DNA of 64,000 nucleotides, from positions 23,782-87,781 of IMG/VR virus record IMGVR_UViG_3300031251_000007. One strand, given 5' to 3'. The notes below the pieces were generated by a model. That model did no database searches and had not been told where the DNA came from. It was given only the letters and a program-made list of their open reading frames with translations. The translations under genes and the position numbers were made by a program. Shown here in pieces: positions 1 to 64,000 of the stretch. This DNA is from a virus. Numbering within the stretch: the stretch's first letter is position 1; every line of letters starts with the position of its first letter.

Positions 1-2
1 TT

Positions 3-125
3 CCAGTGCCAGCGGCCGAAGCGATCGCACGCGCCTGCGCCGCCGCACTGCGCGAGGCCGGCGTCTTCACGCTGTCGAATGACGAGATCTGGGTCGCGCC
101 GCCCGTTGAGGCGTTGAGCGTCTGA
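3..125 (+). CDS. C-terminal end of an unknown protein (5' truncated)
   Basis: An open frame enters from the left edge and gives 40 residues ending VEALSV before a TGA stop. The composition (Ala/Arg/Glu-rich, mostly helical) matches the coding bias of the following genes. The start lies outside the window, and no function can be read from this fragment. It is the tail end of the plus-strand gene run. Confidence 0.5.
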   Translation, partial: PVPAAEAIARACAAALREAGVFTLSNDEIWVAPPVEALSV

Positions 126-289
126 TGCTGCTCGATCTTCAAAGGGAGCGCTGGCCGGGTGCTGATACACCCGACCAGCACCCTCCGACCACAGTCGTAG
201 CCTGTGACCCTCGGGCCCAAGGCTCCCCCGCCTCGTACGAAGCGCGCGGACCCTATCGGCCCTCACTCCACGCGACAACAGGAGGGTCA

Positions 290-1060
290 ATGCGCAGTCC
301 GATTCCATGGATGGGGAGCAAGCGGCGGTTGGCGGGGATGATCTTGGAACGACTGCCCGAGCATCGGTGCTTCGTGGAGGTCTTCGCCGGCAGTGCCGCG
401 TTACTGTTCGCGCGCGACGAGGCCGCCGACGTTGAGGTGCTGAACGACATCGACGGGGACCTGGTGAACTTCTTTCGAGTGCTGAAGCATCACCTCGAAG
501 AGTTCTGCCGCCAATTCAAATACGCCATCGTCAGTCGGCAGATCTGGGAGTGGACCAAGGCCACTCCACCGGAGACGCTGACCGACATTCAGCGGGCGGC
601 GCGGTTCTTCTACCTGCAGAAGCTCGGCTTTGGCGGGAAGCCCACCGGGCGCACGTTCGGCTACAGCCCGACGGCGCCGCCGAAACTCAACCTCGTGCGC
701 CTCGAAGAGGATTGCTCGGCCGTGCACCTGCGCTTGTCGCGGGTCCTGATCGAACAACTCTCGTGGGAGAGCTGCCTCGATCGGTACGACCGGCCAACGA
801 CACTTTTCTTTCTCGATCCGCCATACTTCGAGACGGCCGGTTACGGCGGCGCGCGGTGGACGCGCGAGCAGTATGAGGCGATCGCCGTCGCGCTCCGAGC
901 GATAGCCGGCAAGGCGCTACTCACCGTCAACGACCATCCGGTGATGCGCCAGGTGTTCGCAGCATTCCCGCTCGAGCGCGTCGCGCTGAAGTACACGGTG
1001 GCTCGGGCCAGGGGTGACCGACCCAGCAGCGGTGAGTTGCTGATTCGGACGTGGAAGTGA
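290..1060 (+). CDS. D12-class DNA adenine N6-methyltransferase
   Basis: Predicted 256-residue SAM-dependent methyltransferase that methylates adenine N6 in DNA. Visible motifs are PWMGSKRRL (residues 6-14, the family's motif X), FVEVFAGSAALL (about 29-40, SAM-binding motif I) and FLDPPYFE with the catalytic DPPY at 176-179. The start at 290 is chosen because AGGAGG stands just upstream and the protein then begins at the first conserved motif; an in-frame ATG at 125 would add 55 low-complexity residues without homology. No restriction partner is adjacent, so it is probably an orphan phage methylase for protection against host restriction or for control of expression. The recognition site cannot be inferred. 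Confidence 0.93.
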   Translation: MRSPIPWMGSKRRLAGMILERLPEHRCFVEVFAGSAALLFARDEAADVEVLNDIDGDLVNFFRVLKHHLEEFCRQFKYAIVSRQIWEWTKATPPETLTDIQRAARFFYLQKLGFGGKPTGRTFGYSPTAPPKLNLVRLEEDCSAVHLRLSRVLIEQLSWESCLDRYDRPTTLFFLDPPYFETAGYGGARWTREQYEAIAVALRAIAGKALLTVNDHPVMRQVFAAFPLERVALKYTVARARGDRPSSGELLIRTWK

Positions 1061-1070
1061 GGAGGAGTAC

Positions 1071-1685
1071 GTGAGCGACGAATCTGCCTCACGCGCCATC
1101 ACCATCGTCACCGGCCTCGGCCGCTGCGGCAGCTCACTCGTCATGCGCATGCTGCACCGCGGCGGCATGCCGGTCGTTGCCGACGACTTCGCCTCCTACG
1201 AAGATCTCCGCGTCACGCTTCTTCCGGCGCATGCCGAGTGGCTGCCTGAATGCGTAGGCAAGGCACTGAAGATCCTCGATCCGCACGAGCACCTGTTGCC
1301 CTCGGCAATCTACGCCTATCGCTTCCTGTGGTTGACTCGCGATCTTCGAGAGCAGGCGCGCTCACAAGTGAAGTTCATCCGCGCCAACGGCTTCCGCATC
1401 GAGTCGCAGGCCTGGCGCTGGACGGAGCGTGGGCTCGCCAAAGACGTCAAGCGGAGCATCGACGTCCTGCAATCGCGGTATCAGTCGTCCACGCTGCTGC
1501 CGATCCGCTTCGAGCATCTGCTTGCCCAGCCTGGGGCCGAGGCGCGCCGCATCGCTGAGTTCTGCGGCCTAGCGCCTGAGCGCGCGCCGATCATGGCCGC
1601 CTGCGTGAAACAGCGCACGCCGAAGTGCCTGCCGTACCTCATGGAGTACGAGATCGTGGCCGAAGAGGAAGCCGCTCGTGGGTAA
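1071..1685 (+). CDS. Sulfotransferase-family (P-loop) protein
   Basis: 204 residues with a GTG start behind GGAGGAG. GLGRCGSSLVMRMLHRGG (about 15-32) matches the PAPS-phosphate-binding loop region of bacterial sulfotransferases (family pattern GLPRSGTS), and PIRFEHLLAQPG followed by IAEFCGL resembles the family's C-terminal region. A sulfotransferase would move a sulfuryl group from PAPS to an acceptor; the substrate is unknown. The family proline is glycine here and the Thr is Ser, so activity is uncertain. It overlaps the next gene by 8 nt. Confidence 0.7.
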   Translation: MSDESASRAITIVTGLGRCGSSLVMRMLHRGGMPVVADDFASYEDLRVTLLPAHAEWLPECVGKALKILDPHEHLLPSAIYAYRFLWLTRDLREQARSQVKFIRANGFRIESQAWRWTERGLAKDVKRSIDVLQSRYQSSTLLPIRFEHLLAQPGAEARRIAEFCGLAPERAPIMAACVKQRTPKCLPYLMEYEIVAEEEAARG

Positions 1686-2232
1686 GGCGAGCCGCAGAAA
1701 GCGGGAACGCGAGCGCGCAAAGATGGACTTCGCCGTGTCGCGCTTCAACCTCGCGATGGACGCGCTCGCTGCCGATCCCTGCGAGACGTGCGCGTTTCGC
1801 GATCCGGAGGCGTGGATTGCCGATCCCGCCATCCCGCAAAAGCTCGCCGATGCGATGGCGCGCCACCAGCCGTTCTACTGTCACCAAGGGCTGGAGACGA
1901 TCGACAACGTGTACCAGCCGGCGCCCGACCCCAGCACGATGAAGATGTGCGCGGGCTTCGCGCGGCTCTACCGGCGATTGGGCAGTCGGTCGGCGATAGA
2001 ACAGTTGGCGGCGATTCGCGCGCTGCAGAGTGGTCTCTTGAAGCGGTACCTCACCACCGACGACGAGACGCCGAATCGTCTGCGCGGGCCTGGTGGTGTC
2101 GAAGCACTGGCCCAGGCGCTCGACGTCATGGCGGACCTACGCCGGCGGGGCATCGATCCTGAGACGCTAGACGAGCCGGACATCATCGCCGAGCTCGCGG
2201 CGGCAGAAAGTCGTGCGGGGGCTGTCCAATGA
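1678..2232 (+). CDS. Putative metal-binding CxxC/CH protein (DUF6283-like)
   Basis: 184 residues with a GTG start inside the end of the previous gene. The N-terminus is strongly basic (GKASRRKRERERAK). CETCAFRD (about 34-41), then FYCHQG and MKMCAGF, reproduce the CxxC..CH..C spacing I associate with DUF6283, a small family with four conserved cysteines and a histidine that probably bind zinc or an iron-sulfur cluster. The remaining 100 residues are helical and unassigned. The function is unknown. It overlaps the next gene by ATGA. Confidence 0.6.
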   Translation: MGKASRRKRERERAKMDFAVSRFNLAMDALAADPCETCAFRDPEAWIADPAIPQKLADAMARHQPFYCHQGLETIDNVYQPAPDPSTMKMCAGFARLYRRLGSRSAIEQLAAIRALQSGLLKRYLTTDDETPNRLRGPGGVEALAQALDVMADLRRRGIDPETLDEPDIIAELAAAESRAGAVQ

Positions 2233-2930
2233 TCGAACGGCCGATCCTCTTCAGCGCGCCGATGGTCAAGGCGATCCTCGCCGGCACGAAGACGCAGACG
2301 CGGCGTGTGGTGAAGCCGCAGCCGGAGATGCTCAAGCCGCTCGGCCCGAACGGTACGCCGTGGCCCTACCGCGTCGGCCGGCCGATTGCCGATATGCCCT
2401 CGGCCCGTTTCCATGAGCCATTTCGCTGCCCATACGGCGCGCCTGGCGATCACCTCTGGGTCCGCGAACACTATTTCGTCGCCGAGGTCACAGGCTGCGG
2501 GTCCGGTTATCCGTTCGTCGTGTTCGACGATGAATGGACGCAGGACGGGGGCGCGAAAGAGCCGTGCCCGACAAAGCTGCGCCCGATCACCGGCCAAAAG
2601 TGGGGCAGTCACGCCGGCTTTCATCTGCCACGCGCCGCGTCCCGCATCACGCTTGCCGTCGAATCGGTGCGCATCGAGCGCGTGCAGGACATCACCCTGG
2701 ACGACGCCCGAGCCGAAGGTATTCCGCAGACCGCCGGCGAGGCTCAGGCACTAGGGCTGCATGATCTGACCAAGTCGCCAGGTCACGAGTGGGACAACCG
2801 AACGAGCGCCGAGAACTATGCGCGCCTCTGGGATTCCATCAACGCCGCGCGGGGCTTCGGCTGGGATGCCAACCCCTGGGTTTGGGCGATCACGTTCCGT
2901 GTACTCGAGTCGAAGAGCGCAGCGGGCTGA
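2229..2930 (+). CDS. ASCH-domain-like phage protein
   Basis: 233 residues. The opening PILFSAPMVKAILAGTKTQT followed by RR is the signature of a common phage family related to the ASCH fold, an RNA- or modified-nucleotide-binding beta-barrel. LWVREHYF and NPWVWAITF are further typical blocks. Some databases call this family morphogenetic protein, but an RNA-linked role is more in keeping with the fold. ATG overlaps the upstream stop (ATGA), so the two genes are probably translationally coupled. Confidence 0.72.
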   Translation: MIERPILFSAPMVKAILAGTKTQTRRVVKPQPEMLKPLGPNGTPWPYRVGRPIADMPSARFHEPFRCPYGAPGDHLWVREHYFVAEVTGCGSGYPFVVFDDEWTQDGGAKEPCPTKLRPITGQKWGSHAGFHLPRAASRITLAVESVRIERVQDITLDDARAEGIPQTAGEAQALGLHDLTKSPGHEWDNRTSAENYARLWDSINAARGFGWDANPWVWAITFRVLESKSAAG

Positions 2931-2951
2931 CCACCACTGAAGGAGACCGCC

Positions 2952-3446
2952 ATGCCATCGCCTCACATCGATCTGACGACAGTCCAGAGCAGCAACGTCG
3001 AAGCGGTCGGCTACGACGCCGCGACGCGGACGCTGCGCGTTCGCTTCAAAGGCGGCAAGGCGTACGACTATGCCGCCGTCCCTGCTGAGATCTATGCCGC
3101 ACTGACGGGCGCCGCCTCGATCGGCAGCTTTCTCGCCACGCAGATCAAAGGCACATACGTCGCCAGCCCGGTCGCCCCGGAGCCCGTGGCAGAGGCCGCC
3201 AAGCGATTCGTCAAGGCGTACGTCGAGCACATCGAATCGGACGGCGCCGTGCGCCTGACGATAAACGCCGACATCGTGCGCGAGCTCGAGGCGCAGCCCG
3301 ACGACTGCGAAGTGCACCTGCTGCTGGTGCAGCGTGACGGCAAGCCACTGGTCGACGTGCTCTATGACCGCGGCGCCGCGCCGTCCCTCAGCGTTGGCGG
3401 GTTGCAGTACCCCATGCCCAACCCCGATCCGCTCAGCCGCACATGA
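2952..3446 (+). CDS. KTSC-domain protein with C-terminal extension
   Basis: 164 residues. Residues 12-65 carry the KTSC domain: SSNVEAVGYDAATRTLRV, a FKGGKAYDYAAVP strand and SIGSFLATQIKG. The domain is often linked to Lys-tRNA synthetase or found alone in phages, with a suspected RNA-binding role. The final ~95 residues form a separate alpha/beta stretch that I do not recognise. AGGAG stands upstream of the ATG. The gene ends where the first copies of a degenerate repeat begin. Confidence 0.72.
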   Translation: MPSPHIDLTTVQSSNVEAVGYDAATRTLRVRFKGGKAYDYAAVPAEIYAALTGAASIGSFLATQIKGTYVASPVAPEPVAEAAKRFVKAYVEHIESDGAVRLTINADIVRELEAQPDDCEVHLLLVQRDGKPLVDVLYDRGAAPSLSVGGLQYPMPNPDPLSRT

Positions 3447-3447
3447 T

Positions 3448-3535
3448 GGGCGCACCGTGAGACCGAAGCGAGCCGCATTTCAGGGAGTACCGAATCGAGG
3501 AGCGCCCAGAGTGCTGGGTGGTGAGGAGGACGCGG
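3448..3535 (+). repeat. Upstream block of degenerate ~36-nt repeat (2 units)
   Basis: GGGCGCACCG at 3448-3457 and GGGAGTACCG at 3483-3492 are spaced 35 nt, with GAAGCGAGCCGCATTTCA between them. These are the same two sub-motifs as the longer array at 4402-4662. The block sits immediately before the IS110-like gene at 3538 and ends in a GGTGAGGAGG ribosome-binding site. Confidence 0.6.
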
Positions 3536-3537
3536 AG

Positions 3538-4377
3538 ATGGACGAGGCGCTGAGCGAAGACGAGCAACACGCGGTCGTGACACGGCTCCGGCGCGACGTC
3601 GCCGAAGCGGCGCGCACGATGAACCAACGCGAGGGCGAGTATCTGGTGCGCGTCTATCACCAGCAACAGCGCCATCGCCTGGCGCTCGAAGCCCAGTTGC
3701 GCAGCCTCGGCGGCGCACCATCGGCCACGCTCGGCTTTCTGGTGGAACAGGCGCGCACGCTTGAGGCGCAGGTGCGGCGATCGCTCGATCTCTGGACCCG
3801 CGATCATCCGCCCAGTCAGTGGGCGAGAGGGATTGTCGGAGTCGGCCCGGTCGTCACCGCCGAGCTCCGCGCGTACACGCACATCGAGCACTGCCCAACG
3901 GTCGGCCATCTCTGGGCGTTCGCCGGACTCGATCCGACCAAGACGTGGGAGAAGGGCCAGCGCCGGCCGTGGAATCCCGATTTCAAGCGCCTCGCGTTCA
4001 TCTTGGGCGACAGCTTCACCAAGGTGCGCGGCAAGCCGGGCGACATCTACGGCCAGGTCTATTTCGATCGGCGCGCCTACGAAGAGGCGAAGAATCTCGC
4101 CGGTGATTACGCCGAGCAGGCCGCGGCGAGTCTCGGGCGCGTCGGCAAAGAGACCGGCGCGCACAAGCATTACGCGGAGGGCCGCTTGCCGCCGGGGCGC
4201 ATCTTCCTGCGCGCCAAACGCTACGCGGTGAAATTGTTTCTCGCGCACTATCACCACGTCACCTACGTGCACGTGCACGGGACGGAGCCACCGCTGCCCT
4301 ACCCCGTCGTGCATCTGGGCCATGCACACGTCTTCGCGCCGCCGGCGTTCAAGAAAACGGGCACCGAAGACGTGTGA
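3538..4377 (+). CDS. IS110-type transposase C-terminal domain protein (no DEDD domain)
   Basis: 279 residues from the ATG behind GAGGAGG. The first ~90 residues look like coiled coil. Residues ~95-165 match the C-terminal Transposase_20 domain of IS110 transposases: GIVGVGPVVTAELRAY (helix-hairpin-helix), LWAFAGLDPTKTW and KRLAFILGDSF. The RuvC-like DEDD catalytic domain of full IS110 enzymes (usually 300-400 residues in all) is absent, so it should not transpose alone; it may be a domesticated DNA- or RNA-binding protein. Related sequence repeats lie directly before and after the gene. Longer in-frame starts (from 3334) would overlap the KTSC gene and are less likely. Confidence 0.65.
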   Translation: MDEALSEDEQHAVVTRLRRDVAEAARTMNQREGEYLVRVYHQQQRHRLALEAQLRSLGGAPSATLGFLVEQARTLEAQVRRSLDLWTRDHPPSQWARGIVGVGPVVTAELRAYTHIEHCPTVGHLWAFAGLDPTKTWEKGQRRPWNPDFKRLAFILGDSFTKVRGKPGDIYGQVYFDRRAYEEAKNLAGDYAEQAAASLGRVGKETGAHKHYAEGRLPPGRIFLRAKRYAVKLFLAHYHHVTYVHVHGTEPPLPYPVVHLGHAHVFAPPAFKKTGTEDV

Positions 4378-4401
4378 CGTTTCACCTGAGCCGCATCAGC
4401 C

Positions 4402-4662
4402 GAGAGCACCGTGGTGTTGGAGCGATCCACACAGACAGGCAGTGAGCCGACATTCCGGGAGTACCGAGGTGTGGGAGCGAGCCGTCAACTGCGAGAGCAC
4501 CGAGGAGGTTCAAGCGAGCCGATTACCCGAGGAGTACCGAAAGGAGGAGGCGAGCCGAATTGGATCTGGGAGCACCGTGGAGGTGGAGCGAGCCGATCGT
4601 TCTGGGAGCACCGTGGAGAGCGGGCGCACCGATCGCTGTGAGTACCGAAGAGGGGATTCTGC
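4402..4662 (+). repeat. Degenerate ~36-nt tandem repeat array (7 units)
   Basis: The core GGGAGYACCG (variants GAGAGCACCG, AGGAGTACCG, GTGAGTACCG) starts at 4402, 4457, 4493, 4530, 4568, 4604 and 4638, giving spacings of 55, 36, 37, 38, 36 and 34 nt. A second sub-motif, GAGCGAGCCGAT, lies about 18 nt after each core, so the unit is roughly dimeric. Purine-rich GGAGG-like tracts join them. Spacings are mostly not multiples of three, so this is DNA- or RNA-level repetition rather than a protein repeat. No real gene is seen in this 285-nt gap. The array ends at the ribosome-binding site of the next gene. Confidence 0.75.
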
Positions 4663-5124
4663 ATGGGTAAGCGTCGGGGCAAAACCGATCACGTTCTATT
4701 CGGCGGCGCGATCGGTGAGGTGGCGCATTGCACGCGCTGCGGCGAGGGCTTGCGCATGGGCATGCCCGTATTGGTCGACGTGCTCGTGGCAGCAGGCAAC
4801 GCGTTCGCGAAGGCGCACAAGAACTGCCCGGATACCGGCCGCGTCGAACCGGCACCAACGACACCTGGGGAGTGGATCGCCAGCCGCGATGTCGGCGTTA
4901 GTTCTGCAACGATCTGGTCGGTGATGACCGGCAAGCCGTCGCCGCTGGAGCGGTACAACACGCCGATGGACGAAGCCGACTTCGGCCGCTGCGATCGGCT
5001 GCTGGCGTTGTTTCCGGAATGGCGTACGCGGCTGCACGAGGTCGCAGAGAAGTTTCCGGCGTGGCGATCCGTCGTTACGCGCTGGGAGGAACGCACCCCG
5101 CAAGCGGCCGGAGCGGACCGCTAG
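4663..5124 (+). CDS. Small zinc-finger-like phage protein
   Basis: 153 residues. HCTRCGEGL (about 22-30) and AHKNCP (about 51-56) give a C-x2-C...H-x2-C arrangement that probably binds one zinc ion. The C-terminal ~90 residues (VSSATIWSVMTGK, then FGRCDRLLALFPEW) form a helical domain seen in phage hypotheticals. The start ATG follows AGAGGGG at the end of the repeat array. No enzyme motif is visible. Confidence 0.68.
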   Translation: MGKRRGKTDHVLFGGAIGEVAHCTRCGEGLRMGMPVLVDVLVAAGNAFAKAHKNCPDTGRVEPAPTTPGEWIASRDVGVSSATIWSVMTGKPSPLERYNTPMDEADFGRCDRLLALFPEWRTRLHEVAEKFPAWRSVVTRWEERTPQAAGADR

Positions 5125-5126
5125 CA

Positions 5127-5303
5127 ATGGCCGGCCGCTCTCAGTCTACCCAAGATCTGCGCAACGCGCTCGTTCGCGCCGACGAGCTGTTCTCGCTGCT
5201 CCGAGACTACTGGAACAACGAGGACGACATCGGCGAGCTGATGCCGCGCATTCGAGAGTTTCAGGAAGAGGCACGAGCGATCCTCCGGAGGGAAACGACA
5301 TGA
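5127..5303 (+). CDS. Hypothetical 58-residue helical protein
   Basis: Starts 2 nt after the upstream stop and overlaps the next gene by ATGA. The sequence is a charged amphipathic helix pair (DLRNALVRADELFSLLRDYW, then LMPRIREFQEEARAIL). Function is unknown; tight tiling between two genes supports it as real. The longer frame from 5019 would lie inside the previous gene and is rejected as a start. Confidence 0.6.
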   Translation: MAGRSQSTQDLRNALVRADELFSLLRDYWNNEDDIGELMPRIREFQEEARAILRRETT

Positions 5304-5884
5304 ACATCGAATCGATCACTATGGCTAAGCCCGACGCGCGCGCCGCCTTCGTCGAGTACCGCGACGCCTTGAAGGCCCGACACACGGCCGAAGACGAAGC
5401 GCTGATGCGCGGCTACAAGGCGCTCGCCAAGGGACAGCAGGTCATCGACCTGCACAACGTGATGCGCGCGGCTGGGCTCGACGAGGAAGGACGGCCGCGG
5501 CTGGCGATCTGTCGCGCAGACATCGGATGGGTGCGCTTCCGTCGCTATGACAGGCGCTTTGAATTCAGCGACGCACCCGACACGTTCTGGGGCATCCAGA
5601 ATCGCCATCGACGACTCTACGTCGATCTACCGAAAGAGACGTGGCCCGACGACAAGCTTACGCGCCGCGACTGCCGCGCGATCGTCCCGCCGATCCCGCC
5701 GCGCTTCCGTCCCCAAGGATCACTCAGCCGCTACCACATCCTGTGGGAAGCCGAGTGGCAGGACGTGCCGACCGATCCGCTGCTGCTCAGACACCTCGGC
5801 GGCGCGCTGTATGCGGTGCTGGCGCAATGGGACCTCTCCGCATTGGAAAGGGCCGTGCTGCGCGGCCGGCTCGGGGCGCGATGA
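5300..5884 (+). CDS. Hypothetical phage protein
   Basis: 194 residues. The N-terminal half is helical (DARAAFVEYRDALKARH). The C-terminal half, RYHILWEAEWQDVPTDPLLL followed by WDLSALERAVLRGR, resembles a conserved segment in many phage hypotheticals. I know no function for it. It is flanked by ATGA overlaps on both sides, so it belongs to the same coupled operon. Confidence 0.68.
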   Translation: MNIESITMAKPDARAAFVEYRDALKARHTAEDEALMRGYKALAKGQQVIDLHNVMRAAGLDEEGRPRLAICRADIGWVRFRRYDRRFEFSDAPDTFWGIQNRHRRLYVDLPKETWPDDKLTRRDCRAIVPPIPPRFRPQGSLSRYHILWEAEWQDVPTDPLLLRHLGGALYAVLAQWDLSALERAVLRGRLGAR

Positions 5885-6189
5885 ACGAGAGGCCAAAACG
5901 GGGCGCGGGGCCTAGGACATCTCGCAGGGGGCCGCTGCTCGATCGGTTCTCGCAGCGAAGGCTCAAGGCGCTGGCCGATCGCTTCCATCAGGAGCGCATC
6001 GCCCTGGAGCATGCCCAAACGCTGGCGCGCGCCGGATTCCTTTGCGGGTTCTCCGATCACGATCTCAGCATCCTATGGCGCGCCGGGTTCTTGTCGCTGC
6101 ACGACCTCTTCATCTTGAAGCGCTCGTTCCGCAATGATCCGCGCACGACCATCCAGAGTGGCGCCAACCGGCGCAAGGCGCACCGATGA
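5881..6189 (+). CDS. Hypothetical basic protein
   Basis: 102 residues, rich in Arg/Lys at both ends with a helical middle (RRLKALADRFHQERIALEHA). ATGA overlaps at both ends fix its place in the operon. No recognised domain; the charge suggests nucleic-acid contact, which is inference only. Confidence 0.6.
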   Translation: MNERPKRGAGPRTSRRGPLLDRFSQRRLKALADRFHQERIALEHAQTLARAGFLCGFSDHDLSILWRAGFLSLHDLFILKRSFRNDPRTTIQSGANRRKAHR

Positions 6190-6398
6190 AACGGCGCACC
6201 GATCGCCAGCTCGTGGACACCGCCAATGCGCTCGCGCGGCGCTTCTACGCGCGCATGGGCTATCAGGTACCCGAAGGGTATCGCTTCGATGAGGCGACCC
6301 ATCCGCACGAGGTGATGTGCTGGGAGAACGCCGTCGACGCCTTCACCATCATCGCCGACGTGTCGGTCTACGACGCGCTGGCCAACATTGAGGACTAG
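6186..6398 (+). CDS. Hypothetical 70-residue protein
   Basis: Starts by ATGA overlap with the previous gene. The sequence is helical (RQLVDTANALARRFYARM, then ENAVDAFTIIADVSVYDAL). No motif was recognised. It is the last gene before a 108-nt gap that holds a hairpin. Confidence 0.6.
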   Translation: MKRRTDRQLVDTANALARRFYARMGYQVPEGYRFDEATHPHEVMCWENAVDAFTIIADVSVYDALANIED

Positions 6399-6457
6399 GC
6401 TCGGCGCCCCGCGTTTCGCTGGTTTTCGCGGTGGCGTTTGGCGCGCCCGGCGCTGGT

Positions 6458-6481
6458 GGGGGCCTCGTAGGGAGGCTCCCC
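6458..6481 (+). terminator. RNA hairpin in intergenic gap
   Basis: GGGGGCCTC (6458-6466) pairs with GGAGGCTCCCC (6471-6481) to form a 9-bp stem with one bulge and a short loop. It follows the operon ending at 6398. There is no U-tract, so it could be a weak or factor-assisted terminator or a leader structure for the gene at 6507. Confidence 0.45.
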
Positions 6482-6506
6482 GCCGGGCGGAGAAATGGAG
6501 GAGACA

Positions 6507-6761
6507 ATGCGAGGCGATTTGCGACTGACCGATTTGGGACCGCGCCGGACAGAGAGCAAGCTGATGAACACGAAGGTGCCTGAGAATGTGCTGCAGGCGA
6601 TCGGGGCCGCGGCCGCCGAGCTCGGGTGCTCGAAGACGGATGTCATTGTGGCGCTGTTCAACGAAGGGCTGGATGTGTTCGAGGCCAAGCGGGCGGAGTT
6701 TGAGACGATTGGGGCGCCGAGGGTACGGCGGGGGCGGCCGCCGGTGGCGCGCGCGGAGTAG
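6507..6761 (+). CDS. Ribbon-helix-helix-like protein
   Basis: 84 residues from the ATG preceded by GGAGGAG; an ATG 12 nt upstream is part of that site. KLMNTKVPENVLQAIGAAAA then LGCSKTDVIVALFNEGLDVF has the strand-helix-helix pattern of Arc/CopG-type regulators, with a basic C-terminal tail (PRVRRGRPPVA). It is probably a small DNA-binding regulator; its operator is unknown. Confidence 0.55.
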   Translation: MRGDLRLTDLGPRRTESKLMNTKVPENVLQAIGAAAAELGCSKTDVIVALFNEGLDVFEAKRAEFETIGAPRVRRGRPPVARAE

Positions 6762-6773
6762 TGGCGCTCACGA

Positions 6774-6917
6774 TCAACGCCCAGCGTAGAACAGGCCGAC
6801 GAACGTGACGGCGGCGATTGCCCAGATCAGCGGCGCGACAAGCTCGACGGCGCGGTCCTGGTCAAGGGTGACGGCGAGCTGGCGCAGCCGGCGGATGATC
6901 AACAACAGGTCTCGCAT
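6774..6917 (-). CDS. Possible small single-pass membrane protein
   Basis: On the minus strand, facing the RHH gene. 47 residues from MRDLLLIIRRLRQL to LIWAIAAVTFVGLFYAGR, with one C-terminal membrane segment. An upstream in-frame start at 6965 is possible. No good ribosome-binding site is visible. It could be a shadow, but the clean hydrophobic segment is in its favour. Confidence 0.35.
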   Translation of the reverse strand: MRDLLLIIRRLRQLAVTLDQDRAVELVAPLIWAIAAVTFVGLFYAGR

Positions 6918-6996
6918 GCCAACCTTATGGGCGGCGCGCTTTTGATCGGTACGCCGTTGGTACATCGGCTCGATTTTCTTTGCGGCGGAGGTGGAG

Positions 6997-7353
6997 ATGG
7001 CGGCGGCAGATGTGGCGGCGATCGCTGAGCAGATCCGCGCGCACGCCTATGCGTTCACCGACGAACGCGAGCTGCAGGACGGGCTTGCCATCGTCCTGGC
7101 CGACGTCGCCGGCCTGCACCGCGAGCACAGTTTCAGCCCGCAGGACCGCATCGACTTCCTGCTTCCGGACGGCGTCGGCATCGAGGTGAAGATCGACGGC
7201 AGCCTGTCCGACCTGGCCCGCCAGGTGCACCGCTACGCGCAGCGCGAGGAGATCACGGCGCTGATCGTCGTCACCAACCGGCTGCGCCTGGCGGAGCTGC
7301 CTGAGACGATCAACGGCAAACCGGTTGTGGTGGTGAAGGTAGGTGGATTGTGA
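6997..7353 (+). CDS. PD-(D/E)XK nuclease-like protein
   Basis: 118 residues. RIDFLLPDGVGIEVKIDG (51-68) supplies D53 and the E63-x-K65 pair of the PD-(D/E)XK core, followed by an alpha/beta stretch ending ALIVVTNR. The start at 6997 is preceded by GGAGGTGG. The gene overlaps the SNF2-like helicase by 4 nt (GTGA), which suggests the two act together in DNA cleavage or repair, or against host or competitor DNA. Confidence 0.72.
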   Translation: MAAADVAAIAEQIRAHAYAFTDERELQDGLAIVLADVAGLHREHSFSPQDRIDFLLPDGVGIEVKIDGSLSDLARQVHRYAQREEITALIVVTNRLRLAELPETINGKPVVVVKVGGL

Positions 7354-9092
7354 GGACGTTCGGCACCGCAGAGCTGAAGGGCACAGAATGGGAGATCCGG
7401 TGCGAGCCGCACGTCGCCATTCGGCTGAAGCGCATGTTCGGGAAGGCGCAGCGCGCCGGCGGCAAGGTGCGGCTCAGTGACACGATCGAAACGGCGCGCG
7501 ACCTGCAATGGTTCTGCGAGCGCTTCCCGCTGGCGATCACGCCGCAGGAGCATCTGAACCGACGCGCCGCCGCGCACCGCGAGCGCGAGGCGACGGTCTC
7601 GGCGCTCCTGTCAGGTGATTACGTCGCCCGCCCTTTCGAGCTGGCGATCCCAGCCCGCGACTACCAGAAGCTCGCAGCGGAGATGACGCTGCAGGTCCGC
7701 GGCCTGCTGCTCGCCGACGACGTCGGCATTGGAAAGACCGCGTCGGCGATCTGCATGCTCACTGAGCCGGCGACCCGTCCGGCCCTCGTCGTCACGCTCA
7801 CCCATCTGCCGCGGCAGTGGCAGGACGAGCTGCGCCGCTTCGCCCCTACCCTGCGCGTGCACATCGTGAAGACGGGCAAGCCCTACGATCTGGTCGGCGC
7901 ACAGCGTGGGCTCTTTGGCGAGTTCCCCGACGTGATCGTGATCAACTACCACAAGCTTGCCGGCTGGGCCGACACGCTGGCGCCGCACATTCGCTCGATC
8001 GTCTTCGACGAGGTGCAGGAGTTGCGGCACCGCAAGACCGGCAACAAGCCCTCGCGGAAATACGAGGCGGCAAAGCATCTGGCGGAGAGCTGCACCTATC
8101 GACTCGGCCTCTCAGCCACACCGATTCACAACCTCGGCGGCGAGATGTGGTCGGTGCTCGATGTGCTGAACGAAGGCGCACTCGGCTCGTGGCCAGAGTT
8201 CTTGCGCGAATGGTGCGGCGACGGCGTCGACGACAAGGGGCGCGCGAAGATCAGCAATCCCAAAGCGTTCGGTTCCAGCCTGCGCGAGCAGGGCCTGATG
8301 CTCCGCCGCACGAGAGCGGACGTCGGCCGTGAGCTGCCCGACTTGACCAAGATCGAGCACTACGTCGACGCCGACACGCGCGCGATCGATGCCGGCGAGT
8401 CAGCCGCAATGGAGCTGGCGCGCATCATCCTCGATCAGAACCCGCTCGCAAAAGGTGACAAGTGGAAGGCGTCTCACGAGTTGAACAGCATGCTGCGCCA
8501 GGTGACCGGCCTCGCGAAGGCGCCGTACGTCGCGGACTTCGTTCGGCTCTTAGTCGAGAACGGCGAGCGGGTCGTGCTCTACGGCTGGCACCGCGAGGTC
8601 TACAAGATCTGGATGGAGCGGCTGCGCGACTTGCAGCCGGCGATGTACACCGGATCGGAATCGCCGACGCAGAAGCTCGAGGCCAAGCGGCGGTTCGTCG
8701 ACGGCGAGACGGACGTGCTGATCATGTCGCTACGTGCCGGCGCCGGGCTTGATGGCTTGCAGGGCTGCTGCCGCACCGTGGCGTTCGGCGAGCTCGACTG
8801 GTCGCCAGCCGTGCACGAGCAGGCGATCGGGCGCGTGCATCGCGACGGGCAAGGCGATCCGGTGGCAGCCTACTTCCTGATCGCCGACAGCAAGATCGAC
8901 AAGGTGATAGCCGACACGCTGCAGGTGAAGAAGATCCAGATTCACGGGATACGTGATCCGGATGCAGCGTTGGTGGAGAGGCTGCAGGTGTCGCCGGATA
9001 ACGTTAAACGGCTCGCGCGCTCGCTCTTAGAGCGCCGAGCTACGACATCGTCAGGGTCCGGATCCGTAGCTCTAGCGAACGATCGATGCTAG
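7350..9092 (+). CDS. SNF2-family DEAD/DEAH-like helicase
   Basis: 580 residues with a GTG start coupled to the nuclease upstream. Two RecA-like lobes are visible: motif I DDVGIGKT (123-130), motif II DEVQ (220-223, in place of DEAH/DExH), motif III GLSATPIHN, motif V-like LIMSLRAGAGLDGLQ, and motif VI QAIGRVHRDGQG (from about 491). This is an ATP-driven double-stranded DNA translocase of the SNF2 type. No extra nuclease domain is fused; the neighbouring PD-(D/E)XK protein may supply it. Roles could include replication-fork processing or recombination. Confidence 0.9.
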   Translation: MRTFGTAELKGTEWEIRCEPHVAIRLKRMFGKAQRAGGKVRLSDTIETARDLQWFCERFPLAITPQEHLNRRAAAHREREATVSALLSGDYVARPFELAIPARDYQKLAAEMTLQVRGLLLADDVGIGKTASAICMLTEPATRPALVVTLTHLPRQWQDELRRFAPTLRVHIVKTGKPYDLVGAQRGLFGEFPDVIVINYHKLAGWADTLAPHIRSIVFDEVQELRHRKTGNKPSRKYEAAKHLAESCTYRLGLSATPIHNLGGEMWSVLDVLNEGALGSWPEFLREWCGDGVDDKGRAKISNPKAFGSSLREQGLMLRRTRADVGRELPDLTKIEHYVDADTRAIDAGESAAMELARIILDQNPLAKGDKWKASHELNSMLRQVTGLAKAPYVADFVRLLVENGERVVLYGWHREVYKIWMERLRDLQPAMYTGSESPTQKLEAKRRFVDGETDVLIMSLRAGAGLDGLQGCCRTVAFGELDWSPAVHEQAIGRVHRDGQGDPVAAYFLIADSKIDKVIADTLQVKKIQIHGIRDPDAALVERLQVSPDNVKRLARSLLERRATTSSGSGSVALANDRC

Positions 9093-9101
9093 GATGGCCG
9101 A

Positions 9102-9533
9102 ATGAGTAAAACACTTGAGGACGGGATTGCCGCGTTGTTCGCCGATCTAGAAGCCGGTGACGAGCAGCGGCAGAAGGCCGCGCTTGAGGAAGAGAAGCTG
9201 CGCGAGGGCCGCGATCAGCTCTGCCGCACCGTGCTGTATCCGGTGCTACAGGCTGCCGCTCTCCTGGTCAGCAAGCGATTCCCGCAGGCGACCGTATCGT
9301 ACGACTATTCGGCTAGCCGCGACCCTCGGATGACCCTGACATTGGATGCCACGCGATCGCTCCAGTACACACCAGGGGTGAAGCCGCAGCGTCGGCTCAT
9401 TGTCTCAGGAACGGAACCGACGAACATGCTCGATGCAGTGATAGCACTGCCGGACGATGCGGTAGGATTCGAAAAGCAGGTCGTTGCGGATCTCCGAGAT
9501 CTTACAGAAGCGAAAAGAAAGGAACTGCCGTAG
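9102..9533 (+). CDS. Hypothetical protein
   Basis: 143 residues with an N-terminal charged coiled-coil segment (AGDEQRQKAALEEEKLREGR), then an alpha/beta part that includes RRLIVSGTEPTNMLDAVIAL. No domain recognised. It starts 9 nt after the helicase gene and ends before a convergent minus-strand gene; base composition is a little less GC-rich than its neighbours. Confidence 0.6.
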   Translation: MSKTLEDGIAALFADLEAGDEQRQKAALEEEKLREGRDQLCRTVLYPVLQAAALLVSKRFPQATVSYDYSASRDPRMTLTLDATRSLQYTPGVKPQRRLIVSGTEPTNMLDAVIALPDDAVGFEKQVVADLRDLTEAKRKELP

Positions 9534-9544
9534 ATTTCGCAGGT

Positions 9545-9558
9545 CACGGGGGGCCGTG
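9545..9558. terminator. Weak hairpin between convergent genes
   Basis: CACGG, four G in the loop, then CCGTG. It lies between the stop of the plus gene at 9533 and the end of the minus gene at 9602. No U-tract; evidence is modest. Confidence 0.25.
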
Positions 9559-9601
9559 CACTTGAACCAGAGACGGCAGCCCTAACCGCCTCAGGCATCG
9601 C

Positions 9602-9820
9602 TCAGGGCAAGCCCTTCTCCATCGGCAGCACGTCGCTCTGCTCAACCCACCGGTGATCACAGTGCGAGCACCGCCGGTGGTAGTGCCCGTCGCCGCCGTA
9701 CGCGTCCGCGCAGCGCCAGCAGAAGCCGACCGACGCCGGCGGTCCGCCTCCGCACTTCGGACAGCGGACGCGCATGTTCGAGAATGGCGGGAGCTTGGAG
9801 ACATGGACGGAGCCGGGCAT
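9602..9820 (-). CDS. Small zinc-ribbon protein
   Basis: About 72 residues on the opposite strand from its neighbours. CPKCGGGPP, CWRCAD and HRRCSHCDHRW give three Cys/His pairs, enough for two zinc sites. The start is uncertain: MPGSVHV at 9820 is taken, but a longer start at 9838 and a shorter MRVRCPKC are open and none has a clear ribosome-binding site. It is probably a nucleic-acid- or protein-binding ribbon. Confidence 0.55.
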   Translation of the reverse strand: MPGSVHVSKLPPFSNMRVRCPKCGGGPPASVGFCWRCADAYGGDGHYHRRCSHCDHRWVEQSDVLPMEKGLP

Positions 9821-9882
9821 GGGCCGGCGCTCTAGCACATCTTGCTGGCGAGCGGTCTCGGCCGTCGCTACCGTAAGCCGGC

Positions 9883-10488
9883 GTGCCGCTCCCCCGCTTC
9901 ATTCCGATCGCGCCCCGCAAGATCGCCGGCCCAGTTGATCACCCCGGCATGAGCTGGGAGCTGAAGCACGATGGATTCAGGGCGCTCCTCTATCTCGACC
10001 GCGGCCGCGCGCAATTCGCTTCGCGCCGCGACATCGTGCTCGCGCGGTTCCAGCCGCTGGCCGACCGGTTGGCAGAACACCTCGGGGCGATCTCGCTCGT
10101 CTTGGACGGCGAGCTGTGCGTGCTCGACGACGCCGGCCGCTCGCACTTTCGGGACCTGCTGCGGCGCGACGCGGTGCCCGTCTTCTACTGCTTCGACATC
10201 CTAATGCACGGCGAGGACGACGTCCGCCGTGAACCGTTGACCGCGCGGCGTCGGCGTCTGGAAGATCTGCGCGGCCGCGCCCGCGAGTTAGTTATCGGCT
10301 CACACATTGTCGGTGACGGCATTGCCCTGTTCGGTGAAGTCTGCCGCGCCAACTGCGAGGGCATCGTCGGCAAGCCGCTCGAGTCGCCGTACGAGGCTGT
10401 TGGCGGCAAGAGTCCCTGGGTGAAGGTGTTGAATCCCGACTACACGCAAAAGCGCGGGCGGGCGGAGGCATTCAATCGGCGGCGGTGA
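9883..10488 (+). CDS. Minimal ATP-dependent DNA ligase (adenylation domain only)
   Basis: 201 residues, GTG start. Motif I KHDG has the lysine that is adenylated (K28); motif III is LDGELCV (E77); motif IV is CEGIVGKPL (E159, K164); motif V is WVKVLNPDY (179-187). The length and the ending after motif V fit the short LigD-type nucleotidyltransferase domain without an OB-fold. In the family, motif V usually reads WxKxKNP; here the second lysine is leucine (L183), a position linked to nucleotidyl transfer, so sealing activity may be altered. It would act on nicked DNA in repair or replication. Confidence 0.78.
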   Translation: MPLPRFIPIAPRKIAGPVDHPGMSWELKHDGFRALLYLDRGRAQFASRRDIVLARFQPLADRLAEHLGAISLVLDGELCVLDDAGRSHFRDLLRRDAVPVFYCFDILMHGEDDVRREPLTARRRRLEDLRGRARELVIGSHIVGDGIALFGEVCRANCEGIVGKPLESPYEAVGGKSPWVKVLNPDYTQKRGRAEAFNRRR

Positions 10489-10537
10489 GTTCACGAACGC
10501 GGCTGGCGCGCCGCCGTCTACGCGCTACGCTGGCTCT

Positions 10538-10660
10538 GTGCCGAAGCGAGACGACCCAACCGACCGCGAGATTGCCGCCCTGCTCCGGGGTCCTCGCAAG
10601 CCATCGATCCGCAAGGAGCCGCGGCGGAATATGAAACGCGACGGCGACGGGCAGCGGTAG
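10538..10660 (+). CDS. Possible 40-residue basic protein
   Basis: GTG-initiated short frame, MPKRDDPTDREIAALLRG then RKEPRRN, ending TAG at 10660. It is charged and plausible for a small DNA-binding or linker peptide, but there is no clear ribosome-binding site. The surrounding 224-nt gap otherwise holds the promoter of the next operon. Confidence 0.3.
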   Translation: MPKRDDPTDREIAALLRGPRKPSIRKEPRRNMKRDGDGQR

Positions 10661-10670
10661 CGGCTCAGAT

Positions 10671-10706
10671 TATAGCGCTTGACTTATATAGCGCACGCGC
10701 TATACT
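10671..10706 (+). promoter_or_regulatory. Promoter with palindromic operator for the toxin-antitoxin operon
   Basis: -35 TTGACT (10679-10684) and -10 TATACT (10701-10706) with a 16-nt spacer. The -10 is covered by the perfect inverted repeat TATAGCGC-AC-GCGCTATA (10687-10704), and another TATAGCGC half-site lies at 10671-10678, just before the -35. The expected transcription start, about 7 nt after the -10, falls on the A of the toxin ATG (10713), implying a leaderless mRNA. Binding of the XRE antitoxin to the palindrome would block the -10. Confidence 0.75.
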
Positions 10707-10712
10707 GCTCGC

Positions 10713-11078
10713 ATGGTTGAGGTGATCGTCACCCGCGAGTTCAAGGCCTGGTATCGCGGCATCACCGACACGGTCATTGACCAAGCGATCGACCGCGCCA
10801 TCCTGTGGTTGGAGCGGTTCGGCGTCGCGCTCGGTCATCCTCAATCAAGCCAGGTGCTCGGCAGTCGCTATGCGATGCGTGAATTGCGCGTCAGCGCGAA
10901 GGGCCAGGCCATTCGCATTTTCTACATCTTCGATCCGCGCCGCCGCGCCGTGCTGCTGGTCGGCGCCATCAAGACCGGCGGCGCGCGCCGGTTCTACCGT
11001 GAGCACATCGCCCTGGCTGAGCAGAGCTACGAGACGTACTTGAAGGAGATCGATGATGGCGACGAAGAAGAAGACTAG
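10713..11078 (+). CDS. RelE/HigB-type toxin (phage-derived Gp49-like)
   Basis: 121 residues. EVIVTREFKAWYRGI at the start, ELRVSAKGQAIRIFYIF in the middle and AVLLVGAIKTGGARRFYREH near the end match the small ribosome-dependent mRNA interferase fold of Gp49-like/HigB toxins. It is the first gene of a two-gene operon with the toxin before the antitoxin, as in higBA. It has no ribosome-binding site and is probably translated from a leaderless mRNA. It overlaps the antitoxin gene by 26 nt, so translation of the two is coupled. Confidence 0.85.
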   Translation: MVEVIVTREFKAWYRGITDTVIDQAIDRAILWLERFGVALGHPQSSQVLGSRYAMRELRVSAKGQAIRIFYIFDPRRRAVLLVGAIKTGGARRFYREHIALAEQSYETYLKEIDDGDEEED

Positions 11079-11481
11079 CCAACCGTGGCGCGAGCTGCGC
11101 GCCGAGAAGTTCAGCGCGGCCGAGCGCGCGGCGATGGATGCTGCTTTCGAGCAGGAGCTGCTCGATATGGACCTGCGCCAGATCCGCGAGATGACCGGCG
11201 CCACGCAGGTCGGGCTCGCCAAGGCGGCGAAGATGACACAGCCGGAAGTGTCGCGCCTCGAGCGCAACACCGGGACGGCGCATCTCGCGACACTGCGGCG
11301 GGTAGTGAAAGCGCTCGGCGGGGAGCTGGAGATCGTCGCGAGCTTCGGCGACAAGCGCGTGCGACTGCGGGCTGCGGATGATCTGCTCGGGCATTCGGTC
11401 AAGTGGCGCAAGCGCGATGAGGCTGTCGGTATGTTGATTCCGCCGGCGGCGAAAGCGGTCGCCAAGCGCAAGCGAGCATAA
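11053..11481 (+). CDS. XRE-family antitoxin / autorepressor
   Basis: 142 residues (ATG ATG; either may be used). A helix-turn-helix of the XRE/HigA type lies at about 49-80: GATQVGLAKAAKMTQPEVSR then LERNTGTAHLATLRRVVKAL. It would bind the toxin and repress the operon through the palindrome over the -10 box. The basic C-terminus (KAVAKRKRA) is short and unassigned. Confidence 0.85.
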   Translation: MMATKKKTSQPWRELRAEKFSAAERAAMDAAFEQELLDMDLRQIREMTGATQVGLAKAAKMTQPEVSRLERNTGTAHLATLRRVVKALGGELEIVASFGDKRVRLRAADDLLGHSVKWRKRDEAVGMLIPPAAKAVAKRKRA

Positions 11482-11506
11482 AGTAACTGCGAAGCTGAGA
11501 AGCCCC

Positions 11507-12187
11507 ATGCGACCGACACCCCTTGATCACATGCGCGAATACGACCGCTCGATCCGAGAGTGTGCCGAGTGCGGCCTGACGTACGCACCGGGCAACCCCG
11601 ACGACCAACGTGAACATCGCAGGCGTCATCGACGCCTATCGCTTCGCTGGCGGTCGGCCCCGGGCGAGCAGATTGCTGGCGTCGACGGCGACCTTCGTGT
11701 GCTCGTCGTCAACTGCGCCTCGAAAGCGTGGCTGCGCCGGCGCGCAGATGGCATCGGGCGCCGCGCCAACTTGGAGATGCACTACGACTTCGGCGTCTAC
11801 GACGGTGACGCGGTCAATGAGTTCCGCGAACACGCGTTCATTGGCATTGCCGCCGATCAGGTCGCCAGCTTCGTCGTCGTCGACTGCCGGACATCCTTCA
11901 TGCGCGTGCCGTGGGAGCAGATCCACCGCAATCCTGTCGGCGATACCTGGCGCATGTACACGCACGGACGAGCGTTCGAGCGGCGTCGCGGATGGACGGT
12001 GAGCTTTGTCTGGACCCCCCAGGCAATCAGGCGGGCCGGCTTCGCGAGGCGAACGATTGCGATCGTCGCGAAGACCCTGCAGCTGCCTGTCGCCGACCTA
12101 GCATGGCACGATCCGTTTACGGACGCGGGACGAGATTTCGTGCGCTCGCTGTCACCCGAGACGGTGCTGATCGGGTGGTCGGACTGA
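11507..12187 (+). CDS. ESCO/Eco1-like zinc-finger N-acetyltransferase
   Basis: 226 residues. CAECGLTYAPGNPDD then HRRRH gives C19, C22, H37, H41 with the CG-x2-Y...NP-x-D...H-x3-H layout of the cohesin-acetyltransferase zinc finger (zf-C2H2_3). The C-terminus, VSFVWTPQAIRRAGFARRTI (about 165-184), holds a GNAT acetyl-CoA loop RRAGFA, and AWHDPFTDAGRDFV (199-212) mirrors the FSDPTPDGKLFA block of eukaryotic ESCO1/2. Order and spacing of the three blocks match that family, which acetylates lysines on SMC3. The phage target is unknown. It is the last plus-strand gene before a hairpin. Confidence 0.72.
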   Translation: MRPTPLDHMREYDRSIRECAECGLTYAPGNPDDQREHRRRHRRLSLRWRSAPGEQIAGVDGDLRVLVVNCASKAWLRRRADGIGRRANLEMHYDFGVYDGDAVNEFREHAFIGIAADQVASFVVVDCRTSFMRVPWEQIHRNPVGDTWRMYTHGRAFERRRGWTVSFVWTPQAIRRAGFARRTIAIVAKTLQLPVADLAWHDPFTDAGRDFVRSLSPETVLIGWSD

Positions 12188-12188
12188 C

Positions 12189-12214
12189 GCGCGGCGAGCC
12201 GTAACCCGCCGCGC
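12189..12214. terminator. Hairpin between convergent transcription units
   Basis: GCGCGGCG (12189-12196) and CGCCGCGC (12207-12214) form a perfect 8-bp stem with a 10-nt loop, exactly between the stop of the plus-strand operon (12187) and the end of the minus-strand late operon (12223). There is no U-tract; it may work in both directions or with a termination factor. Confidence 0.5.
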
Positions 12215-12222
12215 CAGCGCTT

Positions 12223-12489
12223 CTAGTTGACCGGCACCAACCCCGCGTTGATGCCGTCGATGCACGCCTCGGTCGCACCAGCTACCGTCGACAGATATTG
12301 CGCCGTTGTCTTCGCGGCGTCCGGCTGATCCTTCGCGAACTGCTCGCACTGCTTCTGCGAGGCGACGTCGATCTGCCCCTGCACCGCCGGGTTCTGCTGT
12401 GCGTTGCCGACGTCGGTGAACACCTTGCCTACCGTCGAGCATCCCGCCAGCGCGATGAGCGCCAGCCCTGCGATGATCCGTGTTCCCAT
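12223..12489 (-). CDS. Small lipoprotein in the lysis region
   Basis: 88 residues. The start is fixed by GGAGGTGGAAG upstream. Signal peptide IIAGLALIALAGC ends in a lipobox with the acylated Cys at about position 17. The mature part is ~70 residues with DVASQKQCEQFAKD and two more cysteines. Lying downstream of endolysin and holin-like genes, it could be an outer-membrane spanin-like subunit, but no spanin signature proves this. It is the last gene of the late transcript. Confidence 0.68.
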   Translation of the reverse strand: MGTRIIAGLALIALAGCSTVGKVFTDVGNAQQNPAVQGQIDVASQKQCEQFAKDQPDAAKTTAQYLSTVAGATEACIDGINAGLVPVN

Positions 12490-12524
12490 CTTCCACCTCC
12501 GTTGTGGGCCTTGCGGCCGTTGAT

Positions 12525-12899
12525 TCACTTCGTCGGGTCCTTTGGCGGAAACGGCCCGGTCCATCCGGCGCCGATGAGCGCCACCGTCGCGAGCGCGTTG
12601 ACGCTCGTCGGCAAGTCGGCCGACCAGTCGACCTCGGAATTCAGGACCAAGATGCGCACCGCTTCGACCACCTCGTCGCAGACCCACTGCGGGTTCGCCG
12701 TCGGGTTCTGCGCGATCACGCCGGCAGCGACCTGCAGCGCGAGTGGAGCGCCCTGCGGCTTGAGCGTCGATGACTTGATCGCCGCGACGAGCTGCCCGAA
12801 GCCCCACGTCAGGAGATCGGCGGCGTCTTGCTCGAGATCCGGCGACGCCTTGGCGAGCACATCGAGCGCGAACGTACCGAGTAGTGCCGCTGCTCCCAT
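12525..12899 (-). CDS. Hypothetical late protein
   Basis: 124 residues, helical, with ALLGTFALDVLAKASPDLEQ at the N-terminus and a proline-rich end (GPFPPKDPTK). There is no clear membrane helix. It starts 1 nt before the upstream stop and sits in the lysis cassette; role unknown. Confidence 0.6.
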   Translation of the reverse strand: MGAAALLGTFALDVLAKASPDLEQDAADLLTWGFGQLVAAIKSSTLKPQGAPLALQVAAGVIAQNPTANPQWVCDEVVEAVRILVLNSEVDWSADLPTSVNALATVALIGAGWTGPFPPKDPTK

Positions 12900-13124
12900 C
12901 TATCCTCCGCTCCGAATCTTCTGCGCGACGACCGTGGCGCCGCAGCTCTCACAGCGCTCGGCGAGCTGGCCGGCGCTCTCGCGAACGTGACCACAGGCGC
13001 ACTCGAAGCGCCGCCGAAACGAGCGCCGCGCGATCAGGCCCTGCGCCGCCTGACAGAGTTCCGCTGTCTCGTCGGCGGTCAGCTGGGTTGCGAGCTCCAG
13101 CAGCTCGTTCAGGCGCGCGCTCAT
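12900..13124 (-). CDS. Small zinc-ribbon protein
   Basis: 74 residues from the ATG behind GGTGGAGG. A helical N-terminus (SARLNELLELATQLTADET) is followed by CACGHVRES and CESCGATVV, a four-cysteine zinc ribbon. It overlaps the end of the endolysin gene by 4 nt. It is probably a small regulatory or structural ribbon. Confidence 0.62.
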   Translation of the reverse strand: MSARLNELLELATQLTADETAELCQAAQGLIARRSFRRRFECACGHVRESAGQLAERCESCGATVVAQKIRSGG

Positions 13125-13699
13125 ACCGTAACCTCCACCACGCCCTGCTCCACCAACCGCCTGAGCATCGTCGCCGCGCCGCACTGCTTCGACACTGCCG
13201 TAGCCGACCACTGGTGATCAGCCACGAACTTCCCCGCCGTGTAGTGATTCGAGAAGCTCCACAGATACGGCGTCAGCACCTCCGGGTGCTGCGTGCGGTA
13301 TCCGAAGCCGTTCCAGCCTTCGATTTCGTAGAGCAGCCCCGCGGCGCTCCAGTCGTTCCACGCCGGCAGGTTCCGGATGCGCAGCGCGTCGGCGGCGGAC
13401 TCTTCCCAGGTAAACGGTGGATCGCCCGGCGGTCGGCTGGTCGGGTAGTGCACCGTTCTGGCCGTCAGCGGATCGCCGTTGTGCAGGTGGCAGTCGAAGC
13501 GCCCGCTTGATTCCATCTGGTGGATGACGGCGACGACGACCCAAGGCACCTCTATCGAGGCTTCGACGGCTTCATAGCGACCCTGGTGGGCGAGGATGCG
13601 CGTGGCGACCTGGTCGACTTCGGCGGCGTGCGCAGGACGGATTTCGCAGGTGCGCCAGAGGTCTTGGTACTCGGCGCGGAGGTTGGCGGTGAGGATCAT
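13121..13699 (-). CDS. Phage endolysin (lysozyme/transglycosylase-like)
   Basis: 192 residues. VVVAVIHQMESSGRF (54-68) followed by HLHNGDPLTARTVHYP is the signature of a family of phage and bacterial muramidase-like proteins in which the Glu after H-x2 (E63) is the likely acid catalyst. WNGFGYRT and PYLWSFSNHYTAGKFV are further family blocks. It would cut peptidoglycan at lysis. There is no signal peptide, so release depends on the adjacent holin-like membrane proteins. Confidence 0.75.
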   Translation of the reverse strand: MILTANLRAEYQDLWRTCEIRPAHAAEVDQVATRILAHQGRYEAVEASIEVPWVVVAVIHQMESSGRFDCHLHNGDPLTARTVHYPTSRPPGDPPFTWEESAADALRIRNLPAWNDWSAAGLLYEIEGWNGFGYRTQHPEVLTPYLWSFSNHYTAGKFVADHQWSATAVSKQCGAATMLRRLVEQGVVEVTV

Positions 13700-14037
13700 C
13701 GGCCGCGCCCCTTCAGCGCGTCGTCGATCCGCTCGAGGTGGCGCTCGTGGTCCCTGAGTTTGTCGGTGTGGCCGTCGACGCGCTCAGTGATCGTCGCCAT
13801 ATGCTCGCGCATGAGGCCCCAGTTCACGACAAACGCCCCGACGCCCGCGACAAGGCCGGTAAGCGCGCAGCCGACTACCAGCTGCGCCCACGACGTTCCT
13901 CCGCCGCCCTCGCGCGACAGGGCCAGCGCGCGTGCGTCGGCCAGCGCCTGCGCGGCCTGCTGCAGAGTCGCCGCGGCCGCCTCTTGCCGCGCAACCAGGC
14001 GCTCGTACTTGTCTGCGTCATCCGCCGCCATCCCCAC
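13696..14037 (-). CDS. Membrane protein with coiled coil, holin/XhlA-like
   Basis: 113 residues: an N-terminal coiled coil (KYERLVARQEAAAATLQQA), one membrane segment (LVVGCALTGLVAGVGAFVV, about 53-71), then a second charged helix (ITERVDGHTDKLRDHERHLE). The layout resembles haemolysin XhlA or inner-membrane spanin-type proteins. It overlaps the endolysin gene by ATGA. A start at 14031 is equally possible. Confidence 0.6.
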   Translation of the reverse strand: MGMAADDADKYERLVARQEAAAATLQQAAQALADARALALSREGGGGTSWAQLVVGCALTGLVAGVGAFVVNWGLMREHMATITERVDGHTDKLRDHERHLERIDDALKGRGR

Positions 14038-14494
14038 CCCCGGCGCGGCGCTCGCGGCGGCGCACCTCTTTTTGTAGCTGGCGCGTCGCCGCCTGCGATG
14101 CGGCGATCGCTTTGCCGAACGTGTCGAAGGCCGCGTCGACCGATGGGTGTTCCGGCAGTTTCCAGGTCACGCCGCCGGCGCGCTTCTCGCGCAGCGATTG
14201 CACGATGGTGATCCAGCCCAGCGCGGCGGTGAGGATGGAGATCGCGCCGCCGACCGCCGAGGAGACCGGTCGCGAGGTCACGGCTCCGACCAGGAAGGGG
14301 ATGCTCAGACACGAGAGAAAGGCGCCGTACCAGATGTAGAGCCGCAGCGTGCCGTCGCCGGCCGCGATACGCATCCGGCTGCCGTGCCGGCGATAGTCGT
14401 CCATCATCCCGACGCCGAGCACCAGGCACGCAACGAACGTGGCCAGGTTGGCCGGGCCTTGCAGCGAACGAAGGATCGCAAAAGAGGCGTCCAT
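14018..14494 (-). CDS. Multi-pass membrane protein (holin-like)
   Basis: 158 residues from MDASFAILRSL, with GAGGGCG upstream. Three hydrophobic segments (LATFVACLVLGVGMM, YIWYGAFLSCLSIPFLVGAV, GGAISILTAALGWITIV) are followed by a charged C-terminal coiled coil. It overlaps the next gene by 20 nt. Position and topology suggest a holin or antiholin, without sequence proof. Confidence 0.58.
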   Translation of the reverse strand: MDASFAILRSLQGPANLATFVACLVLGVGMMDDYRRHGSRMRIAAGDGTLRLYIWYGAFLSCLSIPFLVGAVTSRPVSSAVGGAISILTAALGWITIVQSLREKRAGGVTWKLPEHPSVDAAFDTFGKAIAASQAATRQLQKEVRRRERRAGGGDGGG

Positions 14495-14504
14495 CGTTTC
14501 GCCC

Positions 14505-14894
14505 TCAGCCCGCGGCAGCCGCCGGCGCTTTCTGTGCAAGCTCGACGATCTGTTGCGGCGTGAGCTGCGCGAGCGCGTTCACATGGTCGGGCGTTAGGTT
14601 ACCGAACGCTGGTGCGAGATCTTTCAAGGACTGCGGCGTGACGTCGCCGCCCTTCACCAGCACCGTGAGCAGCAGCATGATGCCGCTGCCGACATAGCCC
14701 GTTGAGCCGAGCCACTGCGTGATCGGCGCGAAGGGCCCAAAGCCGGACAGAATGCCGAGCGCCGCGACCAGCAGCATGCCGCGGATCTTGCCGGCGTTCG
14801 CGGCGATGTACGCCTTCAACCTGCCCGACGGTCCGTTGACCGCGGCGCGAAACGTTGCCTCATCGGTCAGGAGCTTCCACAGCCAACCCAGCAT
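14505..14894 (-). CDS. Probable holin
   Basis: 129 residues. N-terminal amphipathic part (GWLWKLLTDEATFRAAV), then two membrane segments (MLLVAALGILSGFGPFAPI and GSGIMLLLTVLVKGG) and a helical C-terminal tail ending in an alanine run. It is the first gene of the lysis group after a 132-nt gap with a hairpin. Confidence 0.58.
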   Translation of the reverse strand: MLGWLWKLLTDEATFRAAVNGPSGRLKAYIAANAGKIRGMLLVAALGILSGFGPFAPITQWLGSTGYVGSGIMLLLTVLVKGGDVTPQSLKDLAPAFGNLTPDHVNALAQLTPQQIVELAQKAPAAAAG

Positions 14895-14981
14895 CTCCGC
14901 CTCCGTCCGATGACGACGGTGCGGGCGCTGGTCTGTACCAACCTGCTGCTTCTCCCACCGTCGAACGCCATCGCTCCTCAG

Positions 14982-15000
14982 CCCGCGGGAGTGCCGCGGG
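14982..15000 (-). terminator. Hairpin upstream of the lysis genes
   Basis: CCCGCGG (14982-14988), loop GAGTG, CCGCGGG (14994-15000): a perfect 7-bp stem in the 132-nt gap between the exported-protein genes and the lysis genes. It lacks a U-tract, so it may be an RNA processing or partial termination site. Nothing else is seen in this gap. Confidence 0.4.
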
Positions 15001-15026
15001 AAGTCAGGTGGGGGCCCTAATCGCTC

Positions 15027-15809
15027 CTATGCCACAACGGCCGCGCGTTGCGAAGAGGTGTTGGAATAGGTCCGGCCGGCATTGACCGTGCCCGCCACTG
15101 ACAGCCGGCCGGCCAGCGCAAACTCCTTCACCGTGCCCCCGTCGGCGGTCAGCGTCGCGCCGCCGAGCGTGCCGATCTGAGCGCCGCTGGCCACCTGCAG
15201 GCCGAACGGTCCGTCACAGTGAAGTACGATGCCACCGCCCGCGCCGTTGCCGGCCGAGGCCTCGCCTTCCGGCGCGCCGTGCGCGAAGACAGCCGCTGTC
15301 GCCGCGATGTGCAGCGCTGCCCTGGCGAAGAGACGGATCAGTCCGCCGCCGGCGCCGCCCGGCTGTGTGGTGCCCCCGCCGCCGCCGGATCCCTTCACGG
15401 CTGAGGTATCGGTGGTGCTGTCGCCCTGCCCTGCGCCGGCCAGATAGCCGCCGTCAACGCCGGCCGCGCCGCCGAATGGCCCCTCACCCGCAGCCGTCGC
15501 GGCGCCGCCGCGGTAGCCGAACGTCGATGAGACGAGCGCGCCCTCGAGGTCGATCGAGTGCGCATGCACTTCGAGCTCACCGAAGCTCGAGCCGTCGTAG
15601 GCCGCGACGTTGACCAGCACACCCGGAGCGATCCAAAGCCGGCCGACGTTGCGGTGCACGCCCGCGATGACCGTGTCGGCATCGACCAGCCAGTCGTCGC
15701 CGCCGTGGTTGCCGCCGGCGGTTTCGGTCCAGCCGACGGGATCGCCGGTGGTCGCATCGGCGGTGATGCCGTATTTGGCCGCCGAGTATTTGAAAGACCC
15801 GTATTTCAT
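15027..15809 (-). CDS. Glycine-rich tail/adhesin-like protein
   Basis: 260 residues. The N-terminus MKYGSFKYSAAKYGI looks like a virion-protein opening and lacks a signal peptide. The rest is Gly/Ala-rich with regular short strands (GVLVNVAAYDGSSFGELEVH; GATLTADGGTVKEFALAGRL), suggestive of a beta-solenoid. A run of glycines (VKGSGGGGGTTQPGG) sits mid-protein. It starts next to the stop of the cysteine-rich secreted protein. It is probably a surface-binding structural protein. Confidence 0.55.
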   Translation of the reverse strand: MKYGSFKYSAAKYGITADATTGDPVGWTETAGGNHGGDDWLVDADTVIAGVHRNVGRLWIAPGVLVNVAAYDGSSFGELEVHAHSIDLEGALVSSTFGYRGGAATAAGEGPFGGAAGVDGGYLAGAGQGDSTTDTSAVKGSGGGGGTTQPGGAGGGLIRLFARAALHIAATAAVFAHGAPEGEASAGNGAGGGIVLHCDGPFGLQVASGAQIGTLGGATLTADGGTVKEFALAGRLSVAGTVNAGRTYSNTSSQRAAVVA

Positions 15810-15810
15810 C

Positions 15811-16377
15811 CTACGGCAGCGGCACAAACCGCAGGTTCTGGACCGGCACGTCCACGTGAAACGTGTATTGCTGTCCCGTGCCGGGCTGACAGACGCCGGT
15901 CAGCACGTGCGGCTGCGTCACCTCGTCGCTGCTGCGGCTGCAGGTTCCCGGCGCGCATTCGGCGTTGCTAGTGCACGGCTGATCCTTCTTCGGCGGCGGC
16001 GCGACGCACTTTCCAACATAGCCGCCCGTCGCCGGCGGCAGGCGGACGGTGGCGCAGCCGGCCTGCAGCGCACAGAGCCCGGAAGTCCCGGGCGGGCAAC
16101 CGGCGTCGTCGATGCAATAGTCGCCGGTGTTGGTCCCGCCGGTGCACTTCCGCGGGCATGGCTTGCTGCCCGGCGATGCTTCGGTCGTCTTGGCGAGCAG
16201 CACCTTGCCGCTGTTCACGTCGTTCACCTGATAGTCGAACGTCGGACACAGAGCGGGCTGGTGCGCCGAGTCGGTGAAGCTGAGATCGACGTCGCAGTAG
16301 CTGTCTTCGCGGCAGGCATCGTCGGCGCGCGCCGCGATCGGCAGCGCCAGGCAGAGGCTCAGAATCAGTCGGCGCAT
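15811..16377 (-). CDS. Secreted cysteine-rich protein
   Basis: 188 residues. Signal peptide LILSLCLALPIAARA, cleaved near 19. The mature protein has many cysteines in repeated short patterns (KCTGGTNTGDYCIDDAGCPP; KDQPCTSNAECAPGTC), similar to the CxxGxxC..D.DC..G.C modules of bacterial extracellular proteins. Disulfides would form in the periplasm. No enzyme motif. It lies within a run of exported proteins and probably belongs to the same complex or surface function. Confidence 0.68.
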   Translation of the reverse strand: MRRLILSLCLALPIAARADDACREDSYCDVDLSFTDSAHQPALCPTFDYQVNDVNSGKVLLAKTTEASPGSKPCPRKCTGGTNTGDYCIDDAGCPPGTSGLCALQAGCATVRLPPATGGYVGKCVAPPPKKDQPCTSNAECAPGTCSRSSDEVTQPHVLTGVCQPGTGQQYTFHVDVPVQNLRFVPLP

Positions 16378-16387
16378 CGGTCCCTCC

Positions 16388-16993
16388 TCAGCGGATGACG
16401 GCCTGCACAGCGGGCGCGCGCGGCCCGGCCGAGACGTTGGGTTCGCGCACCACGATGGCCGCCCCCGGTCCGCGGATCACGGCGCCCTTCAGGAGGTAGC
16501 CGCTGCCGGGTGTTGGCGTGATCGTCGCGGTCCCCGTCGCCGTGCGCGTGTCGGTGCGCGTCGGCGTTGCCGTGACAGTCCCTGTTGGTGTCGCGGTCCG
16601 GGTGGCCGTACTCGACGGCGTCGGCGTGAACGTGTCGGTGGCGCTCGGCGTTGGCGTTGCCGTCGGCGTCGCCGTGCGCGTCACGGTGGCTGTCCCGGTC
16701 GGCGTGTCGGTTGCAGTGAGCGTGCTGCTCGGCGTCAACGTCGCCGTGCGTGTGCTGGTGCGCGTCGGCGTGTCGGTCGGCGTGGCGGTCATGCTTGGCG
16801 TCAACGTCACCGTCGGCGTGTCGGTCGGCGTCGAGCCCGGCAGCGGCGTATCGGTCGCCGTCGGCGTCATGGTGGGGGTCGGCGGCGGACCGAACAGCGG
16901 CACGAGGCCGTGCGCCGGGCGCGGATACACCGCGGCGATCGCCGCCATCAGCAGCAGCGCCAGCAGTGCGATGATGTCCGGCCAGCGCCACAC
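16388..16993 (-). CDS. Membrane-anchored Thr/Pro-rich stalk protein
   Basis: 201 residues. One N-terminal hydrophobic segment ([18 protein letters not shown]) is followed by ~130 residues of Thr/Pro/Ala repeats ([18 protein letters not shown] and variants), then a compact C-terminal ~40 residues ([20 protein letters not shown]). The repeats look like a rigid, possibly glycosylated stalk that would hold the C-terminal knob away from the membrane. The DNA is a run of GTCGGCGT-like octamers on the plus strand, prone to length change. Confidence 0.62.
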
Positions 16994-17065
16994 TCAGAGG
17001 CCCCGCGCACCGACGATCGCAGGCGTTGCGGACGCATTTGCGGGTATGCTCTGATCTACCCACAC

Positions 17066-17464
17066 ATGGGGTCGTCTCGCCTGCCCGCGCTGGGGATTCT
17101 GCTTGTCGGTATCGTACTGATCGCCCGCGTAGCGGTGCGCCCCGGCGATGTCGACGCGCGTCTCGGGCACATCGCCGCCGAGCTGACCTGCGATCGAGAG
17201 CTGTCGGGCGGCAAGCGCATCCAGCTTGTCGGAACGCAGACGGCGGCGCTCAGCGGCCCCACCAATGAGCACACGTGCGGCGATCTGCGCGTGTCGCTCG
17301 ATCACGGATGCGGCGCCGACATCGCGATCCTGCTCAACGGCGAGCTGACCGCGCTCACGTGCCATGTCGCATCGGGCGCCACGGATGCGTGCCGGAGCGG
17401 TCGGATCGTGTTGCCCGACGGCATCCTGTCGTTGCGCGCGGTCGCCACAGACTGCCCGGCGTAG
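17066..17464 (+). CDS. Inserted plus-strand secreted Cys protein (moron)
   Basis: 132 residues on the strand opposite to all neighbours. Hydrophobic signal/anchor LPALGILLVGIVLIARVAV, then a mature domain with six cysteines (TCDRELS, HTCGDLRV, HGCGADI, LTCHVA, ACRSG, DCPA). TATGCT at 17045 could be part of a promoter, but no good -35 is seen at the right distance. Opposite orientation and an independent start suggest a moron expressed apart from the late operon. Confidence 0.55.
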   Translation: MGSSRLPALGILLVGIVLIARVAVRPGDVDARLGHIAAELTCDRELSGGKRIQLVGTQTAALSGPTNEHTCGDLRVSLDHGCGADIAILLNGELTALTCHVASGATDACRSGRIVLPDGILSLRAVATDCPA

Positions 17465-17478
17465 GGTTCGTGGGCAGC

Positions 17479-20052
17479 TCATAGGTTCCCGCACGACGCG
17501 TAGGTGTCGCTGGTGCCCGTCAGGCAGTGGGTCATGAGATCGGCAAGCACCTGATTGCCCGTCGTCTGCATCGGGTTCGGGCAGCCCTGGCTACTACTGA
17601 ACAAGCCGTAGGTCGGGTCGACCGAGAGATGTAGCGCGTCGCGCTCACAGCATGCGACGCGATGATTGTCGCAGCGGTTCTGCATCGCGCCGTCTGGGTC
17701 GATGGTCATCCAGCTGCGGCGCGCCGCCTCATGCTCCCAGTAGCCGCGGCTCGCCCGCAGATCGTCGCGGACGTTGGTGAACCGACACGTGAAGGTCGCC
17801 GTATCTGCCGCGTTGGTCTCCCACGTGCGCCACGGCAGGATGGCGATGAACTTCGTGCCGTGCGCCACGCCGTACGCGTCCATCGCGTCGAGGATCTTGC
17901 CGAGATAGTCCTGAAAAGTTGATTCGGTGGTGCGCTGCGCGCAGAGCCCTTGTGGGCAACCGTTCGCATTTTTCGCCGCCGGGACGCAGATGGTCGCGCC
18001 GGCACCGGTCAAGTTGCATTGCGCCGTGCCGCCCGCGATCGGCGTTCCGCATGCCGTCGCCGGATTGGCGCCGAGCCCGCAGAAGACGCCGAAGAAGCCG
18101 GGATTGTTGCAGTAGGACGTGAAGCTGGCGAGGTCGACGGCGCCGGCCGGAATCGAGCAGGTCGAGCCCTGGATCGTGTCAGGCGTCGGCGTCGCGGGTC
18201 CGCCCGGTGTCGGCGTCGGCGCTCCCGGCGTCGGTGTAGCCGGCGCAAAACAGTATCCATCGGTCGGCGCACTGGGCGCGGTGCCGTAGTCGTTCGCGCC
18301 GTCCCACAGAAAAAAGACATAGTCGCAGATCGCGCCGGTGGTGCCCTTGTAAACCTGCTGTTTCCAGCAGGTCGGATTGCCGCCCGCGAGCGCGCTGTTC
18401 ACGCACGAGGCCGAGCCCGGCCAGAGCATGCCGAGCTTCGTGCCCTCGTTGCCGTAGTCGTAGATGTTGTCGGCGCCGTCGAGCTGCGCGGCGAGCGCCG
18501 TATACAGTGCCTGATCGTTCACCAGGCTCGTGCCGAACACGCACACGGTGTTCTTGGTGTCGCCGGTGGGGTCGGTCATCACCACGGTGGCCGGCGTCGG
18601 CGTCGGCCGGGTGACTTCCACCTCCGCCCAGGCGTCTGTGACACGCACACGAAAGCCGGAGCTGTTGGTCGACTGTGCGTCGAGCGCGAAATCCAGCGCG
18701 TTGATGTCGGTCAGGTTCCACGACGCGCTGCTCCAGTCAGAAGAGAACAGCGATGTCGGAGAACTCCAGTAACTCGTGCCATATCCGTTCGGGTCGAACG
18801 TCGAAGCGTAGCGCGTGGTGGTTCCGTTGCTGACACCGAAGCGGATCGGCTTGGAATTGCCATTAGCCGCCGTCTCGCGCAGGGAGGCGTTGAACCCCAC
18901 CATCGCGTCCGGGCGGATTGATTCGCCGGTTCCGAGCGTCACATCTTGTAGCTGGAACAGATCAAGGTCGGTGCCCTGGATCTGCACATAGTTCGTCTCG
19001 TTGGTGTGGCCGCTCGTGCCGCTGATCGTGTCCTGCACGCATTGGTAGTCATTCGCCGGCGAGGTCCCGGTGCAGCCCTGGTTGTCGGAGGCGCCGTCTC
19101 CGCCGCTGGGCGAGCCGTTGGGGTGCAGATCCGCGAGCCGGAAAAATAGCCCAGTGTTGACGCTGCCTTCGTGCGCCAGGTTGTCGATCGAGTAGTCGAT
19201 CGCGCCGGTGTTCGTATCGGTCACGCCCCAGCGAATCTCGCTCGTGTTACCGAGTGTCGTGACCGAGCACGTGCCCGCTGCGTCGCCTTCGGTGGTCTGC
19301 GAGCAATCTGTCGACTTCGCGCACGCCTCGCCGGGATGGAGCCCGCCCGTGCACACACCCTGCGCGCGTGTCTGGTTGCCTTGCAGCTTGCCGTTGACGA
19401 GCAGCCCGCACTGCACGTTGCCGGGATCGGTCAACGTGGTGTCGGTGGTAACCGCGACCTCGGAGCACGTGCCGACCTGCAAGACGGTCGAGCTTTGCGC
19501 AAAGTTGGCGGGCGCGCACGACGCGGCGCCCGGATTCACCTCACGACACACGGTGGTATCGGTGCAGTTGGTGCCGTTATCCAACGAGCCGACGCACTCC
19601 AAGCCCGTGTCGTGAAAATAGACGCGCAGACGCACGCCGGGGCTCTCGGCTTCCGCCATGAGGAAGCACTGCTTGGACGAGGTGGTCGCCGAGTAGAACG
19701 ACACGACCTCGCGGTTGGTGCCGGTCGCCGGCGCTGCGCGCAGGCAGAACTCAAGATGCACCGTGCCGTCGGCTGTCGCGGTGACCGACGTCACCACATA
19801 TTCGGTGCCACCGCTGGCTGGATTGATTCGGAGGCTGAAGTCGTCGCCGCTGTCGAGCCCACTGAGCCCGGTATTGGCCTCGATCGTGGGCGAGCCGACT
19901 ACGCTGGAGAACGCTTTCGACATGGTCGACAACGTCCACGGCGTCGCGCCGCTATCGCCGCCGCCCTCGAAACCCTCCAGCACGTCACGAGCGGCGAAGC
20001 TGGTCGAAGCAACCAGCACGAGGGCGGCAGCGGCAATCAGTTCGCGCTGCAT
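17479..20052 (-). CDS. Secreted SGNH/GDSL-type hydrolase-like protein
   Basis: 857 residues with signal peptide LIAAAALVLVASTSFAA. Residues ~25-500 are a beta-rich region with Cys motifs (VCTGGLHPGEACAKSTDC) and fibre-like segments. Residues ~500-840 show the SGNH blocks in order: VFGTSLVND (Ser509), GNEGTKLG (534-541), WDGANDYG (Asn587) and DALHLS (Asp805, His808). A Thr/Pro linker (PTPGAPTPTPGGPATPTP) lies inside the catalytic part. The family removes acyl or acetyl groups from glycans and esters. It may modify surface polysaccharide; the Sec signal is odd for a tail enzyme. It overlaps the upstream gene by 16 nt. Confidence 0.68.
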   Translation of the reverse strand: MQRELIAAAALVLVASTSFAARDVLEGFEGGGDSGATPWTLSTMSKAFSSVVGSPTIEANTGLSGLDSGDDFSLRINPASGGTEYVVTSVTATADGTVHLEFCLRAAPATGTNREVVSFYSATTSSKQCFLMAEAESPGVRLRVYFHDTGLECVGSLDNGTNCTDTTVCREVNPGAASCAPANFAQSSTVLQVGTCSEVAVTTDTTLTDPGNVQCGLLVNGKLQGNQTRAQGVCTGGLHPGEACAKSTDCSQTTEGDAAGTCSVTTLGNTSEIRWGVTDTNTGAIDYSIDNLAHEGSVNTGLFFRLADLHPNGSPSGGDGASDNQGCTGTSPANDYQCVQDTISGTSGHTNETNYVQIQGTDLDLFQLQDVTLGTGESIRPDAMVGFNASLRETAANGNSKPIRFGVSNGTTTRYASTFDPNGYGTSYWSSPTSLFSSDWSSASWNLTDINALDFALDAQSTNSSGFRVRVTDAWAEVEVTRPTPTPATVVMTDPTGDTKNTVCVFGTSLVNDQALYTALAAQLDGADNIYDYGNEGTKLGMLWPGSASCVNSALAGGNPTCWKQQVYKGTTGAICDYVFFLWDGANDYGTAPSAPTDGYCFAPATPTPGAPTPTPGGPATPTPDTIQGSTCSIPAGAVDLASFTSYCNNPGFFGVFCGLGANPATACGTPIAGGTAQCNLTGAGATICVPAAKNANGCPQGLCAQRTTESTFQDYLGKILDAMDAYGVAHGTKFIAILPWRTWETNAADTATFTCRFTNVRDDLRASRGYWEHEAARRSWMTIDPDGAMQNRCDNHRVACCERDALHLSVDPTYGLFSSSQGCPNPMQTTGNQVLADLMTHCLTGTSDTYASCGNL

Positions 20053-21533
20053 AGGAACGTGCCGTAGGGATACAGCGCGGTGGTGTTGTCAGTGCACGTC
20101 CCGCTGCACACCGCGTAGAAATGCACGCGGTCGCCTTGCGTGAACGTGTTCGTGGTGGTGTCGGTACAGGTGCCCGCAGCCGCGGTGACTGCACAGCTCG
20201 CGAGGGAAGTGGCACTTTCGTTCTTGGTGTAGCCAATGGTGATTGTGGCGCCGGTGGGCCACGTCCCGAAGGCATTGACCCTCGCCGAGAACGTGCCGGT
20301 GGTGCAGCTCTCCGGCAAGATGTCGAATTCGTAGACGGTCAGTAGCGCGTTCGAAGTGTTGTCCTTGATGTACTTCCGGGACGAAAGGGTCGACGCTGTC
20401 ACCTGAGCGACGCCGCGCATAGCGAACGAGAGCCTCGCTGAGACATTGGCCTTGGTCGCAACGTCGGCGCTGTTGGAGTAGCTGCCGGCGTAGCGACACG
20501 ACGTTGACGAGGTGTTGCCGCAGTCGATGACGCTGGTCACCACCAGCTTCGTCATCGTCTGCAGATTTGCGCCGAAGCTGTTCGCTTCGTCCTCATAGGC
20601 GATCGCTGTCGGGAGATCCGCCTTATCGATCGCCCCGTCCTGCGTGATCTGCGAGCCGGGTGCGACGTTGATCTTCGACGGGTCACTCGAATCGACCGAC
20701 ACGTCGAACAACGAGCTGAAGTTCAGGGTGAAGCCAGAGCCGATGAGTGTGCTGTTGTTCTCGACGCGCATCGGCGTCCGATCGACCGTCCACACGCCGG
20801 CCTCGCTGTAGAACATGCGCATCGACTGGCCGGCGGCGATATAGACCGGGCTGCCGGGTGTGTTCAGCACGTTGGTCACATCGGCAAATTTCACCCGCCC
20901 GGCCGATGCTTTGACGTTGAAGATCGTAACGACCTGGCCGGCGCGCGCGCTCGTCTCCTGCATCGTGCCGTCACAGCCGCCGCTGGTGTCGCTGCACGTG
21001 ATCTCGACGTAGGACTTCGACGGATCGAGGTTGAACGTCGCGGCTGAGCTGTTGCCCGAGTCGGCGACGCTGACGGCCTGCGTGTCGAGGTCGAGCACCT
21101 TCAGATCGGCGCGGCCGGTCGAGGCGTCGGAGATGCGCAGCACGCCGGCGGCGTCGCGCGCCAGGCCGACGTCGCTCCACGGCACCTGCTGGCTGTTGCC
21201 GAGCGCGCCGCTCATCAGCGCCCAGTTCTGCACGCGGGTCCAGCCCGACGCGTTGCAGCTCGAGCCGGGGCACGAGTACATCACCCCGAGATCGTCGATG
21301 ATGACCTCGCCGTTCAGGCCGTCGGTCTGCGCGGTCGGTGTGTCGGCGCGACGTAGCTGCAGCGTCGGCGAGTTGGCGGCGCGACTGGTGCCGCTCGACG
21401 AATCGCCGGGGTCGATCTTGATGACGTCGACGGCGCCGTTCTTCAGGCTGACCGAGCCAGACGCGCCCGGCTGCAGAGCGAGCGACGGCGCCGCGAGCAG
21501 CAGCGCGCCAAATGCCAGAAGTACCCGGCGCAT
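20037..21533 (-). CDS. Secreted fibre-like protein
   Basis: 498 residues from MRRVLLAFGALLLAAPSLAL, a clear signal peptide; the start overlaps the upstream stop (TGATG). The mature part reads like a phage fibre or adhesin: GVMYSCPGSSCNASGWTRV, QTDGLNGEVIIDDLG, SKSYVEITCSD, SMRMFYSEAGVWTVDRTPMR. The C-terminal third has paired cysteines (CTDTTTN, CSGTCTDN). No enzyme motif is visible. It would be exported by the host during infection or lysogeny. Confidence 0.62.
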   Translation of the reverse strand: MRRVLLAFGALLLAAPSLALQPGASGSVSLKNGAVDVIKIDPGDSSSGTSRAANSPTLQLRRADTPTAQTDGLNGEVIIDDLGVMYSCPGSSCNASGWTRVQNWALMSGALGNSQQVPWSDVGLARDAAGVLRISDASTGRADLKVLDLDTQAVSVADSGNSSAATFNLDPSKSYVEITCSDTSGGCDGTMQETSARAGQVVTIFNVKASAGRVKFADVTNVLNTPGSPVYIAAGQSMRMFYSEAGVWTVDRTPMRVENNSTLIGSGFTLNFSSLFDVSVDSSDPSKINVAPGSQITQDGAIDKADLPTAIAYEDEANSFGANLQTMTKLVVTSVIDCGNTSSTSCRYAGSYSNSADVATKANVSARLSFAMRGVAQVTASTLSSRKYIKDNTSNALLTVYEFDILPESCTTGTFSARVNAFGTWPTGATITIGYTKNESATSLASCAVTAAAGTCTDTTTNTFTQGDRVHFYAVCSGTCTDNTTALYPYGTFLCSAN

Positions 21534-22405
21534 CACGACAGCCTTTCGAGGCTCCAGGTGACGTACTGACTGTTTGAGAGCGTGGCAGGTGTGGCGATTT
21601 TCAACGTGGCACATTGTCCCGCCGTCGTGGTGGTGACGTGCGTGGAGTCGCTGCAACTCGCCGCCGACGCACCGCCCGTGATGGAGCAGGTCGTCGTCGC
21701 GTCAGACATGGTGCCGTTGCAGGTTCCCGTGCGCAGCGTGCAGCTGACCGTGTTGCTAGCGCCCGCGGCCGTCGTCTCCATGCAGCGCAGGTTGCTGAAA
21801 GTGCCTGCGCCGACCGGGATCTCGGCGCGCGCCTCGGTCGTATCGGCTGTTCCGCCACCAGAGTAGACCGTTTGGTTGGTAGTCAGGTCTGTGACCGACG
21901 TGCCCCAGAGGATCGGCTGCGGGATCGCCGAGCACGTGCAGGTCGTTCCGCCACAGGTTAGCCGCTCATTGCTTGCGCAGGTCGGCTGCGTGGCGCCCAA
22001 GCCGCCGCGGCTACCGGCGAGCGTTGCCTCGCTCGACAGGTTGCCGCTGCCGTCGTTGATGACGACGTGGTTTGCGGTGCCAGCGGCAATCTTGCTTCGC
22101 GCAATCGCCGCGGCCGCATCGATCATCGCGTTGACGACGGGCGCGAACGCCGGCGCACCAGATACGAAGGCGAACACCGTGTTCGCGCTGCCGGCCGAGG
22201 TGCATGTCATCGCCGAGCTGCCCTGTCCGTACGGCACGCCGTTGGTCGCACACGACGTCAGCGCCGGCGGTCCGGTGACCGAGATCGTGCCGTTCTGCAT
22301 GCTGATGTTCGTGCCGCCGACCAGCGCCCAAGCTATGCCCGCCAGAAGCCACACGCTGACGAGCGCCACCGCACCGACAAAGAACCGTTCGCGAATCCGC
22401 TTCAT
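21533..22405 (-). CDS. Secreted or membrane-anchored fibre-like protein
   Basis: 290 residues from MKRIRERFFVGAVALVSVWLL, preceded by GAGGGG. The basic N-terminus and one long hydrophobic segment may act as an uncleaved anchor. SKIAAGTANHVVINDGSGNL followed by SSEATLAGSRGG is a motif of phage tail-fibre repeats. The C-terminus holds cysteine pairs (CTLRTGTCNG, CGGTTCTC). A tail-fibre-like motif behind an export signal is unusual. Confidence 0.62.
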   Translation of the reverse strand: MKRIRERFFVGAVALVSVWLLAGIAWALVGGTNISMQNGTISVTGPPALTSCATNGVPYGQGSSAMTCTSAGSANTVFAFVSGAPAFAPVVNAMIDAAAAIARSKIAAGTANHVVINDGSGNLSSEATLAGSRGGLGATQPTCASNERLTCGGTTCTCSAIPQPILWGTSVTDLTTNQTVYSGGGTADTTEARAEIPVGAGTFSNLRCMETTAAGASNTVSCTLRTGTCNGTMSDATTTCSITGGASAASCSDSTHVTTTTAGQCATLKIATPATLSNSQYVTWSLERLS

Positions 22406-22415
22406 CTTCCACCCC

Positions 22416-22880
22416 TCAAAATGCTGCGACATGAGCGTGCGGCGCGCTGGCGGCCGCTCCTGCCGAATACGTAGCTTTCCAGACGGCACAGTTGCCGTCG
22501 GGAACTGTGATCGAGTGCGTGAGATCATCGGCGGTCGTGCTGGTGCCGCTGACCGTGACCACCAGCGTGCTATCGGCGAGGGCCGTGCCGCAGGTGCCTG
22601 TCTGCGCGGTGAGCGTCACCGTCTCGCCGGCGCCAGGTGCGGTCGGTAGCGTCACGCGCGCGCGCCGAAGCACCGTTGCGTTGAGTCGCTGCGCAACTTT
22701 CGATTGCGTCGTGCTTAGGTCGGCACCGTCGATCGACAGATAGACCGTCGAGCCCGGCGTGATGTCGGTGACCGGCGTACTGCTGAACGCGTGCGGTCGC
22801 ACCACCGCCGGCGACCCCGGCAGCTGCGCTGCGGCGCTCGAAGCGGCCAGCAGCGCGGCGAAGATGAGGCCGGCCCGCAT
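22416..22880 (-). CDS. Secreted beta-rich protein
   Basis: 154 residues. Signal peptide LIFAALLAASSAAA. The mature part has alternating strands (STVYLSIDGADLSTTQ, RARVTLPTAPGAGETVTLTA, STLVVTVSGT) and two or three cysteines. It looks like a single beta-sandwich domain; partner unknown. The start overlaps the upstream stop (TGATG), giving translational coupling. Confidence 0.58.
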   Translation of the reverse strand: MRAGLIFAALLAASSAAAQLPGSPAVVRPHAFSSTPVTDITPGSTVYLSIDGADLSTTQSKVAQRLNATVLRRARVTLPTAPGAGETVTLTAQTGTCGTALADSTLVVTVSGTSTTADDLTHSITVPDGNCAVWKATYSAGAAASAPHAHVAAF

Positions 22881-23434
22881 CACGGCGTGATGACCTCCAA
22901 CTGCTGGCCGCTGGTACACAGAAACTCGATCGTGCCGCAGTCGTCATCGGCCGCCGGTGCGATCGTAAAGTCGTAGGTGCCGGGCTCTAGGCGCCGACTG
23001 TTCGATGTCGTCACACCCGGGTAGCCGACGTGCGCGATGTCGTTGCCGAGCGGGTTGGTGATGCGCAGCTGTACGCACGGGCGCCAGCCGCTGCCGAGCG
23101 TAACGGCAGTGCCGGTACCGGCGCAGTTGATGCGGCCGTTCTTCCGCACAGCGCTGCTCGGAAGGCGGCTGACGATGTCTTGTGCCGGCGCCTGTGCGCA
23201 GCGCCCGACGACCGCGCTCCCGGGACAATCGGAGTCGAGGTTGCAGCCGGCGTCGTTGGCGTCGCCGGCATTACAGCGATTGCGGACGTCGAGCCCGACG
23301 ACGGTGCCAGTGCTGTCCTCGTACGGATTGATGACGCCGAACTGCGCGCGCGCCATACCGCCGAGTAAGAGCACAGCACCGAACGCAGCGGCCCGCGCCA
23401 CCGCGCCACCCATCCACCGCCACGTTCGGTGCAT
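22880..23434 (-). CDS. Secreted cysteine-containing protein
   Basis: 184 residues behind GGAGGAGGAG. Signal peptide AFGAVLLLGGMARAQ, then FGVINPYEDSTGTVVG and a cysteine cluster (NRCNAGDANDAGCNLDSDC) similar to the Cys modules of neighbouring proteins. C-terminal part is beta-rich (RLEPGTYDFTIAPAADDDCG). It is probably extracellular or periplasmic; no enzyme motif. Confidence 0.6.
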   Translation of the reverse strand: MHRTWRWMGGAVARAAAFGAVLLLGGMARAQFGVINPYEDSTGTVVGLDVRNRCNAGDANDAGCNLDSDCPGSAVVGRCAQAPAQDIVSRLPSSAVRKNGRINCAGTGTAVTLGSGWRPCVQLRITNPLGNDIAHVGYPGVTTSNSRRLEPGTYDFTIAPAADDDCGTIEFLCTSGQQLEVITP

Positions 23435-23465
23435 CCGCTCCTCCTCCACCCAACCGTTGAGGTGC

Positions 23466-23708
23466 TTAGCTCTGCGCGGCCGACTGATCGGCCGGCGGCG
23501 CGCTCGGCACCGGGTTCTCCGGGTCGGCGCCGATGGCGCGCAGCGCGTCCAGGTGCGCGTTGATCTCCGTCTGGATCTGCGCCGCCTGCTCGTCGGTGAG
23601 GCCGCCGGCTTGCTGCTGCGCAACGAGGGCGGCCAGCTTGTCGGCGATGCGCGTGGTCTCGCTGTCGACCGCGCTCAGCGCGCTCTGAATGTCATCGAAT
23701 CGGGGCAT
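23466..23708 (-). CDS. Small coiled-coil phage protein
   Basis: 80 residues from MPRFDDIQSALSAVD, chosen because AGGAGG stands just upstream. TTRIADKLAALVAQQQAG then EQAAQIQTEINAHLDALRAI is a helical pattern common in small phage hypotheticals. An in-frame GTG at 23837 would add 43 residues with a membrane helix (LLIGAGAAVCGLAALGVVNL); both forms could be made. Function unknown. Confidence 0.6.
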   Translation of the reverse strand: MPRFDDIQSALSAVDSETTRIADKLAALVAQQQAGGLTDEQAAQIQTEINAHLDALRAIGADPENPVPSAPPADQSAAQS

Positions 23709-23833
23709 GAGTTCCTCCTTCGTGGCGATCCGCGCCACACGGGCATTGGTGCGCAGCGTGGCGCACAAGTTGACGACGCCGAGCGCGGCCAGTCCGCAGA
23801 CCGCCGCGCCGGCGCCAATGAGAAGAGCCGTCG

Positions 23834-24391
23834 TCACGGCGTTAGGAATTCGGACCCGGATCGACGACCTGCTCGATGTTCCACTGCACCGCCGCGATCG
23901 GGTTGAAGTTGATCAGCGGCAGGTACGTCTGCGCGGCGATCGACGAGAGCGGCGTCAGCACGTTGGCCACCGCCTTCAGGTCGTTCAGCGCATCCGCCAG
24001 ATTCACCTTCGAGCTGACCGGCACGACCAGCGGGGCCGGCGGCGTCTTGCCGGCCGGCACGCCGAAGACGATCCGCACCGACACGTTCCAGTGCGACGTC
24101 TGGGCCTGCGCCTGCGGGGCGCCGAGGGCGGCGAGGCCGACCAAGGCGCAGATGAACAGGAACTTGCGAAGCATGTGCGACTCCTTCTGCCGCCTCAGGG
24201 GCGGCGGTTTCGGTTTCCCAGCCCAGGTACCCGCGCCCCGGCTTGAGGCGCGGCGTCCGTGGGACGTTGGCGGCGAGTAGAAACGCGTCCGGCAGTGCCC
24301 AGCCGAGCGCGACGTAGGCGCGGCGCACCTCGGCCTGGAGCTCGGCCGCGATGTGCAGCCGAAAGGCAGCGACCTGACGCGACTTGGCCAT
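23834..24391 (-). CDS. Doubtful overlapping gene
   Basis: Starts directly after the TAA of the lipoprotein gene. The first ~72 residues (MAKSRQVAAFRLHIAAELQA, then LPDAFLLAANVPRTPRLKPG) look protein-like and fill a gap that is otherwise empty. The rest runs in another frame over the entire small secreted protein gene, and its sequence there resembles a shadow. It may be a short gene truncated by a frameshift, or spurious beyond about 24174. Confidence 0.35.
   Translation of the reverse strand: MAKSRQVAAFRLHIAAELQAEVRRAYVALGWALPDAFLLAANVPRTPRLKPGRGYLGWETETAAPEAAEGVAHASQVPVHLRLGRPRRPRRPAGAGPDVALERVGADRLRRAGRQDAAGPAGRAGQLEGESGGCAERPEGGGQRADAALVDRRADVPAADQLQPDRGGAVEHRAGRRSGSEFLTP
23842..24174 (-). 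CDS. Small secreted protein
   Basis: 110 residues behind AAGGAG. Signal peptide FLFICALVGLAALGAPQAQA. The mature ~87 residues (TSHWNVSVRIVFGVPAGKTP, then AVANVLTPLSSIAAQTYLPL) have no cysteines and no known motif. It is part of the exported-protein run. Confidence 0.62.
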   Translation of the reverse strand: MLRKFLFICALVGLAALGAPQAQAQTSHWNVSVRIVFGVPAGKTPPAPLVVPVSSKVNLADALNDLKAVANVLTPLSSIAAQTYLPLINFNPIAAVQWNIEQVVDPGPNS

Positions 24392-24742
24392 TTAGGCGCA
24401 CGCGCATCCCTCCGGGGTCGGCGCCCAGTACGGGCCGCTGGCGCGCTTGCCCGGTGCGCAGACCCGCGGACAGGCGCAGATGTGCGGCTCACAGGTGGGC
24501 GCCGAAGCGAAGCAGCCAGCCGGCACCTGTGGACAGGCGGCGGCGCGCGCCGTGACGGCCGAGGCGATCGCCGTCTGCCAGGCGCTCGACGGCGTCGGCT
24601 CGGCGGCCGGCGCCAGCTGCACCAACGCGGCGCGCTGTGCCGCGAACCCCGACGAGACCGGCGTCGGGCTACAGGCAGCGATGCACAGCGCGATCAGGAC
24701 CGCGCCGAGTAGCGTCTTGCCTTGTTCCTCTGCGACACCCAT
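24392..24742 (-). CDS. Cysteine-rich lipoprotein
   Basis: 116 residues. Signal peptide GAVLIALCIAAC with a lipobox at about Cys24. The C-terminal half is packed with cysteines (AACPQVPAGCFASAPTCEPH, then ICACPRVCAPG and EGCACA), suggesting a disulfide-knotted module on the outer membrane. GGAGG precedes the ATG. It is the first gene of the exported run in transcription order. The 103-nt gap before it contains only a 6-bp hairpin (24754-24771). Confidence 0.65.
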   Translation of the reverse strand: MGVAEEQGKTLLGAVLIALCIAACSPTPVSSGFAAQRAALVQLAPAAEPTPSSAWQTAIASAVTARAAACPQVPAGCFASAPTCEPHICACPRVCAPGKRASGPYWAPTPEGCACA

Positions 24743-24753
24743 GCACCAACCTC

Positions 24754-24771
24754 CACGGCGGTGAAGCCGTG
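24754..24771 (-). other. Small hairpin before the lipoprotein ribosome-binding site
   Basis: CACGGC, six-nt loop GGTGAA, GCCGTG. On the minus-strand mRNA it ends just before the GGAGG of the lipoprotein gene, so it could affect its translation. Short and possibly chance. Confidence 0.3.
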
Positions 24772-24845
24772 CGTGATTGCAGGGGCGTCGGGCGGGGCGG
24801 GCACGCGGTGGAACGCGCGGGCACCCCAGACGGGCCTGTATGTTC

Positions 24846-25055
24846 TTAGCGGCGCTCTACCACATTGCCGCGGGCTTGAGAATTCTCCTCGCTGAGTAGG
24901 TCCATAATCGCCCGCAAGCGCTGGTTGTACTCGCGAAAGTCGCGGGCGCGGTGCGCCTCACGGGCGGCGCGCGCATGCCGACGTACGTTGACGTCGAAGG
25001 GGTCGGGCGCCGGCGTGCTGCCAGCCCCCGACCGGATGTGGGGAGTTCGATTCAC
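24846..25055 (-). CDS. Hypothetical small protein
   Basis: 69 residues, GTG start overlapping the upstream stop (GTGA). A C-terminal charged helix (ARAAREAHRARDFREYNQRL, then AIMDLLSEE) is the main feature. Function unknown. Confidence 0.52.
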   Translation of the reverse strand: MNRTPHIRSGAGSTPAPDPFDVNVRRHARAAREAHRARDFREYNQRLRAIMDLLSEENSQARGNVVERR

Positions 25056-25321
25056 GCGACCCTGAATATTGGATAGACGACAGGAACTTCCGCGCCGGCG
25101 GCCATTGGATCGAAGGAGTCATGCGCGAAGACGAGCCGAAATACGTCCTCGGCACCGACGTAGCCTGATCGGACAAGCTCTGCAGTCTCCGGGATCACCA
25201 CCGGCTCAGTGGGGGCCGAACCTGGCGCGCCGCGCCGTATCAGCGACGCAACGACTTCAGGCGCCACATGGACTTCTCGAAAGCGACCTTCCGCAATTGC
25301 CTTGAGCTGCTTCTCCACCAC
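25052..25321 (-). CDS. Hypothetical protein
   Basis: 89 residues: EKQLKAIAEGRFREVHVAPE, then TAELVRSGYVGAEDVFRLVF and a short beta-rich C-terminus. No motif was recognised. It lies between the fibre-associated gene and the exported run, with a GTGA overlap to the next gene. Confidence 0.55.
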   Translation of the reverse strand: MVEKQLKAIAEGRFREVHVAPEVVASLIRRGAPGSAPTEPVVIPETAELVRSGYVGAEDVFRLVFAHDSFDPMAAGAEVPVVYPIFRVA

Positions 25322-25350
25322 ACACCTCCGCCAGTTGACCGCCGGGCGCC

Positions 25351-25905
25351 TTACGCGGCGTCTTCCGCCTCGAAGCCCGCCTGCGCCGCCGCATCGGTGA
25401 ACAGCGGCGTCAGGATCATCAGCGCCAATGTAGAGAGCTTCTTCGCGGGAATCAGCTTGTAGCCAAAACGCTGCACCTTGACCTCGACTTCCTGCTTCAT
25501 GAAGTCGTCGAAGCCCTGCCGGCGCTGCTCCTCCGCGTTGATCGCCGCCATGTGCGTCTCGCGCAGCTCGGCGAACTTCTGATCGAACTCGGCCTCGCGT
25601 GCCTTCTCCATGACGTACCGGCTGCCGCCCTCGGGCAGCGCCAGCACCTTCGCCTCGCCGCCCTCGCCCTTCTCGGCATACTCCTGCGCAAGCGCGCTGC
25701 GCGCCTGCTCAAACGCCAGGAACGCCTTGCCGGGCTTCTGCGCCTCGCGCACCGCATCGACCTCGCTGCGCAGGCTGTCGCGTGAGAGCTTCAGCGCATA
25801 GGCGAGCTTGTAATCGGGGCCGTCCATCGCGCCGGCGACGTGATCGATGGTGCCGGCGAGCTCCAGCACGTCGCGGCGCTGCATCTTGATCGTATCGAGG
25901 GCCAT
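25351..25905 (-). CDS. Helical tail-associated phage protein
   Basis: 184 residues behind AGAAGGAG. It is helical and charged, with SLRSEVDAVREAQKPGKAFL and RSALAQEYAEKGEGGEA, then a C-terminal VQRFGYKLIPAKKL segment. The pattern matches a family of short phage proteins encoded near fibre genes; a chaperone or linker role is only a guess from position. Confidence 0.55.
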   Translation of the reverse strand: MALDTIKMQRRDVLELAGTIDHVAGAMDGPDYKLAYALKLSRDSLRSEVDAVREAQKPGKAFLAFEQARSALAQEYAEKGEGGEAKVLALPEGGSRYVMEKAREAEFDQKFAELRETHMAAINAEEQRRQGFDDFMKQEVEVKVQRFGYKLIPAKKLSTLALMILTPLFTDAAAQAGFEAEDAA

Positions 25906-25936
25906 CGGGGGTCTCCTTCTGCGTTGGGGGTTGGGG

Positions 25937-28900
25937 TCACGCAATGTTGGAAAAGTACGGGACGTAAACGATGTTGCCGGCGTTATCGTGCACCTGCAGA
26001 TAGCCGGTGTTGTCGCGACTCGTGCCGGCGGTGAGCTTTAGCGATCCGACGCCGGTTGACAGGGAGGTGTTCACCGCCTGGACGCCCAGCACGCAGCGCT
26101 CGGTGCCGTCCTCGGCGCGGAAGAACACCCAGGACTTTCCGGCCGCCGCGTCCTTCGCGTAGATCTGCACGGAATCGGCCGGCGACGATGTCGGCGCCGT
26201 CGCGTTGGTAATGCCGATCACGTTCTTTGCCGACGTGCCCACCGACGTGCTGCCCAGCTTCAGGTTCACGCCATCGCTGAACATGCTGAAGCCGCCGAGC
26301 GTGGTGCCACTGGTGTCGCGCAGCGAGACGAACGAGGAGCAGATGAGCGCGCCGTCGGCGTTGACGGCGAACATGACCGTCGTCCCGTTGTTCGCGAAGC
26401 CGGTGATCAGGTTTGCCGACTGGCTCGACGTCCGCCGGATGGTGATCGCCGTCATGTCGCTCGGGATCTCGAACACCATCTGCGCGGTCAGCGTGGAGGT
26501 GCTGGAGCCGATGACCAGCTTGTCGGTCGCGGTGACCAGGCGGATGGTCGTGCCGTCGTCACTCCAGCCGCCACCACCGCCGCCGGACGTCAGGTCGAGC
26601 CACGTCGAGCCGTTGTAGAAGTAGAGCTTGCTGTCGCTGCTCTTGGTGTAGAGCGCGCCCAGCTCGGTCGGCGGCGCGCCGCTCTGCGGGTAGAGGATCA
26701 TCCCGCCGGCGGCGTAGAAGCCGAAGCGTACGTTCAGATCGTTGGTCGCGGATCCCGTGTCGATGCCGCACAGGATGAACTTGTCCTTGCGGTAGCTCGA
26801 CGAGGTGCCGATGCCGTCCCAGTACGACGCGACAATCATCGCCGCCGGAATCGGGTACGACGTGTCGGCCATGTTCAGCAGGCTGGCGTTGGTCAATACG
26901 GCGCCGTTCAGCGGCGCGTAGTCGAACCCCCAGAGCGAGCGCGGCCCGTGCGACGTCAGCCCTGCGTGACCTTCGACGCTGATGGGCCGGTACTGCCGGT
27001 TCATCTTCTCGGCGCCGGCGGTGGCGAATCCGGCCGTAACGGCGAGCGGGTTGATGTGCAGCCCGCGGATCGTCCACGAGGTGTTCGTGATGTTGTGCGT
27101 GATGCTCTGGCCGAGCGTAATGCCGGTGTTGCCGCGGAAGTAGAAGCCGATCAGGTTGTGATAGGTCGACGTCGACGACTCGAGTTGCGTGTGGCCCGCC
27201 ATGAAGCAGGCTTCCGGCGAGGTGCCGCCGGCCGCACCGACGTCCGCGCCGTTGTAGTTGAGCTCGCCGCCGACGCCGACGATCAGATTCCACTGGCCAA
27301 TGCCGGCGCCGAGCTCGCACGTCGCGTCGACGCCGTACAGGTTGTAGCTCGCGAACGTGCCGGCATAGTCCGCGCCACCAGAGCCCTTGGCGAACTGGCA
27401 GTGCATGCCGCAGTACACGGCCGACTGCGCGTTCGTCGTGCCGGCGAACATATTGAGCGCGATTGCGTTTGACGGGATCATCAAACGCATTTCGTTCGTG
27501 TAGATCGCGCAGAACCGCCGCGTGGCGCTGTTGGTCGAGACGCCGTCGATCTCGTAGCGCAGGTCGCCGACCAAGCTGATGCCGGCCTGGTAGACGCTGT
27601 CGCCACCCTTCGGGATGGCGCGCGCGCCCGGGCCGATGGTCAGGTAGCGCGTTTTCATGACCGTGCGGCCGCCCTCGAGCCATGCCGCCTGGCCAGAGAT
27701 GGCGTCAGCGTGGAACGTCCGCAGCGGATACGCCGTCGACGTCGTCAGCGCCTTGGCGTAGAGCACGTTGCCGCCGGCGGAGGCCGCGACCGACTCGCCG
27801 AGCGTCAGGCCGGCCACATCGCCGGCGCCGAGCGCCCAATTCCACACCTGCGCGTTGGCGCCGTTGGCAATCGTGTTGCCGCCCGCGGCGGCTGTTAGGC
27901 TGCTGAGCGCGGCCGTGCCGGCGACGCCGCTGACCCAACTGAGTACGCCGGTGCCGTCGGTCGCGAGCACCTGGCCTGCGCTGCCGTCGTCGGGCGGCAG
28001 CGTGTACGTGATCGTGCCGCCGGACGCCGGTGCCTTGATCAGCGTCGCGCCACTCGTCGCGCCGGTGAGCGTGATGCCGAAGCCGGCTTGCGTGGTGAGC
28101 GCGCGCGTCGACAGCGCACCGGCGCTGCTGACGCTGACGTAGGTGCTGGCGCCCGAGTTGTCTTGAACTTCGAGAATGTTCGCCGACTGCGACGCCGCGC
28201 CGCGGATGCGCGTGGCAACCTTGGTCGCCAGCGACGACACGACGCCGAGCTGCGCGGCGATGTCAGCCGTTGCCGCCGCTGAATCACCGAACAAGGCGTT
28301 CAGGCTCGGGCCGAAGATCTTGAGCGCCAGATGCGCGGCGGAGAACAGATTCGCTTCGGTGTCGATGTTGACGCCGAAGAAGTGGCCGGTGCTGTTGGTG
28401 GCCCCGAGGATCGCGCCGGCGGCGCCGAGCAGGCCCGCGGCCGCCGTCGCCGTCGTCTTCGAGAAGAATCCGCCCGCTGCGGTCACACTCGCGATCGGCG
28501 TGCCACCGCTGCTTCGCCATTCGGTGAACGCGCCCGTCGGCGTCGCCGCATGTTTGATGACCAGCGGAATGTCAGATGCCGACCCGGCCTCGACGTACAG
28601 CCGCGAGTTCGCCGCCGCGGTGGTTGCGCCGACCGCCACCTGGTCGCTGACCGTCGACAGACGCACGACCGTACCATCGTCCTGCCATCCGCCACCGCCG
28701 CCGCCGGATACGGTTGCCCACGCGCACACGCCACCGGAGCCGACCTGTAGGAACTGGCCGGCGGTGAACGTCGACGGCAGCGTATAGGTGACCGTGCCGG
28801 CGCCCGAGGTTGCGGCGATCGATACCGCCTCGCTGCCGGCGCCGCCGAGCTTGATACCCTGCTTGAACGCGGGGACAGTCCCGTTGAACGTCCAGGCGCC

Positions 28901-29266
28901 GATGATCGTCTCGTTGCCCGCATTGCGCGCGAGGATCGCGCCGTCGACGATGTCCGCCTCGACGATCGCGCGGAAGCCGCAGGCGGTTGCCGAAGAGGCG
29001 AACAGCGCATGCCCGACCGTCAGACCTGAGAGCGAAAGCGCGCCGAGCGTGTGCTTGTGGCCGGGGTCGATCGAGGCCGCGTTCTTGATCAGCCACTCGT
29101 GCGAGGTGGTGACCGCGGAGCTATCGATCCCGACTTTGGCCTCAAGCGCTAAGATTGCCGCGGCTCGGTCGTTCTGATGCGCCGCCAGCACATCGTCGAC
29201 GCCGTCGGTCAGGACGGGGAACGTCGTGCCGGTGGTGTCGAGCGCCGCAGGATAGTTGATTGCCAT
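25937..29266 (-). CDS. Large tail fibre protein
   Basis: 1109 residues. MAINYPAALDTTGTTFPVL opens a fibre-type N-terminus. Two related modules begin GGWQDDGTVVRLSTVSDQVA and GGWSDDGTTIRLVTATDKLV, each preceded by a Gly run (DNA runs of CCACCACCGCCGCC). ATKVATRIRGAASQSANILE and VTYTLPSTFTAGQFLQVG are typical beta-helix fibre segments. It is probably the main receptor-binding or side fibre. No signal peptide, unlike the downstream fibre-like proteins. Confidence 0.8.
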   Translation of the reverse strand: MAINYPAALDTTGTTFPVLTDGVDDVLAAHQNDRAAAILALEAKVGIDSSAVTTSHEWLIKNAASIDPGHKHTLGALSLSGLTVGHALFASSATACGFRAIVEADIVDGAILARNAGNETIIGAWTFNGTVPAFKQGIKLGGAGSEAVSIAATSGAGTVTYTLPSTFTAGQFLQVGSGGVCAWATVSGGGGGGWQDDGTVVRLSTVSDQVAVGATTAAANSRLYVEAGSASDIPLVIKHAATPTGAFTEWRSSGGTPIASVTAAGGFFSKTTATAAAGLLGAAGAILGATNSTGHFFGVNIDTEANLFSAAHLALKIFGPSLNALFGDSAAATADIAAQLGVVSSLATKVATRIRGAASQSANILEVQDNSGASTYVSVSSAGALSTRALTTQAGFGITLTGATSGATLIKAPASGGTITYTLPPDDGSAGQVLATDGTGVLSWVSGVAGTAALSSLTAAAGGNTIANGANAQVWNWALGAGDVAGLTLGESVAASAGGNVLYAKALTTSTAYPLRTFHADAISGQAAWLEGGRTVMKTRYLTIGPGARAIPKGGDSVYQAGISLVGDLRYEIDGVSTNSATRRFCAIYTNEMRLMIPSNAIALNMFAGTTNAQSAVYCGMHCQFAKGSGGADYAGTFASYNLYGVDATCELGAGIGQWNLIVGVGGELNYNGADVGAAGGTSPEACFMAGHTQLESSTSTYHNLIGFYFRGNTGITLGQSITHNITNTSWTIRGLHINPLAVTAGFATAGAEKMNRQYRPISVEGHAGLTSHGPRSLWGFDYAPLNGAVLTNASLLNMADTSYPIPAAMIVASYWDGIGTSSSYRKDKFILCGIDTGSATNDLNVRFGFYAAGGMILYPQSGAPPTELGALYTKSSDSKLYFYNGSTWLDLTSGGGGGGWSDDGTTIRLVTATDKLVIGSSTSTLTAQMVFEIPSDMTAITIRRTSSQSANLITGFANNGTTVMFAVNADGALICSSFVSLRDTSGTTLGGFSMFSDGVNLKLGSTSVGTSAKNVIGITNATAPTSSPADSVQIYAKDAAAGKSWVFFRAEDGTERCVLGVQAVNTSLSTGVGSLKLTAGTSRDNTGYLQVHDNAGNIVYVPYFSNIA

Positions 29267-29278
29267 CGCCTACCTACC

Positions 29279-30016
29279 TCACGGGGGGGCAAGGGTTCCG
29301 GTGACGAGCAGAGCGTTGCCGCCCGGTGTGGTGGAGCCGACCGAGGTGATGCCGAGTTGCACCCGGTCGCCGGCGAGCAGCGCCATCGGCGAGCCGACGA
29401 CACTGTGAATCGCGTTGGTGCCGGTGGCGATCGTCGCGCTACGCGAATCGTCAGCGACCGACACGCGCTTGCGCGTCAGTGTTACTGTCAGCCCAGCGCC
29501 GACGGGTGCCGTCTCGCCGTACATCCAGATGTCGGTGAGCTTGCAGTCTTGCTCGACGAGGGCCTGCGCGATCTTGCTCGCGACCGAGGCGTTGCCTTGC
29601 ACGAGGAAACGCAGCGGCGCAGGTCGGCTGGTGGCATCGACGTACGTCTTGGTCGCCGCGTGCAGCCCCGTCGTCGGCGCGCCGGCGAGCACGAGCGGTC
29701 CCAACATCGTGCCGCCGGCCAACGGCAGCATGGCGTTGATCAGCGCCAAGATCGCCGGGCCCGGCGTGCCGTCGAGCTTCAGCAACGTCACCCACGACGT
29801 GTTGGCGGCGTCGCGCACCTTCAACTCGTCCGGCGTCGGCGTCGTGTCCCACCAGAGGAATCCGGGTTGGACGTTGAAGGTCGCCGGCTGCGTGGCCGGA
29901 TCGATGGGGCCGAACTCGCACGACTGCGCCGCGGCGATCGCCGCGTTCAGGAGTCCAATTGTCGTCGCGCCGTCCGCGAGCGCCGCCGAGGGAAGTATGG
30001 TTGCGTCTTGTGCCAT
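29279..30016 (-). CDS. Short tail fibre / collar-type protein
   Basis: 245 residues. LPLAGGTMLGPLVLAGAPTT followed by GLHAATKTYVDA is a hallmark of phage tail-fibre shafts. GFLWWDTTPTPDELKVRD is also typical of fibre N-terminal domains. The C-terminal half is beta-rich. It lies between hub and large fibre genes. Confidence 0.78.
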   Translation of the reverse strand: MAQDATILPSAALADGATTIGLLNAAIAAAQSCEFGPIDPATQPATFNVQPGFLWWDTTPTPDELKVRDAANTSWVTLLKLDGTPGPAILALINAMLPLAGGTMLGPLVLAGAPTTGLHAATKTYVDATSRPAPLRFLVQGNASVASKIAQALVEQDCKLTDIWMYGETAPVGAGLTVTLTRKRVSVADDSRSATIATGTNAIHSVVGSPMALLAGDRVQLGITSVGSTTPGGNALLVTGTLAPP

Positions 30017-30017
30017 C

Positions 30018-33000
30018 TCAGAACCCCGCCGCCTGCCAGGTGAAGTCTCGCACTAGGCGCATCCCGCCCGTGGTGACGACGTCCAAATCGAATCCGGTCG
30101 TCGTCTCGTTGGTGACCCGCATCTGCTCGATCTGCGTCGGCACACCGGCTGCCCGGGGCGTCACCACCAGCCCTGGGTTGCCGCCGATCGGATAGAACGC
30201 CTTTGGATAGGTGACGTGCACCACGCCCGACACCGACGTCGTGACGCGCCCGGTGAGCGTGTAGTCGGGCGCCTCGACCGTCCACGTGAGCGCGCGGAGC
30301 TCGGCCACGATCCCGTCGACCTTGGATTCGAGAAACACGCGGAGCCGAACCCGTCCGACCAGGTAGCTCCCTGGCTTGTACGGCGCCCACTCGGGCCGTG
30401 TGTCGCCGCCGGTCCAGTCATCGCCGCTCAGATCGTCGGAGATCGAGATCTCCGGCCGGGCGGTGATCAGGTTCGCCGCGTCGACGACGTTGACCTGTCC
30501 GATCGCGCCGAAGTCTGCCGCATCGCGAATCGAGGTCGCGTCGACGGCGACGGCATCCCAGCCGACGTTGATCCGCACCAGCATCCGCCGCGCGAGCGTC
30601 ACGATGTGCGCGTCGGGGATCTGATAGTAGCCCGACATCTTCGGCGTGGCGCGCAGGTAGCCGCTGCTCGTCACCTCCAGGTTAGTGATGTGCTGCCCGA
30701 ACTGCGCGGCCATCGCGTGCGCGGCGATGCGGTCGATCGTGAGTCCGTGATTGTAGAGCGCGATCTCATCGACCACGCCGGCAAAACGCGAGAAGCCGGT
30801 GAGCGGCGCCTCGGCGCAGATGAGCTGCGCGCCGGTGGCGATCGGCGCCCCGATGGTCGCGGGCGCCACGATCGGCGTGCCGCCATTGACCACCAGGACC
30901 AGCAGCCCAAAGGTGGCGTCGCAACCGGCCACCACGTGGAGGCGCTGGCCGGCGCTGTACGCGCCTGGCGGCGTCGCGACGACCTGATCGGTGGTGTCGA
31001 GCTTCGGGAAGTGCGCCTCGATCGACCCGTCGGCTTTGACCGCGATGAACGGACCGTTGGTGTAGATGCCCTGCACGTAGCCAGACGCAACGGCGTCGGG
31101 CTGGAACACGCATTCGAGCGCCACCTGCAACAGGTTCGCCCCGACCGGGAAGCCGACGCTTGCCGCGTTCGAGCCAGAGACGCCGGTGAAGTCGACCGCC
31201 TGATCGTCGTCGCCGTTCAGAAGGCCCGGCACGAACGAGGTCTCGGTCGATGCGATCAGCGGATGCGGCCCGCCCATCTGGTCGATGATGTGACGACTGG
31301 TCGGCGCTTCGTTGAACCGGCAGTAGGTGAGCGGCTTGGCCGCCATCACATACGAGCGGTAGACGCCTGGCCCGAACTCCCGTGCCGCGCGCCACCACGA
31401 GCGCAGCTGGTTGTGGTTCATGTACTGCGGGATCAGCGCGTACTCGTCGAAGTACCCGTTGAAGCTGCCGCTGACCGGTGAACCCCGATCGCCGAAGTAG
31501 GTTGTGCCGGTGGTCACCGGGAAGGTCGCGCCGTTGATCGCGCCCTCCGGCAGCCCGTCCATCGTGAGCTCGAGGAGCCGCGTCTCCATCCCGTGCGCAT
31601 CGAAGCGCCGGAACGAGAGCGCGATCATGTGCATCTGCCCGTCGCGGAAATTCGACCCGCCCAAGATCTGCGAGCCCGAGGTCTGCGCCAGCCAGCGGAG
31701 CACACCGGAAGCCTCGACGGTGATCCACGCCCCGGTGCCCTTCGAGTACAGATAGGCTTGCGAAGTCCCCAGGCCGCTCCACTGCGCCCAGAAGATCAGC
31801 GTGAATTCGTCACGGTTCAGGTCGTTGACCGACCGCGTCAGCGTAATCCGGTCGCCGCCGCCGGCGGTGTAGACGTACGCCGAATTGGGGAAGAGATCGT
31901 TCACCACTGCCCCACCCGGCTGGAACATCTGCGTGTCGGGAACAGTCAGCGTGTAGCTGCCGGCCGACGTGCCGGGCGTGACCTCGTCGAAGACTTTCAG
32001 CGTGCCGCCCGGATAGGGCGACATCCGCCAGTAGGCGAGCGGCGCGTCGGTGATCACCAGGCTCGCGAAATCGCTCCAGCCCATCGCAAGCTCATCGGCG
32101 CCGCCGACGATGTTGCTGGCAGTCTCCGCGCTTTCCTTCAGCGGGATGCCGTACGGTTCGCCGTAGACGAATTGCGGATCACCGCCCAGGGAGACCGCGA
32201 CGCGAGCGGCCACCCAGTAGACGCCGTCGGACACGACTTCGAAGCGCGTCTCGCGCGTAGTGCCGAGCACCACCGCACGCGCCCAGCCTTGGCTGCCCTT
32301 GCGGATTTCGTACTCGACCACGCCGCGGTAGTCGGCGACCGGATCCCAGGTGAGATAGAGCCGCGCGCCGCCAGTGACGTCGACGAACTGCGCCGCCAGA
32401 TTGGTCGCCTGTGCGACCGGGCCCCAGAGATAGGTCCCGCGCACCACGTAGGTAAGCTCGGCGACGTCCTCGAGGGCCTGTTCGCCGCCGCCGTAGCGGT
32501 TGAAGGAGGTGAGCTTGAATTTCAGCGGCACCCCCACCAGTCGCGCCGGCAGGGCCAGCTTGAAGATCGCCGGGTCATCGATCCGCACGACGTTGGCGCC
32601 AGCGCGGTGGAGCTGATCCGGCGTGCCGAACCCGCCGCGGCGCAAGCCGGAGAGCGTGTAGCGGTTCGGCGCGGTCAATGCGGGATCGATGTACGACAGC
32701 ACCTCGTACGGCACGCGCAGGCTCGTATCGCCGCCGTCGATATAGAGCTGCGCTTTGAAGCGGATCGCATCGGCGATGGTCTGCACTTCCAGCTCGACGG
32801 TGCTGCCCGCTGGCGCGCGGAGCTGCACATCGAGGCTGGTGCTGGTGTCGGTCATAGCCGCCTGCAGCTTGCCCATGCGTGCGCGGTCGGTGATGCGCCC
32901 CTGCGCCTCGTAGGTCACGCCGCCGTCCTCGGACATCCAGACGGTGGCGCCGCCCCACTGTTCTTCTTGGCCGTCGGCGGCGATCCACAGCTCGAGGTCG

Positions 33001-34643
33001 CCGCCCGTGAGCTCGGCGGTCGGCTCGAAGAGCACGGGCTCGAATATCTTGCCGGGCTCGCCGCTGAAATCGGGATCCGCGCTGGACGTCAGCGACGCTT
33101 GGCGCGGATAGCGCACGACAGTGTTGAGCCCGGTAATGACCTGATCCGCTTCGACATCGATCCGCTGTCCGGTGTCGTTCTCTTTCAGCGAGCTGATGCG
33201 TACGACGAAGTTGGAGAGCTTGCGGCGTGTATGCGTGAGCGCCAACAGGTCGCCCACTTCCAGACGGGAGTACCGGAAGTCGACGGTGAACTTGGCCGTC
33301 GGGCGTCCGGATACGGCGGCGCGCACGCGCGTCTCGCCGAGCTCCTGCGCCGAGTAGGAGTCGGTCAGGTAGTGCGCCTGGAATGTGCTCGCTTCATGCG
33401 CGCCGATTTCGTCGACCGACGCTTGATCTTTCGCCTCAACGGACTTCGCCGTATAGTCGTCGCGTCGATCCAGATACTCGATCGTGTGGATGTTCTCGGC
33501 ATCGGCCGGGTCGGGATACTCCAGACTCAGATCGCCAATGAAGTCGTCGTCGGTGAGCGAGTAGCAGACCTGGATGCTGTAGCTGCCGTCAGCATTCTGC
33601 TGCAGAAACTTCGGCGTGTGCTTGACCTGATCTTGCGGCGCGGCCCACACGGGGCCCGTCGTGACGCTGTCCCACAGCGGCAGCACCTCGAGCGCGCCGT
33701 TGCTCATGCGCACGAGCGAATTGCTCTGCTCCAAAATATCGCTAATCCACTCGCGTGCTGCGCGCTGACTGTCGCACGGCACGCCCATCAAAAAGCCGTG
33801 CGCCAGGCATGCGGTGCGGTAGTCGTCGAGCGCCTCGCTGCCCGGCCAGTCCATGCCGAACACCGGGTTGGTCAGGATCTGCTGAATGATGTCGGCCGGA
33901 TTCGCCCCAACCTTCAGGACCGGATGCTCACCGTCGCTGTCGGTGTAGGTCGCCTCGCTGCTCGCGTGCGGAACGAACGTCGGTTGCGGCGGCCCGTCTT
34001 CGATGCCTTCGGTCGGGAGACTCCAGTCGCGCACGGACTGCTCGAGCGCGATGCAGAATCCCTCGAAGGTGAGGTTCGGCAGCTGCGCCTGCTGATAGAG
34101 CGGCCATTCGAGGCGACCGAGGCTTGCGAGGAACGGATACGCCAACTCGATCGAGTTGTCGGTGGACCCCACATGGCCGGGCGTCAGCGAGGTCCAGAGC
34201 TTGCGGCCCGAACCGAGCAGCCGGTCATACGAATCGCGCCACGCGGGCTGATGCTCGGAGCCCGGAAAGATCCGCCCGCCGAAGTTGGGCGGGCGAATGA
34301 CCCCGTCGTCGCCGACGTGGTCGAAGTCCGCGAGCGTGATGAACGTGTCACGCTTGTAGAGCGTGCGAATGCCCTCGATTGGCCCCTCGCCGATCGCCCA
34401 CTGCAGCGAGACGAAATAGATGTATTGATCGTTGGTCGGATGCGCGGCGCCGAATCCTGACCCCGGTGTCTTGAACACGATTCCGGCCGCCGGCTGGTGC
34501 TGCAGCTTGCCCATCCAGATGAGCCGCGGCGTGACCATACAGCGACCGAAGTTGACGGCAATGACCTCGCCGTAGGCCGTCGTCGATACATCGACGCCCT
34601 TGGCGGGCTTCGTGCCCTGCGACTTGGGGAGCTTCGCGCCCAT
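30018..34643 (-). CDS. Tail tip host-specificity protein (lambda J-like) with LamG-like domains
   Basis: 1541 residues. The N-terminal ~1000 residues match the central hub/J-type baseplate protein (MGAKLPKSQGTKPAKG; VISGLNTVV-like strand segments; fibronectin-like ATNLAAQFVDVTGGARLYLT). About 880-1340 holds two concanavalin/LamG-like modules (APLAYWRMSPYPGG ... GSFNGYFDEYALIP; AKPLTYCRFNEAP ... GVVDEIALYNHGL), likely for binding surface glycan. The C-terminal 200 residues form another beta domain. The start overlaps the upstream stop (TAATG). It forms the distal tail tip and recognises the host. Confidence 0.85.
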   Translation of the reverse strand: MGAKLPKSQGTKPAKGVDVSTTAYGEVIAVNFGRCMVTPRLIWMGKLQHQPAAGIVFKTPGSGFGAAHPTNDQYIYFVSLQWAIGEGPIEGIRTLYKRDTFITLADFDHVGDDGVIRPPNFGGRIFPGSEHQPAWRDSYDRLLGSGRKLWTSLTPGHVGSTDNSIELAYPFLASLGRLEWPLYQQAQLPNLTFEGFCIALEQSVRDWSLPTEGIEDGPPQPTFVPHASSEATYTDSDGEHPVLKVGANPADIIQQILTNPVFGMDWPGSEALDDYRTACLAHGFLMGVPCDSQRAAREWISDILEQSNSLVRMSNGALEVLPLWDSVTTGPVWAAPQDQVKHTPKFLQQNADGSYSIQVCYSLTDDDFIGDLSLEYPDPADAENIHTIEYLDRRDDYTAKSVEAKDQASVDEIGAHEASTFQAHYLTDSYSAQELGETRVRAAVSGRPTAKFTVDFRYSRLEVGDLLALTHTRRKLSNFVVRISSLKENDTGQRIDVEADQVITGLNTVVRYPRQASLTSSADPDFSGEPGKIFEPVLFEPTAELTGGDLELWIAADGQEEQWGGATVWMSEDGGVTYEAQGRITDRARMGKLQAAMTDTSTSLDVQLRAPAGSTVELEVQTIADAIRFKAQLYIDGGDTSLRVPYEVLSYIDPALTAPNRYTLSGLRRGGFGTPDQLHRAGANVVRIDDPAIFKLALPARLVGVPLKFKLTSFNRYGGGEQALEDVAELTYVVRGTYLWGPVAQATNLAAQFVDVTGGARLYLTWDPVADYRGVVEYEIRKGSQGWARAVVLGTTRETRFEVVSDGVYWVAARVAVSLGGDPQFVYGEPYGIPLKESAETASNIVGGADELAMGWSDFASLVITDAPLAYWRMSPYPGGTLKVFDEVTPGTSAGSYTLTVPDTQMFQPGGAVVNDLFPNSAYVYTAGGGDRITLTRSVNDLNRDEFTLIFWAQWSGLGTSQAYLYSKGTGAWITVEASGVLRWLAQTSGSQILGGSNFRDGQMHMIALSFRRFDAHGMETRLLELTMDGLPEGAINGATFPVTTGTTYFGDRGSPVSGSFNGYFDEYALIPQYMNHNQLRSWWRAAREFGPGVYRSYVMAAKPLTYCRFNEAPTSRHIIDQMGGPHPLIASTETSFVPGLLNGDDDQAVDFTGVSGSNAASVGFPVGANLLQVALECVFQPDAVASGYVQGIYTNGPFIAVKADGSIEAHFPKLDTTDQVVATPPGAYSAGQRLHVVAGCDATFGLLVLVVNGGTPIVAPATIGAPIATGAQLICAEAPLTGFSRFAGVVDEIALYNHGLTIDRIAAHAMAAQFGQHITNLEVTSSGYLRATPKMSGYYQIPDAHIVTLARRMLVRINVGWDAVAVDATSIRDAADFGAIGQVNVVDAANLITARPEISISDDLSGDDWTGGDTRPEWAPYKPGSYLVGRVRLRVFLESKVDGIVAELRALTWTVEAPDYTLTGRVTTSVSGVVHVTYPKAFYPIGGNPGLVVTPRAAGVPTQIEQMRVTNETTTGFDLDVVTTGGMRLVRDFTWQAAGF

Positions 34644-35125
34644 TAGGTCGCCGCCTCCCAGCAGTGCAGACTCCAGAGACTATCCGTGATGTCAGCGAGC
34701 GTGCGGTCCTGATCAAGGTTGGTGCGCACGACGCGACCCGCCGGCTGGTACGCATGGATGACCCATGGCCACGCTTCGACGATCGCGCCGTGCGTGACGC
34801 GCGCCACGACGCGCCGCCCCGTCGTCATCGGCACGCGAAAGAGCACGATGTCGCCGGGCAGCGCTGCGCGAATCACCTCGCGCGCAAAGCGGCCAATGAC
34901 CTCGCGATACATCTGCTCGCCGGCGCGCAGGCGCGCGAGCGCGCCCTTGTACGGCTGCGGCTCAGGTTGCGAGATGAGGCAGCAGGCCGCGTAGACCCGC
35001 AAGAGAATCATCGCGCAATCGACGCCGGCGCCCTTGCAGCCCTGGCTTGCGACGTACGGCGTATCGATCCAGCTTGCGGCCTCGATAGCCACCTGCGCGC
35101 GCTGTTCCATCTGCAACACCGTCAT
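34643..35125 (-). CDS. NlpC/P60-type tail peptidase (lambda K-like)
   Basis: 160 residues. GVDCAMILLRVY holds the likely nucleophile Cys37, VTHGAIVEAWPWVIHAY holds His112 (with H124), and GDIVLFRVP is the usual strand between. These fit NlpC/P60 peptidases of tail tips, which cut peptidoglycan peptides during entry or help tail assembly. It is coupled to the upstream BR0599-type gene by ATGA. Confidence 0.83.
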   Translation of the reverse strand: MTVLQMEQRAQVAIEAASWIDTPYVASQGCKGAGVDCAMILLRVYAACCLISQPEPQPYKGALARLRAGEQMYREVIGRFAREVIRAALPGDIVLFRVPMTTGRRVVARVTHGAIVEAWPWVIHAYQPAGRVVRTNLDQDRTLADITDSLWSLHCWEAAT

Positions 35126-36207
35126 GACTCGGGATCCGTCTCGGGAACCTTCACGACCACGTCGGTCAGATCCTTCATCTTGGTGCCGGTGATCGCTGCT
35201 TCCGGTGGGACGTTCGGGAAACCGCGATAGCGCGCCTGGTTCGAGAGTTTCGCGCAGCCGCCGCCGTACGTCTTGTCGCAGCCAGGCGAGAGCACGAACT
35301 GATCGCCCTGCGCCGGTGGATATGGCAACGGCATCGTCAGCTCGAAATTTCCGTCGCCGGGATGCTGCTTGACGGTGCGCCGCACAAAGGAGTTGAGCCC
35401 CGTCGTGAAGCGGATGACACCCTCATCGAAGTACCCCGGCGGCTTGTTGCGTGCGCCGACGGTTCGCACCGCATCGGCGCGGATCGATGACAGTGTCGAA
35501 CCGATCGCCACCGCCCCCGGCAGTTCGAAATCTTCACGACGGAGACCGCAACCTGTACCGAACAGCGGCCATACGCAGCCCGGCCGATATACGTAGCGAG
35601 GGAAGTCGGCGGCGAGCAGATTGAGTGCGGACTTGACCGTCAGCTCGATGCGCGTCTCGGTCGGCACCGTTACCTTACCGACGTAGCCGGTGAACCGCTC
35701 GAGCGCGCCCGTGGCGTTGAAGATCAGCACGCGCGACTGCGGCGATGCGTTCACATTATTCGGCAGCAGTGCATTCGGATCGGTGAACGTTGGGTCGAGG
35801 ATCGGTCCCGGCATCGGCGCAAAGGCGCGCCACACGGTCACCGACGCTCCAGCTGAGAACAGGCCGTTTTGCGCGGCAATCAGCAACGGGGCCGGAAGCA
35901 ATGGTTGCGCCACGGTGCCGGTAACACCGGGGTCCGTTCCGCCCGCGGTATCGATTGGTGCCAGCTTTATCGTCAGGTCATCGACCTGCAGCCCCGGCTT
36001 CTCGCTGACCGCGCCAATGGTGACCCGGGCGCCGTCATGACGGAACACGGCGGCGCCCTTTTCGGGGAACTGCAGGCTGACGTCGGCCTCGGTGTATCTC
36101 AGCGTGAAGCCGTAGCGGGTGACGATCTCAACGGCGCGCGTCGACCAGAAACGGCGCGCCCCAGACTGCTCCAAGAGCGCCACGAGAGCCGGCAGGGCGG
36201 TCTTCAT
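35122..36207 (-). CDS. Distal tail protein, DUF2163 / BR0599 type
   Basis: 361 residues. KTALPALVALLEQSGARRFW opens the DUF2163-type part; the central region has GYVGKVTVPTETRIELTVKS and PLFGTGCGLRREDF. The C-terminal LSPGCDKTYGGGCAKLSNQA then RYRGFPNVPP is the BR0599 signature with conserved cysteines. This protein sits between DUF2460 and NlpC proteins in many siphoviruses and gene transfer agents and belongs to the tail tip. Confidence 0.85.
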   Translation of the reverse strand: MKTALPALVALLEQSGARRFWSTRAVEIVTRYGFTLRYTEADVSLQFPEKGAAVFRHDGARVTIGAVSEKPGLQVDDLTIKLAPIDTAGGTDPGVTGTVAQPLLPAPLLIAAQNGLFSAGASVTVWRAFAPMPGPILDPTFTDPNALLPNNVNASPQSRVLIFNATGALERFTGYVGKVTVPTETRIELTVKSALNLLAADFPRYVYRPGCVWPLFGTGCGLRREDFELPGAVAIGSTLSSIRADAVRTVGARNKPPGYFDEGVIRFTTGLNSFVRRTVKQHPGDGNFELTMPLPYPPAQGDQFVLSPGCDKTYGGGCAKLSNQARYRGFPNVPPEAAITGTKMKDLTDVVVKVPETDPES

Positions 36208-36827
36208 CGCTTCACGCTCTTGATGTGCACCTCGCGCAATGCGTGCAGGAGGTAGGTGAAGTTTTCGAAGTCGATCGAGTCGTCGTCGAACTCGACGCGG
36301 AAGTAGAATTCGCAGCTCGCCTTGATCTGCGTGACCGTTCCCGGTGGCGCGACCGCGAACTGCACCAGTCCTTGCGACTCGGTCCAGCCAGTCAACGTGG
36401 TGCCGCTTTGGTTCTTCACCACCAGCGTGCCAGCCTTGATCTCGTATATCGGCTCGACAAACCCGCCGTAGTTGCGAAGGATCTGGAAATTCTTCGTGAC
36501 GCCATTCCCGGCACCGATGAATTGATTGGTGATGGCGAAGTCTTCCGGGTCCCGGAACAAGAACGTGTCGCCGCGGGCCCGGTGCGTCAGGAAATGGCCG
36601 ACGATCGGCCGCAGCATGTCGCCGAGCTGCGGGTGCCCGGCTTGACCGATCGAACCGTAGGCGAGCTTCCAGTGCCAGCGCGGAAAGGCCCACGTCGCGG
36701 CGGCCGTATCGAGGCCGCTGGCGACCTCTTCAGTCAGCGTCTTGAACTCAGGACTGCGCGCGCTCGACCAGTCGAGCCGCCCGGTGCCGGTGCCCGTTGC
36801 GGCGGGGGGGAAGACGGCGTTGCTCAT
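36204..36827 (-). CDS. Distal tail protein, DUF2460 type
   Basis: 207 residues from MSNAVFPPAATGTG. Characteristic DUF2460 blocks are WKLAYGSIGQAGHP, PIVGHFLTHRARGDTFLFRD and EFYFRVEFDDDSIDFENFTY. It forms part of the tail tip together with the DUF2163/BR0599 protein, whose gene overlaps by ATGA. Confidence 0.87.
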   Translation of the reverse strand: MSNAVFPPAATGTGTGRLDWSSARSPEFKTLTEEVASGLDTAAATWAFPRWHWKLAYGSIGQAGHPQLGDMLRPIVGHFLTHRARGDTFLFRDPEDFAITNQFIGAGNGVTKNFQILRNYGGFVEPIYEIKAGTLVVKNQSGTTLTGWTESQGLVQFAVAPPGTVTQIKASCEFYFRVEFDDDSIDFENFTYLLHALREVHIKSVKR

Positions 36828-36877
36828 GCAGCGACCCTTGACGGCGAATCCCGCTGCGGCGTAGGCAGCGCGTCCTG

Positions 36878-37426
36878 ATGACGACACAGACGGCCAGGCC
36901 GTTTCTCTGCGCCGCTTCGCTCCTCCTCCTCGCTGGGTGCTGGACCTACGGAACGAAATTCACCCAGGACCAAGTCCGCCAACTGAAGCCGGGCATGACC
37001 GTTGACGAAGTCGAGGCGATCATGGGGCCACCGAACTCCATGATGGCCGGCACCGTTACGCGTGCGACATGGGTGTACGCCACGGCCCTCGGCGCGGTGA
37101 ACTCGCTGAATCTCGTCTTCGGCGCCGACGGTCGGCTTACCGCCGTCCCGGGCTCCGCAACTCCCGCGCAGGCCCCCTCGCTGCTCGGCCATGCGGACCA
37201 ACTGAAGGCCGGCATGACGATGGAGCAGGTGACCGCCATCATCGGGCCACCCGATCAGGCGACTGCCGGAATCCCGGCGGTTGATCCGGCGACCGGCCAG
37301 ACAACCGGTTCGCAGACCATCGCGACATGGGTTGCGCCGCCCGGCACGCCAGGCCTTAAGGCGCTGACGCTGATGTTCGGTCCAGACGGACGCGTCACAT
37401 CGATCCCACCCTTGCCGCACAGCTGA
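36878..37426 (+). CDS. Inserted plus-strand lipoprotein with two BamE/SmpA-like repeats (moron)
   Basis: 182 residues. Signal peptide FLCAASLLLLAGC has a lipobox near Cys21. Two tandem modules follow: QLKPGMTVDEVEAIMGPPNS ... LNLVFGADGRL and QLKAGMTMEQVTAIIGPPDQ ... LTLMFGPDGRV, the helix-turn-strand pattern of BamE/SmpA-type lipoproteins. It is encoded against the tail operon between the tape-measure and DUF2460 genes, so it probably has its own promoter (none convincing is visible in the 50-nt divergent gap). A role in the outer envelope, such as superinfection exclusion, is inference. Confidence 0.7.
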   Translation: MTTQTARPFLCAASLLLLAGCWTYGTKFTQDQVRQLKPGMTVDEVEAIMGPPNSMMAGTVTRATWVYATALGAVNSLNLVFGADGRLTAVPGSATPAQAPSLLGHADQLKAGMTMEQVTAIIGPPDQATAGIPAVDPATGQTTGSQTIATWVAPPGTPGLKALTLMFGPDGRVTSIPPLPHS

Positions 37427-37428
37427 CC

Positions 37429-40400
37429 TCACCGCAGCCTCCGGGCCATGTTCTGATCGAAGCCGCGGACGCGATCACCGAAGAAACGGCTGAATCGGTC
37501 GCCGTGCTCTTGGAGCACACGATCGACGCCCGTCGCATCCATCGCCTGGATGACCGGCGCAAAGGTGAACTGGTTACCGGCCTGCGCCTTCGCGCCGGTG
37601 TCGTGGCTGCGTCGCTGCACGCTGTCCGCGATCCGATCACCGAGCTGCGCATAGTGCGGCATGGTGAGCATCGGTGCGTTCACCCGCTTCACGCTCCGAA
37701 CGAGATCGACCGCTCCCACGACCGTCTCAGAGATCCGTCGCGGCAGCACGAGTTCCTTCGCGTGCGCCTGCAGCATCATGTCGCTTTGTAGGTAGGCGCC
37801 GCCGGCCGCCGAGCCGCTGGCGGTGACGGTGGCCTGGCCACTGGCAATCATCGCGGCGGTGATCACTGCCGTCGGGCCCGCGGCGAAGCCGCCGATGTAC
37901 GGGATCATCGCGACGGACTCAGCGGACAGCGCGATCGCAGCAACCGCGGCGCCGACCGCCACTTCGTGCATCGCTGAGGCGAGCGCGCCGGCCTCGATAG
38001 CGATCAGCGGCTGCAGGATCGCCATCACGATCATGCTCGCCGCCGCGACGGCGAACGCCGCAGCAAGCTCGATCGTCTGGGCCACGAGCTGAATGGTCCC
38101 CGCCAGAGAGACGGCGATGGTCGCGGCAGATGCGGCCAGCTTCAGCGCCTCGCCGGCCACCCATGCAGAGACCTCGCCGATCTTTGCACCGATCGACGTC
38201 GCGATCTCGCCAAGCGTCAATCCGGTGCGGCTGCCGGAGTTGACGGCCGTCGCCGTCGTCTTCGCCGTTTCCGCTACGCCGTGCGCCAGGGCTTCGCCAT
38301 CTTTGGCGGCGATGCTCTGATAGGCCTCTGCCCACGCCATTCCCGTACGGGCGTTGCTGCCCGCTTCTGTCGCACCGATAATGCCCGCCTGCGCCGCCCA
38401 AGCGACGACGACATTCTTCGCCTGGCCCGCCGCCCATTCGGCGGAGCCCTTCACCGCCGCATCGCTCAGCGAGAGCAACATCGACTGCCCCGCGGCACGT
38501 GCCGCCTGCCCGAGCGTGGTCGTGCCCTGGATGATGCCCTGCACTGACGTCGAGAACGCGCTGGAGATGCTATCCGCGACGGTGGTGAACGTGTCCCCGA
38601 TGAGGTTTGCGACCTTGAGCGCCTGCTCGTAGCCCTTCACTTCGATTGCGACGGTCTGAATCTCCTCTTGTCGCCCCTGCTCTTCTTCGGGGTTGGCCTT
38701 CTCGGCACCTGGTGCCGTGAGGGTATCGAGCCGCGACCGCCCGGCGCTGATCTTCTGCTGCAGCGCCCCGGTGACATCGTCGCTGCCCTGGAGGCCGAAC
38801 GCCCTGAAGATGGCGGCCTTCTGTCCGATGGCGACCAGCTGCTTGTCGTAGTCTTCGAGCGCGGCGCGCTGCGCCTGCAGGCCCTTGGCATTGGCCAACT
38901 GCTCGTTCAGGTCGCGGTATTGCCGGCCGAGTGCATCGACATCGGCGGTCAGCTTGACGACCGATGGATCGGTTGCGCCGAGGGCCTTCTGCTGCTGCGC
39001 AAGCAGCGTGATCTGCTGATCCAACTCCGTCTTGGTCGCGCTGACCTGCCCTTCAAGTGCCAGCTGGCTGTCGCCGTAGACACGTGCACGGATCGATGCC
39101 GCGTCGAATTGCGATGCGAGCCCCGACGTGTCGCCGGCAAGCGCGCTGACGCGCTGCTGCAGCGCCGTAATGATGGCGCCATTCGCCCCCGGCAGCGAGG
39201 CGATTTCCTGTATCGCACCGCGTAGAAAGTCAATTGAGCGCGCGGACACGTCGAACGACGGCCCAACCGCCGCCGCTTGCCGCCCGATCTTGGCCAGCTC
39301 GTTCTCAACAGGCGGCCCGACCTTCTGCAAGTCCATCAGCTGCGCGCGAAGCGACGCGGCGGCGCCGGAATTTCCTTGCGATTCGAATTCAGCAATCTTG
39401 CTCTGCAGCGCGGAGACTTGCTGCTGCCAGGCGCCGAACGCATCGCCGGTGAGCCCGGCTTGCGCGCGGATGGCCACCATCTGCTGATCGAATTGGAAGG
39501 TGCTGCTTTGCGCGGCGGCGAGCTCGCTCGCGTATTTCTTCGCGGCATCGGATGCCGGATTCAACCCCGCATCGCCCGCCTTCTTCAGTGCGGCCTCGAT
39601 CGCATTGGCGCGCTCCGCAGCAATATCGAAATTCGGCCCCAGGAACTTCGCCGAGACGTTGATACCCTGGAGCTGTAGCTCCAGGTCCCTGAAGATATTC
39701 TTGACCTCGTTCGTATCGGCGCCCATCGACTGCGTCGACGTGCTCATGCTGGCGGCGGACGCCGCGGCTTGCTGCGCTGCTTGCGCAACCGCTTGCGCGC
39801 TCTGCTCGCGATCGCCCTCGGCGCGCGTATCAATCTCCGATTGGCGCAACGTCACCGGTGCTGATGGCGGGGTAGGCGTTGCGAACGTTGGCACTGCGGG
39901 CCGGAACGCTGGCGGCGTCGGGGTCGGTGTTTCCGCACCGCCTTGAACAAACGGTGGCGTATAGGCCCCACCGTAGGCCGGCATCGAGATCGCCGTCGGC
40001 GGCGGCACATAAGGCGCCTGCGGTGCACCCGTGCCCACCCTATTCGCTGACTCGTTCAGCAGATCGATCGTACCCTTTGCTTCGGCCGCCCTCTTGCCGA
40101 CATCTTCGATCCGCTCACCCATCGTCTGAAGCGGCGCACCGGCGGCCGTGGCAGAGCCGCTGAGTCCATTGACCGCGTAGCCCGCTCCGGTCGCGGCGAC
40201 GCTGAGCGCAACGGCGCCGGCGCCGACGATCCGCATGAGGCTTCCCGCGCCAGCAAGGCCGGCGCCCGTCGCCAGCACCTCGAGCGCGCCCCAAGCGGGC
40301 ACGAGCGCACTCAGCGCCAACAGCAGCGGGCCGGCGACCACCGCGAGCGCGGCCGCAGCGATCGCCGTGCTCTGAATCGGCAACGGCAGCCTGCTGAACC

Positions 40401-41622
40401 CGTCCGCCATGGCCGCGACAACGCCGAGCAGGGGTTCCGCCGCCTGTAGCGTCGAGGCCAGCGCCGGCGCGAGCCGATCCCCCAGGGCGGTCGCCACAGC
40501 GATCGCGTCGTTGCCCACCTGCCTCATCGCAAAGCCGGGCGTGGCGCGCGTACGCGCGAGTTCATGGTCGATGGTGCCGTTGGCCTGCACCACATCGGCA
40601 GTGACCTGTCGGTAGCTCTTCGCCTGCACGCCCGCGGTGTTCAGAATGCCCGTCAAGGCGCGCACGTCTTCGACAATGCCGGAGAGGCCTTGCGGGTCGC
40701 CCTTGAACGCATCCACCAAGCCGATAAGCGTCTCGGTCAGCCCCTTATCTTTCACCTCCTGGCGCAAGGCTTCGCTCGATAGACCGATGCCGCGGAGCGC
40801 CTGGCTTGCTTGATCGGACGGGCTGACCATGGCTAGCAGCGCGCCGCGGAGGCCGGTTACGGCTTCGTCGGCCGTGCCGCCGAGTTTGGTGAACGTTGCA
40901 ACGAATGAGATGACATCCGAGAGCGGAACGCCGAGCTGCGCGGCGATTGGGATGACGCGATTGAGCGAGCCGGCGAAGTCTTCCGCTTCCGCGCCGCCGG
41001 CCTGGATGCCGACCGCTAGCTGATCTGTCGCCTGCGCCGCGGTGAGCCCGGTGGCGGAATATGCCTGCAGCGCCGCCGTCACCGTGCGTGCCACGGTTTC
41101 GGTTGAGCCAAAGCCGATCGTCGCGGCCTTGGCTGAGTTTTCGAGGATGTCGAGCGCCTCGGCGCCGCGCGGGCCGATGCTGGTGATCGTCAGCAGTCCC
41201 TGCGCCAGATCCGTGGGGCTTTGCCCCAACGCCGGCGCAAGCCGCAGGACTGCGGCGCGAAAGAACTCGACGTCCTGGCTGCCGGCGCCGGTGAGGGTAC
41301 CGATCTTCGTGACCAGCGTGTCGAAGTCGGCGCCGAGCTTGGCGAGCGCCACGCCGCCGCCGACCACCGGCAGCGTGATCGCGGCAGTGAGGCCGGTGCC
41401 GATGCTGCGCGCCGCTTGCTGGATCCTCGACCCGAGCTTGGCGGTGGCACTGTTACCAACGGAATCGAGCGCCTTGTTGATGCGATCGGCCATCGCCTCG
41501 ACGCCGCCGCCGAGCTTGCTCTGCATGGCGGCATTGACGGCCTTTAGGCCGGCGTCGAAGTTCGTGTGATCGAGGAGGAACTCGACCGCGACGCGTCCGA
41601 CGGTGCCGCTGGCGACGCTCAT
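37429..41622 (-). CDS. Tail tape measure protein
   Basis: About 1397 residues from the ATG behind GAGGGG. N-terminal FLLDHTNFDAGLKAVNAAMQ, the TP901-type core (GADFDTLVTKIGTLTGAGSQ; GGTADEAVTGLRGALLAMVS), long coiled coils (KIAEFESQGNSGAAASLRAQ) and several hydrophobic helices near 1200-1300 (MIVMAILQPLIAIEAGALAS) match tape measure proteins. Length sets tail length: ~1400 residues implies a tail of roughly 200 nm by the usual 0.15 nm per residue. The hydrophobic part enters the host membrane during DNA delivery. Confidence 0.92.
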   Translation of the reverse strand: MSVASGTVGRVAVEFLLDHTNFDAGLKAVNAAMQSKLGGGVEAMADRINKALDSVGNSATAKLGSRIQQAARSIGTGLTAAITLPVVGGGVALAKLGADFDTLVTKIGTLTGAGSQDVEFFRAAVLRLAPALGQSPTDLAQGLLTITSIGPRGAEALDILENSAKAATIGFGSTETVARTVTAALQAYSATGLTAAQATDQLAVGIQAGGAEAEDFAGSLNRVIPIAAQLGVPLSDVISFVATFTKLGGTADEAVTGLRGALLAMVSPSDQASQALRGIGLSSEALRQEVKDKGLTETLIGLVDAFKGDPQGLSGIVEDVRALTGILNTAGVQAKSYRQVTADVVQANGTIDHELARTRATPGFAMRQVGNDAIAVATALGDRLAPALASTLQAAEPLLGVVAAMADGFSRLPLPIQSTAIAAAALAVVAGPLLLALSALVPAWGALEVLATGAGLAGAGSLMRIVGAGAVALSVAATGAGYAVNGLSGSATAAGAPLQTMGERIEDVGKRAAEAKGTIDLLNESANRVGTGAPQAPYVPPPTAISMPAYGGAYTPPFVQGGAETPTPTPPAFRPAVPTFATPTPPSAPVTLRQSEIDTRAEGDREQSAQAVAQAAQQAAASAASMSTSTQSMGADTNEVKNIFRDLELQLQGINVSAKFLGPNFDIAAERANAIEAALKKAGDAGLNPASDAAKKYASELAAAQSSTFQFDQQMVAIRAQAGLTGDAFGAWQQQVSALQSKIAEFESQGNSGAAASLRAQLMDLQKVGPPVENELAKIGRQAAAVGPSFDVSARSIDFLRGAIQEIASLPGANGAIITALQQRVSALAGDTSGLASQFDAASIRARVYGDSQLALEGQVSATKTELDQQITLLAQQQKALGATDPSVVKLTADVDALGRQYRDLNEQLANAKGLQAQRAALEDYDKQLVAIGQKAAIFRAFGLQGSDDVTGALQQKISAGRSRLDTLTAPGAEKANPEEEQGRQEEIQTVAIEVKGYEQALKVANLIGDTFTTVADSISSAFSTSVQGIIQGTTTLGQAARAAGQSMLLSLSDAAVKGSAEWAAGQAKNVVVAWAAQAGIIGATEAGSNARTGMAWAEAYQSIAAKDGEALAHGVAETAKTTATAVNSGSRTGLTLGEIATSIGAKIGEVSAWVAGEALKLAASAATIAVSLAGTIQLVAQTIELAAAFAVAAASMIVMAILQPLIAIEAGALASAMHEVAVGAAVAAIALSAESVAMIPYIGGFAAGPTAVITAAMIASGQATVTASGSAAGGAYLQSDMMLQAHAKELVLPRRISETVVGAVDLVRSVKRVNAPMLTMPHYAQLGDRIADSVQRRSHDTGAKAQAGNQFTFAPVIQAMDATGVDRVLQEHGDRFSRFFGDRVRGFDQNMARRLR

Positions 41623-42137
41623 CAACCCCTCAGTGTCTCGCCGCGCTCACGCGCCGCGCGCAGCGCCGCAATCTCTGCCTCGCGCGCGGCTCGTCCGCCG
41701 TCTGCTCCGCCACCGAACATCGCCTCCATCTCGGCAAACGCCCGCATCGAGCGGTCTTCTTGGTTGCGACCGAGGAGCTCATCGATCGAGGGCACGCGAT
41801 CCTTCTTGCAGTACGGTGCAAGCAGATGGTGCACGATCCACGCGTCGCGCTCGCGTTCGATCTCGATGCTTCGTCCGTAGCCTTCGGCCATCTCGTCGAA
41901 CTCGTCGAAGGTCAGCTCGCACACCTCGAGCGGCTTGAGTCCGATCCGCGCGCCTAAGACGACGGCGTGCGCGTACCAGTGTCGGAATCCGTAGTCTTCG
42001 AGGGGGACTCCGTCCTCTCCGGATCGAGTCCCGTCGGTTCGTTTGGGACGGCGCCCGCTTTCTTGTCGACCTCGGCTTGTTTCAGCATGGACTTGAAGAT
42101 CGCTGTCTGCCCGAGGGCCAGCTCCAGTGGACCCCAA
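41622..42137 (-). CDS. Tail assembly chaperone T-part, made by -1 frameshift
   Basis: Open frame whose useful part runs from the slippery site at 42041-42047 to the stop at 41622; the part upstream of 42041 is only an open alternative frame. The product after the shift reads RTDGTRSGEDGVPLEDYGF, then LGARIGLKPLEVCELTFDEF and HHLLAPYCKKDRVPSIDELL, as in other G-T fusions. It overlaps the end of the G gene (41954) and its stop overlaps the tape-measure ATG, the standard place for lambda GT-type proteins, which bind the tape measure before tube polymerisation. Confidence 0.78.
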   Translation of the reverse strand: MGSTGAGPRADSDLQVHAETSRGRQESGRRPKRTDGTRSGEDGVPLEDYGFRHWYAHAVVLGARIGLKPLEVCELTFDEFDEMAEGYGRSIEIERERDAWIVHHLLAPYCKKDRVPSIDELLGRNQEDRSMRAFAEMEAMFGGGADGGRAAREAEIAALRAARERGETLRG

Positions 42138-42445
42138 AGATCGGCCAGCATGTCGCCGCCGTCATCTTCGAAGCCATCGATCAGGCCGATGACCTTCTCG
42201 ACGGTGAGCGTTGCCCAGCGCCACCGCAGTCCGGCCCACAGGAGATGGGCGAGCAGGTTGTAGTTCGCCATCGTCTCGAATCGAGTTTCGGCGCTGTAAA
42301 GACGCAGAAAGAGCCGGCCGAAGGGGTAGTCCGGCTGCCCGATGGAACGCGCGTAGATCGTCTCAAAATCGCGCAGCGTTCCCGCAGTGAAACGCAGCGG
42401 CCGGTTCTGCTCATCGATCTTGATGAGCGTCCATGGTTCCGACAT
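41954..42445 (-). CDS. Tail assembly chaperone G-part
   Basis: 163 residues from MSEPWTLIKIDEQNR, preceded by GGAGG. LRDFETIYARSIGQ and ALGQTAIFKSMLKQAEVDKK are visible helices. It lies between the major tail protein and the tape measure, as expected. Most ribosomes would stop at the TAG at 41954; a fraction shift at CCCAAAC to make the longer GT protein. Confidence 0.82.
   Translation of the reverse strand: MSEPWTLIKIDEQNRPLRFTAGTLRDFETIYARSIGQPDYPFGRLFLRLYSAETRFETMANYNLLAHLLWAGLRWRWATLTVEKVIGLIDGFEDDGGDMLADLWGPLELALGQTAIFKSMLKQAEVDKKAGAVPNEPTGLDPERTESPSKTTDSDTGTRTPSS
42041..42047 (-). promoter_or_regulatory. Programmed -1 frameshift slippery heptamer CCCAAAC
   Basis: On the minus strand the zero-frame codons are CCA AAC preceded by C, giving C_CCA_AAC, a perfect X_XXY_YYZ heptamer. 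After slippage the frame continues into CGA ACC GAC and the T-part is translated. The site lies in the G gene, 88 nt before its stop, at the expected position for tail chaperones. Confidence 0.82.
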
Positions 42446-42529
42446 TGGGGGCCCTCCGACGATGCTGAGCAAGCGGTGGCGGCGCGCCGCCTATTCGACG
42501 CGCCGGGACCGATCGCATGGAACCGTGCC

Positions 42530-42955
42530 TTACGGCTGCGTACCCGGCGCGATGTCGCCGCGCTGGCTGAACGTCGCGGACACCTTGTAGCCGTCGCTGA
42601 CGTTACCGCTGTTGGAATATTTGCTGCAGAAAAACGGCCCGCTCCACTGGCGCAGACCAGAGCCGGGCAACGGGTAGATCTTCACTAGGAAGTCGGTGCC
42701 GTTGACGTAGGCCGTTTCGACCGCAGCCTGTGTCGCGTCGCCAGTGTCGATCAGGAAGTACTCGACGCCCAGATCGCAGTCCTTCAACCCCGGCAGGTAT
42801 TCCTTGCTGCCGTTGTTGTCGTGGTTGCTGCAGTCGATTTTCTCCCGACTAAAGTCCGGGCTCAGGGTCGAGATCTTCGCGAGCTTGGTGTACGTCGACC
42901 CGCCGTCGAAGCTCAGCCACAGTTGCGATTTGTATCCCTGAAATACTGAAGCCAT
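42530..42955 (-). CDS. Major tail tube protein
   Basis: 141 residues. SVFQGYKSQLWLSFDGGSTY, ISTLSPDFSREKIDCSNHDN and SGNVSDGYKVSATFSQRGDI follow the tail-tube pattern, which builds the tube as stacked rings. The order tail tube, G/GT, tape measure supports it. Cysteines near 42 and 110 are unusual but not diagnostic. Confidence 0.82.
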   Translation of the reverse strand: MASVFQGYKSQLWLSFDGGSTYTKLAKISTLSPDFSREKIDCSNHDNNGSKEYLPGLKDCDLGVEYFLIDTGDATQAAVETAYVNGTDFLVKIYPLPGSGLRQWSGPFFCSKYSNSGNVSDGYKVSATFSQRGDIAPGTQP

Positions 42956-42996
42956 GCCGTCTCCCTCCTCTCGTTCGCCGCCGCCGCGCGCGCCGT

Positions 42997-43362
42997 TTAC
43001 TGCCGCGTGAGCTGCACGCAGGCGATTGAGACGCTCGTGCCGCTATCGACGTCGAGCTGCACCATGCCCTGATCCGCGCCGCTCTGCTGGGCCCAGCCGT
43101 CGTATGGGTACGGCCCGATCCAGCGCTCGGCTCCGGCCGCAACCGAGATGGACGTCTGGGCCGACGGCGCGCGCCGGCCGCGGCTATCGGGCACATCGGT
43201 AATGGTAACGGTACGCGTGGACCCTGACCCGTTCTTGACGATGATCACCGTCTGCCCGTCCGGCGTGAACTTCATGCCGTTCGGCTGATCGGCCGCGTTG
43301 AACGTGATCGCCGCGTTGGACTGATAGGCGATTGCCTGCGTCGGAATGGTCGTGCGTGCCAT
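42997..43362 (-). CDS. Small beta-rich virion protein
   Basis: 121 residues. AITFNAADQPNGMKFTPDGQ, GSTRTVTITDVPDSRG and VAAGAERWIGPYPYDGWAQQ show a beta-sandwich pattern found in small phage structural proteins (often a head decoration or tail-associated protein). Exact place in the virion is not decided. Confidence 0.6.
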   Translation of the reverse strand: MARTTIPTQAIAYQSNAAITFNAADQPNGMKFTPDGQTVIIVKNGSGSTRTVTITDVPDSRGRRAPSAQTSISVAAGAERWIGPYPYDGWAQQSGADQGMVQLDVDSGTSVSIACVQLTRQ

Positions 43363-43365
43363 CGC

Positions 43366-43563
43366 TTACTCCTCGTGACCGGGCGCCGCGCCAGTGCCGG
43401 GCGCCGATTGCTGCTCGGCGCCTTCGGGCTCGGTCGCATCGTCGGCGGCGACGAACGCGTCCGCGACATCGTCCGGCAGCAGGTAAAAGTGCCCGGCCAT
43501 GTACGTCGTCTTCGACCCGTCGCTCGTCTCCGTGCGCGACTTCGTCATCTGCACGCGCTTCAT
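43366..43563 (-). CDS. Hypothetical small acidic protein
   Basis: 65 residues from MKRVQMTKSRTETSDG behind GGGAGGG. YMAGHFYLLPDDVADAFVAA then an acidic Pro/Glu tail. Small proteins with an LPDDVA segment occur in the connector region of many phages; function unknown. Confidence 0.6.
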   Translation of the reverse strand: MKRVQMTKSRTETSDGSKTTYMAGHFYLLPDDVADAFVAADDATEPEGAEQQSAPGTGAAPGHEE

Positions 43564-43814
43564 CAGTCCCTCCCCATGGCTCGGCCGTGTTGATCGACAA
43601 TCGGCGGCGGTGGCGGCGCCGGCGGATAGGGCGCGCTGTGGTGCTGCGCGATCCCCATCTCGAACCACTCGAACGCAACGTCCTCGTCGACCGGGAACAG
43701 CTGGCCGGCGGCGAGCTGAATCGGCGCGCGATCGTCGTATTCGAACTTCCAGTCCTGCAGCATACGGACGGTGATCGGGTCGCCGGCCTCGCGCTCGAGC
43801 TGCGCCAGGTCCAT
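43563..43814 (-). CDS. Hypothetical connector-region protein
   Basis: 83 residues. MDLAQLEREAGDPITVRMLQ, AFEWFEMGIAQHH and a proline run at the C-terminus (YPPAPPPPP). It is flanked by overlapping stops and starts. No known function. Confidence 0.58.
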   Translation of the reverse strand: MDLAQLEREAGDPITVRMLQDWKFEYDDRAPIQLAAGQLFPVDEDVAFEWFEMGIAQHHSAPYPPAPPPPPIVDQHGRAMGRD

Positions 43815-44200
43815 CACGCCGCCTCGCGAGCGGTCCGGAAGTTCAGCGAGAACTCCGGCCGGCTGTTGTCGTCGTACCCAAGCGGCAGCGGCTCATGCTC
43901 CGCGATGATCCACGGATAGACCGAGCTGCCGATCGTTCCGTCGAGCTCGTGCAGCGCCACATTCAGCGCCGACGCCATCGCGAGCGCACCTTCATAGTCG
44001 TGCTTGGCGCCGCGCACACGGATCTGCAGGCCAGGCGCGGTGAACTCGACGCGCTTGATCGGCACCGACGCGCCCCCAGTCGCGAACAGCGCCACGACCT
44101 GATCCGGGTCGGGCGGCATCACGCCGATCTTGATCGCCCACGGCGCCGGCACGAGGCCCTGTGCACTGAGATAGGCAGCGAAGTCCTGCGTGATGCTCAC
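43814..44200 (-). CDS. Tail terminator / minor tail protein
   Basis: 128 residues. ITQDFAAYLSAQGLVPAPWA, VMPPDPDQVVALFATGGA, GLQIRVRGAKHDYEGALAMA and a C-terminal EFSLNFRTAR strand match the family of head-tail or tail terminator proteins located between the gp10-like and tail-tube genes. Confidence 0.72.
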   Translation of the reverse strand: MSITQDFAAYLSAQGLVPAPWAIKIGVMPPDPDQVVALFATGGASVPIKRVEFTAPGLQIRVRGAKHDYEGALAMASALNVALHELDGTIGSSVYPWIIAEHEPLPLGYDDNSRPEFSLNFRTAREAA

Positions 44201-44598
44201 GGCAGGCTCCCGATGAGAATCCCGGCCATGCGCTCACCGGCGCGCTTGGGCATGCTGTCACGGCGCGCGTTGAACGGATCCGAAAGGTATTTGGCCTTGC
44301 CGACGGTATGCTTGTACTCGGTGTGCTCGTGCTGGCGCGCCGCATAGGGCGCGGCCGGTCCGCCGTAGGCCGCCGCCACGGTGATGATGCTGCCGCTGAC
44401 CACTGGCGGCTCGACGTGCCCTGTGCCGCGCAGGATGCCGTCCCTTACCGGCACTTCCTGCTTGCTCGCGCTCATCACCGTCTCAGCCTCTTCGGTGAGC
44501 ACGAGCGCGGCGACCTGCGGCGCCTTGTCGCCGAGCAGGAGAAGATTGCGCTTCACCTCGTTGGTGCCGCGGATCGTCGTGCGAAACGTCTTGGCCAT
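44197..44598 (-). CDS. HK97 gp10-like head-tail protein
   Basis: 133 residues. AKTFRTTIRGTNEVKRNLLL, PVRDGILRGTGHVEP and YAARQHEHTEYKHTVGKAKY followed by LSDPF are hallmarks of the gp10-like family at the neck of siphoviruses. It lies directly before the tail terminator gene (ATGA overlap). Confidence 0.82.
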   Translation of the reverse strand: MAKTFRTTIRGTNEVKRNLLLLGDKAPQVAALVLTEEAETVMSASKQEVPVRDGILRGTGHVEPPVVSGSIITVAAAYGGPAAPYAARQHEHTEYKHTVGKAKYLSDPFNARRDSMPKRAGERMAGILIGSLP

Positions 44599-44939
44599 CA
44601 GACGAAGTCCGCCCGCACGTGCGAGAGCGTGCCGTCGATGTCGTCGGGCTTGGAGACCGCCACGACGTCGACCACGTCGCCGTCGAGCGCATTCAGCGAG
44701 AAGCTGTCGCGCTCAGCAACAGCGGCCGCCTCTTCGCCGAGGATCAAGTAGCCACGCGTCACGACCACACGGCTGTCGCCATCGGCGGCGCTGCGCACGC
44801 GGAGCTCGCGCGCCTCCATCACGAGGTTGGCGTAGTACGGTACCGCCGCGCCGTAGACGGGCTTGTCGTACGCGTCCGACCCGATGCGCGGGAGATGCGC
44901 TACTGGGTGCGTCAGCAGATCGCGGAGTGCCGGATCCAT
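44598..44939 (-). CDS. Head-tail joining (stopper-like) protein
   Basis: 113 residues from MDPALRDLLTHPVAHL with GAGGGG upstream. YYANLVMEARELRVRSAADG, SRVVVTRGYLILGEE and a final DIDGTLSHVRADFV strand fit a small head-tail connector (head closure) protein between the gp6-like and gp10-like genes. The function is assigned mostly by position. Confidence 0.62.
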   Translation of the reverse strand: MDPALRDLLTHPVAHLPRIGSDAYDKPVYGAAVPYYANLVMEARELRVRSAADGDSRVVVTRGYLILGEEAAAVAERDSFSLNALDGDVVDVVAVSKPDDIDGTLSHVRADFV

Positions 44940-45055
44940 CAGCGCGCCCCTCGCAAAATGTCCCACCGGTGCTGCCGACGGGCCCCCAAGCCAACCGACA
45001 GACACCGGCGGGTTCCGAGGCCGAAGCCGCGGAGCTCGTCGCGCTGGCCGTTCAT
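44939..45055 (-). CDS. Possible 38-residue basic protein
   Basis: MNGQRDELRGFGLGTRRCLS, then GARRQHRWDILRGAR. It fills the gap exactly: its ATG overlaps the upstream stop (ATGA) and its TGA overlaps the downstream ATG. Highly basic; function unknown. Confidence 0.5.
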   Translation of the reverse strand: MNGQRDELRGFGLGTRRCLSVGLGARRQHRWDILRGAR

Positions 45056-45912
45056 GTCCGCACCCAGGGTCGGAGCAGCTCGAGCGCACGCGGCGGCAAC
45101 GCGCTGCCACCATCAGGGCTCGGATCGCGGTACGTAACCGCGGTGTCGGCCACGCGCTTGGAGCTGACCTCCGGATCGCGGCCGCGCGCCTGATACCAGG
45201 CGGCAGCGGTCGTCAGGCACGCGCGCTCAATGTCGCGCGGCAGGTTCCGCACGTGGAGCGTCACCTGGCGATCGTCGCTCGGCGCAGCTTCGTCTGCGAT
45301 TGTGCCGCTGACGATGATCTTGCTCGGCGTCGCCGAGACTACCGCCACCTGCTGGTTGTTCAGGACGGAGTTCTCGATCGTCAGCAGATCGCCGTTCACG
45401 ACGGGCGGTAGGCCGAGGCCGAGGTCGTTGATGCTGGAGTCGGCGGCGGCGAAGCTGATCGAGCCGGCCGTGTAGTCGTTGTCGGGGAGCAGCCAGCCGC
45501 TGAAGTACTCGAGGCCCCAGTCGCGCGCGCCGCGGCCCGGCGCCGAATCGACCCCCAGGAAGCCACTCCGAAACGCGCAGTCCTGCCAGCCCGCCTCGCG
45601 GTACAGCGTGCCGACCCTGGCGTCGTCGATCTCGTAGTCGACGATGACCTCGCCGCGGTAGGTGACCTTCGCCACGTAGACGATCGGCGGCGCGGCGAGC
45701 AGCAGGATGACATCGCCTGAGCCTTCGAGCGTCTCGCGGACCTTGCGCCGGGCACAGTCGCGATCGAGGTAGGCGTTGATTGCCGCCGTCGCATCCCCGA
45801 TCAGATCCTTCAGCGCAGGATCGAACTCCTCAGTGGTGAGCTTCAGCTCACGCCGGAGTGCCGGCACCGTGGTGAGCGCCGTAGCGGCTGGGGGGGTGAG
45901 GACGGTCAACAT
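45052..45912 (-). CDS. Head-tail connector (adaptor, gp6-like)
   Basis: 286 residues. The N-terminal VPALRRELKLTTEEFDPALK and LIGDATAAINAYLDRDCARR are typical of gp6-like adaptors that bind the portal ring; C-terminal DIERACLTTAAAWYQARGRD is also a family block. A central ~100-residue beta insertion (YFSGWLLPDNDYTAGSI) makes it longer than the usual ~110-200 residues. Confidence 0.78.
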   Translation of the reverse strand: MLTVLTPPAATALTTVPALRRELKLTTEEFDPALKDLIGDATAAINAYLDRDCARRKVRETLEGSGDVILLLAAPPIVYVAKVTYRGEVIVDYEIDDARVGTLYREAGWQDCAFRSGFLGVDSAPGRGARDWGLEYFSGWLLPDNDYTAGSISFAAADSSINDLGLGLPPVVNGDLLTIENSVLNNQQVAVVSATPSKIIVSGTIADEAAPSDDRQVTLHVRNLPRDIERACLTTAAAWYQARGRDPEVSSKRVADTAVTYRDPSPDGGSALPPRALELLRPWVRT

Positions 45913-45915
45913 GGG

Positions 45916-46047
45916 TCATTCGCGCAAGCGTCGCCGCCCACCCAAGGGGGGCCGCCGGACGCGCTTGGTCTCCGCATCACCCTCGCGGATCATGCGGTCG
46001 ACCGGCGGCCCGGCGGGCGCTTTGGTGGGTGGACCGGAGGGCTTCAT
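45916..46047 (-). CDS. Possible small basic protein
   Basis: 43 residues: MKPSGPPTKAPAGPPVDRMI then REGDAETKRVRRPPLGGRRR. It fills the gap between the connector and the next small gene; its start overlaps the upstream stop (TGATG). Proline- and arginine-rich, function unknown. Confidence 0.5.
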   Translation of the reverse strand: MKPSGPPTKAPAGPPVDRMIREGDAETKRVRRPPLGGRRRLRE

Positions 46048-46247
46048 CACTTCTTCGGCGGATCCTTTTCGGCGGCGGCGCGGGCCGCCTCCTTGTCCGC
46101 GACGGCCTTCGCTTGCGCGTCGCCCCTCGCGTCACGGAAGCGTGCCGTGCCGCGCGAGACGAGGCGCTCGGCTTCGGTATCGTCGAAGCCCGCGGTCTCG
46201 CCTGGATTGTACGGCGGGCAACTCTTGATGAACTCGACGAGGCGCAT
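46047..46247 (-). CDS. Small conserved phage protein
   Basis: 66 residues. MRLVEFIKSCPPYNPGETAG then FDDTEAERLVSRGTARF resembles a common short protein encoded between capsid and connector genes, perhaps a head-tail accessory. The C-terminal third is a charged helix. Confidence 0.68.
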   Translation of the reverse strand: MRLVEFIKSCPPYNPGETAGFDDTEAERLVSRGTARFRDARGDAQAKAVADKEAARAAAEKDPPKK

Positions 46248-46250
46248 GGC

Positions 46251-46730
46251 TTAGGAGGCCGGGAGTTGGTCGAAGCCGGCGACCACCAGGATCGCGTTGA
46301 GTGCGACGGTGTCGGTGCCGGTGGCGCTCAGATCGGCGGTCACTGTCGGCCGCACGTACCGGCGGGCACCGATGATCGGCAGCTTGTACGGCGTCACGCC
46401 GGTCACGGTGGCGCCGCCGCCGCCGCCGGACGCGACGATCGCGCTGGCGAGCGCCGTGCCGAAATCGGCCGGCGTGCCGTTGAACGCCGAGACCGTGTCG
46501 TCCTGCAGCTTCGCCGCAATCGAGAGCGACTTGTTGGCGGCCAGGGTGGTGGTCCACTGGATCAGCAGTACCGCCGAGCGCGGGCGTGAGTTGCCCCACT
46601 GCCAGAGATCGATGACGGCGCCATTGACCGCCACGTTGTCGTTGCCGGCGCCGGCGGTGATCGTCGCCTGCGCGAGCGCGTAGGCACCCTTCAAGTAGGC
46701 GCCGATGTCCTGAAACAGGCTGTCGCTCAT
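46251..46730 (-). CDS. Virion structural protein (decoration-like)
   Basis: 159 residues from MSDSLFQDIGAYLKGAYALA, with GGGGAG upstream. It is beta-rich with PRSAVLLIQWTTTLAANKSL and VRPTVTADLSATGTDTVALN. Lying directly after the capsid gene, it may be a head decoration or head-tail structural protein; not proven. Confidence 0.62.
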   Translation of the reverse strand: MSDSLFQDIGAYLKGAYALAQATITAGAGNDNVAVNGAVIDLWQWGNSRPRSAVLLIQWTTTLAANKSLSIAAKLQDDTVSAFNGTPADFGTALASAIVASGGGGGATVTGVTPYKLPIIGARRYVRPTVTADLSATGTDTVALNAILVVAGFDQLPAS

Positions 46731-46770
46731 AGTTCGGGTCTCCCCTTGCAAGTCCGTTGGTGCGCGGCGC

Positions 46771-47967
46771 TTAGGCCCAGGTAACGCCCGTCAAAATCGC
46801 CACACTGGCATCGTGGCGCATGCCGAAGTCGTGTTCGGTGATGGCGCGGATCAGCGTCTGGTCGCGCTGCGCGGCGCTCACCAAGCTGCCGGTCGACGGA
46901 TCGGTGTAGGACGCCTGATCGAACGCCTTGATTTCGAGGCGCATCGTGTCGCCGTAGATCGCGTCGGCGAAGTCCACGAGGTAGACCTCGGAATCCGACC
47001 CGGAGCCGAGGTTGGTCGGCACCAAGGTCGTCGCCTTGTATGGGAAGCCCCAGAGCGTCCCATTCAGCATCTCGGCGCGGAAGACATAGTTGCCGTTCCC
47101 GTCGCGGATCGACATGAGGAACTGCTCGATGCGCGGCGCCATGATCCAGCCGGGCTTCAGCATCTTCACGTTCGCGACCTTGAGCGCGAGGATGAGCTTG
47201 CTGAGGTCGGTTGTGACCGTGGCGAGCGCCTGACCCGCCGTGGCCGGGATGACGTTGGCCGCCGGCGCCCAGTAGCGCAGGCCGCGCGGCGCGTACTGCG
47301 TGCCCGCCCCGCGGATCAGGGCGCCGTCCTGCGTCTGCGCGATGCCTGACGCGAGGTCGTCGCGGATCATCGTGTCGTCGAGCGCCGAGGCGCGGCGCAG
47401 GAAGTCGTTGCTGATCGGCGTCTCGGCGGCGCACTTCTTCGCCGAGAGCGTCAGGTCACCTGTCACCGCCTGCGTGACCGGAATGTCCTGATTCTCGCCA
47501 ACGTACGCGCCGGTGGCGCCGCCGACGATCTTCGGGATCGTGACGTTGCCGCCGCTCAGGTCCGCGATCCGGGGGCCGAAGTTCAGCACCACCGTCATCG
47601 GCCGCAGGAACTCGATGACCTCCTGCGAGAACACCGTCGGCAGCATCGCGCCGCCGGCGCCGAAGTCCGTCGCGGCCAGCGCCTTGGTGGCCAGCGCGTC
47701 GGCGCCGTAGGCCTTGGTCGCGAAGTCGACGGCTTTGCCCTGATCGTTGTGGCCGCTTGCGATCGCGCGGATGATGCGCGCGACGGTCACGCCCTTGCTG
47801 GCGCTCGCCGCCGCGGTCGCAGCCGGATCGAGGAAGGCCGGCGCCGGCTGTCGCGTCTTCAGCTCATCGATCTGCCGCTGAAAGCCGCTGAGCTTTTCGG
47901 TGAACTCCGCGCCCAAGACCTCGCGCATCAGCGCCTTGACTTGGTCGACCGTCAGGGTGTTCGACAT
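46771..47967 (-). CDS. Major capsid protein (HK97 fold)
   Basis: 398 residues behind GAGGAGAGG. N-terminal helical delta-domain (VKALMREVLGAEFTEKLSGF), then LPTVFSQEVIEFLRPMTVVL, IPKIVGGATGAYVGENQDIP, TLSAKKCAAETPISNDFLRR and a C-terminal FDQASYTDPSTGSLV to DFGMRHDASVAILTGV. These are the standard blocks of HK97-type capsid proteins. The N-terminal ~110 residues are probably removed by the upstream protease. Confidence 0.92.
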   Translation of the reverse strand: MSNTLTVDQVKALMREVLGAEFTEKLSGFQRQIDELKTRQPAPAFLDPAATAAASASKGVTVARIIRAIASGHNDQGKAVDFATKAYGADALATKALAATDFGAGGAMLPTVFSQEVIEFLRPMTVVLNFGPRIADLSGGNVTIPKIVGGATGAYVGENQDIPVTQAVTGDLTLSAKKCAAETPISNDFLRRASALDDTMIRDDLASGIAQTQDGALIRGAGTQYAPRGLRYWAPAANVIPATAGQALATVTTDLSKLILALKVANVKMLKPGWIMAPRIEQFLMSIRDGNGNYVFRAEMLNGTLWGFPYKATTLVPTNLGSGSDSEVYLVDFADAIYGDTMRLEIKAFDQASYTDPSTGSLVSAAQRDQTLIRAITEHDFGMRHDASVAILTGVTWA

Positions 47968-47989
47968 GGTTCCTCTCCTCCCGCGGCGT

Positions 47990-49252
47990 TCAGCCGAGGT
48001 GACCGGTTGCAGATGTGAGCGCCGCTTGGAGCGGCCCAAATGTCTCGTCGCTGAGCTCGGAAGCCGCTTGGCGTAGAATCGCCGGATCGACGCTGAAGCC
48101 CGACTCTTCGGCGGCCGCTGGGGGCGTGGCGCCGGCGCGCTTGAACGCAGTCGCCAGCGTGTCGACGCCTTGCTCGCTCGAGAAGAAGCGCGCGACGGCC
48201 TGGTCGAGATTCGCCGAGGCAGTTACTTCCGCGGCAGGCGTCTCAGTCGCTGCAGCGGGTTCAGCGCCAGCCTGGGCCGCACTGTCGCCGGCCGCAGCGC
48301 CCTCGGCGCCGCCAGAAGCACCCTCCGTCGCGCCGGCGGCGTCAGTTTGAGGCGTCGCGCCTTCGGTACTGGAACCTTCGCCACCAGCAGCAGCGCCAGC
48401 ATCGCCGGCCGCCGCACCATCAGCGTCGCGCGTGACCAGCGAGCGCAGCACCGTGCCGTCGGCGGCGAGCAGCTGCACGTCGCCGGTCAACACCGTGCGG
48501 ATGTCTTCAGCGTCGATACCCTTCAGCGCCAATGCCGGAATGCTGATCGTCTTGCCGGCAGCGAAGAGCTTGTAGACCGCCTCGGCCTGCGCCTTCGGCA
48601 CCCAGAGGCCCGCGCCTTCGCAGCCGGCGAGCACGGTCTCGGCCCATTCCTTGACGCCGGCCAGTTCGATGCCCGCGGCCTTCGCCTCGCTGAGCGCGTC
48701 GGCGTGCATGCCGATGACGCAGATCGACCATTCGAGCAGCAGCTGGATCAGCCAGTCGACGCCGCCCTGTTCGTTGAACGCGTACTTCTTCGGCTTGAAG
48801 CCGACCGACGCGGCGCGGATGAATCGCAGCGGGTGCAGCACGAGCTGCGCGATCGTGTTCGCGAACGGGTTGACGTCTTTCGGCTGGAAGACGACGACGC
48901 TTTCCATCGTCTCGCCGATGAGCGTGATCTCCTGCGAGAGCCCGAGCGTGGTGAGTCCGATGCCGGTGGGACCGGTGACCGGCGTGCCGTAGTAGTCGTG
49001 CGACCAGAGAACTTGCGGGTTCTTCTGGTAGTCGGCGAGCTCGAACCCACCCATCGCAATCGTATCTTCGTCGCGGTCGGGCGTGCTTGCGGAGATGACG
49101 AAGCGCGCGCGCAGTAGGCCGTCAGCGTTGTCGTCGAGCTTGGTGACGTCAGCGAAAGGAAGGCCCTTACGGAGCAGGCACTCGGTCGGCGCCTCGCCCT
49201 TCTTGGCCTTCGCTTTCCACTCGTCTAGCCCGATGACTGGCGGCTTCGGCAT
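47990..49252 (-). CDS. Prohead protease with scaffold-like C-terminal domain
   Basis: 420 residues. Residues 47-155 match HK97-type prohead proteases (U35): SASTPDRDEDTIAMGGFELA, WSHDYYG (His85) and ASVGFKP (Ser149). From about 275 the chain becomes Ala/Glu/Gly-rich and low-complexity, ending in helices, as expected of a fused internal scaffold. Such fusions let one gene supply both functions during capsid assembly. A strong terminator for the upstream cassette sits just before its start. Confidence 0.86.
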   Translation of the reverse strand: MPKPPVIGLDEWKAKAKKGEAPTECLLRKGLPFADVTKLDDNADGLLRARFVISASTPDRDEDTIAMGGFELADYQKNPQVLWSHDYYGTPVTGPTGIGLTTLGLSQEITLIGETMESVVVFQPKDVNPFANTIAQLVLHPLRFIRAASVGFKPKKYAFNEQGGVDWLIQLLLEWSICVIGMHADALSEAKAAGIELAGVKEWAETVLAGCEGAGLWVPKAQAEAVYKLFAAGKTISIPALALKGIDAEDIRTVLTGDVQLLAADGTVLRSLVTRDADGAAAGDAGAAAGGEGSSTEGATPQTDAAGATEGASGGAEGAAAGDSAAQAGAEPAAATETPAAEVTASANLDQAVARFFSSEQGVDTLATAFKRAGATPPAAAEESGFSVDPAILRQAASELSDETFGPLQAALTSATGHLG

Positions 49253-49273
49253 CGCTGCTCCACCGCCCGGGCT

Positions 49274-49321
49274 CCAAAAAGAAAAAGGCCGGCCCGGGCA
49301 TTCATCCCGGACCGGCCTTTC
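49274..49321 (-). terminator. Intrinsic terminator on the minus strand
   Basis: Read on the minus strand: AAAGGCCGG-T-CCCGGG, 6-nt loop, CCCGGG-CCGGCCTTT followed by TTCTTTTT. The GC-rich stem with a U-rich tail is a textbook Rho-independent terminator. It ends the lower-GC cassette (50429-49364) and lies 22 nt before the protease start, so the capsid genes need read-through, antitermination or a promoter inside the cassette. Confidence 0.82.
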
Positions 49322-49363
49322 GGCTTAGGGTCCAAATATTGAGTTCGTAGCGCTCCTACGAGT

Positions 49364-49795
49364 TCACTCGGGAGAAGTCAAGCTGCTCGTTGTTTCTCCG
49401 TGATCATCTCGAAGCTTCACGATGACTGGAATGCGATCGATGTCGACGCTGTCGACAATGAAGGTGAAATAATAAAGACCAGCCGCACTAACGCGTAGGC
49501 CGCTGAAGCGGATGTTAACCGGCACCACGAAGAGGCCGTATGTTTCGCTCCGTTCGACTGCGTGAACTTTTCCAACGATATTGTGACGGAACGAATTGTC
49601 TGCCGAGTGTATCGCAACCGACAGATCGTGTTCCCCGGACGCTTCCACTCCAACAACCGCGAACAGTCTGAAGTCCGGAAAGGGGTGATTGAACGTCGGA
49701 AGCGTCACCTGATCGAAAATTCCCATCAAGCTCTGCTTGCCGTCGGTTTCGGTCCGAACGTCGTCGCAGAGCACCCCAAGCAGAAGTCTTGGCAT
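49364..49795 (-). CDS. DUF6941-like protein in a lower-GC cassette
   Basis: 143 residues. LLLGVLCDDVRTETDGKQSL followed by MGIFDQVTLPTF is the opening I associate with DUF6941, a small beta-sandwich family of bacteria; FIVDSVDIDRIPVIVKLRD is the end. Base composition is clearly less GC-rich than the flanking phage genes, which points to recent acquisition. Function unknown; it follows the HicAB genes and is ended by a terminator. Confidence 0.68.
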   Translation of the reverse strand: MPRLLLGVLCDDVRTETDGKQSLMGIFDQVTLPTFNHPFPDFRLFAVVGVEASGEHDLSVAIHSADNSFRHNIVGKVHAVERSETYGLFVVPVNIRFSGLRVSAAGLYYFTFIVDSVDIDRIPVIVKLRDDHGETTSSLTSPE

Positions 49796-49806
49796 GGAGT
49801 CGTCTT

Positions 49807-50148
49807 TCAGGGAGTCGCCGTCACGCTCTGCTGCAGGACGTCCGGTATGTCCATCGGCGCGGGAAACGTAGAACTCGTGTGCGTATCGGTAGTATCGTCT
49901 GCCGATGCCCCAAGCTCATCAGCGCTGGGCATGACCACGACCAGGGCGCCGGGCGAGCGGGGCGGCTCAAGACCTTCGTCGGCGAGGTATTCAAGCCAGC
50001 ATTCGACTGCGACTCGACATTCGGCAAGGGCTTCTTCCTGCGTTGCCCCCAAACCAGTCAAATCTGTAAACTCCAACGAACGCGCCACGTACTGCCGGTC
50101 GCGCTTCGACCACCAGATATGGAACGAGCAGTGGAACGTTTCCATCAT
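49807..50148 (-). CDS. hicB: HicB-type antitoxin
   Basis: 113 residues. FHIWWSKRDRQYVARSLEFT, LGATQEEALAECRVAVECWL and EGLEPPRSPG are the partial RNase-H-like fold of HicB. The C-terminal ~45 residues are low-complexity without a visible RHH or HTH DNA-binding domain, so autorepression may be missing. It overlaps hicA by 4 nt and ATG ATG offers two starts. Confidence 0.75.
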   Translation of the reverse strand: MMETFHCSFHIWWSKRDRQYVARSLEFTDLTGLGATQEEALAECRVAVECWLEYLADEGLEPPRSPGALVVVMPSADELGASADDTTDTHTSSTFPAPMDIPDVLQQSVTATP

Positions 50149-50429
50149 GTGCCCTCGTCTCCGTCCAGGATCTTCAGCGCTTTCGCCATCTCAAGCAACT
50201 GCCTGACCTGGTAGCCGTTCGCCTTGCCATTCTTGCCACACTGGAAGTTCATCGGCCTAGGAAACTGCGCCGCTACCGTCGCTGCTCGGGGGTGCTTATA
50301 GAGCTTATGACTTCCCTTCTGCCGTGCAAAGACGAAGCCTAGCTGCTGAGCCAGCCTACAGAGGTCGTCGAACCAAACGTCGTCCGTGTTCTGCTGAATG
50401 CGCCCTAGAAGCTTGCGGTCAACGGCCAT
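50145..50429 (-). CDS. hicA: HicA-type mRNA interferase toxin
   Basis: 94 residues. RLAQQLGFVFARQKGSHKLY carries the GSH motif (His41) of HicA, and MNFQCGKNGKANGYQVRQLL is the typical C-terminal block. HicA cleaves mRNA at translating ribosomes and is neutralised by HicB. Order hicA-hicB fits the family. The pair sits in a lower-GC insert between the portal and protease genes. Confidence 0.8.
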   Translation of the reverse strand: MAVDRKLLGRIQQNTDDVWFDDLCRLAQQLGFVFARQKGSHKLYKHPRAATVAAQFPRPMNFQCGKNGKANGYQVRQLLEMAKALKILDGDEGT

Positions 50430-50477
50430 TCAGTCGTCCATTTTAGCGCCGCAAGACGTGTGGCGTCTATGGGTGGA

Positions 50478-50711
50478 CTACGACACGCCGCCCTCGACCA
50501 CGCGCGGCGCCTGGCACACGATCAGCCTTGCCTGCACGCGGCCGCGTTGCACATGAAACTCCAGCGACCCGAGCTCTAGCTGCCGCAATCCGACTTGCTG
50601 CTCGGCGAGCAGCTCGGCCATCACCGCCGCCAGCCCTGTTAGGATCACAGTCCGCCCATCGCGCGTTCTCAGCGTCGCACCCGCCAGCGCCGTTCTCCCC
50701 GCCTCCACCAC
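50478..50711 (-). CDS. Hypothetical small protein
   Basis: 77 residues, GTG start. ILTGLAAVMAELLAEQQVGL then LRQLELGSLEFHVQRGRVQA suggests a small helix-strand protein. No motif recognised; tight tiling with the next gene (stop of one at start of the other). Confidence 0.52.
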   Translation of the reverse strand: MVEAGRTALAGATLRTRDGRTVILTGLAAVMAELLAEQQVGLRQLELGSLEFHVQRGRVQARLIVCQAPRVVEGGVS

Positions 50712-50891
50712 TCACTCCTCCTCGTCGAGCACAAACTCCAAGCGCACCGCCACGCGACGTAGCTGCTGCCGCCGTTCACGCAGCGCGCCGCGCACCATCG
50801 GCCGCCGTGCAACAGACGCCTCGCGTCGTGCCGGTGCGCGCTCCACCGTGCCGACCGACGTCGTGATGATGTAGGTTCGCCCGATTGGCAT
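50712..50891 (-). CDS. Hypothetical small basic protein
   Basis: 59 residues from MPIGRTYIITTSVGTVERAP; its ATG overlaps the upstream stop (TAATG). Mid-protein is Arg-rich, and the end is acidic (LEFVLDEEE). Function unknown. Confidence 0.52.
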   Translation of the reverse strand: MPIGRTYIITTSVGTVERAPARREASVARRPMVRGALRERRQQLRRVAVRLEFVLDEEE

Positions 50892-51190
50892 TACCCCGCC
50901 CGCTTGATCACGAGATACTTCTTCATCAACGCCGCGGCGCCGTCTTGCAGACACGCGGCCAGCTTCACCTTCGCCAGATCCGCCACCAGCTCGGCGGTCG
51001 ATGGCACCGGCATCGCCTGCACGTCAACGTCGGGCTGCAAGATCAGCACTTCAACGCCGTGCTCGTCGCGCAACCGCTTCGACGTTTCGAGGATGTCCAT
51101 CGTCGGCATCGTGCCGCGCAGCAGCACGACGTGCGGCGCGAGCGCTTTGGCCTGCTCGATGGCGGCAAGGAGTGCGGGATGCGCGAACAT
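50891..51190 (-). CDS. Hypothetical protein
   Basis: 99 residues, alpha/beta. ALAPHVVLLRGTMPTMDILE, GVEVLILQPDVDVQAMPVPS and a C-terminal AALMKKYLVIKRAG. No catalytic motif. It lies just downstream of the portal gene set. Confidence 0.58.
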   Translation of the reverse strand: MFAHPALLAAIEQAKALAPHVVLLRGTMPTMDILETSKRLRDEHGVEVLILQPDVDVQAMPVPSTAELVADLAKVKLAACLQDGAAALMKKYLVIKRAG

Positions 51191-51474
51191 CAGGCAGCCG
51201 GGAATAGGAACTGATTGAGCGGCACGATCGCCATGCCTGGTTTCGTTGGGTCATACGTGACTGCGATACCGAGCCGCTCGGCGAGCATTTCGCACTGCCC
51301 CTGATCTGCGGCGCGAGCCAGCGTCTTGACTGCGAGATGCCTGAGGAAGACCTGATGCGCGGCGGCGTGCTCGGCGCAGTACGCATCGCCGTCGATGTGC
51401 TCGACTACTGGCTTCGCGCAGCGCACGAGGCGCGCGCCCGAGACCGTCGCCTTGTAGCAGGGCTCGCTCGTCAT
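51190..51474 (-). CDS. Small cysteine/histidine protein
   Basis: 94 residues. PCYKATVSGARLVRCAKPVV and GDAYCAEHAAAH contain four to five Cys/His residues that could form a zinc site, followed by a helical region. It overlaps the portal-MuF gene by 4 nt. Function unknown. Confidence 0.58.
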   Translation of the reverse strand: MTSEPCYKATVSGARLVRCAKPVVEHIDGDAYCAEHAAAHQVFLRHLAVKTLARAADQGQCEMLAERLGIAVTYDPTKPGMAIVPLNQFLFPAA

Positions 51475-53801
51475 CCGATCACCAACCCTTCCGCACACCG
51501 GCACTTCACATGAATCGGCGGGTCCTCGATCTTCTCGCCGTCGGGCGTGACGAACGCATCGTGCAGGCCAACTTGCTGCCCTTCCATCTTCAGGCAGGTC
51601 GAATCGCACCGGTCGTCGTGCGTGACGATCAACATGCGCTTGGTGCGCGACGGATCGAGGTGGCCTTTCTGCTCGGCCTGATTCCAGAGCTGCCGCTGCC
51701 CCTGATTGCTCGCCGTCAGTAGCTCGTGGGATGCGATGGTCTGCGCCCGATACCGCAGCTTCTGCGCAGCCGCCTTGGTGAGCATCTTCGAGAGCGTGTC
51801 GCCGCTGACACCGTCCGCCACCAACTCGGCGCGTAGGGTCTCCAGCGCCGCCACCTGTCGGCTGTGCAAGCCGATCGAGTCGCGCACCATCTTCGCCAGC
51901 TCGGCCGGCGCGATCTGATCGGCATACCCGCTCGCGATCAGCTCGCGAATCGCACTGCGCGTCGAGTCGGAAATCTCGGTGATGTACCGCGCCGCGTTCG
52001 CCTGCGCCCAGCTTTCCGCCGCTGGGTTGGTGCGATCGAAGGCGAGCGTGACGCCGAGTGCGCCGGACAGCTCAGAGGCTGACGCGTCGCCGGCGGCGTC
52101 GAGTGCGGCGCGGATGATCTGGGTGCCACCGTTCAGCTCGGCTTCGAGACGCGACCACGGGATCGCTGAATAGGCGCCATGAACCTGGCCTGACGCGAGC
52201 GCGTTCTCCAGATCGGAGAGCAGCGTCGCGTCCTGGATCTTGCCAATCGCCTGCAGGAACTGTCGGCGGAGCTTCGGCTCGAGCTTATCGGCGACGCGGT
52301 GGACCAACGTGTAATAATCGTCATCGAGCGCGATCGCCTTCAGGTTGGCGCTGGCGCGGAAGATCGACGGGCGGGCGATGGCGGGCGCGACCTTGCTGAT
52401 TGTCTTCGCTTCGTCGGTGGCGGTGGCGTCGCTGCCGTCGCCCGCGCTGACACTCGGCGCGACGCTGACGTCGTCGGCGAGGTCTTCGACGTAGGACATG
52501 CCGATCGGCACCATGTGGCCCTTGCCCGACTTCTCATCCGGTGGCAGGCCCTGCAGCTCACGCCACTCGTTGATCGTGCGCGACCACGGCGCGGCGGTGG
52601 CCGCCTCGAGCTGCCGGTCGCGATCCTCGCCGACCGGCGAGACATAGGCGACCACGATCCGGTCGTCGTACTCCGGCGCCAACCGCTCCTGATAGTGCTC
52701 GCGCAGGAACTCGCAGCGCGGCACGACCAGATCCTTGGCGAAGATCAGGTCTGCGCCTTCGATCGTTGATCGGTTGCTGTTCTCCAGCACGCCGAGCTTC
52801 TCCGGTGGAATGCCGTAGACCTGAATGATCGTGTCGCGCTCGAACTGCCGCAGCGGCACGAGCTGCAGCTCTTGAAACGTCTGCGAGATCTGATCGACCT
52901 GCACGGCACGCGAGAGGATGTGCAGGTTGTTCCCCTGGCGAAACAACCCACGGAGCTTCTGCGTCCACTTCTGCTCGAGCGTCTTCGCCGCCGTCTCGTC
53001 GATGGTCGCCTTCGTGTCCTTCGGTGAGATCAGGACGTCTGGCAGCGCGCGGTTCCACATGCGCGCCTTGGTCATCTTCGCCGCGTACTCGTCGGTCTCC
53101 AGTTCATCGGCAAGAGCTTGCGCCACACCCGTCCCGCGGCCGTACGGATTGAGCGGGTCGGCGCGCTTCAGCCACAATACGTCCGCATCATCGACGGAAT
53201 CGGTCCAGGTGTTCACCTGCAGCTTGAACTTCAGCGTCGACGGCGTCGGCGTCTCCTGTACCCAGTGCGGCGGCATCGGCCAGAGCCCCACCGGCACGCC
53301 GGCGACGTTGCGCTGCTTAATGAAGAATCCCTCGCCGACCAGATCGAGGTACAAGACGGTCAGCGCGCGCACCGTGCCGCCGGTCATCATGTCGTTGCCG
53401 CCGTGGAGCAGCTCGTAGAGCGGGTGGTCCGTCAGCTCGACGAGGTCGCCCGCCGCCTTGTGGCGTGCGAGCATCTTCTGGCGGGTGCGGAAGTCCGCGC
53501 GCTGCAAGATGGGATCGCGCACGAACTTCCCCGCCTTGCCCTTTACCGCGAGCACCTGCCACTCGACGGCCGCGACACCGCCGGCAACGCGATCGGAGAC
53601 GGCGCGGAGCCACGGCATCGTCGAATACGCGCGCAGGTAGTCTTGCCGGCCGCGCGGCGGAGGATCGCCTCGGTACGGCATGATGCCGCCGAGGAGTCCC
53701 GCCACGATGGGCGATGATTCCGTCGGAAGGTTGCCGACGCGCTGCCCCTGTTGCGGCTTCTCGCCCTTGCGGCTGAAGAGGCGGGTGAAGACGTTAGACA
53801 T
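51471..53801 (-). CDS. Portal protein fused to a MuF-like minor capsid domain
   Basis: 776 residues from MSNVFTRLFSRKG. The N-terminal ~470 match HK97-type portals: STMPWLRAVSDRVAGGVAAV, LVGEGFFIKQ, NPYGRGTGVAQALADELETD, QVYGIPPEKLGVLENSNRST and INEWRELQGLPPDEKSGKG. From about 520 there is a helical domain ending ASHELLTASNQGQRQLWNQA and HDDRCDSTCLKMEGQQV then PPIHVKCRCA, the SPP1 gp7/MuF signature with conserved cysteines. Normally two genes; here one. The portal forms the DNA-entry ring; the MuF part would be inside the capsid. Confidence 0.9.
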   Translation of the reverse strand: MSNVFTRLFSRKGEKPQQGQRVGNLPTESSPIVAGLLGGIMPYRGDPPPRGRQDYLRAYSTMPWLRAVSDRVAGGVAAVEWQVLAVKGKAGKFVRDPILQRADFRTRQKMLARHKAAGDLVELTDHPLYELLHGGNDMMTGGTVRALTVLYLDLVGEGFFIKQRNVAGVPVGLWPMPPHWVQETPTPSTLKFKLQVNTWTDSVDDADVLWLKRADPLNPYGRGTGVAQALADELETDEYAAKMTKARMWNRALPDVLISPKDTKATIDETAAKTLEQKWTQKLRGLFRQGNNLHILSRAVQVDQISQTFQELQLVPLRQFERDTIIQVYGIPPEKLGVLENSNRSTIEGADLIFAKDLVVPRCEFLREHYQERLAPEYDDRIVVAYVSPVGEDRDRQLEAATAAPWSRTINEWRELQGLPPDEKSGKGHMVPIGMSYVEDLADDVSVAPSVSAGDGSDATATDEAKTISKVAPAIARPSIFRASANLKAIALDDDYYTLVHRVADKLEPKLRRQFLQAIGKIQDATLLSDLENALASGQVHGAYSAIPWSRLEAELNGGTQIIRAALDAAGDASASELSGALGVTLAFDRTNPAAESWAQANAARYITEISDSTRSAIRELIASGYADQIAPAELAKMVRDSIGLHSRQVAALETLRAELVADGVSGDTLSKMLTKAAAQKLRYRAQTIASHELLTASNQGQRQLWNQAEQKGHLDPSRTKRMLIVTHDDRCDSTCLKMEGQQVGLHDAFVTPDGEKIEDPPIHVKCRCAEGLVIG

Positions 53802-53967
53802 GCGACCCCCGAGAGTGCGGCTGTGGGGGCCCGGGCGGTGTGTAGCACGACGTTGGGGCGGTGACGATGTGCACGTTGGCGCACTGCTTCGACATCGCCT
53901 CAACGGCGGCCCACACCTCTTCGTTCACAGGCTTCGCCTCTTCGATGATGACGACTGGAGCCTTCAT
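53794..53967 (-). CDS. Hypothetical small protein
   Basis: 57 residues from MKAPVVIIEEAKPVNEEVWA, with a short alpha/beta part (ANVHIVTAPTSCY) and a proline-rich end. It overlaps the start of the portal gene by 8 nt. Function unknown. Confidence 0.52.
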   Translation of the reverse strand: MKAPVVIIEEAKPVNEEVWAAVEAMSKQCANVHIVTAPTSCYTPPGPPQPHSRGSHV

Positions 53968-54374
53968 TCCGCGACCCTCAGCGGTGCACACTCGCGCTCG
54001 CGCAGGGGATCGAGACCGCGCGACGTGATCACCCAGGAGGATCGCACGGTCGGGTGCCAGTCATGGCAGGCCTGGCGGGTCGTCCTGACGGCAACGCGCG
54101 CTCCCAGCGGAAACCACCGCGGCTTCGGGCAGCCAGCATTGTCTGTCACGCCCTCGCCACAGCGCGAGCATAGCTGCTCTTCGTCACAACGGGTCGGCGC
54201 CGAACCTGCCACATGGACGACGGCGCGCGCATCGACGCTCGGCTTGGGCTTCGGGCGTGTGCGCCGCGGTACGGCGCTTACGCCGCGCACGCTTGCGCGG
54301 CCAGCCCAGAGGCCGATGGAAAGGCAGACTGTGCCGAGTGAGGCGACGCCCACTAGCTCGGCGGCGCTGCTCAT
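53964..54374 (-). CDS. Membrane-anchored zinc-ribbon-like protein
   Basis: 136 residues. One N-terminal membrane segment (LVGVASLGTVCLSIGLWAG), a basic linker (PRRTRPKPKP), then EEQLCSRCGEGVTDNAGCPK and a later CHDW, which could bind zinc on the cytoplasmic or periplasmic side. Function unknown. Confidence 0.52.
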   Translation of the reverse strand: MSSAAELVGVASLGTVCLSIGLWAGRASVRGVSAVPRRTRPKPKPSVDARAVVHVAGSAPTRCDEEQLCSRCGEGVTDNAGCPKPRWFPLGARVAVRTTRQACHDWHPTVRSSWVITSRGLDPLRERECAPLRVAE

Positions 54375-54772
54375 CGCAGCACCTTGGCGAACGCCGCCCG
54401 GTGCTTGCGCACGAAGGCTTCAACCTGCGCGTGACTCAACGCGCAGAACAGCTCCCACGCGCGCCGATTCAGATCAGCGGAAACAACAGCGCAAGTGACA
54501 GCATCGGCTACTTCGGCAGGCAGGCGAATCTCGCCGGCGTGCGCCATGACGACATCCTCCCCGGCTCCGGCAACGAATCGCCCGAACTTCTCTCGCTGCT
54601 CGTCAAGCACGCGCTCCAGGCCTTTGGCGTCGACCACCTGCACGACCGGCGCGAAAGAGAACGTTGCCTCTTGCTGACGCGGCGGCATGCCGGCAGGCAC
54701 ATCCGGCAACAGCCAGAGCGAGAGCCCAACGAACGCGACTATGCCGATCGCGATGAACACCATCGTCCACAT
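54371..54772 (-). CDS. Single-pass membrane protein
   Basis: 133 residues. MWTMVFIAIGIVAFVGLSLW is the anchor, followed by FSFAPVVQVVDAKGLERVLD and a helical domain (RRAWELFCALSHAQVEAFVR). The phrase around VVDAKGLERVL also occurs near the tape-measure C-terminus (VIQAMDATGVDRVLQEHGDR), a possible shared interaction motif. It overlaps the terL stop. Confidence 0.55.
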   Translation of the reverse strand: MWTMVFIAIGIVAFVGLSLWLLPDVPAGMPPRQQEATFSFAPVVQVVDAKGLERVLDEQREKFGRFVAGAGEDVVMAHAGEIRLPAEVADAVTCAVVSADLNRRAWELFCALSHAQVEAFVRKHRAAFAKVLR

Positions 54773-56622
54773 CACCACACCTCCCACGTGTCCTCTTTCA
54801 GCTGCGGTGGCTCATAGAGCGCCAGCACAAACGCATCGGCTCTGTCCGGCGACCGCCCAATGCGTTTCTTGATTTCCTCTTTCGCGATCAGCAGCACGCA
54901 GTCCTTCAGTTCCTTGTGCTCGGCGCCGCTCTCGCCGACGACGCGCACCGACTTGGTCTTGTGGATCAGCCGATGCTCCATCAGCTCGGCGCGCATGAGC
55001 GGATCGTCGGGCATGTCGATCAGCCCGCGGGCGAGCAGCAGCGACGCCCGCACGTACATGGCGGTGCGCAGGTTCTCGGAGTACGGCTCGCCCGGCGTTG
55101 GATCTGGCGCCGCACTTCCGAAGCTCACGCCGATTGCTTGCTTGCCCAAGATGCGCGCGTGATCGAGCACTGAGCTGCCGACGCTGCCTTCGTCCACGCT
55201 CCACGGGCAGCGCTGCGGAAAGTGCGTCGCGATGCGGTTGGCGATCGTCGGCCCGTCGCCCTTGCCGAGTGCGACCACTTCACCGACACGGATGCGTCGC
55301 GTCGCGACCACCTCGTCGACGGCTTCAGTGCTCTCAAGCCGTGCGCTCGCCCAGGCGCGCAGCAGCGTCTCCGCACTGTCGCCCCAGGCCGGAACGGCCA
55401 TGTTTTCATCCGCGCCTTCGCGCGCGCAGTCGACGCCGAGACGGCTCGGCGCTTCAGTCGGGTCAGGCTCGGCGCGCCAGCGTTCAGCCGCGGCATCGAG
55501 GAGCGACGGCTCGAATAGGCCGGCATCGGTTCGGTCCGGCCACTGCCCCAGCACCTGGCCCTGAAACACACCGTTGGGTCGGTAGACGCGCACCGCACCG
55601 TCTGGATGCCCGATCACACCATCGGCGCGGGCGCCACGCTCATCGGCAGCAGGCGGCGGCAGCGCGTAGTGAAAGTCTCGCCGCTCCGGATCGGGCTGCA
55701 CCGCCGGATACGCGCCGCGGTCACGGCAATCGATCTTCACGCGCGCATCGATCACGGCGAAGTCGATCGCGTCGGGGATCACCGGCCGCCGCTCGCGGAT
55801 GTTCGGATGATCGAAGGCCGACAGATGCATGACGTGGTACGTGCCGCCGCGCGCACGCGTGTACGCCGAGCCGCGGGCCTCGGTCGGGTTGAACGCCGAG
55901 ATGATCTTGTTCCCGACCGCCGAGCACATGCCTTCGGTGCCGCGCCAGATCGGTTCGACGACACCCTGCCCCTCTTCGATGATCGCCGTCATGTTCCGTT
56001 GATGGCGTCCGCTGACCGTGTGCGCGACGTCTTCGCCGACATGCTTGGGCGGCGCGAAGTCTTCGACGAACCAGTCCGGCCGCACGCGCCAGAGCACGGA
56101 CTTCTCGGACAGATCCGCATAGCCGGGCATGCCGAAGCCGCGCGCGATCGCGCGGCGCAGATGCATCAGCACCTCGCGGTAGATCGTGGTGAAGATCGTG
56201 TCGTGGTCGGGCCCCGGCAGCAGGATGATGGCGCCCTGCTCGTCGAGGCCGCGGTCGGTCGCCGGCAGCGAGGCAACGGCGTCCATGACGTACACGACGT
56301 AGCCGCCTAGAAGACTCGACTTGCCGACGTTGTTCGCCGCGGCGATCAGGACGCGGCTCCGTGCTTCGATCTCGGCGAGCGCGCGCTCTTGCTGCGCGGT
56401 CAGTGTCCAGCCGAGGATCTCGGCGAAGTAGCGCGACGGATCGCCGGCGAGGCCGCGGCGGTGCTCGATGTCGCGCGGCGGGCCTTTGGGCTTGGGCGTG
56501 CCCTTCTCGCCGTAGAGCTTCGCCGCCGCGACGATCGCCTCGGTTCGCTTGGGCTCCGGCAACGCCATAATCCGCGCGTAGAGTTCTTCGCGCGTCATCG
56601 CCGCTGTGGGCTGTTCGGTCAC
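54772..56622 (-). CDS. terL: Terminase large subunit
   Basis: 616 residues. ATPase: AAANNVGKS Walker A (about 94-102), IIEEGQG Walker B region (214-220). Nuclease: LGVDCAREG (Asp398) and SPDRADAFVLAL near the end, as in RNase-H-like packaging nucleases. FAEILGWTLTAQQERALAEI at 66-85 is the adenine-binding neighbourhood. It cuts concatemeric DNA and pumps it through the portal. Confidence 0.92.
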   Translation of the reverse strand: MTEQPTAAMTREELYARIMALPEPKRTEAIVAAAKLYGEKGTPKPKGPPRDIEHRRGLAGDPSRYFAEILGWTLTAQQERALAEIEARSRVLIAAANNVGKSSLLGGYVVYVMDAVASLPATDRGLDEQGAIILLPGPDHDTIFTTIYREVLMHLRRAIARGFGMPGYADLSEKSVLWRVRPDWFVEDFAPPKHVGEDVAHTVSGRHQRNMTAIIEEGQGVVEPIWRGTEGMCSAVGNKIISAFNPTEARGSAYTRARGGTYHVMHLSAFDHPNIRERRPVIPDAIDFAVIDARVKIDCRDRGAYPAVQPDPERRDFHYALPPPAADERGARADGVIGHPDGAVRVYRPNGVFQGQVLGQWPDRTDAGLFEPSLLDAAAERWRAEPDPTEAPSRLGVDCAREGADENMAVPAWGDSAETLLRAWASARLESTEAVDEVVATRRIRVGEVVALGKGDGPTIANRIATHFPQRCPWSVDEGSVGSSVLDHARILGKQAIGVSFGSAAPDPTPGEPYSENLRTAMYVRASLLLARGLIDMPDDPLMRAELMEHRLIHKTKSVRVVGESGAEHKELKDCVLLIAKEEIKKRIGRSPDRADAFVLALYEPPQLKEDTWEVW

Positions 56623-56626
56623 CGGC

Positions 56627-57208
56627 TCATCGTTCCTTGCCGGGTACCGCTTCCGGCTTCACACCGAGTAGGCGCGCCAGCTCTGACGCGGGATCTTCCA
56701 CCATCACACGCAGCTTCTTCGGCTCGGCGCGCTCCAAGATCTCCATGTTGGCGTCGAGGATGACCTTCGCCGCCGCGGCGTCGTCGCGATCGGCAATGCG
56801 CGCGGGTGGCTTCTCGGCGCCCGCAGCCTCGGCCGCGGCGAGCTCGGCCAAGTAGTCGGCCATCGACTGCCCACGGCGGCGCGGTGGTTGCGCTATGCCG
56901 CCCGGCACTTTTCCCTCGGCGATGTCGACCAGACGTTGCTGCGCTGCCGGTGCGAGTTCCTTCCAATCGCGCAGGCGCTCAGCCGCCGCTTCCTCGGCCT
57001 TGCGGTGCGCTTCCGCAACAGCGTTCTGTACGCCATCATTTGCCATCAACCGCGCCGCGAGCTTGTGCGCTCCCTTCGGGCTGTATCCAGCGGCGACGTA
57101 CGCCCGTGTCTGATTGCCACGCACGCCGTCGTTGCCGGCGGTGAAGTGCCGCACGAATTCGCGCTGCCGTGCATTCAACGGCCGCGCCTTCTTCCCCTTA
57201 CGCGGCAC
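56627..57208 (-). CDS. terS: Terminase small subunit
   Basis: About 193 residues from a GTG (VPRKGKKARPLNARQREF). LNARQREFVRHFTAG then GNQTRAYVAAGYSPKGAHKL is the N-terminal HTH of the Terminase_2 family that binds the pac or cos site. A coiled-coil oligomerisation region and an acidic tail follow. An ATG 45 nt upstream would also work; GTG is preferred from the close ribosome-binding site. It precedes terL by 4 nt. Confidence 0.83.
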   Translation of the reverse strand: MPRKGKKARPLNARQREFVRHFTAGNDGVRGNQTRAYVAAGYSPKGAHKLAARLMANDGVQNAVAEAHRKAEEAAAERLRDWKELAPAAQQRLVDIAEGKVPGGIAQPPRRRGQSMADYLAELAAAEAAGAEKPPARIADRDDAAAAKVILDANMEILERAEPKKLRVMVEDPASELARLLGVKPEAVPGKER

Positions 57209-57986
57209 GCGCCACCTCTCGCTCTCGCGGCAGCTCGTCCCAGGTGCGGCCATCCACCAGCCGCCCGGCGCTGGTCGGTCTTAGCCCGCCCCACTGCTTG
57301 TGGAAGAACTTCACCCCCGCGGCCACGCACGCGTCGCGCAGATCGGTGATCCAGTGCGCGCGATCGGCCCGTGGCACCCAGCGCCCGTCGACCAGCTCAG
57401 CTAAGCCTCTCCGGCCACGCAGCGCCGCGTCTTTCAGGTGCAGCCCCGACTCGCCGCCGGTGATGACCCAGTGCAGCCCGTCGAGCTTCAGCGCCGGCAC
57501 GAGCGGCGACAGCAGCGGCTCGGCTGAGATGAACCGCACTTCCGCTTGGACCTGGCGCAGGATGTCGGCGCGCGCCGCGTACAGGCACGACTCGATCGAC
57601 GTGCCCGCCCAGAAGTTCGATGGCAGCCGCCGGCGCCGGCTGTATCGCAGCATATTCTCCGGCCGCTTGGTCAACACCTGGTACTGGTGGCGCGGCGTCG
57701 CCTCGATCACGTCAAGCACCTGGTCGCGGTAGCTGTCCGGGATTGCCTCCCAGAACAGATCGGACATCGAGTTGACGAAGATCAGGGACGGCTCTTTGAG
57801 CGCGTGCGGCTCGCGCAGCTTGTGCGGCCGGATGGTGAGATCGAAACCGTTTGGGAAGGCGCTCGTGCCGAGGTACCGCTCGGCGAGCGTCTTCGCGTAG
57901 CAGAACTTGCAGCCCGGGCTGATCTCGACGCAACCGGAGGCGGGGTTCCACGTCCGGCCGGTCCAGGGGATGGCGGTCTCGTTCAC
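57198..57986 (-). CDS. DUF5131 (Gp37/Gp68 family) radical-SAM-like protein
   Basis: 262 residues, GTG start. IPWTGRTWNPASGCVEISPG followed by CKFCYAKTLAERY is the hallmark of DUF5131, with three cysteines arranged like a radical-SAM cluster site. FVNSMSDLFWE, YQVLTKRPENML and FISAEPLLSPL are further blocks. Phage relatives are common; the reaction is unknown, and some link it to nucleoside or base modification. Confidence 0.82.
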   Translation of the reverse strand: MNETAIPWTGRTWNPASGCVEISPGCKFCYAKTLAERYLGTSAFPNGFDLTIRPHKLREPHALKEPSLIFVNSMSDLFWEAIPDSYRDQVLDVIEATPRHQYQVLTKRPENMLRYSRRRRLPSNFWAGTSIESCLYAARADILRQVQAEVRFISAEPLLSPLVPALKLDGLHWVITGGESGLHLKDAALRGRRGLAELVDGRWVPRADRAHWITDLRDACVAAGVKFFHKQWGGLRPTSAGRLVDGRTWDELPREREVARAA

Positions 57987-57988
57987 GG

Positions 57989-58648
57989 CTACGCTCCGAT
58001 CTCGGCGTCGACGGCGACGACTTCTTCGACCAGCTTGCCGAAGCGGACAGCTCGGCGAAGGCGCACCGACGCGACCTTGCACTGCGTCACCTGCTCGAAC
58101 GTCCGCACGGCGTTCAGGATCAGTCCCTCGAGCTGCCGTTGTCGGTCCCTGGTCATCGTGGCTGCCGCTGGCAGCGGCTCAGGCTGACGCGCCCTCTGCC
58201 TTCGACTCTTCGCTCGCATCGGCTGCTCCCCTTCCGCACGTTTCGCGTGAAACATTCCCAGGAGCTCGGCACGCCGCCAGGCGAACGGCACGTGCTCGGC
58301 CCCGTAGCCCGCTTCCCGAAGGCCTGCGACCATGCGCTTGGCGGCGTCGGCGTTCAGGCTGTGCACCACGAATGAGCCGACGTCCGGCCGGTGCTCCACG
58401 ATCCACCGCACCACCGCGGCGCCGGTGTTCGGCTTGCTCGAATCGACGTACACTTCGCCGCCGAGGTCGTGGTCGAGAAACGCCACGTCCCAGGGGCAGG
58501 CTGAGAGCTGCTCGATGCACGCGTCGGCGGTCTCGACGCAGACGGCGTCAGGCACGAGCGACCGGAAGATCGCGGTGCGCTCGGGGCAGTCGTCGAGAAA
58601 CAACGCGCGACGCCTCTCGCTTGCGGCCAATTGGGTATGCGCGGGCAT
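57989..58648 (-). CDS. cREC (cyclic-phosphate-linked receiver-like) domain protein
   Basis: 219 residues. ALFLDDCPERTAIFRS (Asp19/Asp20), WDVAFLDHDLGGEV (Asp59), VRWIVEHRPDVGSFVVHSLN (His96/Ser97) and GLREAGYGAEHVPF follow the cREC pattern, a receiver-fold family that has been predicted to sense or process cyclic-phosphate ends of nucleotides or RNA in conflict and repair systems. The C-terminal ~90 residues are basic and helical, unassigned. It lies beside the DUF5131 gene. Confidence 0.66.
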   Translation of the reverse strand: MPAHTQLAASERRRALFLDDCPERTAIFRSLVPDAVCVETADACIEQLSACPWDVAFLDHDLGGEVYVDSSKPNTGAAVVRWIVEHRPDVGSFVVHSLNADAAKRMVAGLREAGYGAEHVPFAWRRAELLGMFHAKRAEGEQPMRAKSRRQRARQPEPLPAAATMTRDRQRQLEGLILNAVRTFEQVTQCKVASVRLRRAVRFGKLVEEVVAVDAEIGA

Positions 58649-58725
58649 CAGTGCACGCCCTCGATCGCAATGCCGAGTCCAACGCCGAGCGCCCACACGC
58701 AGAGCGGGCACAGTAGGTCACTCAC
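58648..58725 (-). CDS. Possible 25-residue membrane microprotein
   Basis: GTG start, MSDLLCPLCVWALGVGLGIA then IEGVH, with a short hydrophobic helix. Start and stop overlap the neighbouring genes exactly (stop TGA over the next ATG; start just before the upstream stop), which is the style of this operon. It is too short to be sure. Confidence 0.4.
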   Translation of the reverse strand: MSDLLCPLCVWALGVGLGIAIEGVH

Positions 58726-59254
58726 GGCCTTCTCCTCCTGCGCGCGGTTTCTGCCGCTCAGTCAACCATGCCGCTTCGGTGCGTAGCGCGGCAGCAGCTA
58801 GCTCCGGTGCGTCGGCGGCCTCACCCCGATCGAGGTCGAGCGCGACGCGCGTCAGCCGTTGCGCAACCTGCTCAAGCAGCCTTCGAACAACTGGGCTGTT
58901 GCGCGGGTCTTTGAAATGGCGATGCAGGCCCCGTTCGACCAGCAGCGCTTCATTGCGCTTCTCCCGCTCGTACTCGCGCCAAGATTCGCTGATCCGTGCG
59001 ATGACCCATCGCAACTCCCGCCACCCGCCTTCCCATTGCCATTCAGGCACGCCGACGAAGGTGATCTTCACGCCGGCCGGATCGAGATAGACGGCCAGCG
59101 CGCCGAGCTCGTGCGGGTCGCTTTCTTCGGGCTCGACGACGAAGAGCACGGGCGAGGTCAGCTGCGGCGGCTTTAGGCCGCGGAAGGCCATCTCGGAGAC
59201 CTCCGCCAGCGAGAGCAGCGCCGGCGTCGACACGGATCGCATCGCGTCGGTCAC
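58718..59254 (-). CDS. Hypothetical protein
   Basis: 178 residues with a GTG start (GTGA overlap). The middle carries PVLFVVEPEESDPHELGALA and VYLDPAGVKITFVGVPEWQW; the C-terminal half is charged and helical (ESWREYEREKRNEALLVERG). No domain recognised. Confidence 0.55.
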   Translation of the reverse strand: MTDAMRSVSTPALLSLAEVSEMAFRGLKPPQLTSPVLFVVEPEESDPHELGALAVYLDPAGVKITFVGVPEWQWEGGWRELRWVIARISESWREYEREKRNEALLVERGLHRHFKDPRNSPVVRRLLEQVAQRLTRVALDLDRGEAADAPELAAAALRTEAAWLTERQKPRAGGEGRE

Positions 59255-59466
59255 TGCGATTCCCTCCCGTCGCACTCAAACGCCGGCGGCTCGGGCTTCG
59301 CCGCGATGTGCGCCGACACGCGGATGTGCGCCGGCGGCGGCCACTCGATCGGTTCGCCGTCCCGCACCCGGCGTGCATTGGCGGTGTACAGGTCGGCCAG
59401 GTCATCGAGGCCGGCAGCGTGGAGCTCGGCCGCGGCGGCAGACCACTCGGCAACGGTTAGGCGCAT
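59251..59466 (-). CDS. Hypothetical small protein
   Basis: 71 residues. MRLTVAEWSAAAAELHAAGL followed by DDLADLYTANARRVRDGEPI. The helical pattern suits a small regulatory or structural peptide. It overlaps both neighbours. Confidence 0.55.
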   Translation of the reverse strand: MRLTVAEWSAAAAELHAAGLDDLADLYTANARRVRDGEPIEWPPPAHIRVSAHIAAKPEPPAFECDGRESQ

Positions 59467-59669
59467 GCGTCACCTCGGCGGCTTTCCGGCTTGCGGTGCG
59501 GGCACGGCGAGAGGCGGCAGAGTTGGCTGTGCACGCGCTGGCGCCAGAGCCAGCGGATGGCGCGCCGTTCGGTTTCGCTCACGGCTTGGTTGGAGAGGCC
59601 GAGGCGGCGAGCGACTTCACGGGTGGTCGCGGCTTCGGCGATGCGGAGGTCTTTGTCGGCGAGGTTCAT
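59457..59669 (-). CDS. Small HTH (sigma-region-4-like) protein
   Basis: 70 residues. ATTREVARRLGLSNQAVSET then ERRAIRWLWRQ is a helix-turn-helix like region 4 of sigma factors. It is probably a transcription regulator of the phage. It overlaps the replication gene by 4 nt. Confidence 0.6.
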   Translation of the reverse strand: MNLADKDLRIAEAATTREVARRLGLSNQAVSETERRAIRWLWRQRVHSQLCRLSPCPHRKPESRRGDACA

Positions 59670-60568
59670 GCGGCGCCTCGCCTTTGCTGATGGCTCATTT
59701 CGGCGGCGATGTTCAGGCAGGTTCGGTTGAAGTAGCCACCCGGCTTCCTGAGCTTCCCTTCGCGCGGCGACATCATGCGCTGACGAGTCGACGACAACGC
59801 GCGCTCGAGACCACCGGGCCCGATGATCTCCGCGTAGCCCTGGTACAGCGCACGGTTTGCTCTTGTCTCGCGCTCACCGGTGACTTCCAGGATCCGACCG
59901 AACAGCGGTTCGAAATCGAAATCCTCCAGCGAGAAGCGAGGCACGCGACTGGTTTCTGGAGGCAACCGGCCGACTTTGGGCGCACCCGCATTCGAAGACG
60001 AATCGCTTTTTACGATCTTCTCGTCTCGTCTCGTCTCGTCTCGTCTAGGTCCGGATTTTGTCCGGCAACTTTCCGGTGTGTGTCCGGAATCTTCCGGACG
60101 TTCTGCGGACGACTGTCCGGTTGGCGTCCGCTCGGTGGCGGACGGAGCGCCTACACGCTGGGGATTCGCACCAGCGGCGGTGTCCGTCGGGGGCGTGTCA
60201 CTCGACGGCGAGGCGTCATTGTGGTTGCGGCGGCCGTTGCGCTTTCGGAGCGCGTCGTTGGCGCGCACCTTGGCCGTTTCTCCGTTGTGCTTGTCGAACC
60301 GAGGTATGCGAACGCCCTCGTCGACGACCTCTAGCCAGCCGACGCCACTGAGCGCGGCGGTGAAGCCCTGCAGCCCGATGATGTGGTCTAGGAGCTCGGC
60401 CGTCATGAAGCGGATCAGGCCGTCGACGGTATGTGTGTCGGCGTACTTCCAGAGGCGCCAGAGTTTCCCGACGACCAGGTCGACGTCGGGCACTTTGAGC
60501 GCGAAGGTGATCCAGAGCACCCGCGGGTCGGTGTCGAGATCGGTGCGCAGCTTGATCCAATCCTGCGC
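59666..60568 (-). CDS. Phage replication initiation-like protein
   Basis: 300 residues. QDWIKLRTDLDTDPRVLWIT, LVVGKLWRLWKYADTHTV and VGWLEVVDEGVRIPRFDKHN form an N-terminal winged-helix region typical of phage replisome organiser proteins. About 125-205 is low-complexity, containing RRDETRRDEK, and holds the iteron-like DNA array. The C-terminus (SLEDFDFEPLFGRILEVTGE, then GYFNRTCLNIAAEM) may contact helicase or primase. An origin inside this gene, as in lambda O, would fit. Confidence 0.7.
   Translation of the reverse strand, partial: AQDWIKLRTDLDTDPRVLWITFALKVPDVDLVVGKLWRLWKYADTHTVDGLIRFMTAELLDHIIGLQGFTAALSGVGWLEVVDEGVRIPRFDKHNGETAKVRANDALRKRNGRRNHNDASPSSDTPPTDTAAGANPQRVGAPSATERTPTGQSSAERPEDSGHTPESCRTKSGPRRDETRRDEKIVKSDSSSNAGAPKVGRLPPETSRVPRFSLEDFDFEPLFGRILEVTGERETRANRALYQGYAEIIGPGGLERALSSTRQRMMSPREGKLRKPGGYFNRTCLNIAAEMSHQQRRGAA
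60020..60044. repeat. Perfect 5-nt tandem repeat (CTCGT)x5 in the replication gene
   Basis: Five uninterrupted CTCGT units on the plus strand, ending 6 nt before the 11-bp array. The unit is not a multiple of three, so gain or loss of one unit would shift the reading frame of the replication protein at about residue 180. Confidence 0.8.
60050..60142. repeat. 11-bp iteron-like array inside the replication gene (candidate origin)
   Basis: TCCGG or one-base variants start at 60050, 60061, 60072, 60083, 60093, 60104 (TGCGG), 60116 and 60127 (TCCGC); spacings 11, 11, 11, 10, 11, 12, 11. Repeats lie on one face of the helix. The period is not a multiple of three and the encoded linker shows no amino-acid repeat, so selection is on DNA. 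Phage origins are often iterons within the initiator gene. Confidence 0.7.
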
Positions 60569-60570
60569 CA

Positions 60571-61062
60571 TCAGTGCACCCGCGCGCCCTTCGAGCGATT
60601 GCACGGCCCGCAGAGCGCTTGGAGGTTATCGATCGTTGAGTCGCCTCCGAGCGCAACGGGGAATATGTGGTCGATCTCCAGGCCATCTGTTGTGCCGCAC
60701 CAGCGACAGGCTCGATCACGTTCAAGGATCGCCTGGCGAACGGTGCGCGGCACGTACCGGCAGGGCTCATCGCGATCGAGCCATGGCATCAGCCGAGGTA
60801 CGATGAAGCCTGGCCTGCCTGGTGCTTCCTCGAACAGCCGAACGATCGGTGGCGCGAGTGCGCGCCACCGCTGATTCGACACCCGAGCCAGCAGAGCCAA
60901 GGAGCGGGAGTCTGAAGGGATGGCGCTGTCGTCCGCCTGCGCGCAATGACACAGCAGCCGGATGTAGATTCCCTCTTGCTCGGGCAGAAGGCAGCAGATC
61001 TCCGCTGAGCAGAGCCATTGCGTCGCGTTGAACCTGAATGGCCGCGTTCGCTTCTCAGCCAT
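60571..61062 (-). CDS. DUF1376-like domain fused to HNH endonuclease
   Basis: 163 residues. The N-terminal ~95 (FRFNATQWLCSAEICCLLPE; IRLLCHCAQADDSAIPSDSR) resemble the DUF1376 replication-linked domain. The C-terminal ~65 are an HNH nuclease: DRACRWCGTTDGLEIDHIFP (C119, C122, H132) and LQALCGPCNRSKGARV (C151, C154). The combination suggests a nuclease tied to phage replication, or recombination of a homing nuclease domain into a replication gene. Directly upstream of the replication protein. Confidence 0.78.
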   Translation of the reverse strand: MAEKRTRPFRFNATQWLCSAEICCLLPEQEGIYIRLLCHCAQADDSAIPSDSRSLALLARVSNQRWRALAPPIVRLFEEAPGRPGFIVPRLMPWLDRDEPCRYVPRTVRQAILERDRACRWCGTTDGLEIDHIFPVALGGDSTIDNLQALCGPCNRSKGARVH

Positions 61063-61067
61063 CGCCC

Positions 61068-61469
61068 CTACGCGCCCCTTCCCGGCCGCAGCCATGGCGT
61101 CAGATCCTCGAAGCTCGTCGCCACGACGTGGACGATCCCGGCCTTGCGACAGGCATCGCGGAATTCCACCTGCTCGGGCCGCATTCTCCCGCGCTTGCTC
61201 TTCACCTCGATCCAGACCGTGCCGATGCCGGGCACGAGCGCGACGAGGTCAGGGACGCCGGGATCACCGACTTGCACAAAGCGCGTGCTGCCGTCGGCGT
61301 TCTGCACCGGGAAACACCCGACCCCGATGCCGTAGTGCGGGATGCGCAGCAGCGTCAGGCCTTGGCGGATGGTCTTCTTGATCTCACCCTCTGGGGTCAT
61401 GGGTGCGTTACGGCGTCGCCGGCGACGAGAGCCGTAGCGGGATTGTCCGAGGAGCTCGGCAGTGTTCAC
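61068..61469 (-). CDS. VRR-NUC family nuclease
   Basis: 133 residues with a GTG start overlapping the upstream stop (GTGA); a shorter start MTPEGEIKK at 61400 is possible. GDPGVPDLVALVPGIGTVWI then EVKSKRGRMRPEQVEF carries the PD...ExK site (Asp74, Glu88, Lys90) of VRR-NUC enzymes, which process DNA structures such as Holliday junctions. Part of the replication block. Confidence 0.85.
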   Translation of the reverse strand: MNTAELLGQSRYGSRRRRRRNAPMTPEGEIKKTIRQGLTLLRIPHYGIGVGCFPVQNADGSTRFVQVGDPGVPDLVALVPGIGTVWIEVKSKRGRMRPEQVEFRDACRKAGIVHVVATSFEDLTPWLRPGRGA

Positions 61470-62464
61470 GGCTTGCCCTCCCCCGCCACCGAGTCCGCGA
61501 GCTGTTCGAGCCGACAGATAACACCACCAACAGTGAGGATTTCCCCCTCACTGCGCGCTTGCTTCATTGCGGTGCTGAGCTGCCGTAAGTTCTCCGCACA
61601 CTGCTGGCGCGTGGCGGCTTGGATGGTGTCGAGTTGCTGCCGCGCCTGCTCCAACTCGGCGGTGAGGCGCTTGCATTCCTCGTTCTTCCAGACAGCTGAC
61701 TCGCCGAAGCTGTCACGCTCGGCGCGCAGCTGTTCGATGCGTTCGTTGGCGTCGCTGAGCGCGGCTGTGAGCCATTCGTTTCCGCGACTGAGGCGCGATA
61801 GCTCTGCGCATGCCCACTGCGCACCGGTGGCATTGGCGCGAAGCTGCTGTTTGACCTGCTCCAGCTCGGCGGCGAGCTTCTCCTTCTCCGCTCGCCACTG
61901 GTCGCGCTCATCGAGCCGTCGCCCTTCTTGTTCATCGCGCTGCTTGGCGCGGTCGATGGCGGTGGCCTTCCAGTTGGCGAGGTCCGAGGCGAGCCGCTCC
62001 GCCCGCGTCAGCAACCCGAGCATCACGATGCCATCGGCCACCGGCACGCCGGCCGCCGTCAGCGCGTCGTGCAGCTGAGTGTCGAGCGCGACACGTTCAA
62101 GTGCACCGTCGAGTAGCTTCGCGTTCTGTGCCTTGAGCGCCTCCACCTCGCCGGGGTCGGCGGCGGGCGCGGGGAGCTGGGCGGCAACTCTACGCAGAGC
62201 GACCGCTCGAATAGCGTCGTTATGGCCGAGTCCTGTCGTCTCGTGCTGCCGCGCGATTTCAATCAGTCGTTGATGACACCCGCAGCGCGGGGCGGCGTTC
62301 AGCGCGGCGGCGATTAGCTCGGCTTCGCTTCGTTCGTGGACATACGCAATGACGGCGCCGGAGCAGTCACGTACGACGTAGCGCTGTTCGTGTACGTGGC
62401 GCTCCGCCTCGAAGATGTTAGGCTGGTCGACCCGCACCGGCCGCTTGATCTCCGGCGCGCTCAT
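61466..62464 (-). CDS. Large coiled-coil protein
   Basis: 332 residues. The N-terminal ~65 (YVVRDCSGAVIAYVHERSEA, then ELIAAALNAAPRC) is a small alpha/beta part common at the start of phage hypotheticals; the rest is continuous coiled coil (DEQEGRRLDERDQWRAEKEK; LAAELEQVKQQLRANA). It probably oligomerises; possible scaffold for replication proteins. Function unknown. Confidence 0.62.
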   Translation of the reverse strand: MSAPEIKRPVRVDQPNIFEAERHVHEQRYVVRDCSGAVIAYVHERSEAELIAAALNAAPRCGCHQRLIEIARQHETTGLGHNDAIRAVALRRVAAQLPAPAADPGEVEALKAQNAKLLDGALERVALDTQLHDALTAAGVPVADGIVMLGLLTRAERLASDLANWKATAIDRAKQRDEQEGRRLDERDQWRAEKEKLAAELEQVKQQLRANATGAQWACAELSRLSRGNEWLTAALSDANERIEQLRAERDSFGESAVWKNEECKRLTAELEQARQQLDTIQAATRQQCAENLRQLSTAMKQARSEGEILTVGGVICRLEQLADSVAGEGKP

Positions 62465-62640
62465 CGGCGCACCTCGACGGCCTTGATCTCGAACCCATGC
62501 GACGCGCAGTGCACCGTGACTACTGCTCCGTCACGCGCCCATTTGGTCGCGAGCGCTAACGCTTCCGTGAGCCTCGCCCGCGTGTCGTACTGCGCGCGGC
62601 TTGATTCGATCGTCCACTTCTGACGGCGATGGCGGCTCAT
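62461..62640 (-). CDS. Hypothetical small protein
   Basis: 59 residues from MSRHRRQKWTIESSRAQYDT, then LTEALALATKWARDGAVVTV and a short beta end with HCASHGFEI. ATGA overlaps link it to both neighbours. Function unknown. Confidence 0.58.
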   Translation of the reverse strand: MSRHRRQKWTIESSRAQYDTRARLTEALALATKWARDGAVVTVHCASHGFEIKAVEVRR

Positions 62641-62771
62641 CGGCGTGCTCCTGCCGGGGCGCAATCGTCGCAGAGCCACGCGCGAAACCAGCAGTTGAAT
62701 CGGCGCCAGCCGACGCGCGCCCAAGCGCCGCAGTCTTCACAATAGTCGTAGAATCCGTTGCGCTCAGCCAT
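62637..62771 (-). CDS. 44-residue zinc-ribbon protein
   Basis: MAERNGFYDYCEDCGAWARV, then GWRRFNCWFRAWLCDDCAPA: two CxxC pairs (11/14 and 34/37) that can bind one zinc ion. AAGGAG lies 7 nt before the ATG, and the stop overlaps the next ATG. This is too short for simple length filters but is a convincing gene. Confidence 0.72.
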   Translation of the reverse strand: MAERNGFYDYCEDCGAWARVGWRRFNCWFRAWLCDDCAPAGARR

Positions 62772-62958
62772 GGCGCTCCTTCGAAGGGGCGTTGGCATCA
62801 GCGCATTTCAGGTGCGCGCGACGACTATAGCCGCCGTCGTAGTAGTACTGACCCAACGTGATAGCTTGCGGACACAAGCAGCAGTGGTGCATCGAATAAC
62901 AGACGCGTAGCGGATACTCGGTAAGCCGTCGTTTCTTGCGGATTCCGTCGAAGCTCAC
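62764..62958 (-). CDS. Small zinc-finger protein
   Basis: 64 residues, GTG start overlapping the upstream stop. CYSMHHCCLCPQAITLGQYY followed by YDGGYSRRAHLKCAD gives three or four Cys/His ligands, a pattern common to small phage and plasmid zinc fingers (CxxC...G..YY..G....H..C). Probably nucleic-acid binding. Confidence 0.66.
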   Translation of the reverse strand: MSFDGIRKKRRLTEYPLRVCYSMHHCCLCPQAITLGQYYYDGGYSRRAHLKCADANAPSKERHG

Positions 62959-63245
62959 GACGCACCGCCTTCCGTCTCCTCCGGGGTGAAACGTCCCAGG
63001 TAGTAGATCTCTCCCGGATGCGCGGCGATGTATTCGGCAGTGGCCTTCACCTGCTTGAAGCGACCGTGCCATTGGCCGCTGTTCTGGCTGGGCTCACCGC
63101 TTCGATACGTCCTCGGCGCGCACGCTGAGCAGAGCGCCTTGCCCACGTACTCCGGCGCGAACATCTCAGCGTCGTGGCGCGACCAGAAGTGCCCGAGCGC
63201 TGTGTTGTCGATCGTGTCGCAGTTGTCGCAGACGAAGAGGGGCAT
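62955..63245 (-). CDS. Small zinc-ribbon protein
   Basis: 96 residues. PLFVCDNCDTIDNTALGHFW and GKALCSACAP give a four-cysteine ribbon at the N-terminus; the C-terminal half (KATAEYIAAHPGEIYYLGRF) is unassigned. One of three consecutive zinc-binding small proteins. Confidence 0.66.
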   Translation of the reverse strand: MPLFVCDNCDTIDNTALGHFWSRHDAEMFAPEYVGKALCSACAPRTYRSGEPSQNSGQWHGRFKQVKATAEYIAAHPGEIYYLGRFTPEETEGGAS

Positions 63246-63464
63246 CTACTTCCCCTCCGTCGCCGCGTCGTCTTCGACCAGCTCGAATTGATGACATATG
63301 CGTCCAAGGCTTCCGATGAAGCGCGGTTCGCCTTCCCAATCCTCAGTGTCGATGGCCATGACCAACCCGACCTTCTGGCCGGATATGGATTCGACGACAC
63401 AGAGAGTTCCGTTGGTGCGGCTGCGGATCTTGTCGCCGACCTTCAATTTCGTGATGGCGCCCAT
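63246..63464 (-). CDS. Small beta-barrel-like protein
   Basis: 72 residues. AITKLKVGDKIRSRTNGTLC, SGQKVGLVMAIDTEDWEG and GRICHQFELVEDD have the strand pattern of small SH3- or KOW-like barrels. Function unknown; it adjoins the stop of the upstream gene. Confidence 0.58.
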   Translation of the reverse strand: MGAITKLKVGDKIRSRTNGTLCVVESISGQKVGLVMAIDTEDWEGEPRFIGSLGRICHQFELVEDDAATEGK

Positions 63465-64000
63465 CTACTTCTCCTCCCTCGTCGCGCCCTCGACGGTCGC
63501 GGCCGGGCGCGGCAAGAGGGCTGCTAGTTCCGCCGCGATGTTCTCGACCCAGCCCGCAGTCTGGTGGTCGCTATAGACACGAGCGTTGCCCGCTCGTTCC
63601 TTGAGCTTGCCAATGTAGCGCTCCACCTCCGCGACCAGCGCCTCCCGCGTCGGCTGGGGTGCGAGATTGTTTAGGGCAGCAACATAGATCGGTCGCGCGC
63701 TCGTTCCTGCGCTAACTTCCTTCGCCTCGGCGGTGGGCTGGGCGGCGAGGGCTGCGCGAGCCTGCTGCGCTGGGCAATCGGGCTGGCACAGCGGCAGCTC
63801 GTTTGCGCACTGCCGACAGAAATCGAGTCCGTTCTCGCAGTAGAATTCGTGATCGACCAGCGCTTGCAGCGCCCCCCGCAGCGCCTCCGCTTCCGCCTGG
63901 TGCTGCGCGGCGGCGTGACGGTATCCAGCAACGAACAGCGACCACAGCGCGCCCTCCCGATGCTCCTCGCGCGCAACCCACTTGAGGTCGTTTGCATATT
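63465..64000 (-). CDS. Protein with cysteine cluster (5' truncated by the window edge)
   Basis: An open minus-strand frame of 178 residues enters from the right edge and stops with TAG at 63465. It reads YANDLKWVAREEHREGALWS, then LVDHEFYCENGLDFCRQCAN and ELPLCQPDCPAQQ: five or six cysteines that can bind zinc, followed by helices (REALVAEVERYIGKLKERAG) and DHQTAGWVENIAAELAALL. Start and full length lie outside the window. Function unknown. Confidence 0.7.
   Translation of the reverse strand, partial: YANDLKWVAREEHREGALWSLFVAGYRHAAAQHQAEAEALRGALQALVDHEFYCENGLDFCRQCANELPLCQPDCPAQQARAALAAQPTAEAKEVSAGTSARPIYVAALNNLAPQPTREALVAEVERYIGKLKERAGNARVYSDHQTAGWVENIAAELAALLPRPAATVEGATREEK

Follow-up and report, generated by a model that had tools for sequence, protein, structure and literature searches.

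A late-operon run of predicted Sec-exported proteins that recurs in distantly related tailed phages and may act at the host cell surface

A 64-kb window of viral DNA (the whole stretch analysed here) carries a late operon of the siphovirus type. Within it lies a co-directional minus-strand run of 11 ORFs, seven of which have Sec-type N-termini and are, as judged from these N-termini, clearly exported. Similar runs, in which genes for fibre-like and enzyme-like proteins carry Sec signals, are seen again in distantly related phages. With a confidence that stays just short of even, we infer that the run is a mobile, late cassette of Sec-exported cell-envelope proteins which may act at the host's own surface by masking or editing the receptor.

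Gene content and predicted export signals

The island is flanked by fibre-like genes (25937-30016) and by genes for small membrane and lysis-like proteins (13121-14894). The first-pass annotation had placed it between tail fibres and lysis genes; the location holds, but the term lysis reflects position and membrane segments only, and for the proposed endolysin (13121-13699) searches of Pfam and PHROGs were empty and those of the PDB gave nothing convincing.

Signal peptides were predicted by a home-made rule, not SignalP, which demands a positively charged n-region, a hydrophobic core and small residues at -3/-1; all 13 signal peptides of E. coli on which it was tried were accepted. Six of the 11 island ORFs passed, as compared to one of 71 other hand-listed genes of the window (Fisher p = 9e-6); these six are termed Sec-signal proteins below.

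The first ORF in transcription order (24392-24742, 116 aa) encodes a probable Cys-rich lipoprotein and is the weakest member. A lipobox IAAC supports the earlier description, whereas an acidic n-region and a codon score of 0.054, below all ten training genes (0.06-0.43), make it probable only. The adjoining minus frame at 24175-24391 has a coding-like score of 0.286, yet stays open across the following gene, which is read in a different frame. There follow a Sec-signal protein of 110 aa with 0 mature Cys (23842-24174), a 123-aa protein with an N-terminal membrane segment and a coiled-coil-like remainder (23466-23837), a Sec-signal Cys-rich protein of 184 aa with 8 Cys (22880-23434), and a Sec-signal protein of 154 aa (22416-22880) which is a paralogue of the C-terminal region of its neighbour (36% identity over 103 aa). 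This neighbour (21533-22405) is a Sec-signal fibre-like protein of 290 aa with 12 Cys and an RGGLGA fibre-type motif; it precedes a Sec-signal fibre- or depolymerase-like protein of 498 aa, also with 12 Cys (20037-21533). The largest product (17479-20052, 857 aa, 34 Cys) combines a Cys-module region with an SGNH-hydrolase-like C-terminus. Its putative signal, MQRELIAAAALVLVASTSFA followed by A, was recognized by eye, the rule having failed at an n-region of net charge 0. The last three ORFs encode a membrane-anchored Thr/Pro stalk of 201 aa with 0 Cys (16388-16993), a Sec-signal Cys-module protein of 188 aa with 14 mature Cys, CTGGTNTGDYCIDDAGC (15811-16377), and a fibre-like protein of 260 aa with 1 Cys and no signal peptide, KYGSFKYSAAKYG (15027-15809).

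Beyond the six ORFs accepted by the rule and the one accepted by eye, four island ORFs failed. In two of these (16388-16993 and 23466-23837) the N-terminus is a membrane segment, which need not be a cleaved signal. The annotation had counted ten or more exported proteins; seven appear clearly exported and three more membrane-attached or lipidated, but 15027-15809 has no signal. Most of the exported island proteins have no visible outer-membrane anchor. SD-like sequences were located upstream of the starts at 24174 (AGGAG, 6 nt), 23434 and 16377 (both AGGAGG, 5 nt), and GGAGGT 12 nt upstream of the start at 22880. A cruder automatic gene caller gave just four signal genes in the window, three of them inside the island; the fourth (36878-37426) is on the opposite strand to a tail gene and is probably false.

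Many of the genes had been described as coupled by TGATG overlaps. Such overlaps were found at two junctions (22880 and 21533), but the remaining junctions are a 16-nt overlap (20052/20037) or gaps of 217, 4, 31, 10, 485, 10 and 1 nt. The 485-nt gap contains a candidate plus-strand gene (17066-17464) for a possible divergent membrane-anchored protein of 132 aa with 6 Cys and an N-terminal membrane segment; its codon score is a modest 0.17 (the open minus frame scores 0.08), and an SD could not be discerned. A long plus-strand open frame across the stalk (codon score 0.25) was taken as an artefact of Thr/Pro codons. The main repeat family within 13000-30100 is likewise the Thr/Pro codon array; other repeats there are weak matches of 2-4 copies.

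Cysteine numbers and domain matches

Cysteine accounts for 106 of 3251 residues in the island ORFs and for 188 of 17393 elsewhere in the window. By hand count, the mature Cys number was even in all seven exported or anchored window proteins counted, and in six of six when the doubtful plus-strand gene was set aside. Exported proteins in the loci of nine related records had 30 even versus 6 odd Cys counts (p = 3e-5), or 24 versus 5 after de-duplication by hand (p = 3e-4), while non-exported proteins of the same loci had 41 even and 48 odd counts (41/89 even). This even bias is a signature of disulphide-bonded exported proteins, and because of it a reading of the island products as uncleaved, ordinary virion components is disfavoured.

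Sequence motifs, together with a weak match to a PDB profile (LAE5, E = 0.05), are the basis for assigning 17479-20052 as a putative SGNH hydrolase. Homologues were found in the related records G024 (E = 1e-25) and G027 (E = 2e-10), and the GxS of block I and the DxxH of block V are kept in all three proteins; the window protein has an insertion between the H of DxxH and the following PN. Neither the window protein nor that of G024 gave a Pfam match. A separate exported protein of record G021, encoded next after a J-like protein and one 225-aa gene, matches the SGNH profile PF13472 at 3e-11. A tblastn search of the phage collection with the window protein found nothing, nor did a single-query search of viral contigs; when the SGNH family was used as a profile, only the two already-known records came back. 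The exported SGNH protein of G021 had no viral-contig match other than itself, and none among phages. With G027 as a masked query the SGNH pair of window and G027 missed the 1e-5 threshold, but it was detected in other comparisons.

Searches of Pfam, PHROGs, NCBIfam and PADLOC gave nothing convincing for the island except low-complexity matches of the stalk. No PHROG tail match was obtained for the exported window proteins, and a tblastn search of the phage collection was empty for 22880-23434 and 20037-21533. Among 10 window proteins compared with PADLOC, only the Thr/Pro stalk was matched (PD-T4-6, 17.4 bits), so that this comparison did not point to a known anti-phage defence protein, and no homologue with proven exclusion, adhesin or esterase function was found for any of them. 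The protein 20037-21533 matched PF25692 (Phage_depo_C) weakly, with 22.2 bits under a cut-off of 25. We take motifs in the mature parts, such as RGGLGA, to be of the fibre type. Two AlphaFold jobs reached pLDDT values of 42 and 29, the latter for the SGNH-like protein, and gave no usable model. The target of a diversity-generating retroelement was considered and rejected: reverse transcriptase PF00078 was above the cut-off in none of 11 records, with one sub-threshold match in G033.

Recurrence and exchange among phages

The island is not unique. A DNA pattern built from the Cys module of the island identified 10 further IMG/VR contigs with a signal-bearing module protein; an eleventh relative, G021, was reached through its capsid and also carries an exported run. 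The SGNH-like protein was present in three records and the large fibre in four, and the records that have these exported families differ in their portal and capsid families. G024 and G026, G024 and G027, and G025 and G028/G030/G033 are linked, at a threshold of E 1e-5, by exported proteins only.

The clearest case is provided by G033 and G028/G030. Their runs end in a membrane-anchored Thr/Pro stalk, an architecture also seen for the window stalk, and three consecutive exported genes are 76-88% identical, as compared to ≤37% for the other matching genes of the three whole records and 23-24% for the portals. An exception is the N-terminus of the stalk, where 36-40 aa show 53-81% identity. Since, apart from this N-terminus, the three exported genes are far more alike than the rest, the kit itself appears to be a unit of exchange. 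With four copies each, the fibre gave dN/dS values of 0.08-0.13 and a 239-aa gene 0.10-0.14, and the stalk (three copies) gave 0.19-0.26; the cassette genes are under purifying selection. Part of the sharing reflects distant kinship, as the window has replication-type genes in common with G027 (helicase, 54%) and its portal is 33% identical to that of G033.

Other queries gave less. In 23 of the capsid-related records, the J-like protein found three weak matches and 20037-21533 none; the latter was matched weakly, over short stretches only, by loci L002-L004. The J-like and portal proteins as single queries found no viral contigs. With the capsid profile, the best 80 were obtained out of 589 confirmed viral matches. 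It also found 62 genome loci, for the most part in Proteobacteria, a range too broad to tell the host. Presumably the host is a diderm rich in CxGGxNxGxxC modules, conceivably a member of the Binatota or Myxococcota.

Possible roles of the exported proteins

For a cassette acting at the cell surface, the following course may be proposed. The fibre-like and enzyme-like proteins would be exported through Sec late in infection, would fold in the periplasm with disulphide bonds, and would then be displayed or released at the outer surface, with the stalk and the lipoprotein as possible anchors. The fibre domains might bind the surface glycan used by the virion and the SGNH esterase-like protein might trim the same glycan, so that infected cells and debris would stop adsorbing sister phages (superinfection exclusion, anti-readsorption). 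Both export and a joint kit, as proposed in the first-pass annotation, gained support from the even Cys numbers, from the 10 contigs reached through the Cys module alone together with G021, and from the run of 76-88% identity; the surface role, be it masking, glycan editing, exclusion or adhesion, is an interpretation. An envelope role is favoured by the membrane stalk and the probable lipoprotein, which are not expected in virions. The model is weakened because fibre motifs and a place after the J-like gene also typify virion receptor-binding proteins, and because an outer-membrane anchor is not visible in most of the exported proteins.

Most descriptions of envelope proteins encoded by phages deal with just one or two of them, and genes such as these are readily mislabelled as tail fibre or hypothetical. 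If the cassettes act at the cell surface, systems that mask or edit receptors would form a large class that has drawn little notice. The similar runs in distantly related phages suggest that, before lysis, the exterior of the host cell is dressed or edited by some tailed phages. PblA and PblB of Streptococcus mitis phage SM1 are tail-type proteins. Like the proposed products, they are phage-encoded and shown on the host surface, as adhesins, according to PMC2920869; they reach the surface via phage holin and lysin, whereas the island members have Sec signals of their own and the disulphide signature. T5 Llp, according to PMC9586334, is likewise a phage envelope protein that blocks a receptor against further adsorption. 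However, in T5 a single small lipoprotein of the periplasm acts on FhuA, and the island encodes large fibre-like proteins in a late operon. The same source describes exclusion proteins as early-expressed and Llp as small, which counts against a surface model.

Alternatively, the exported proteins may be real tail fibres or tailspikes with Sec-dependent maturation, forming in the periplasm the disulphides that the cytoplasm would not allow, and docking to tails at lysis; we consider this rather unlikely. The resemblance to tailspikes and depolymerases of the GDSL/SGNH or pectate-lyase type extends to the weak PF25692 match, PF13472, and a match of 49 residues between PF12708 and an exported protein of G024 (35.5 bits against a cut-off of 27), besides fibre motifs in mature parts that also have the disulphide signature. 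In G024 exported genes directly follow the J-like gene, whereas in G021 one gene lies in between. Furthermore, two exported G024 fibres are alike over the signal peptide and the first ~45 mature residues (E = 3e-4) and differ in their distal parts, like virion fibres sharing an anchor. Against docking, exported genes of 76-88% identity occur in phages with portals of 23-24% identity, so that any partner for docking would need to be transferred along with these genes. Moreover, the stalk and the lipoprotein have no virion role under this model, and fibre-like genes without export signal coexist in the window (25937-30016). Ordinary tailspikes have no signal peptide and are assembled in the cytoplasm, whereas the fibre-like island proteins bear predicted Sec signals, none being expected on virion fibres or spikes. 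To our knowledge, no tailed phage adds Sec-exported fibres, and a literature search, which covered the titles and abstract openings listed and few subscription journals, found no description of Sec-exported tail fibres. The fuller version, in which receptor-binding fibres or tailspikes are Sec-secreted, disulphide-bonded in the periplasm and added at lysis, with one exchangeable cassette serving different tails on the same kind of host, seems less likely still. If the proteins do join virions after lysis, the textbook cytoplasmic assembly of tailed-phage fibres gains an exception.

Lysogenic conversion, with exported morons of the adhesin and glycan-modifying kind expressed from the prophage to the benefit of the lysogen, is also improbable. 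Lambda lom and bor encode exported proteins and have a late-region position. Like the island they represent phage-encoded envelope proteins, in their case of a temperate siphovirus, and their expression in lysogens is reported in PMC7067206. Nevertheless, these are single small genes, whereas the island is a run of ~10-12, among them genes for fibre-like, Cys-module and SGNH-like proteins. A sigma-70 scan showed no moron promoter for it, and the libraries used gave no match. The record that contains the window encodes a tyrosine integrase (L005:9150-10400; PF00589, E = 1e-11), which, like the possible divergent membrane-anchored gene at 17066-17464, is in line with lysogenic expression. However, PF00589, the only integrase family searched, was found in 4 of 11 records, some of them fragments, and the islands are thus not evidently confined to temperate phages. 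In addition, most island genes are closely packed within the late operon, and 12500-26500 contained 0 promoter-like sites (sigma-70 consensus only) versus 0.9 expected; terminator-like sites numbered 8 versus 7.3 expected.

The possibility that a GC-rich phage has normal virion proteins whose N-termini are hydrophobic by chance would fit the crude predictor, some uncertain starts, the three island signals of the automatic caller and the signal-like N-termini in 52 of 2061 automatic gene calls in other loci (overlaps of loci counted twice), but in view of the enrichment, the SD sites, the even-Cys bias, the purifying selection and the recurrence this is very unlikely. As for other phages, none of the 52 genes of P8625 is reported to have a signal peptide (PMC4642752), each of five rumen phage genomes has 0-2 (PMC5723332), and one endolysin with a Sec signal is described (PMC8951688).

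The late operon and its exported proteins

The source record is linear and comprises 87,781 bases, with bases 23782-87781 forming the window. A siphovirus-type late operon was found on the minus strand of the window, encoding terminase (54772-56622), portal/head morphogenesis protein (51471-53903), major capsid protein (46771-48039), adaptor (45052-45912), tape measure (37429-41625), a glycoside hydrolase (36204-36887), a tail protein resembling phage lambda J (30018-34643) and two fibre-like genes, one with weak tail-fibre PHROG matches (29279-30016) and one judged by its look only (25937-29266). These are followed by a few small genes, the island of exported proteins, and finally small membrane proteins and a presumed endolysin (13121-14894, minus strand), none of which was recognized in searches of Pfam, PHROGs and PDB. 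The phage is probably temperate, since a tyrosine integrase is encoded beyond the window at L005:9150-10400, in another stretch of the same record. Furthermore, it encodes a DNA modification protein of the Mom family together with several DNA methyltransferases (L005:1190-1768, minus; window 125-1060, plus; L005:5145-6203, minus; L006:9867-11906, plus), and a protein with an ESCO-type zinc finger (PF13878, E = 1e-9; window 11507-12187, plus).

Signal peptides were identified by a fixed rule requiring a hydrophobic core, a net positive n-region and agreement with the -3/-1 rule; 13 of 13 known E. coli signal peptides passed it. Six of 11 island ORFs passed, as compared to one of 71 other hand-listed window genes (Fisher p = 9e-6), this single gene having a doubtful GTG start. 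The 857-aa SGNH-like protein (17479-20052, minus) carries an evident signal peptide and failed the rule because the net charge ahead of the core is zero. Three signal starts of the island are preceded by Shine-Dalgarno-like sequences 5-6 nt upstream. An automatic gene caller, applied with a stricter rule, recovered only three island signals because other frames or starts were picked; in other loci (capsid-related loci, fetched stretches and the remainder of the record that contains the window) it gave 52 signals among 2061 gene calls, with overlaps between loci entering the count twice. Gene starts outside the window were likewise called automatically.

The exported or anchored Cys-containing proteins of the window have 8, 2, 12, 12, 34, 14 and 6 mature cysteines, even throughout, with signal-peptide cysteines subtracted by hand, the lipoprotein and 23466-23837 left out, and the count of 6 belonging to a doubtful plus-strand gene. 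Among all signal-bearing complete genes with at least two mature cysteines in the loci of nine related records (G027 and G032 left out), 30 counts were even and 6 odd (p = 3e-5). With homologous copies collapsed by hand, which removed one odd fibre copy of G030, the counts were 24 even and 5 odd (p = 3e-4), or 31 and 5 with the window added (p = 6e-6), as compared to 41 and 48 for non-exported proteins of at least 120 aa. Cysteine parity is thus taken as independent support for folding of the exported proteins in an oxidising compartment.

Two further features of the island were observed. Region 24175-24391 (minus) shows coding-like codon use, and its stop-free frame runs into the next gene, which is in another frame; it is possibly a short gene or a sequence error. 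A possible plus-strand gene (17066-17464) with an N-terminal membrane segment and 6 Cys lies in the 485-nt gap separating the SGNH gene from the stalk.

Related gene runs in other viral records

A degenerate DNA pattern was derived from the cysteine module of the island; scanning viral contigs with it yielded 16 stretches on 15 contigs. Four of these, whose frames are short or interrupted, were rejected as spurious; 12, on 11 contigs, lie in open frames of >300 aa. In 10 of these 12, an in-frame start upstream of the module gave a rule-passing signal. The frame in L200 is truncated at the locus end, its signal being present in the longer stretch L236, and the lone frame without a signal (L210) looks like a chance match. 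The 11 signal-bearing frames represent 10 contigs, and a single fibre accounts for four of the frames (L203, L205, L208, L211). Contig choice depended on the cysteine module, and signal peptides played no part in it. An eleventh record, G021, was found via its capsid; here, the J-like gene is followed by genes for a 225-aa protein, a signal-bearing 818-aa SGNH protein (PF13472, 3e-11), a further two proteins with signals, and small membrane proteins. Tailed-phage genes were identified by profile in G021, G024, G025, G026, G027-G031 and G033; none was confirmed by profile in G032, an 11.8-kb fragment. In the 68-kb record G028 (L223-L226), most of one phage seems to be present twice, in related versions spaced about 33.7 kb from each other that both carry an exported cassette of their own; this may reflect tandem prophages, a concatemer or an assembly join.

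Judging from motifs and from a PDB profile that matches weakly, the window protein 17479-20052 appears to be SGNH-like; its homologues in G024 (E = 1e-25) and G027 (E = 2e-10) share conserved catalytic-type residues with it. Structure prediction yielded pLDDT values of 42 and 29, and no structure was obtained. A 1,012-aa fibre occurs in G028 (two copies), G030 and G033, with a 29% homologue across 545 aa in G025. Values of dN/dS were low for the fibre (0.08-0.13, four copies), the 239-aa gene (0.10-0.14, four copies) and the stalk (0.19-0.26, three copies, G033 left out); the cassette genes are therefore real and maintained.

The window stalk (16388-16993, minus) follows the same plan as the gene that ends the cassette in G028, G030 and G033: N-terminal membrane segment, YPR(P/Q) turn, long Thr/Pro repeat and short C-terminal end, the latter being a Cys-containing part in G033. 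Proteins of G025, G026 and G027 also contain Thr/Pro-rich stretches, which were found in total in 7 of 14 record sets examined. Given the low complexity of the repeat, the window stalk resembles the others in architecture only, without support from sequence statistics.

Probable exchange between phage lineages

The whole records G033, G028 and G030 were compared. G033 shares with the other two a 163/174-aa exported protein (86-88% identity), the fibre (85-88%), the 239-aa exported protein (76-84%) and the first 36-40 stalk residues (53-81%); its preceding exported gene (L238:9341-10429) resembles part of their 442-aa gene (L223:11463-12791 in G028) at 32-34%. Beyond these, matches were confined to a portal at 23-24%, a methyltransferase at 34% and a few small genes at 28-37%. 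Because their identity is far above that of all other shared genes, the exported genes most likely moved between lineages as a block. The G030 copy of the 442-aa gene has a Hjc-nuclease-like N-terminus; in G033 the related sequence follows a signal peptide. Additionally, G033 has a tandem family of five small genes (86373-90255, L245), each of which resembles the same G030 protein (11415-12131) with 28-37% identity.

At E 1e-5, exported proteins are the only links between G024 and G026 (the latter compared over 40 of 45 kb), G024 and G027, and G025 and G028/G030/G033; the window and G024 are likewise linked by exported proteins only. The window also shares helicase-type genes with G027, one at 54%, and portal (33%), methyltransferase and helicase with G033, and has portal/head relatives in G028, G030 and G031 without a common exported family. 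Portals of the window, G027, G028, G030, G031 and G033 belong to phrog_12, that of G025 to phrog_156 and that of G026 to phrog_1216/332; from these families, we presume G025 and G026 to be podoviruses. The exported families are therefore not tied to one backbone type, even if several of the phages are distantly related.

Possible functions of the cassette

The anatomy of the cassette points to proteins that are late-made, exported, disulphide-bonded, fibre- and esterase-like, equipped with membrane anchors, and exchangeable. Most likely, it is a surface kit acting on the phage's own receptor glycan, the reading needing least new biology. Its proteins would bind or edit this glycan on the host surface, which could result in superinfection exclusion and release of progeny from debris. 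A bolder rival is that exported fibres dock on virions after lysis: exported proteins are encoded immediately after J in G024 and one gene further on in G021, and two exported fibres of G024, one with a pectate-lyase-type match, are alike in their signals and at the beginning of the mature part (E = 3e-4). However, the cassette contains membrane anchors, the window also has fibre-like genes without export signal, and near-identical exported genes are common to phages with very different portals. Lysogenic conversion by the exported proteins is a weaker explanation, because only 4 of 11 records contain a PF00589 integrase and a scan of the island for the sigma-70 consensus found no promoter-like site.

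Elsewhere, a capsid-like protein of another phage (L004:16963-18408, plus) seems to have a signal-like hydrophobic N-terminus. Near a capsid gene, L013:12448-13332 (plus; also in L100) encodes a protein with a signal peptide and phage-structural-looking sequence (ISSSSAGDTQAMSISGLDANGNPV), possibly another exported virion-like protein.

What the first reader, a model, noticed from the sequence alone, without database searches (positions are those of the whole stretch)
60050..60142. Helically phased 11-bp iteron array inside the replication gene
Eight TCCGG-type motifs occur every 10-12 bp over 90 bp. The period is not a codon multiple and the protein shows no repeat there, so the DNA itself is conserved. 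This placement parallels lambda ori inside gene O. It is the best candidate origin in the window.
Basis: seen in the sequence. Interest (0 to 1): 0.76.

Follow-up and report, generated by a model that had tools for sequence, protein, structure and literature searches.

The report
Phage replication origin inside initiator gene
A row of short DNA motifs, one per helical turn, lies inside this phage's replication-starter gene, and the same layout recurs in hundreds of related phages, so it is very probably where the phage starts copying its DNA.

Summary
The array is real: nine GTCCG/CGGAC half-sites at 60049-60143, best period 11.0 bp, the densest such cluster in the 87.8-kb virus record. It lies in a minus-strand initiator gene (60571-59666; phrog_2509, the epsilon15/CP2/Rac-YdaU family), in the linker just after the N-terminal domain.

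Relatives carry the same layout: half-sites > 11-12 > 14 < 11 <, followed on one side only by a 5/6-nt-period AGA tract, the least stable DNA of the gene. Three half-site types occur: GTCCG, GTAAC, GTCAC. DNA-only scans for the array landed in genes of this family in 260 of 268 hits. Synonymous-codon shuffles reject a protein-level cause. Half-site type tracks two residues (106, 110) on a predicted helix of the N-terminal domain. The window has D106/K110, as GTCCG carriers do.

Best reading: the N-terminal domain binds the phased half-sites, the adjacent tract melts, and the helicase is loaded, as at oriLambda in gene O and at pSK41 rep. There is no homology to either initiator. GC skew gives no support, and binding and origin activity are untested. 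I found no published description of this family-wide origin in the papers searched. New variant of a known kind.

The parts
59666..60571 (-). Replication initiator gene (301 aa, ATG at 60571)
   Evidence: phrog_2509 'replication initiation protein' E 6e-42; relatives' start codon aligns with MAQDWIKL
60218..60571 (-). N-terminal domain: winged-helix-like predicted fold plus a long C-terminal helix
   Evidence: AlphaFold2 model, mean pLDDT 85; no confident PDB fold match
60218..60280 (-). Helix 98-118 carrying residues 106 (D) and 110 (K) that covary with half-site type
60049..60143 (.). Array of 11-bp phased half-sites. Along the gene: 60143-60138 GTCCGC >, 60131-60126 GCGGAC <, 60120-60115 CCGGAC <, 60110-60105 GTCCGC >, 60099-60094 GTCCGG >, 60087-60082 CCGGAC <, 60076-60071 CCGGAA <, 60065-60060 CCGGAC <, 60054-60049 CCGGAC <
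60017..60047 (-). 5-bp repeat tract TAGACG AGACG AGACG AGACG AGACG AGAAG abutting the array; counterpart of the family's AGAGA/TAGAG tract
   Evidence: lag-5 match 24 of 25, synonymous-shuffle p = 0.001; present on the same side in relatives
60000..60059 (.). Least stable 60 bp of the gene, 99.95th percentile of the window; putative unwinding element
59666..59960 (-). C-terminal part of the initiator (about residues 205-301), presumed to recruit the helicase machinery; no family match beyond the N-terminal part
   Evidence: phrogs matches end near residue 192; no Pfam match; role inferred

Best explanation
The array is the initiator-binding part of an in-gene replication origin. The initiator's N-terminal domain binds GTCCG half-sites that sit on one face of the helix. 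Oriented copies (> > | < < < <) build a nucleoprotein complex next to the 5-bp AGACG/AGA tract, the least stable DNA of the gene, and strain there opens the duplex. The C-terminal domain then brings in the helicase loader or helicase. Shown here: the array, its phasing, the tract, the family-wide conservation and the residue/half-site covariation. Inferred: binding, melting and helicase loading.
For: Every relative examined by eye has an array followed by a tract in the same linker. Half-site spacing is fixed across 64 non-redundant genes: > to < 14 bp 59 times, < to < 11 bp 42 times, > to > 11 or 12 bp 50 times. Synonymous shuffles give p < 0.05 in 52 of 64 genes. DNA-only scans for the array hit this family in 117 of 120, 57 of 58, 59 of 62 and, in prophages of named bacteria, 27 of 28. 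Four of the eight misses (L121, L217, L260, L374) lie at or within 100 bases of a sequence end. AGA tract within 30 nt after the array in 89-100% and before it in 0%. Least stable 40 bp of the gene overlaps the tract in 60 of 62 genes, 7 expected. Half-site type follows residues 106/110, also at the apparent switches. The window array is read in other frames than the usual GTCCG array, so the DNA is shared and the peptide is not. The family rep is the only likely initiator listed among the annotated genes of circular plasmid-like records NC_015459 (whole record seen) and CP088505 (29.1 of 52.2 kb seen).
Against: No binding or replication data. GC skew has no extremum at the array. No DnaB-type helicase in the record, and no helicase loader recognised among the proteins scanned. 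The covariation rests on a poorly resolved tree: 11 class changes on the best tree, only about 2 forced by well-supported branches. In the strict scans the array keeps one reading frame per class with few exceptions. Some relatives keep only 2-3 exact half-sites.
Confidence: 0.87

Rival explanations
1. The half-sites are an operator: the initiator (or another regulator) binds inside its own gene to shut down early transcription, with no origin function.
For: Initiators often autoregulate; oriented half-sites on one helical face suit cooperative repressor binding (general knowledge).
Against: Does not explain the one-sided AGA tract and low-stability segment in nearly all relatives, nor the position deep in the coding region. 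The two roles are compatible.
Confidence: 0.08
2. Protein-level low-complexity linker: the DNA pattern is a by-product of a charged, repetitive peptide (REEKRREE, SASEADK).
For: The linker peptides are low-complexity and the array keeps one reading frame within most of each class.
Against: Synonymous shuffles reject it; half-sites are palindromically arranged; window, L011, L015, L096 and the L131 clade read similar arrays in other frames; tract periods of 5 nt are not codon multiples; Arg codons in the tract are AGA in 164 of 166 (partly circular since the tract was defined by AGA).
Confidence: 0.02
3. Another DNA site that needs phased binding: partition, packaging or recombination.
For: Direct and inverted phased repeats also occur at such sites (general knowledge).
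Against: Terminase genes lie 3 kb away, and the array scans hit the initiator gene almost exclusively.
Confidence: 0.03

Closest known systems
oriLambda and lambdoid origins inside gene O (PMC7466680, PMC6022878)
   Same: Iterons in the middle of the initiator gene, next to a low-stability tract; N-terminal DNA-binding domain, linker encoded by the origin, C-terminal helicase-loader contact.
   Different: No recognisable homology to O (no Pfam match). Lambda iterons are 18-bp hyphenated inverted repeats; here 5-6 bp half-sites recur every 11 bp with one change of orientation in the core, and the tract has a 5/6-nt period.
pSK41-type RepA_N plasmid origin within rep (PMC5703833)
   Same: N-terminal domain binds Rep boxes located centrally in rep; the linker encoded by the origin is dispensable as protein.
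   Different: Plasmid initiator of Firmicutes; no RepA_N match in the Pfam scan of the window protein; no AGA tract described in the passages read.
phrog_2509 replication initiation proteins (epsilon15, SPN1S, CP2, phiPSA1, Rac YdaU)
   Same: The window gene is a member by its N-terminal domain and carries the same array and tract.
   Different: Window has GTCCG[G/C] half-sites with extra copies (nine), an AGACG tract instead of AGAGA, and an unrecognised C-terminal region; epsilon15 ends in a Pfam DnaT domain.
DnaA-trio unwinding elements of bacterial oriC (from general knowledge)
   Same: Short periodic motif beside the initiator's duplex sites.
   Different: Trios repeat every 3 nt; here the period is 5-6 nt. 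A comparison by analogy only.
Rac oriJ (active but normally repressed origin, PMC3945230)
   Same: Rac ydaU carries a GTAAC array plus AGAGGA tract, so it is a candidate site for oriJ.
   Different: I found no source in the library that places oriJ in ydaU.

Membership tests
phrog_2509 initiator family | N-terminal domain homology | tested here: met
   E 6e-42, residues 12-140; invariant W5, K7, G35, W41, H95, G97, K101, R103, R109
phrog_2509 initiator family | Half-site array plus one-sided AGA-type tract after the N-terminal domain (defined in this work) | tested here: met
Lambda O / oriLambda | Initiator homologous to O | tested here: not met
   no Pfam match for the window protein
Lambda O / oriLambda | Iterons inside the initiator gene next to a low-stability tract | tested here: met
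Lambda O / oriLambda | 18-bp dyad iterons | tested here: not met
   11-bp phased half-sites
Lambda O / oriLambda | Helicase-loader gene (P) just downstream | tested here: inconclusive
   none recognised among the proteins scanned near the window gene; DnaC- or P-like genes follow rep in several relatives
RepA_N plasmid initiators | RepA_N domain (PF06970) | tested here: not met
   no Pfam match
Replication origin (any) | Initiation maps to the site | not testable with these tools
   needs marker frequency or a cloned-origin assay; GC skew gives no support
DnaA-trio element | 3-nt period | tested here: not met
   5-nt period in the window; 5- or 6-nt in relatives by inspection

The most novel reading that the evidence does not exclude
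A modular in-gene origin type spread over proteobacterial phages: the initiator's N-terminal domain reads interchangeable half-site alphabets (GTCCG, GTAAC, GTCAC) through residues 106/110 of one helix, and a 5/6-nt-period AGA tract is a sequence-specific unwinding element. The same array-plus-tract layout has also arisen in at least one apparently unrelated initiator family (L101, L106, L112).
Probability: 0.4. Interest if true: 0.75.

Novelty: new variant of a known kind. Interest (0 to 1): 0.62.

Why it matters
It gives a precise, testable origin for a large group of temperate phages and prophages (epsilon15-like, CP2-like, Rac) for which I found no described origin in the open-access library searched. 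It explains why their initiators carry odd RREEKRREE-type linkers: these are the reading of a DNA repeat. It also proposes a two-residue code by which phages may switch origin specificity and so avoid incompatibility. A single DNA pattern then finds such initiators in raw sequence.

Tried and rejected
GC skew as origin evidence: extrema of the circular record are elsewhere. Exact-hexamer shuffle test: too weak, and its 210-nt stretch cut the window array short; replaced by the half-site test. Window-type pattern GTCCGG n6 CCGGAC n5 CCGGA over viral contigs: 17 hits, one scored in the family (L105); L100 looks like the same type by eye but was not scored by the profile; L101, L106 and L112 belong to another initiator family; most of the rest look unrelated or chance. 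PDB sequence search and fold search gave no usable relative. A strict GTAAC plus CTAGAGAAGAG pattern in genome contigs found nothing; the GTCCG form found 28. Literature searches for an epsilon15-family origin returned nothing relevant.

Full report
Setting. The window is bases 23782-87781 of an 87,781-bp virus record that encodes an integrase, terminase, head and tail genes. The finding lies in a minus-strand gene, 60571-59666, 301 aa. The gene matches phrog_2509 'replication initiation protein' and is related to the initiators of epsilon15, SPN1S, CP2, phiPSA1 and Rac YdaU.

Observation. Nine half-sites (GTCCG or CGGAC, one CCGGAA among them being imperfect) lie at 60049-60143 with steps of 11, 11, 11, 10, 13, 10, 11 and 12. 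No other place in the record is as dense. The fitted period is 11.0 bp (p = 0.0005). Shuffling synonymous codons, which keeps the protein and codon usage, gives 2.8 sites instead of 9 in the linker (p = 0.0005). A 5-bp repeat, AGACG five times, directly abuts the array (lag-5 score 24 of 25, p = 0.001). The least stable 60 bp of the gene starts at 60000, at the 99.95th percentile of the window.

Relatives. Sixteen initiator genes, mostly of known phages, were read first, then 80 loci from IMG/VR. All that were inspected have an array in the linker just behind the N-terminal domain. Three half-site types occur: GTCCG (34 of 64 non-redundant genes), GTAAC (23) and GTCAC (7). The layout is the same: two half-sites pointing right 11 or 12 bp apart, a 14-bp step across the inversion, then two pointing left 11 bp apart. 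The window has this core with extra copies: GTCCGC agaac GTCCGG aagatt CCGGAC acaca CCGGAA agttg CCGGAC aaaat CCGGAC CT AGACG. epsilon15 reads GTCCGC aaagc GTCCGC atcagaa GCGGAC aaaaa GCGGAC C AGAGA AGAGA AGAGA.

Specificity of the array. Scanning viral contigs for the DNA patterns alone, without any protein information, gave 240 hits; 233 lie in an open reading frame with the family's N-terminal domain. Of the seven misses, L121, L217 and L260 are cut at the array; L214, L301 and L329 keep array plus tract but outside an intact family frame; L342 lacks the tract. In genomes of named bacteria 27 of 28 hits are in the family, and the one miss lies at the locus edge; hosts include Pseudomonas, Burkholderiales, Enterobacteriaceae and Xanthomonadales.

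Tract. In the array-selected sets, which were not chosen for the tract, the 30 nt after the array hold 7.4-8.7 AGA on average and the 30 nt before it 0.1-0.4. A dense tract is present after the array in 89-100% and before it in 0%. The least stable 40 bp of the gene overlaps the tract in 60 of 62 genes (7 expected). An earlier count of Arg codons in the tract (164 of 166 AGA) is partly circular, since the tract was defined by AGA.

DNA, not protein. Synonymous shuffles are significant in 52 of 64 genes (p < 0.05). In the strict pattern sets the array keeps one reading frame within each class, except three GTCCG genes, so frame drift is not the main argument. But the window, L011, L015, L096 and the L131 clade read similar arrays in other frames and therefore have different linker peptides.

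Who binds. The N-terminal domain is predicted (pLDDT 85) as a winged-helix-like fold followed by a long helix, residues 98-118. Across 122 sequences the strongest single association with half-site type is residue 106: D or E with GTCCG, T or G with GTAAC, mostly A or S with GTCAC. Residue 110 also associates strongly: K, V, and Q or K respectively. These two positions predict the class with 95% leave-one-out accuracy, against 89% for the nearest neighbour over the rest of the domain. Where class appears to switch within a clade, the residues switch too (L011 against L013 and L158; L252; L105 and L131 clade; L293; L310). Exceptions: two GTCAC genes with D106, one of them L010. The tree needs 11 class changes, but only about two are forced by supported branches, so the association is strong but not proven independent of descent. 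The window's D106/K110 fits its GTCCG half-sites.

Mechanism. Taken together: the N-terminal domain binds phased half-sites, the complex strains the adjacent tract, the tract opens, and the C-terminal part recruits the loader or helicase. epsilon15 has a DnaT domain there, and several relatives have a DnaC- or P-like gene just downstream. Steps from binding onward are inferred from the layout and from oriLambda (PMC7466680, PMC6022878) and pSK41 rep (PMC5703833), where in-gene origins of this general plan are established.

Against. GC skew does not mark the site. No DnaB-type helicase was found in the record. Binding and origin use are untested. Plasmid-like records with this gene (NC_015459; CP088505, of which only 29.1 of 52.2 kb were viewed) show no other obvious initiator in the annotation seen, which is weak support.

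Novelty. In-gene iteron origins are known. What appears new is the family-wide description: half-site layout, one-sided AGA tract, interchangeable half-site types and the two-residue correlate. I found no account of it in the open-access papers searched, which is not proof that none exists.

Noticed in passing
L101:2081-2821, L106:1770-2699, L112:11748-12731: A different initiator-like family (MGFTKLD..., no Pfam match) has GTCCGGAC arrays in its linker followed by a TTCTG/TTCTTC tract (serine-rich peptide), i.e. the same plan with the purine strand reversed.
   Followed up: partly
L214:1383-1423, L301:1716-1756, L329:2945-2985: Arrays with AGA-type tracts lying outside an intact family reading frame (in L214 just behind a shortened rep gene); natural cases where only the DNA could be under selection.
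   Followed up: partly
window 60571-61095: Gene with a weak DUF1376 match fused to an HNH nuclease, ending at the start of the initiator gene; DUF1376 is itself found in other phage replication proteins.
   Followed up: no
record ends, G000:C1:1-469 and the last ~364 bases: The two ends share near-identical repeats (126 of 126 and about 98% over 127 bp, with an indel between), suggesting a circular or terminally redundant molecule with a small heterogeneity.
   Followed up: partly
L014:1228-2016 (Rac ydaU): Rac ydaU carries the GTAAC array and AGAGGA tract, a concrete candidate for the site of the known Rac origin oriJ.
   Followed up: partly
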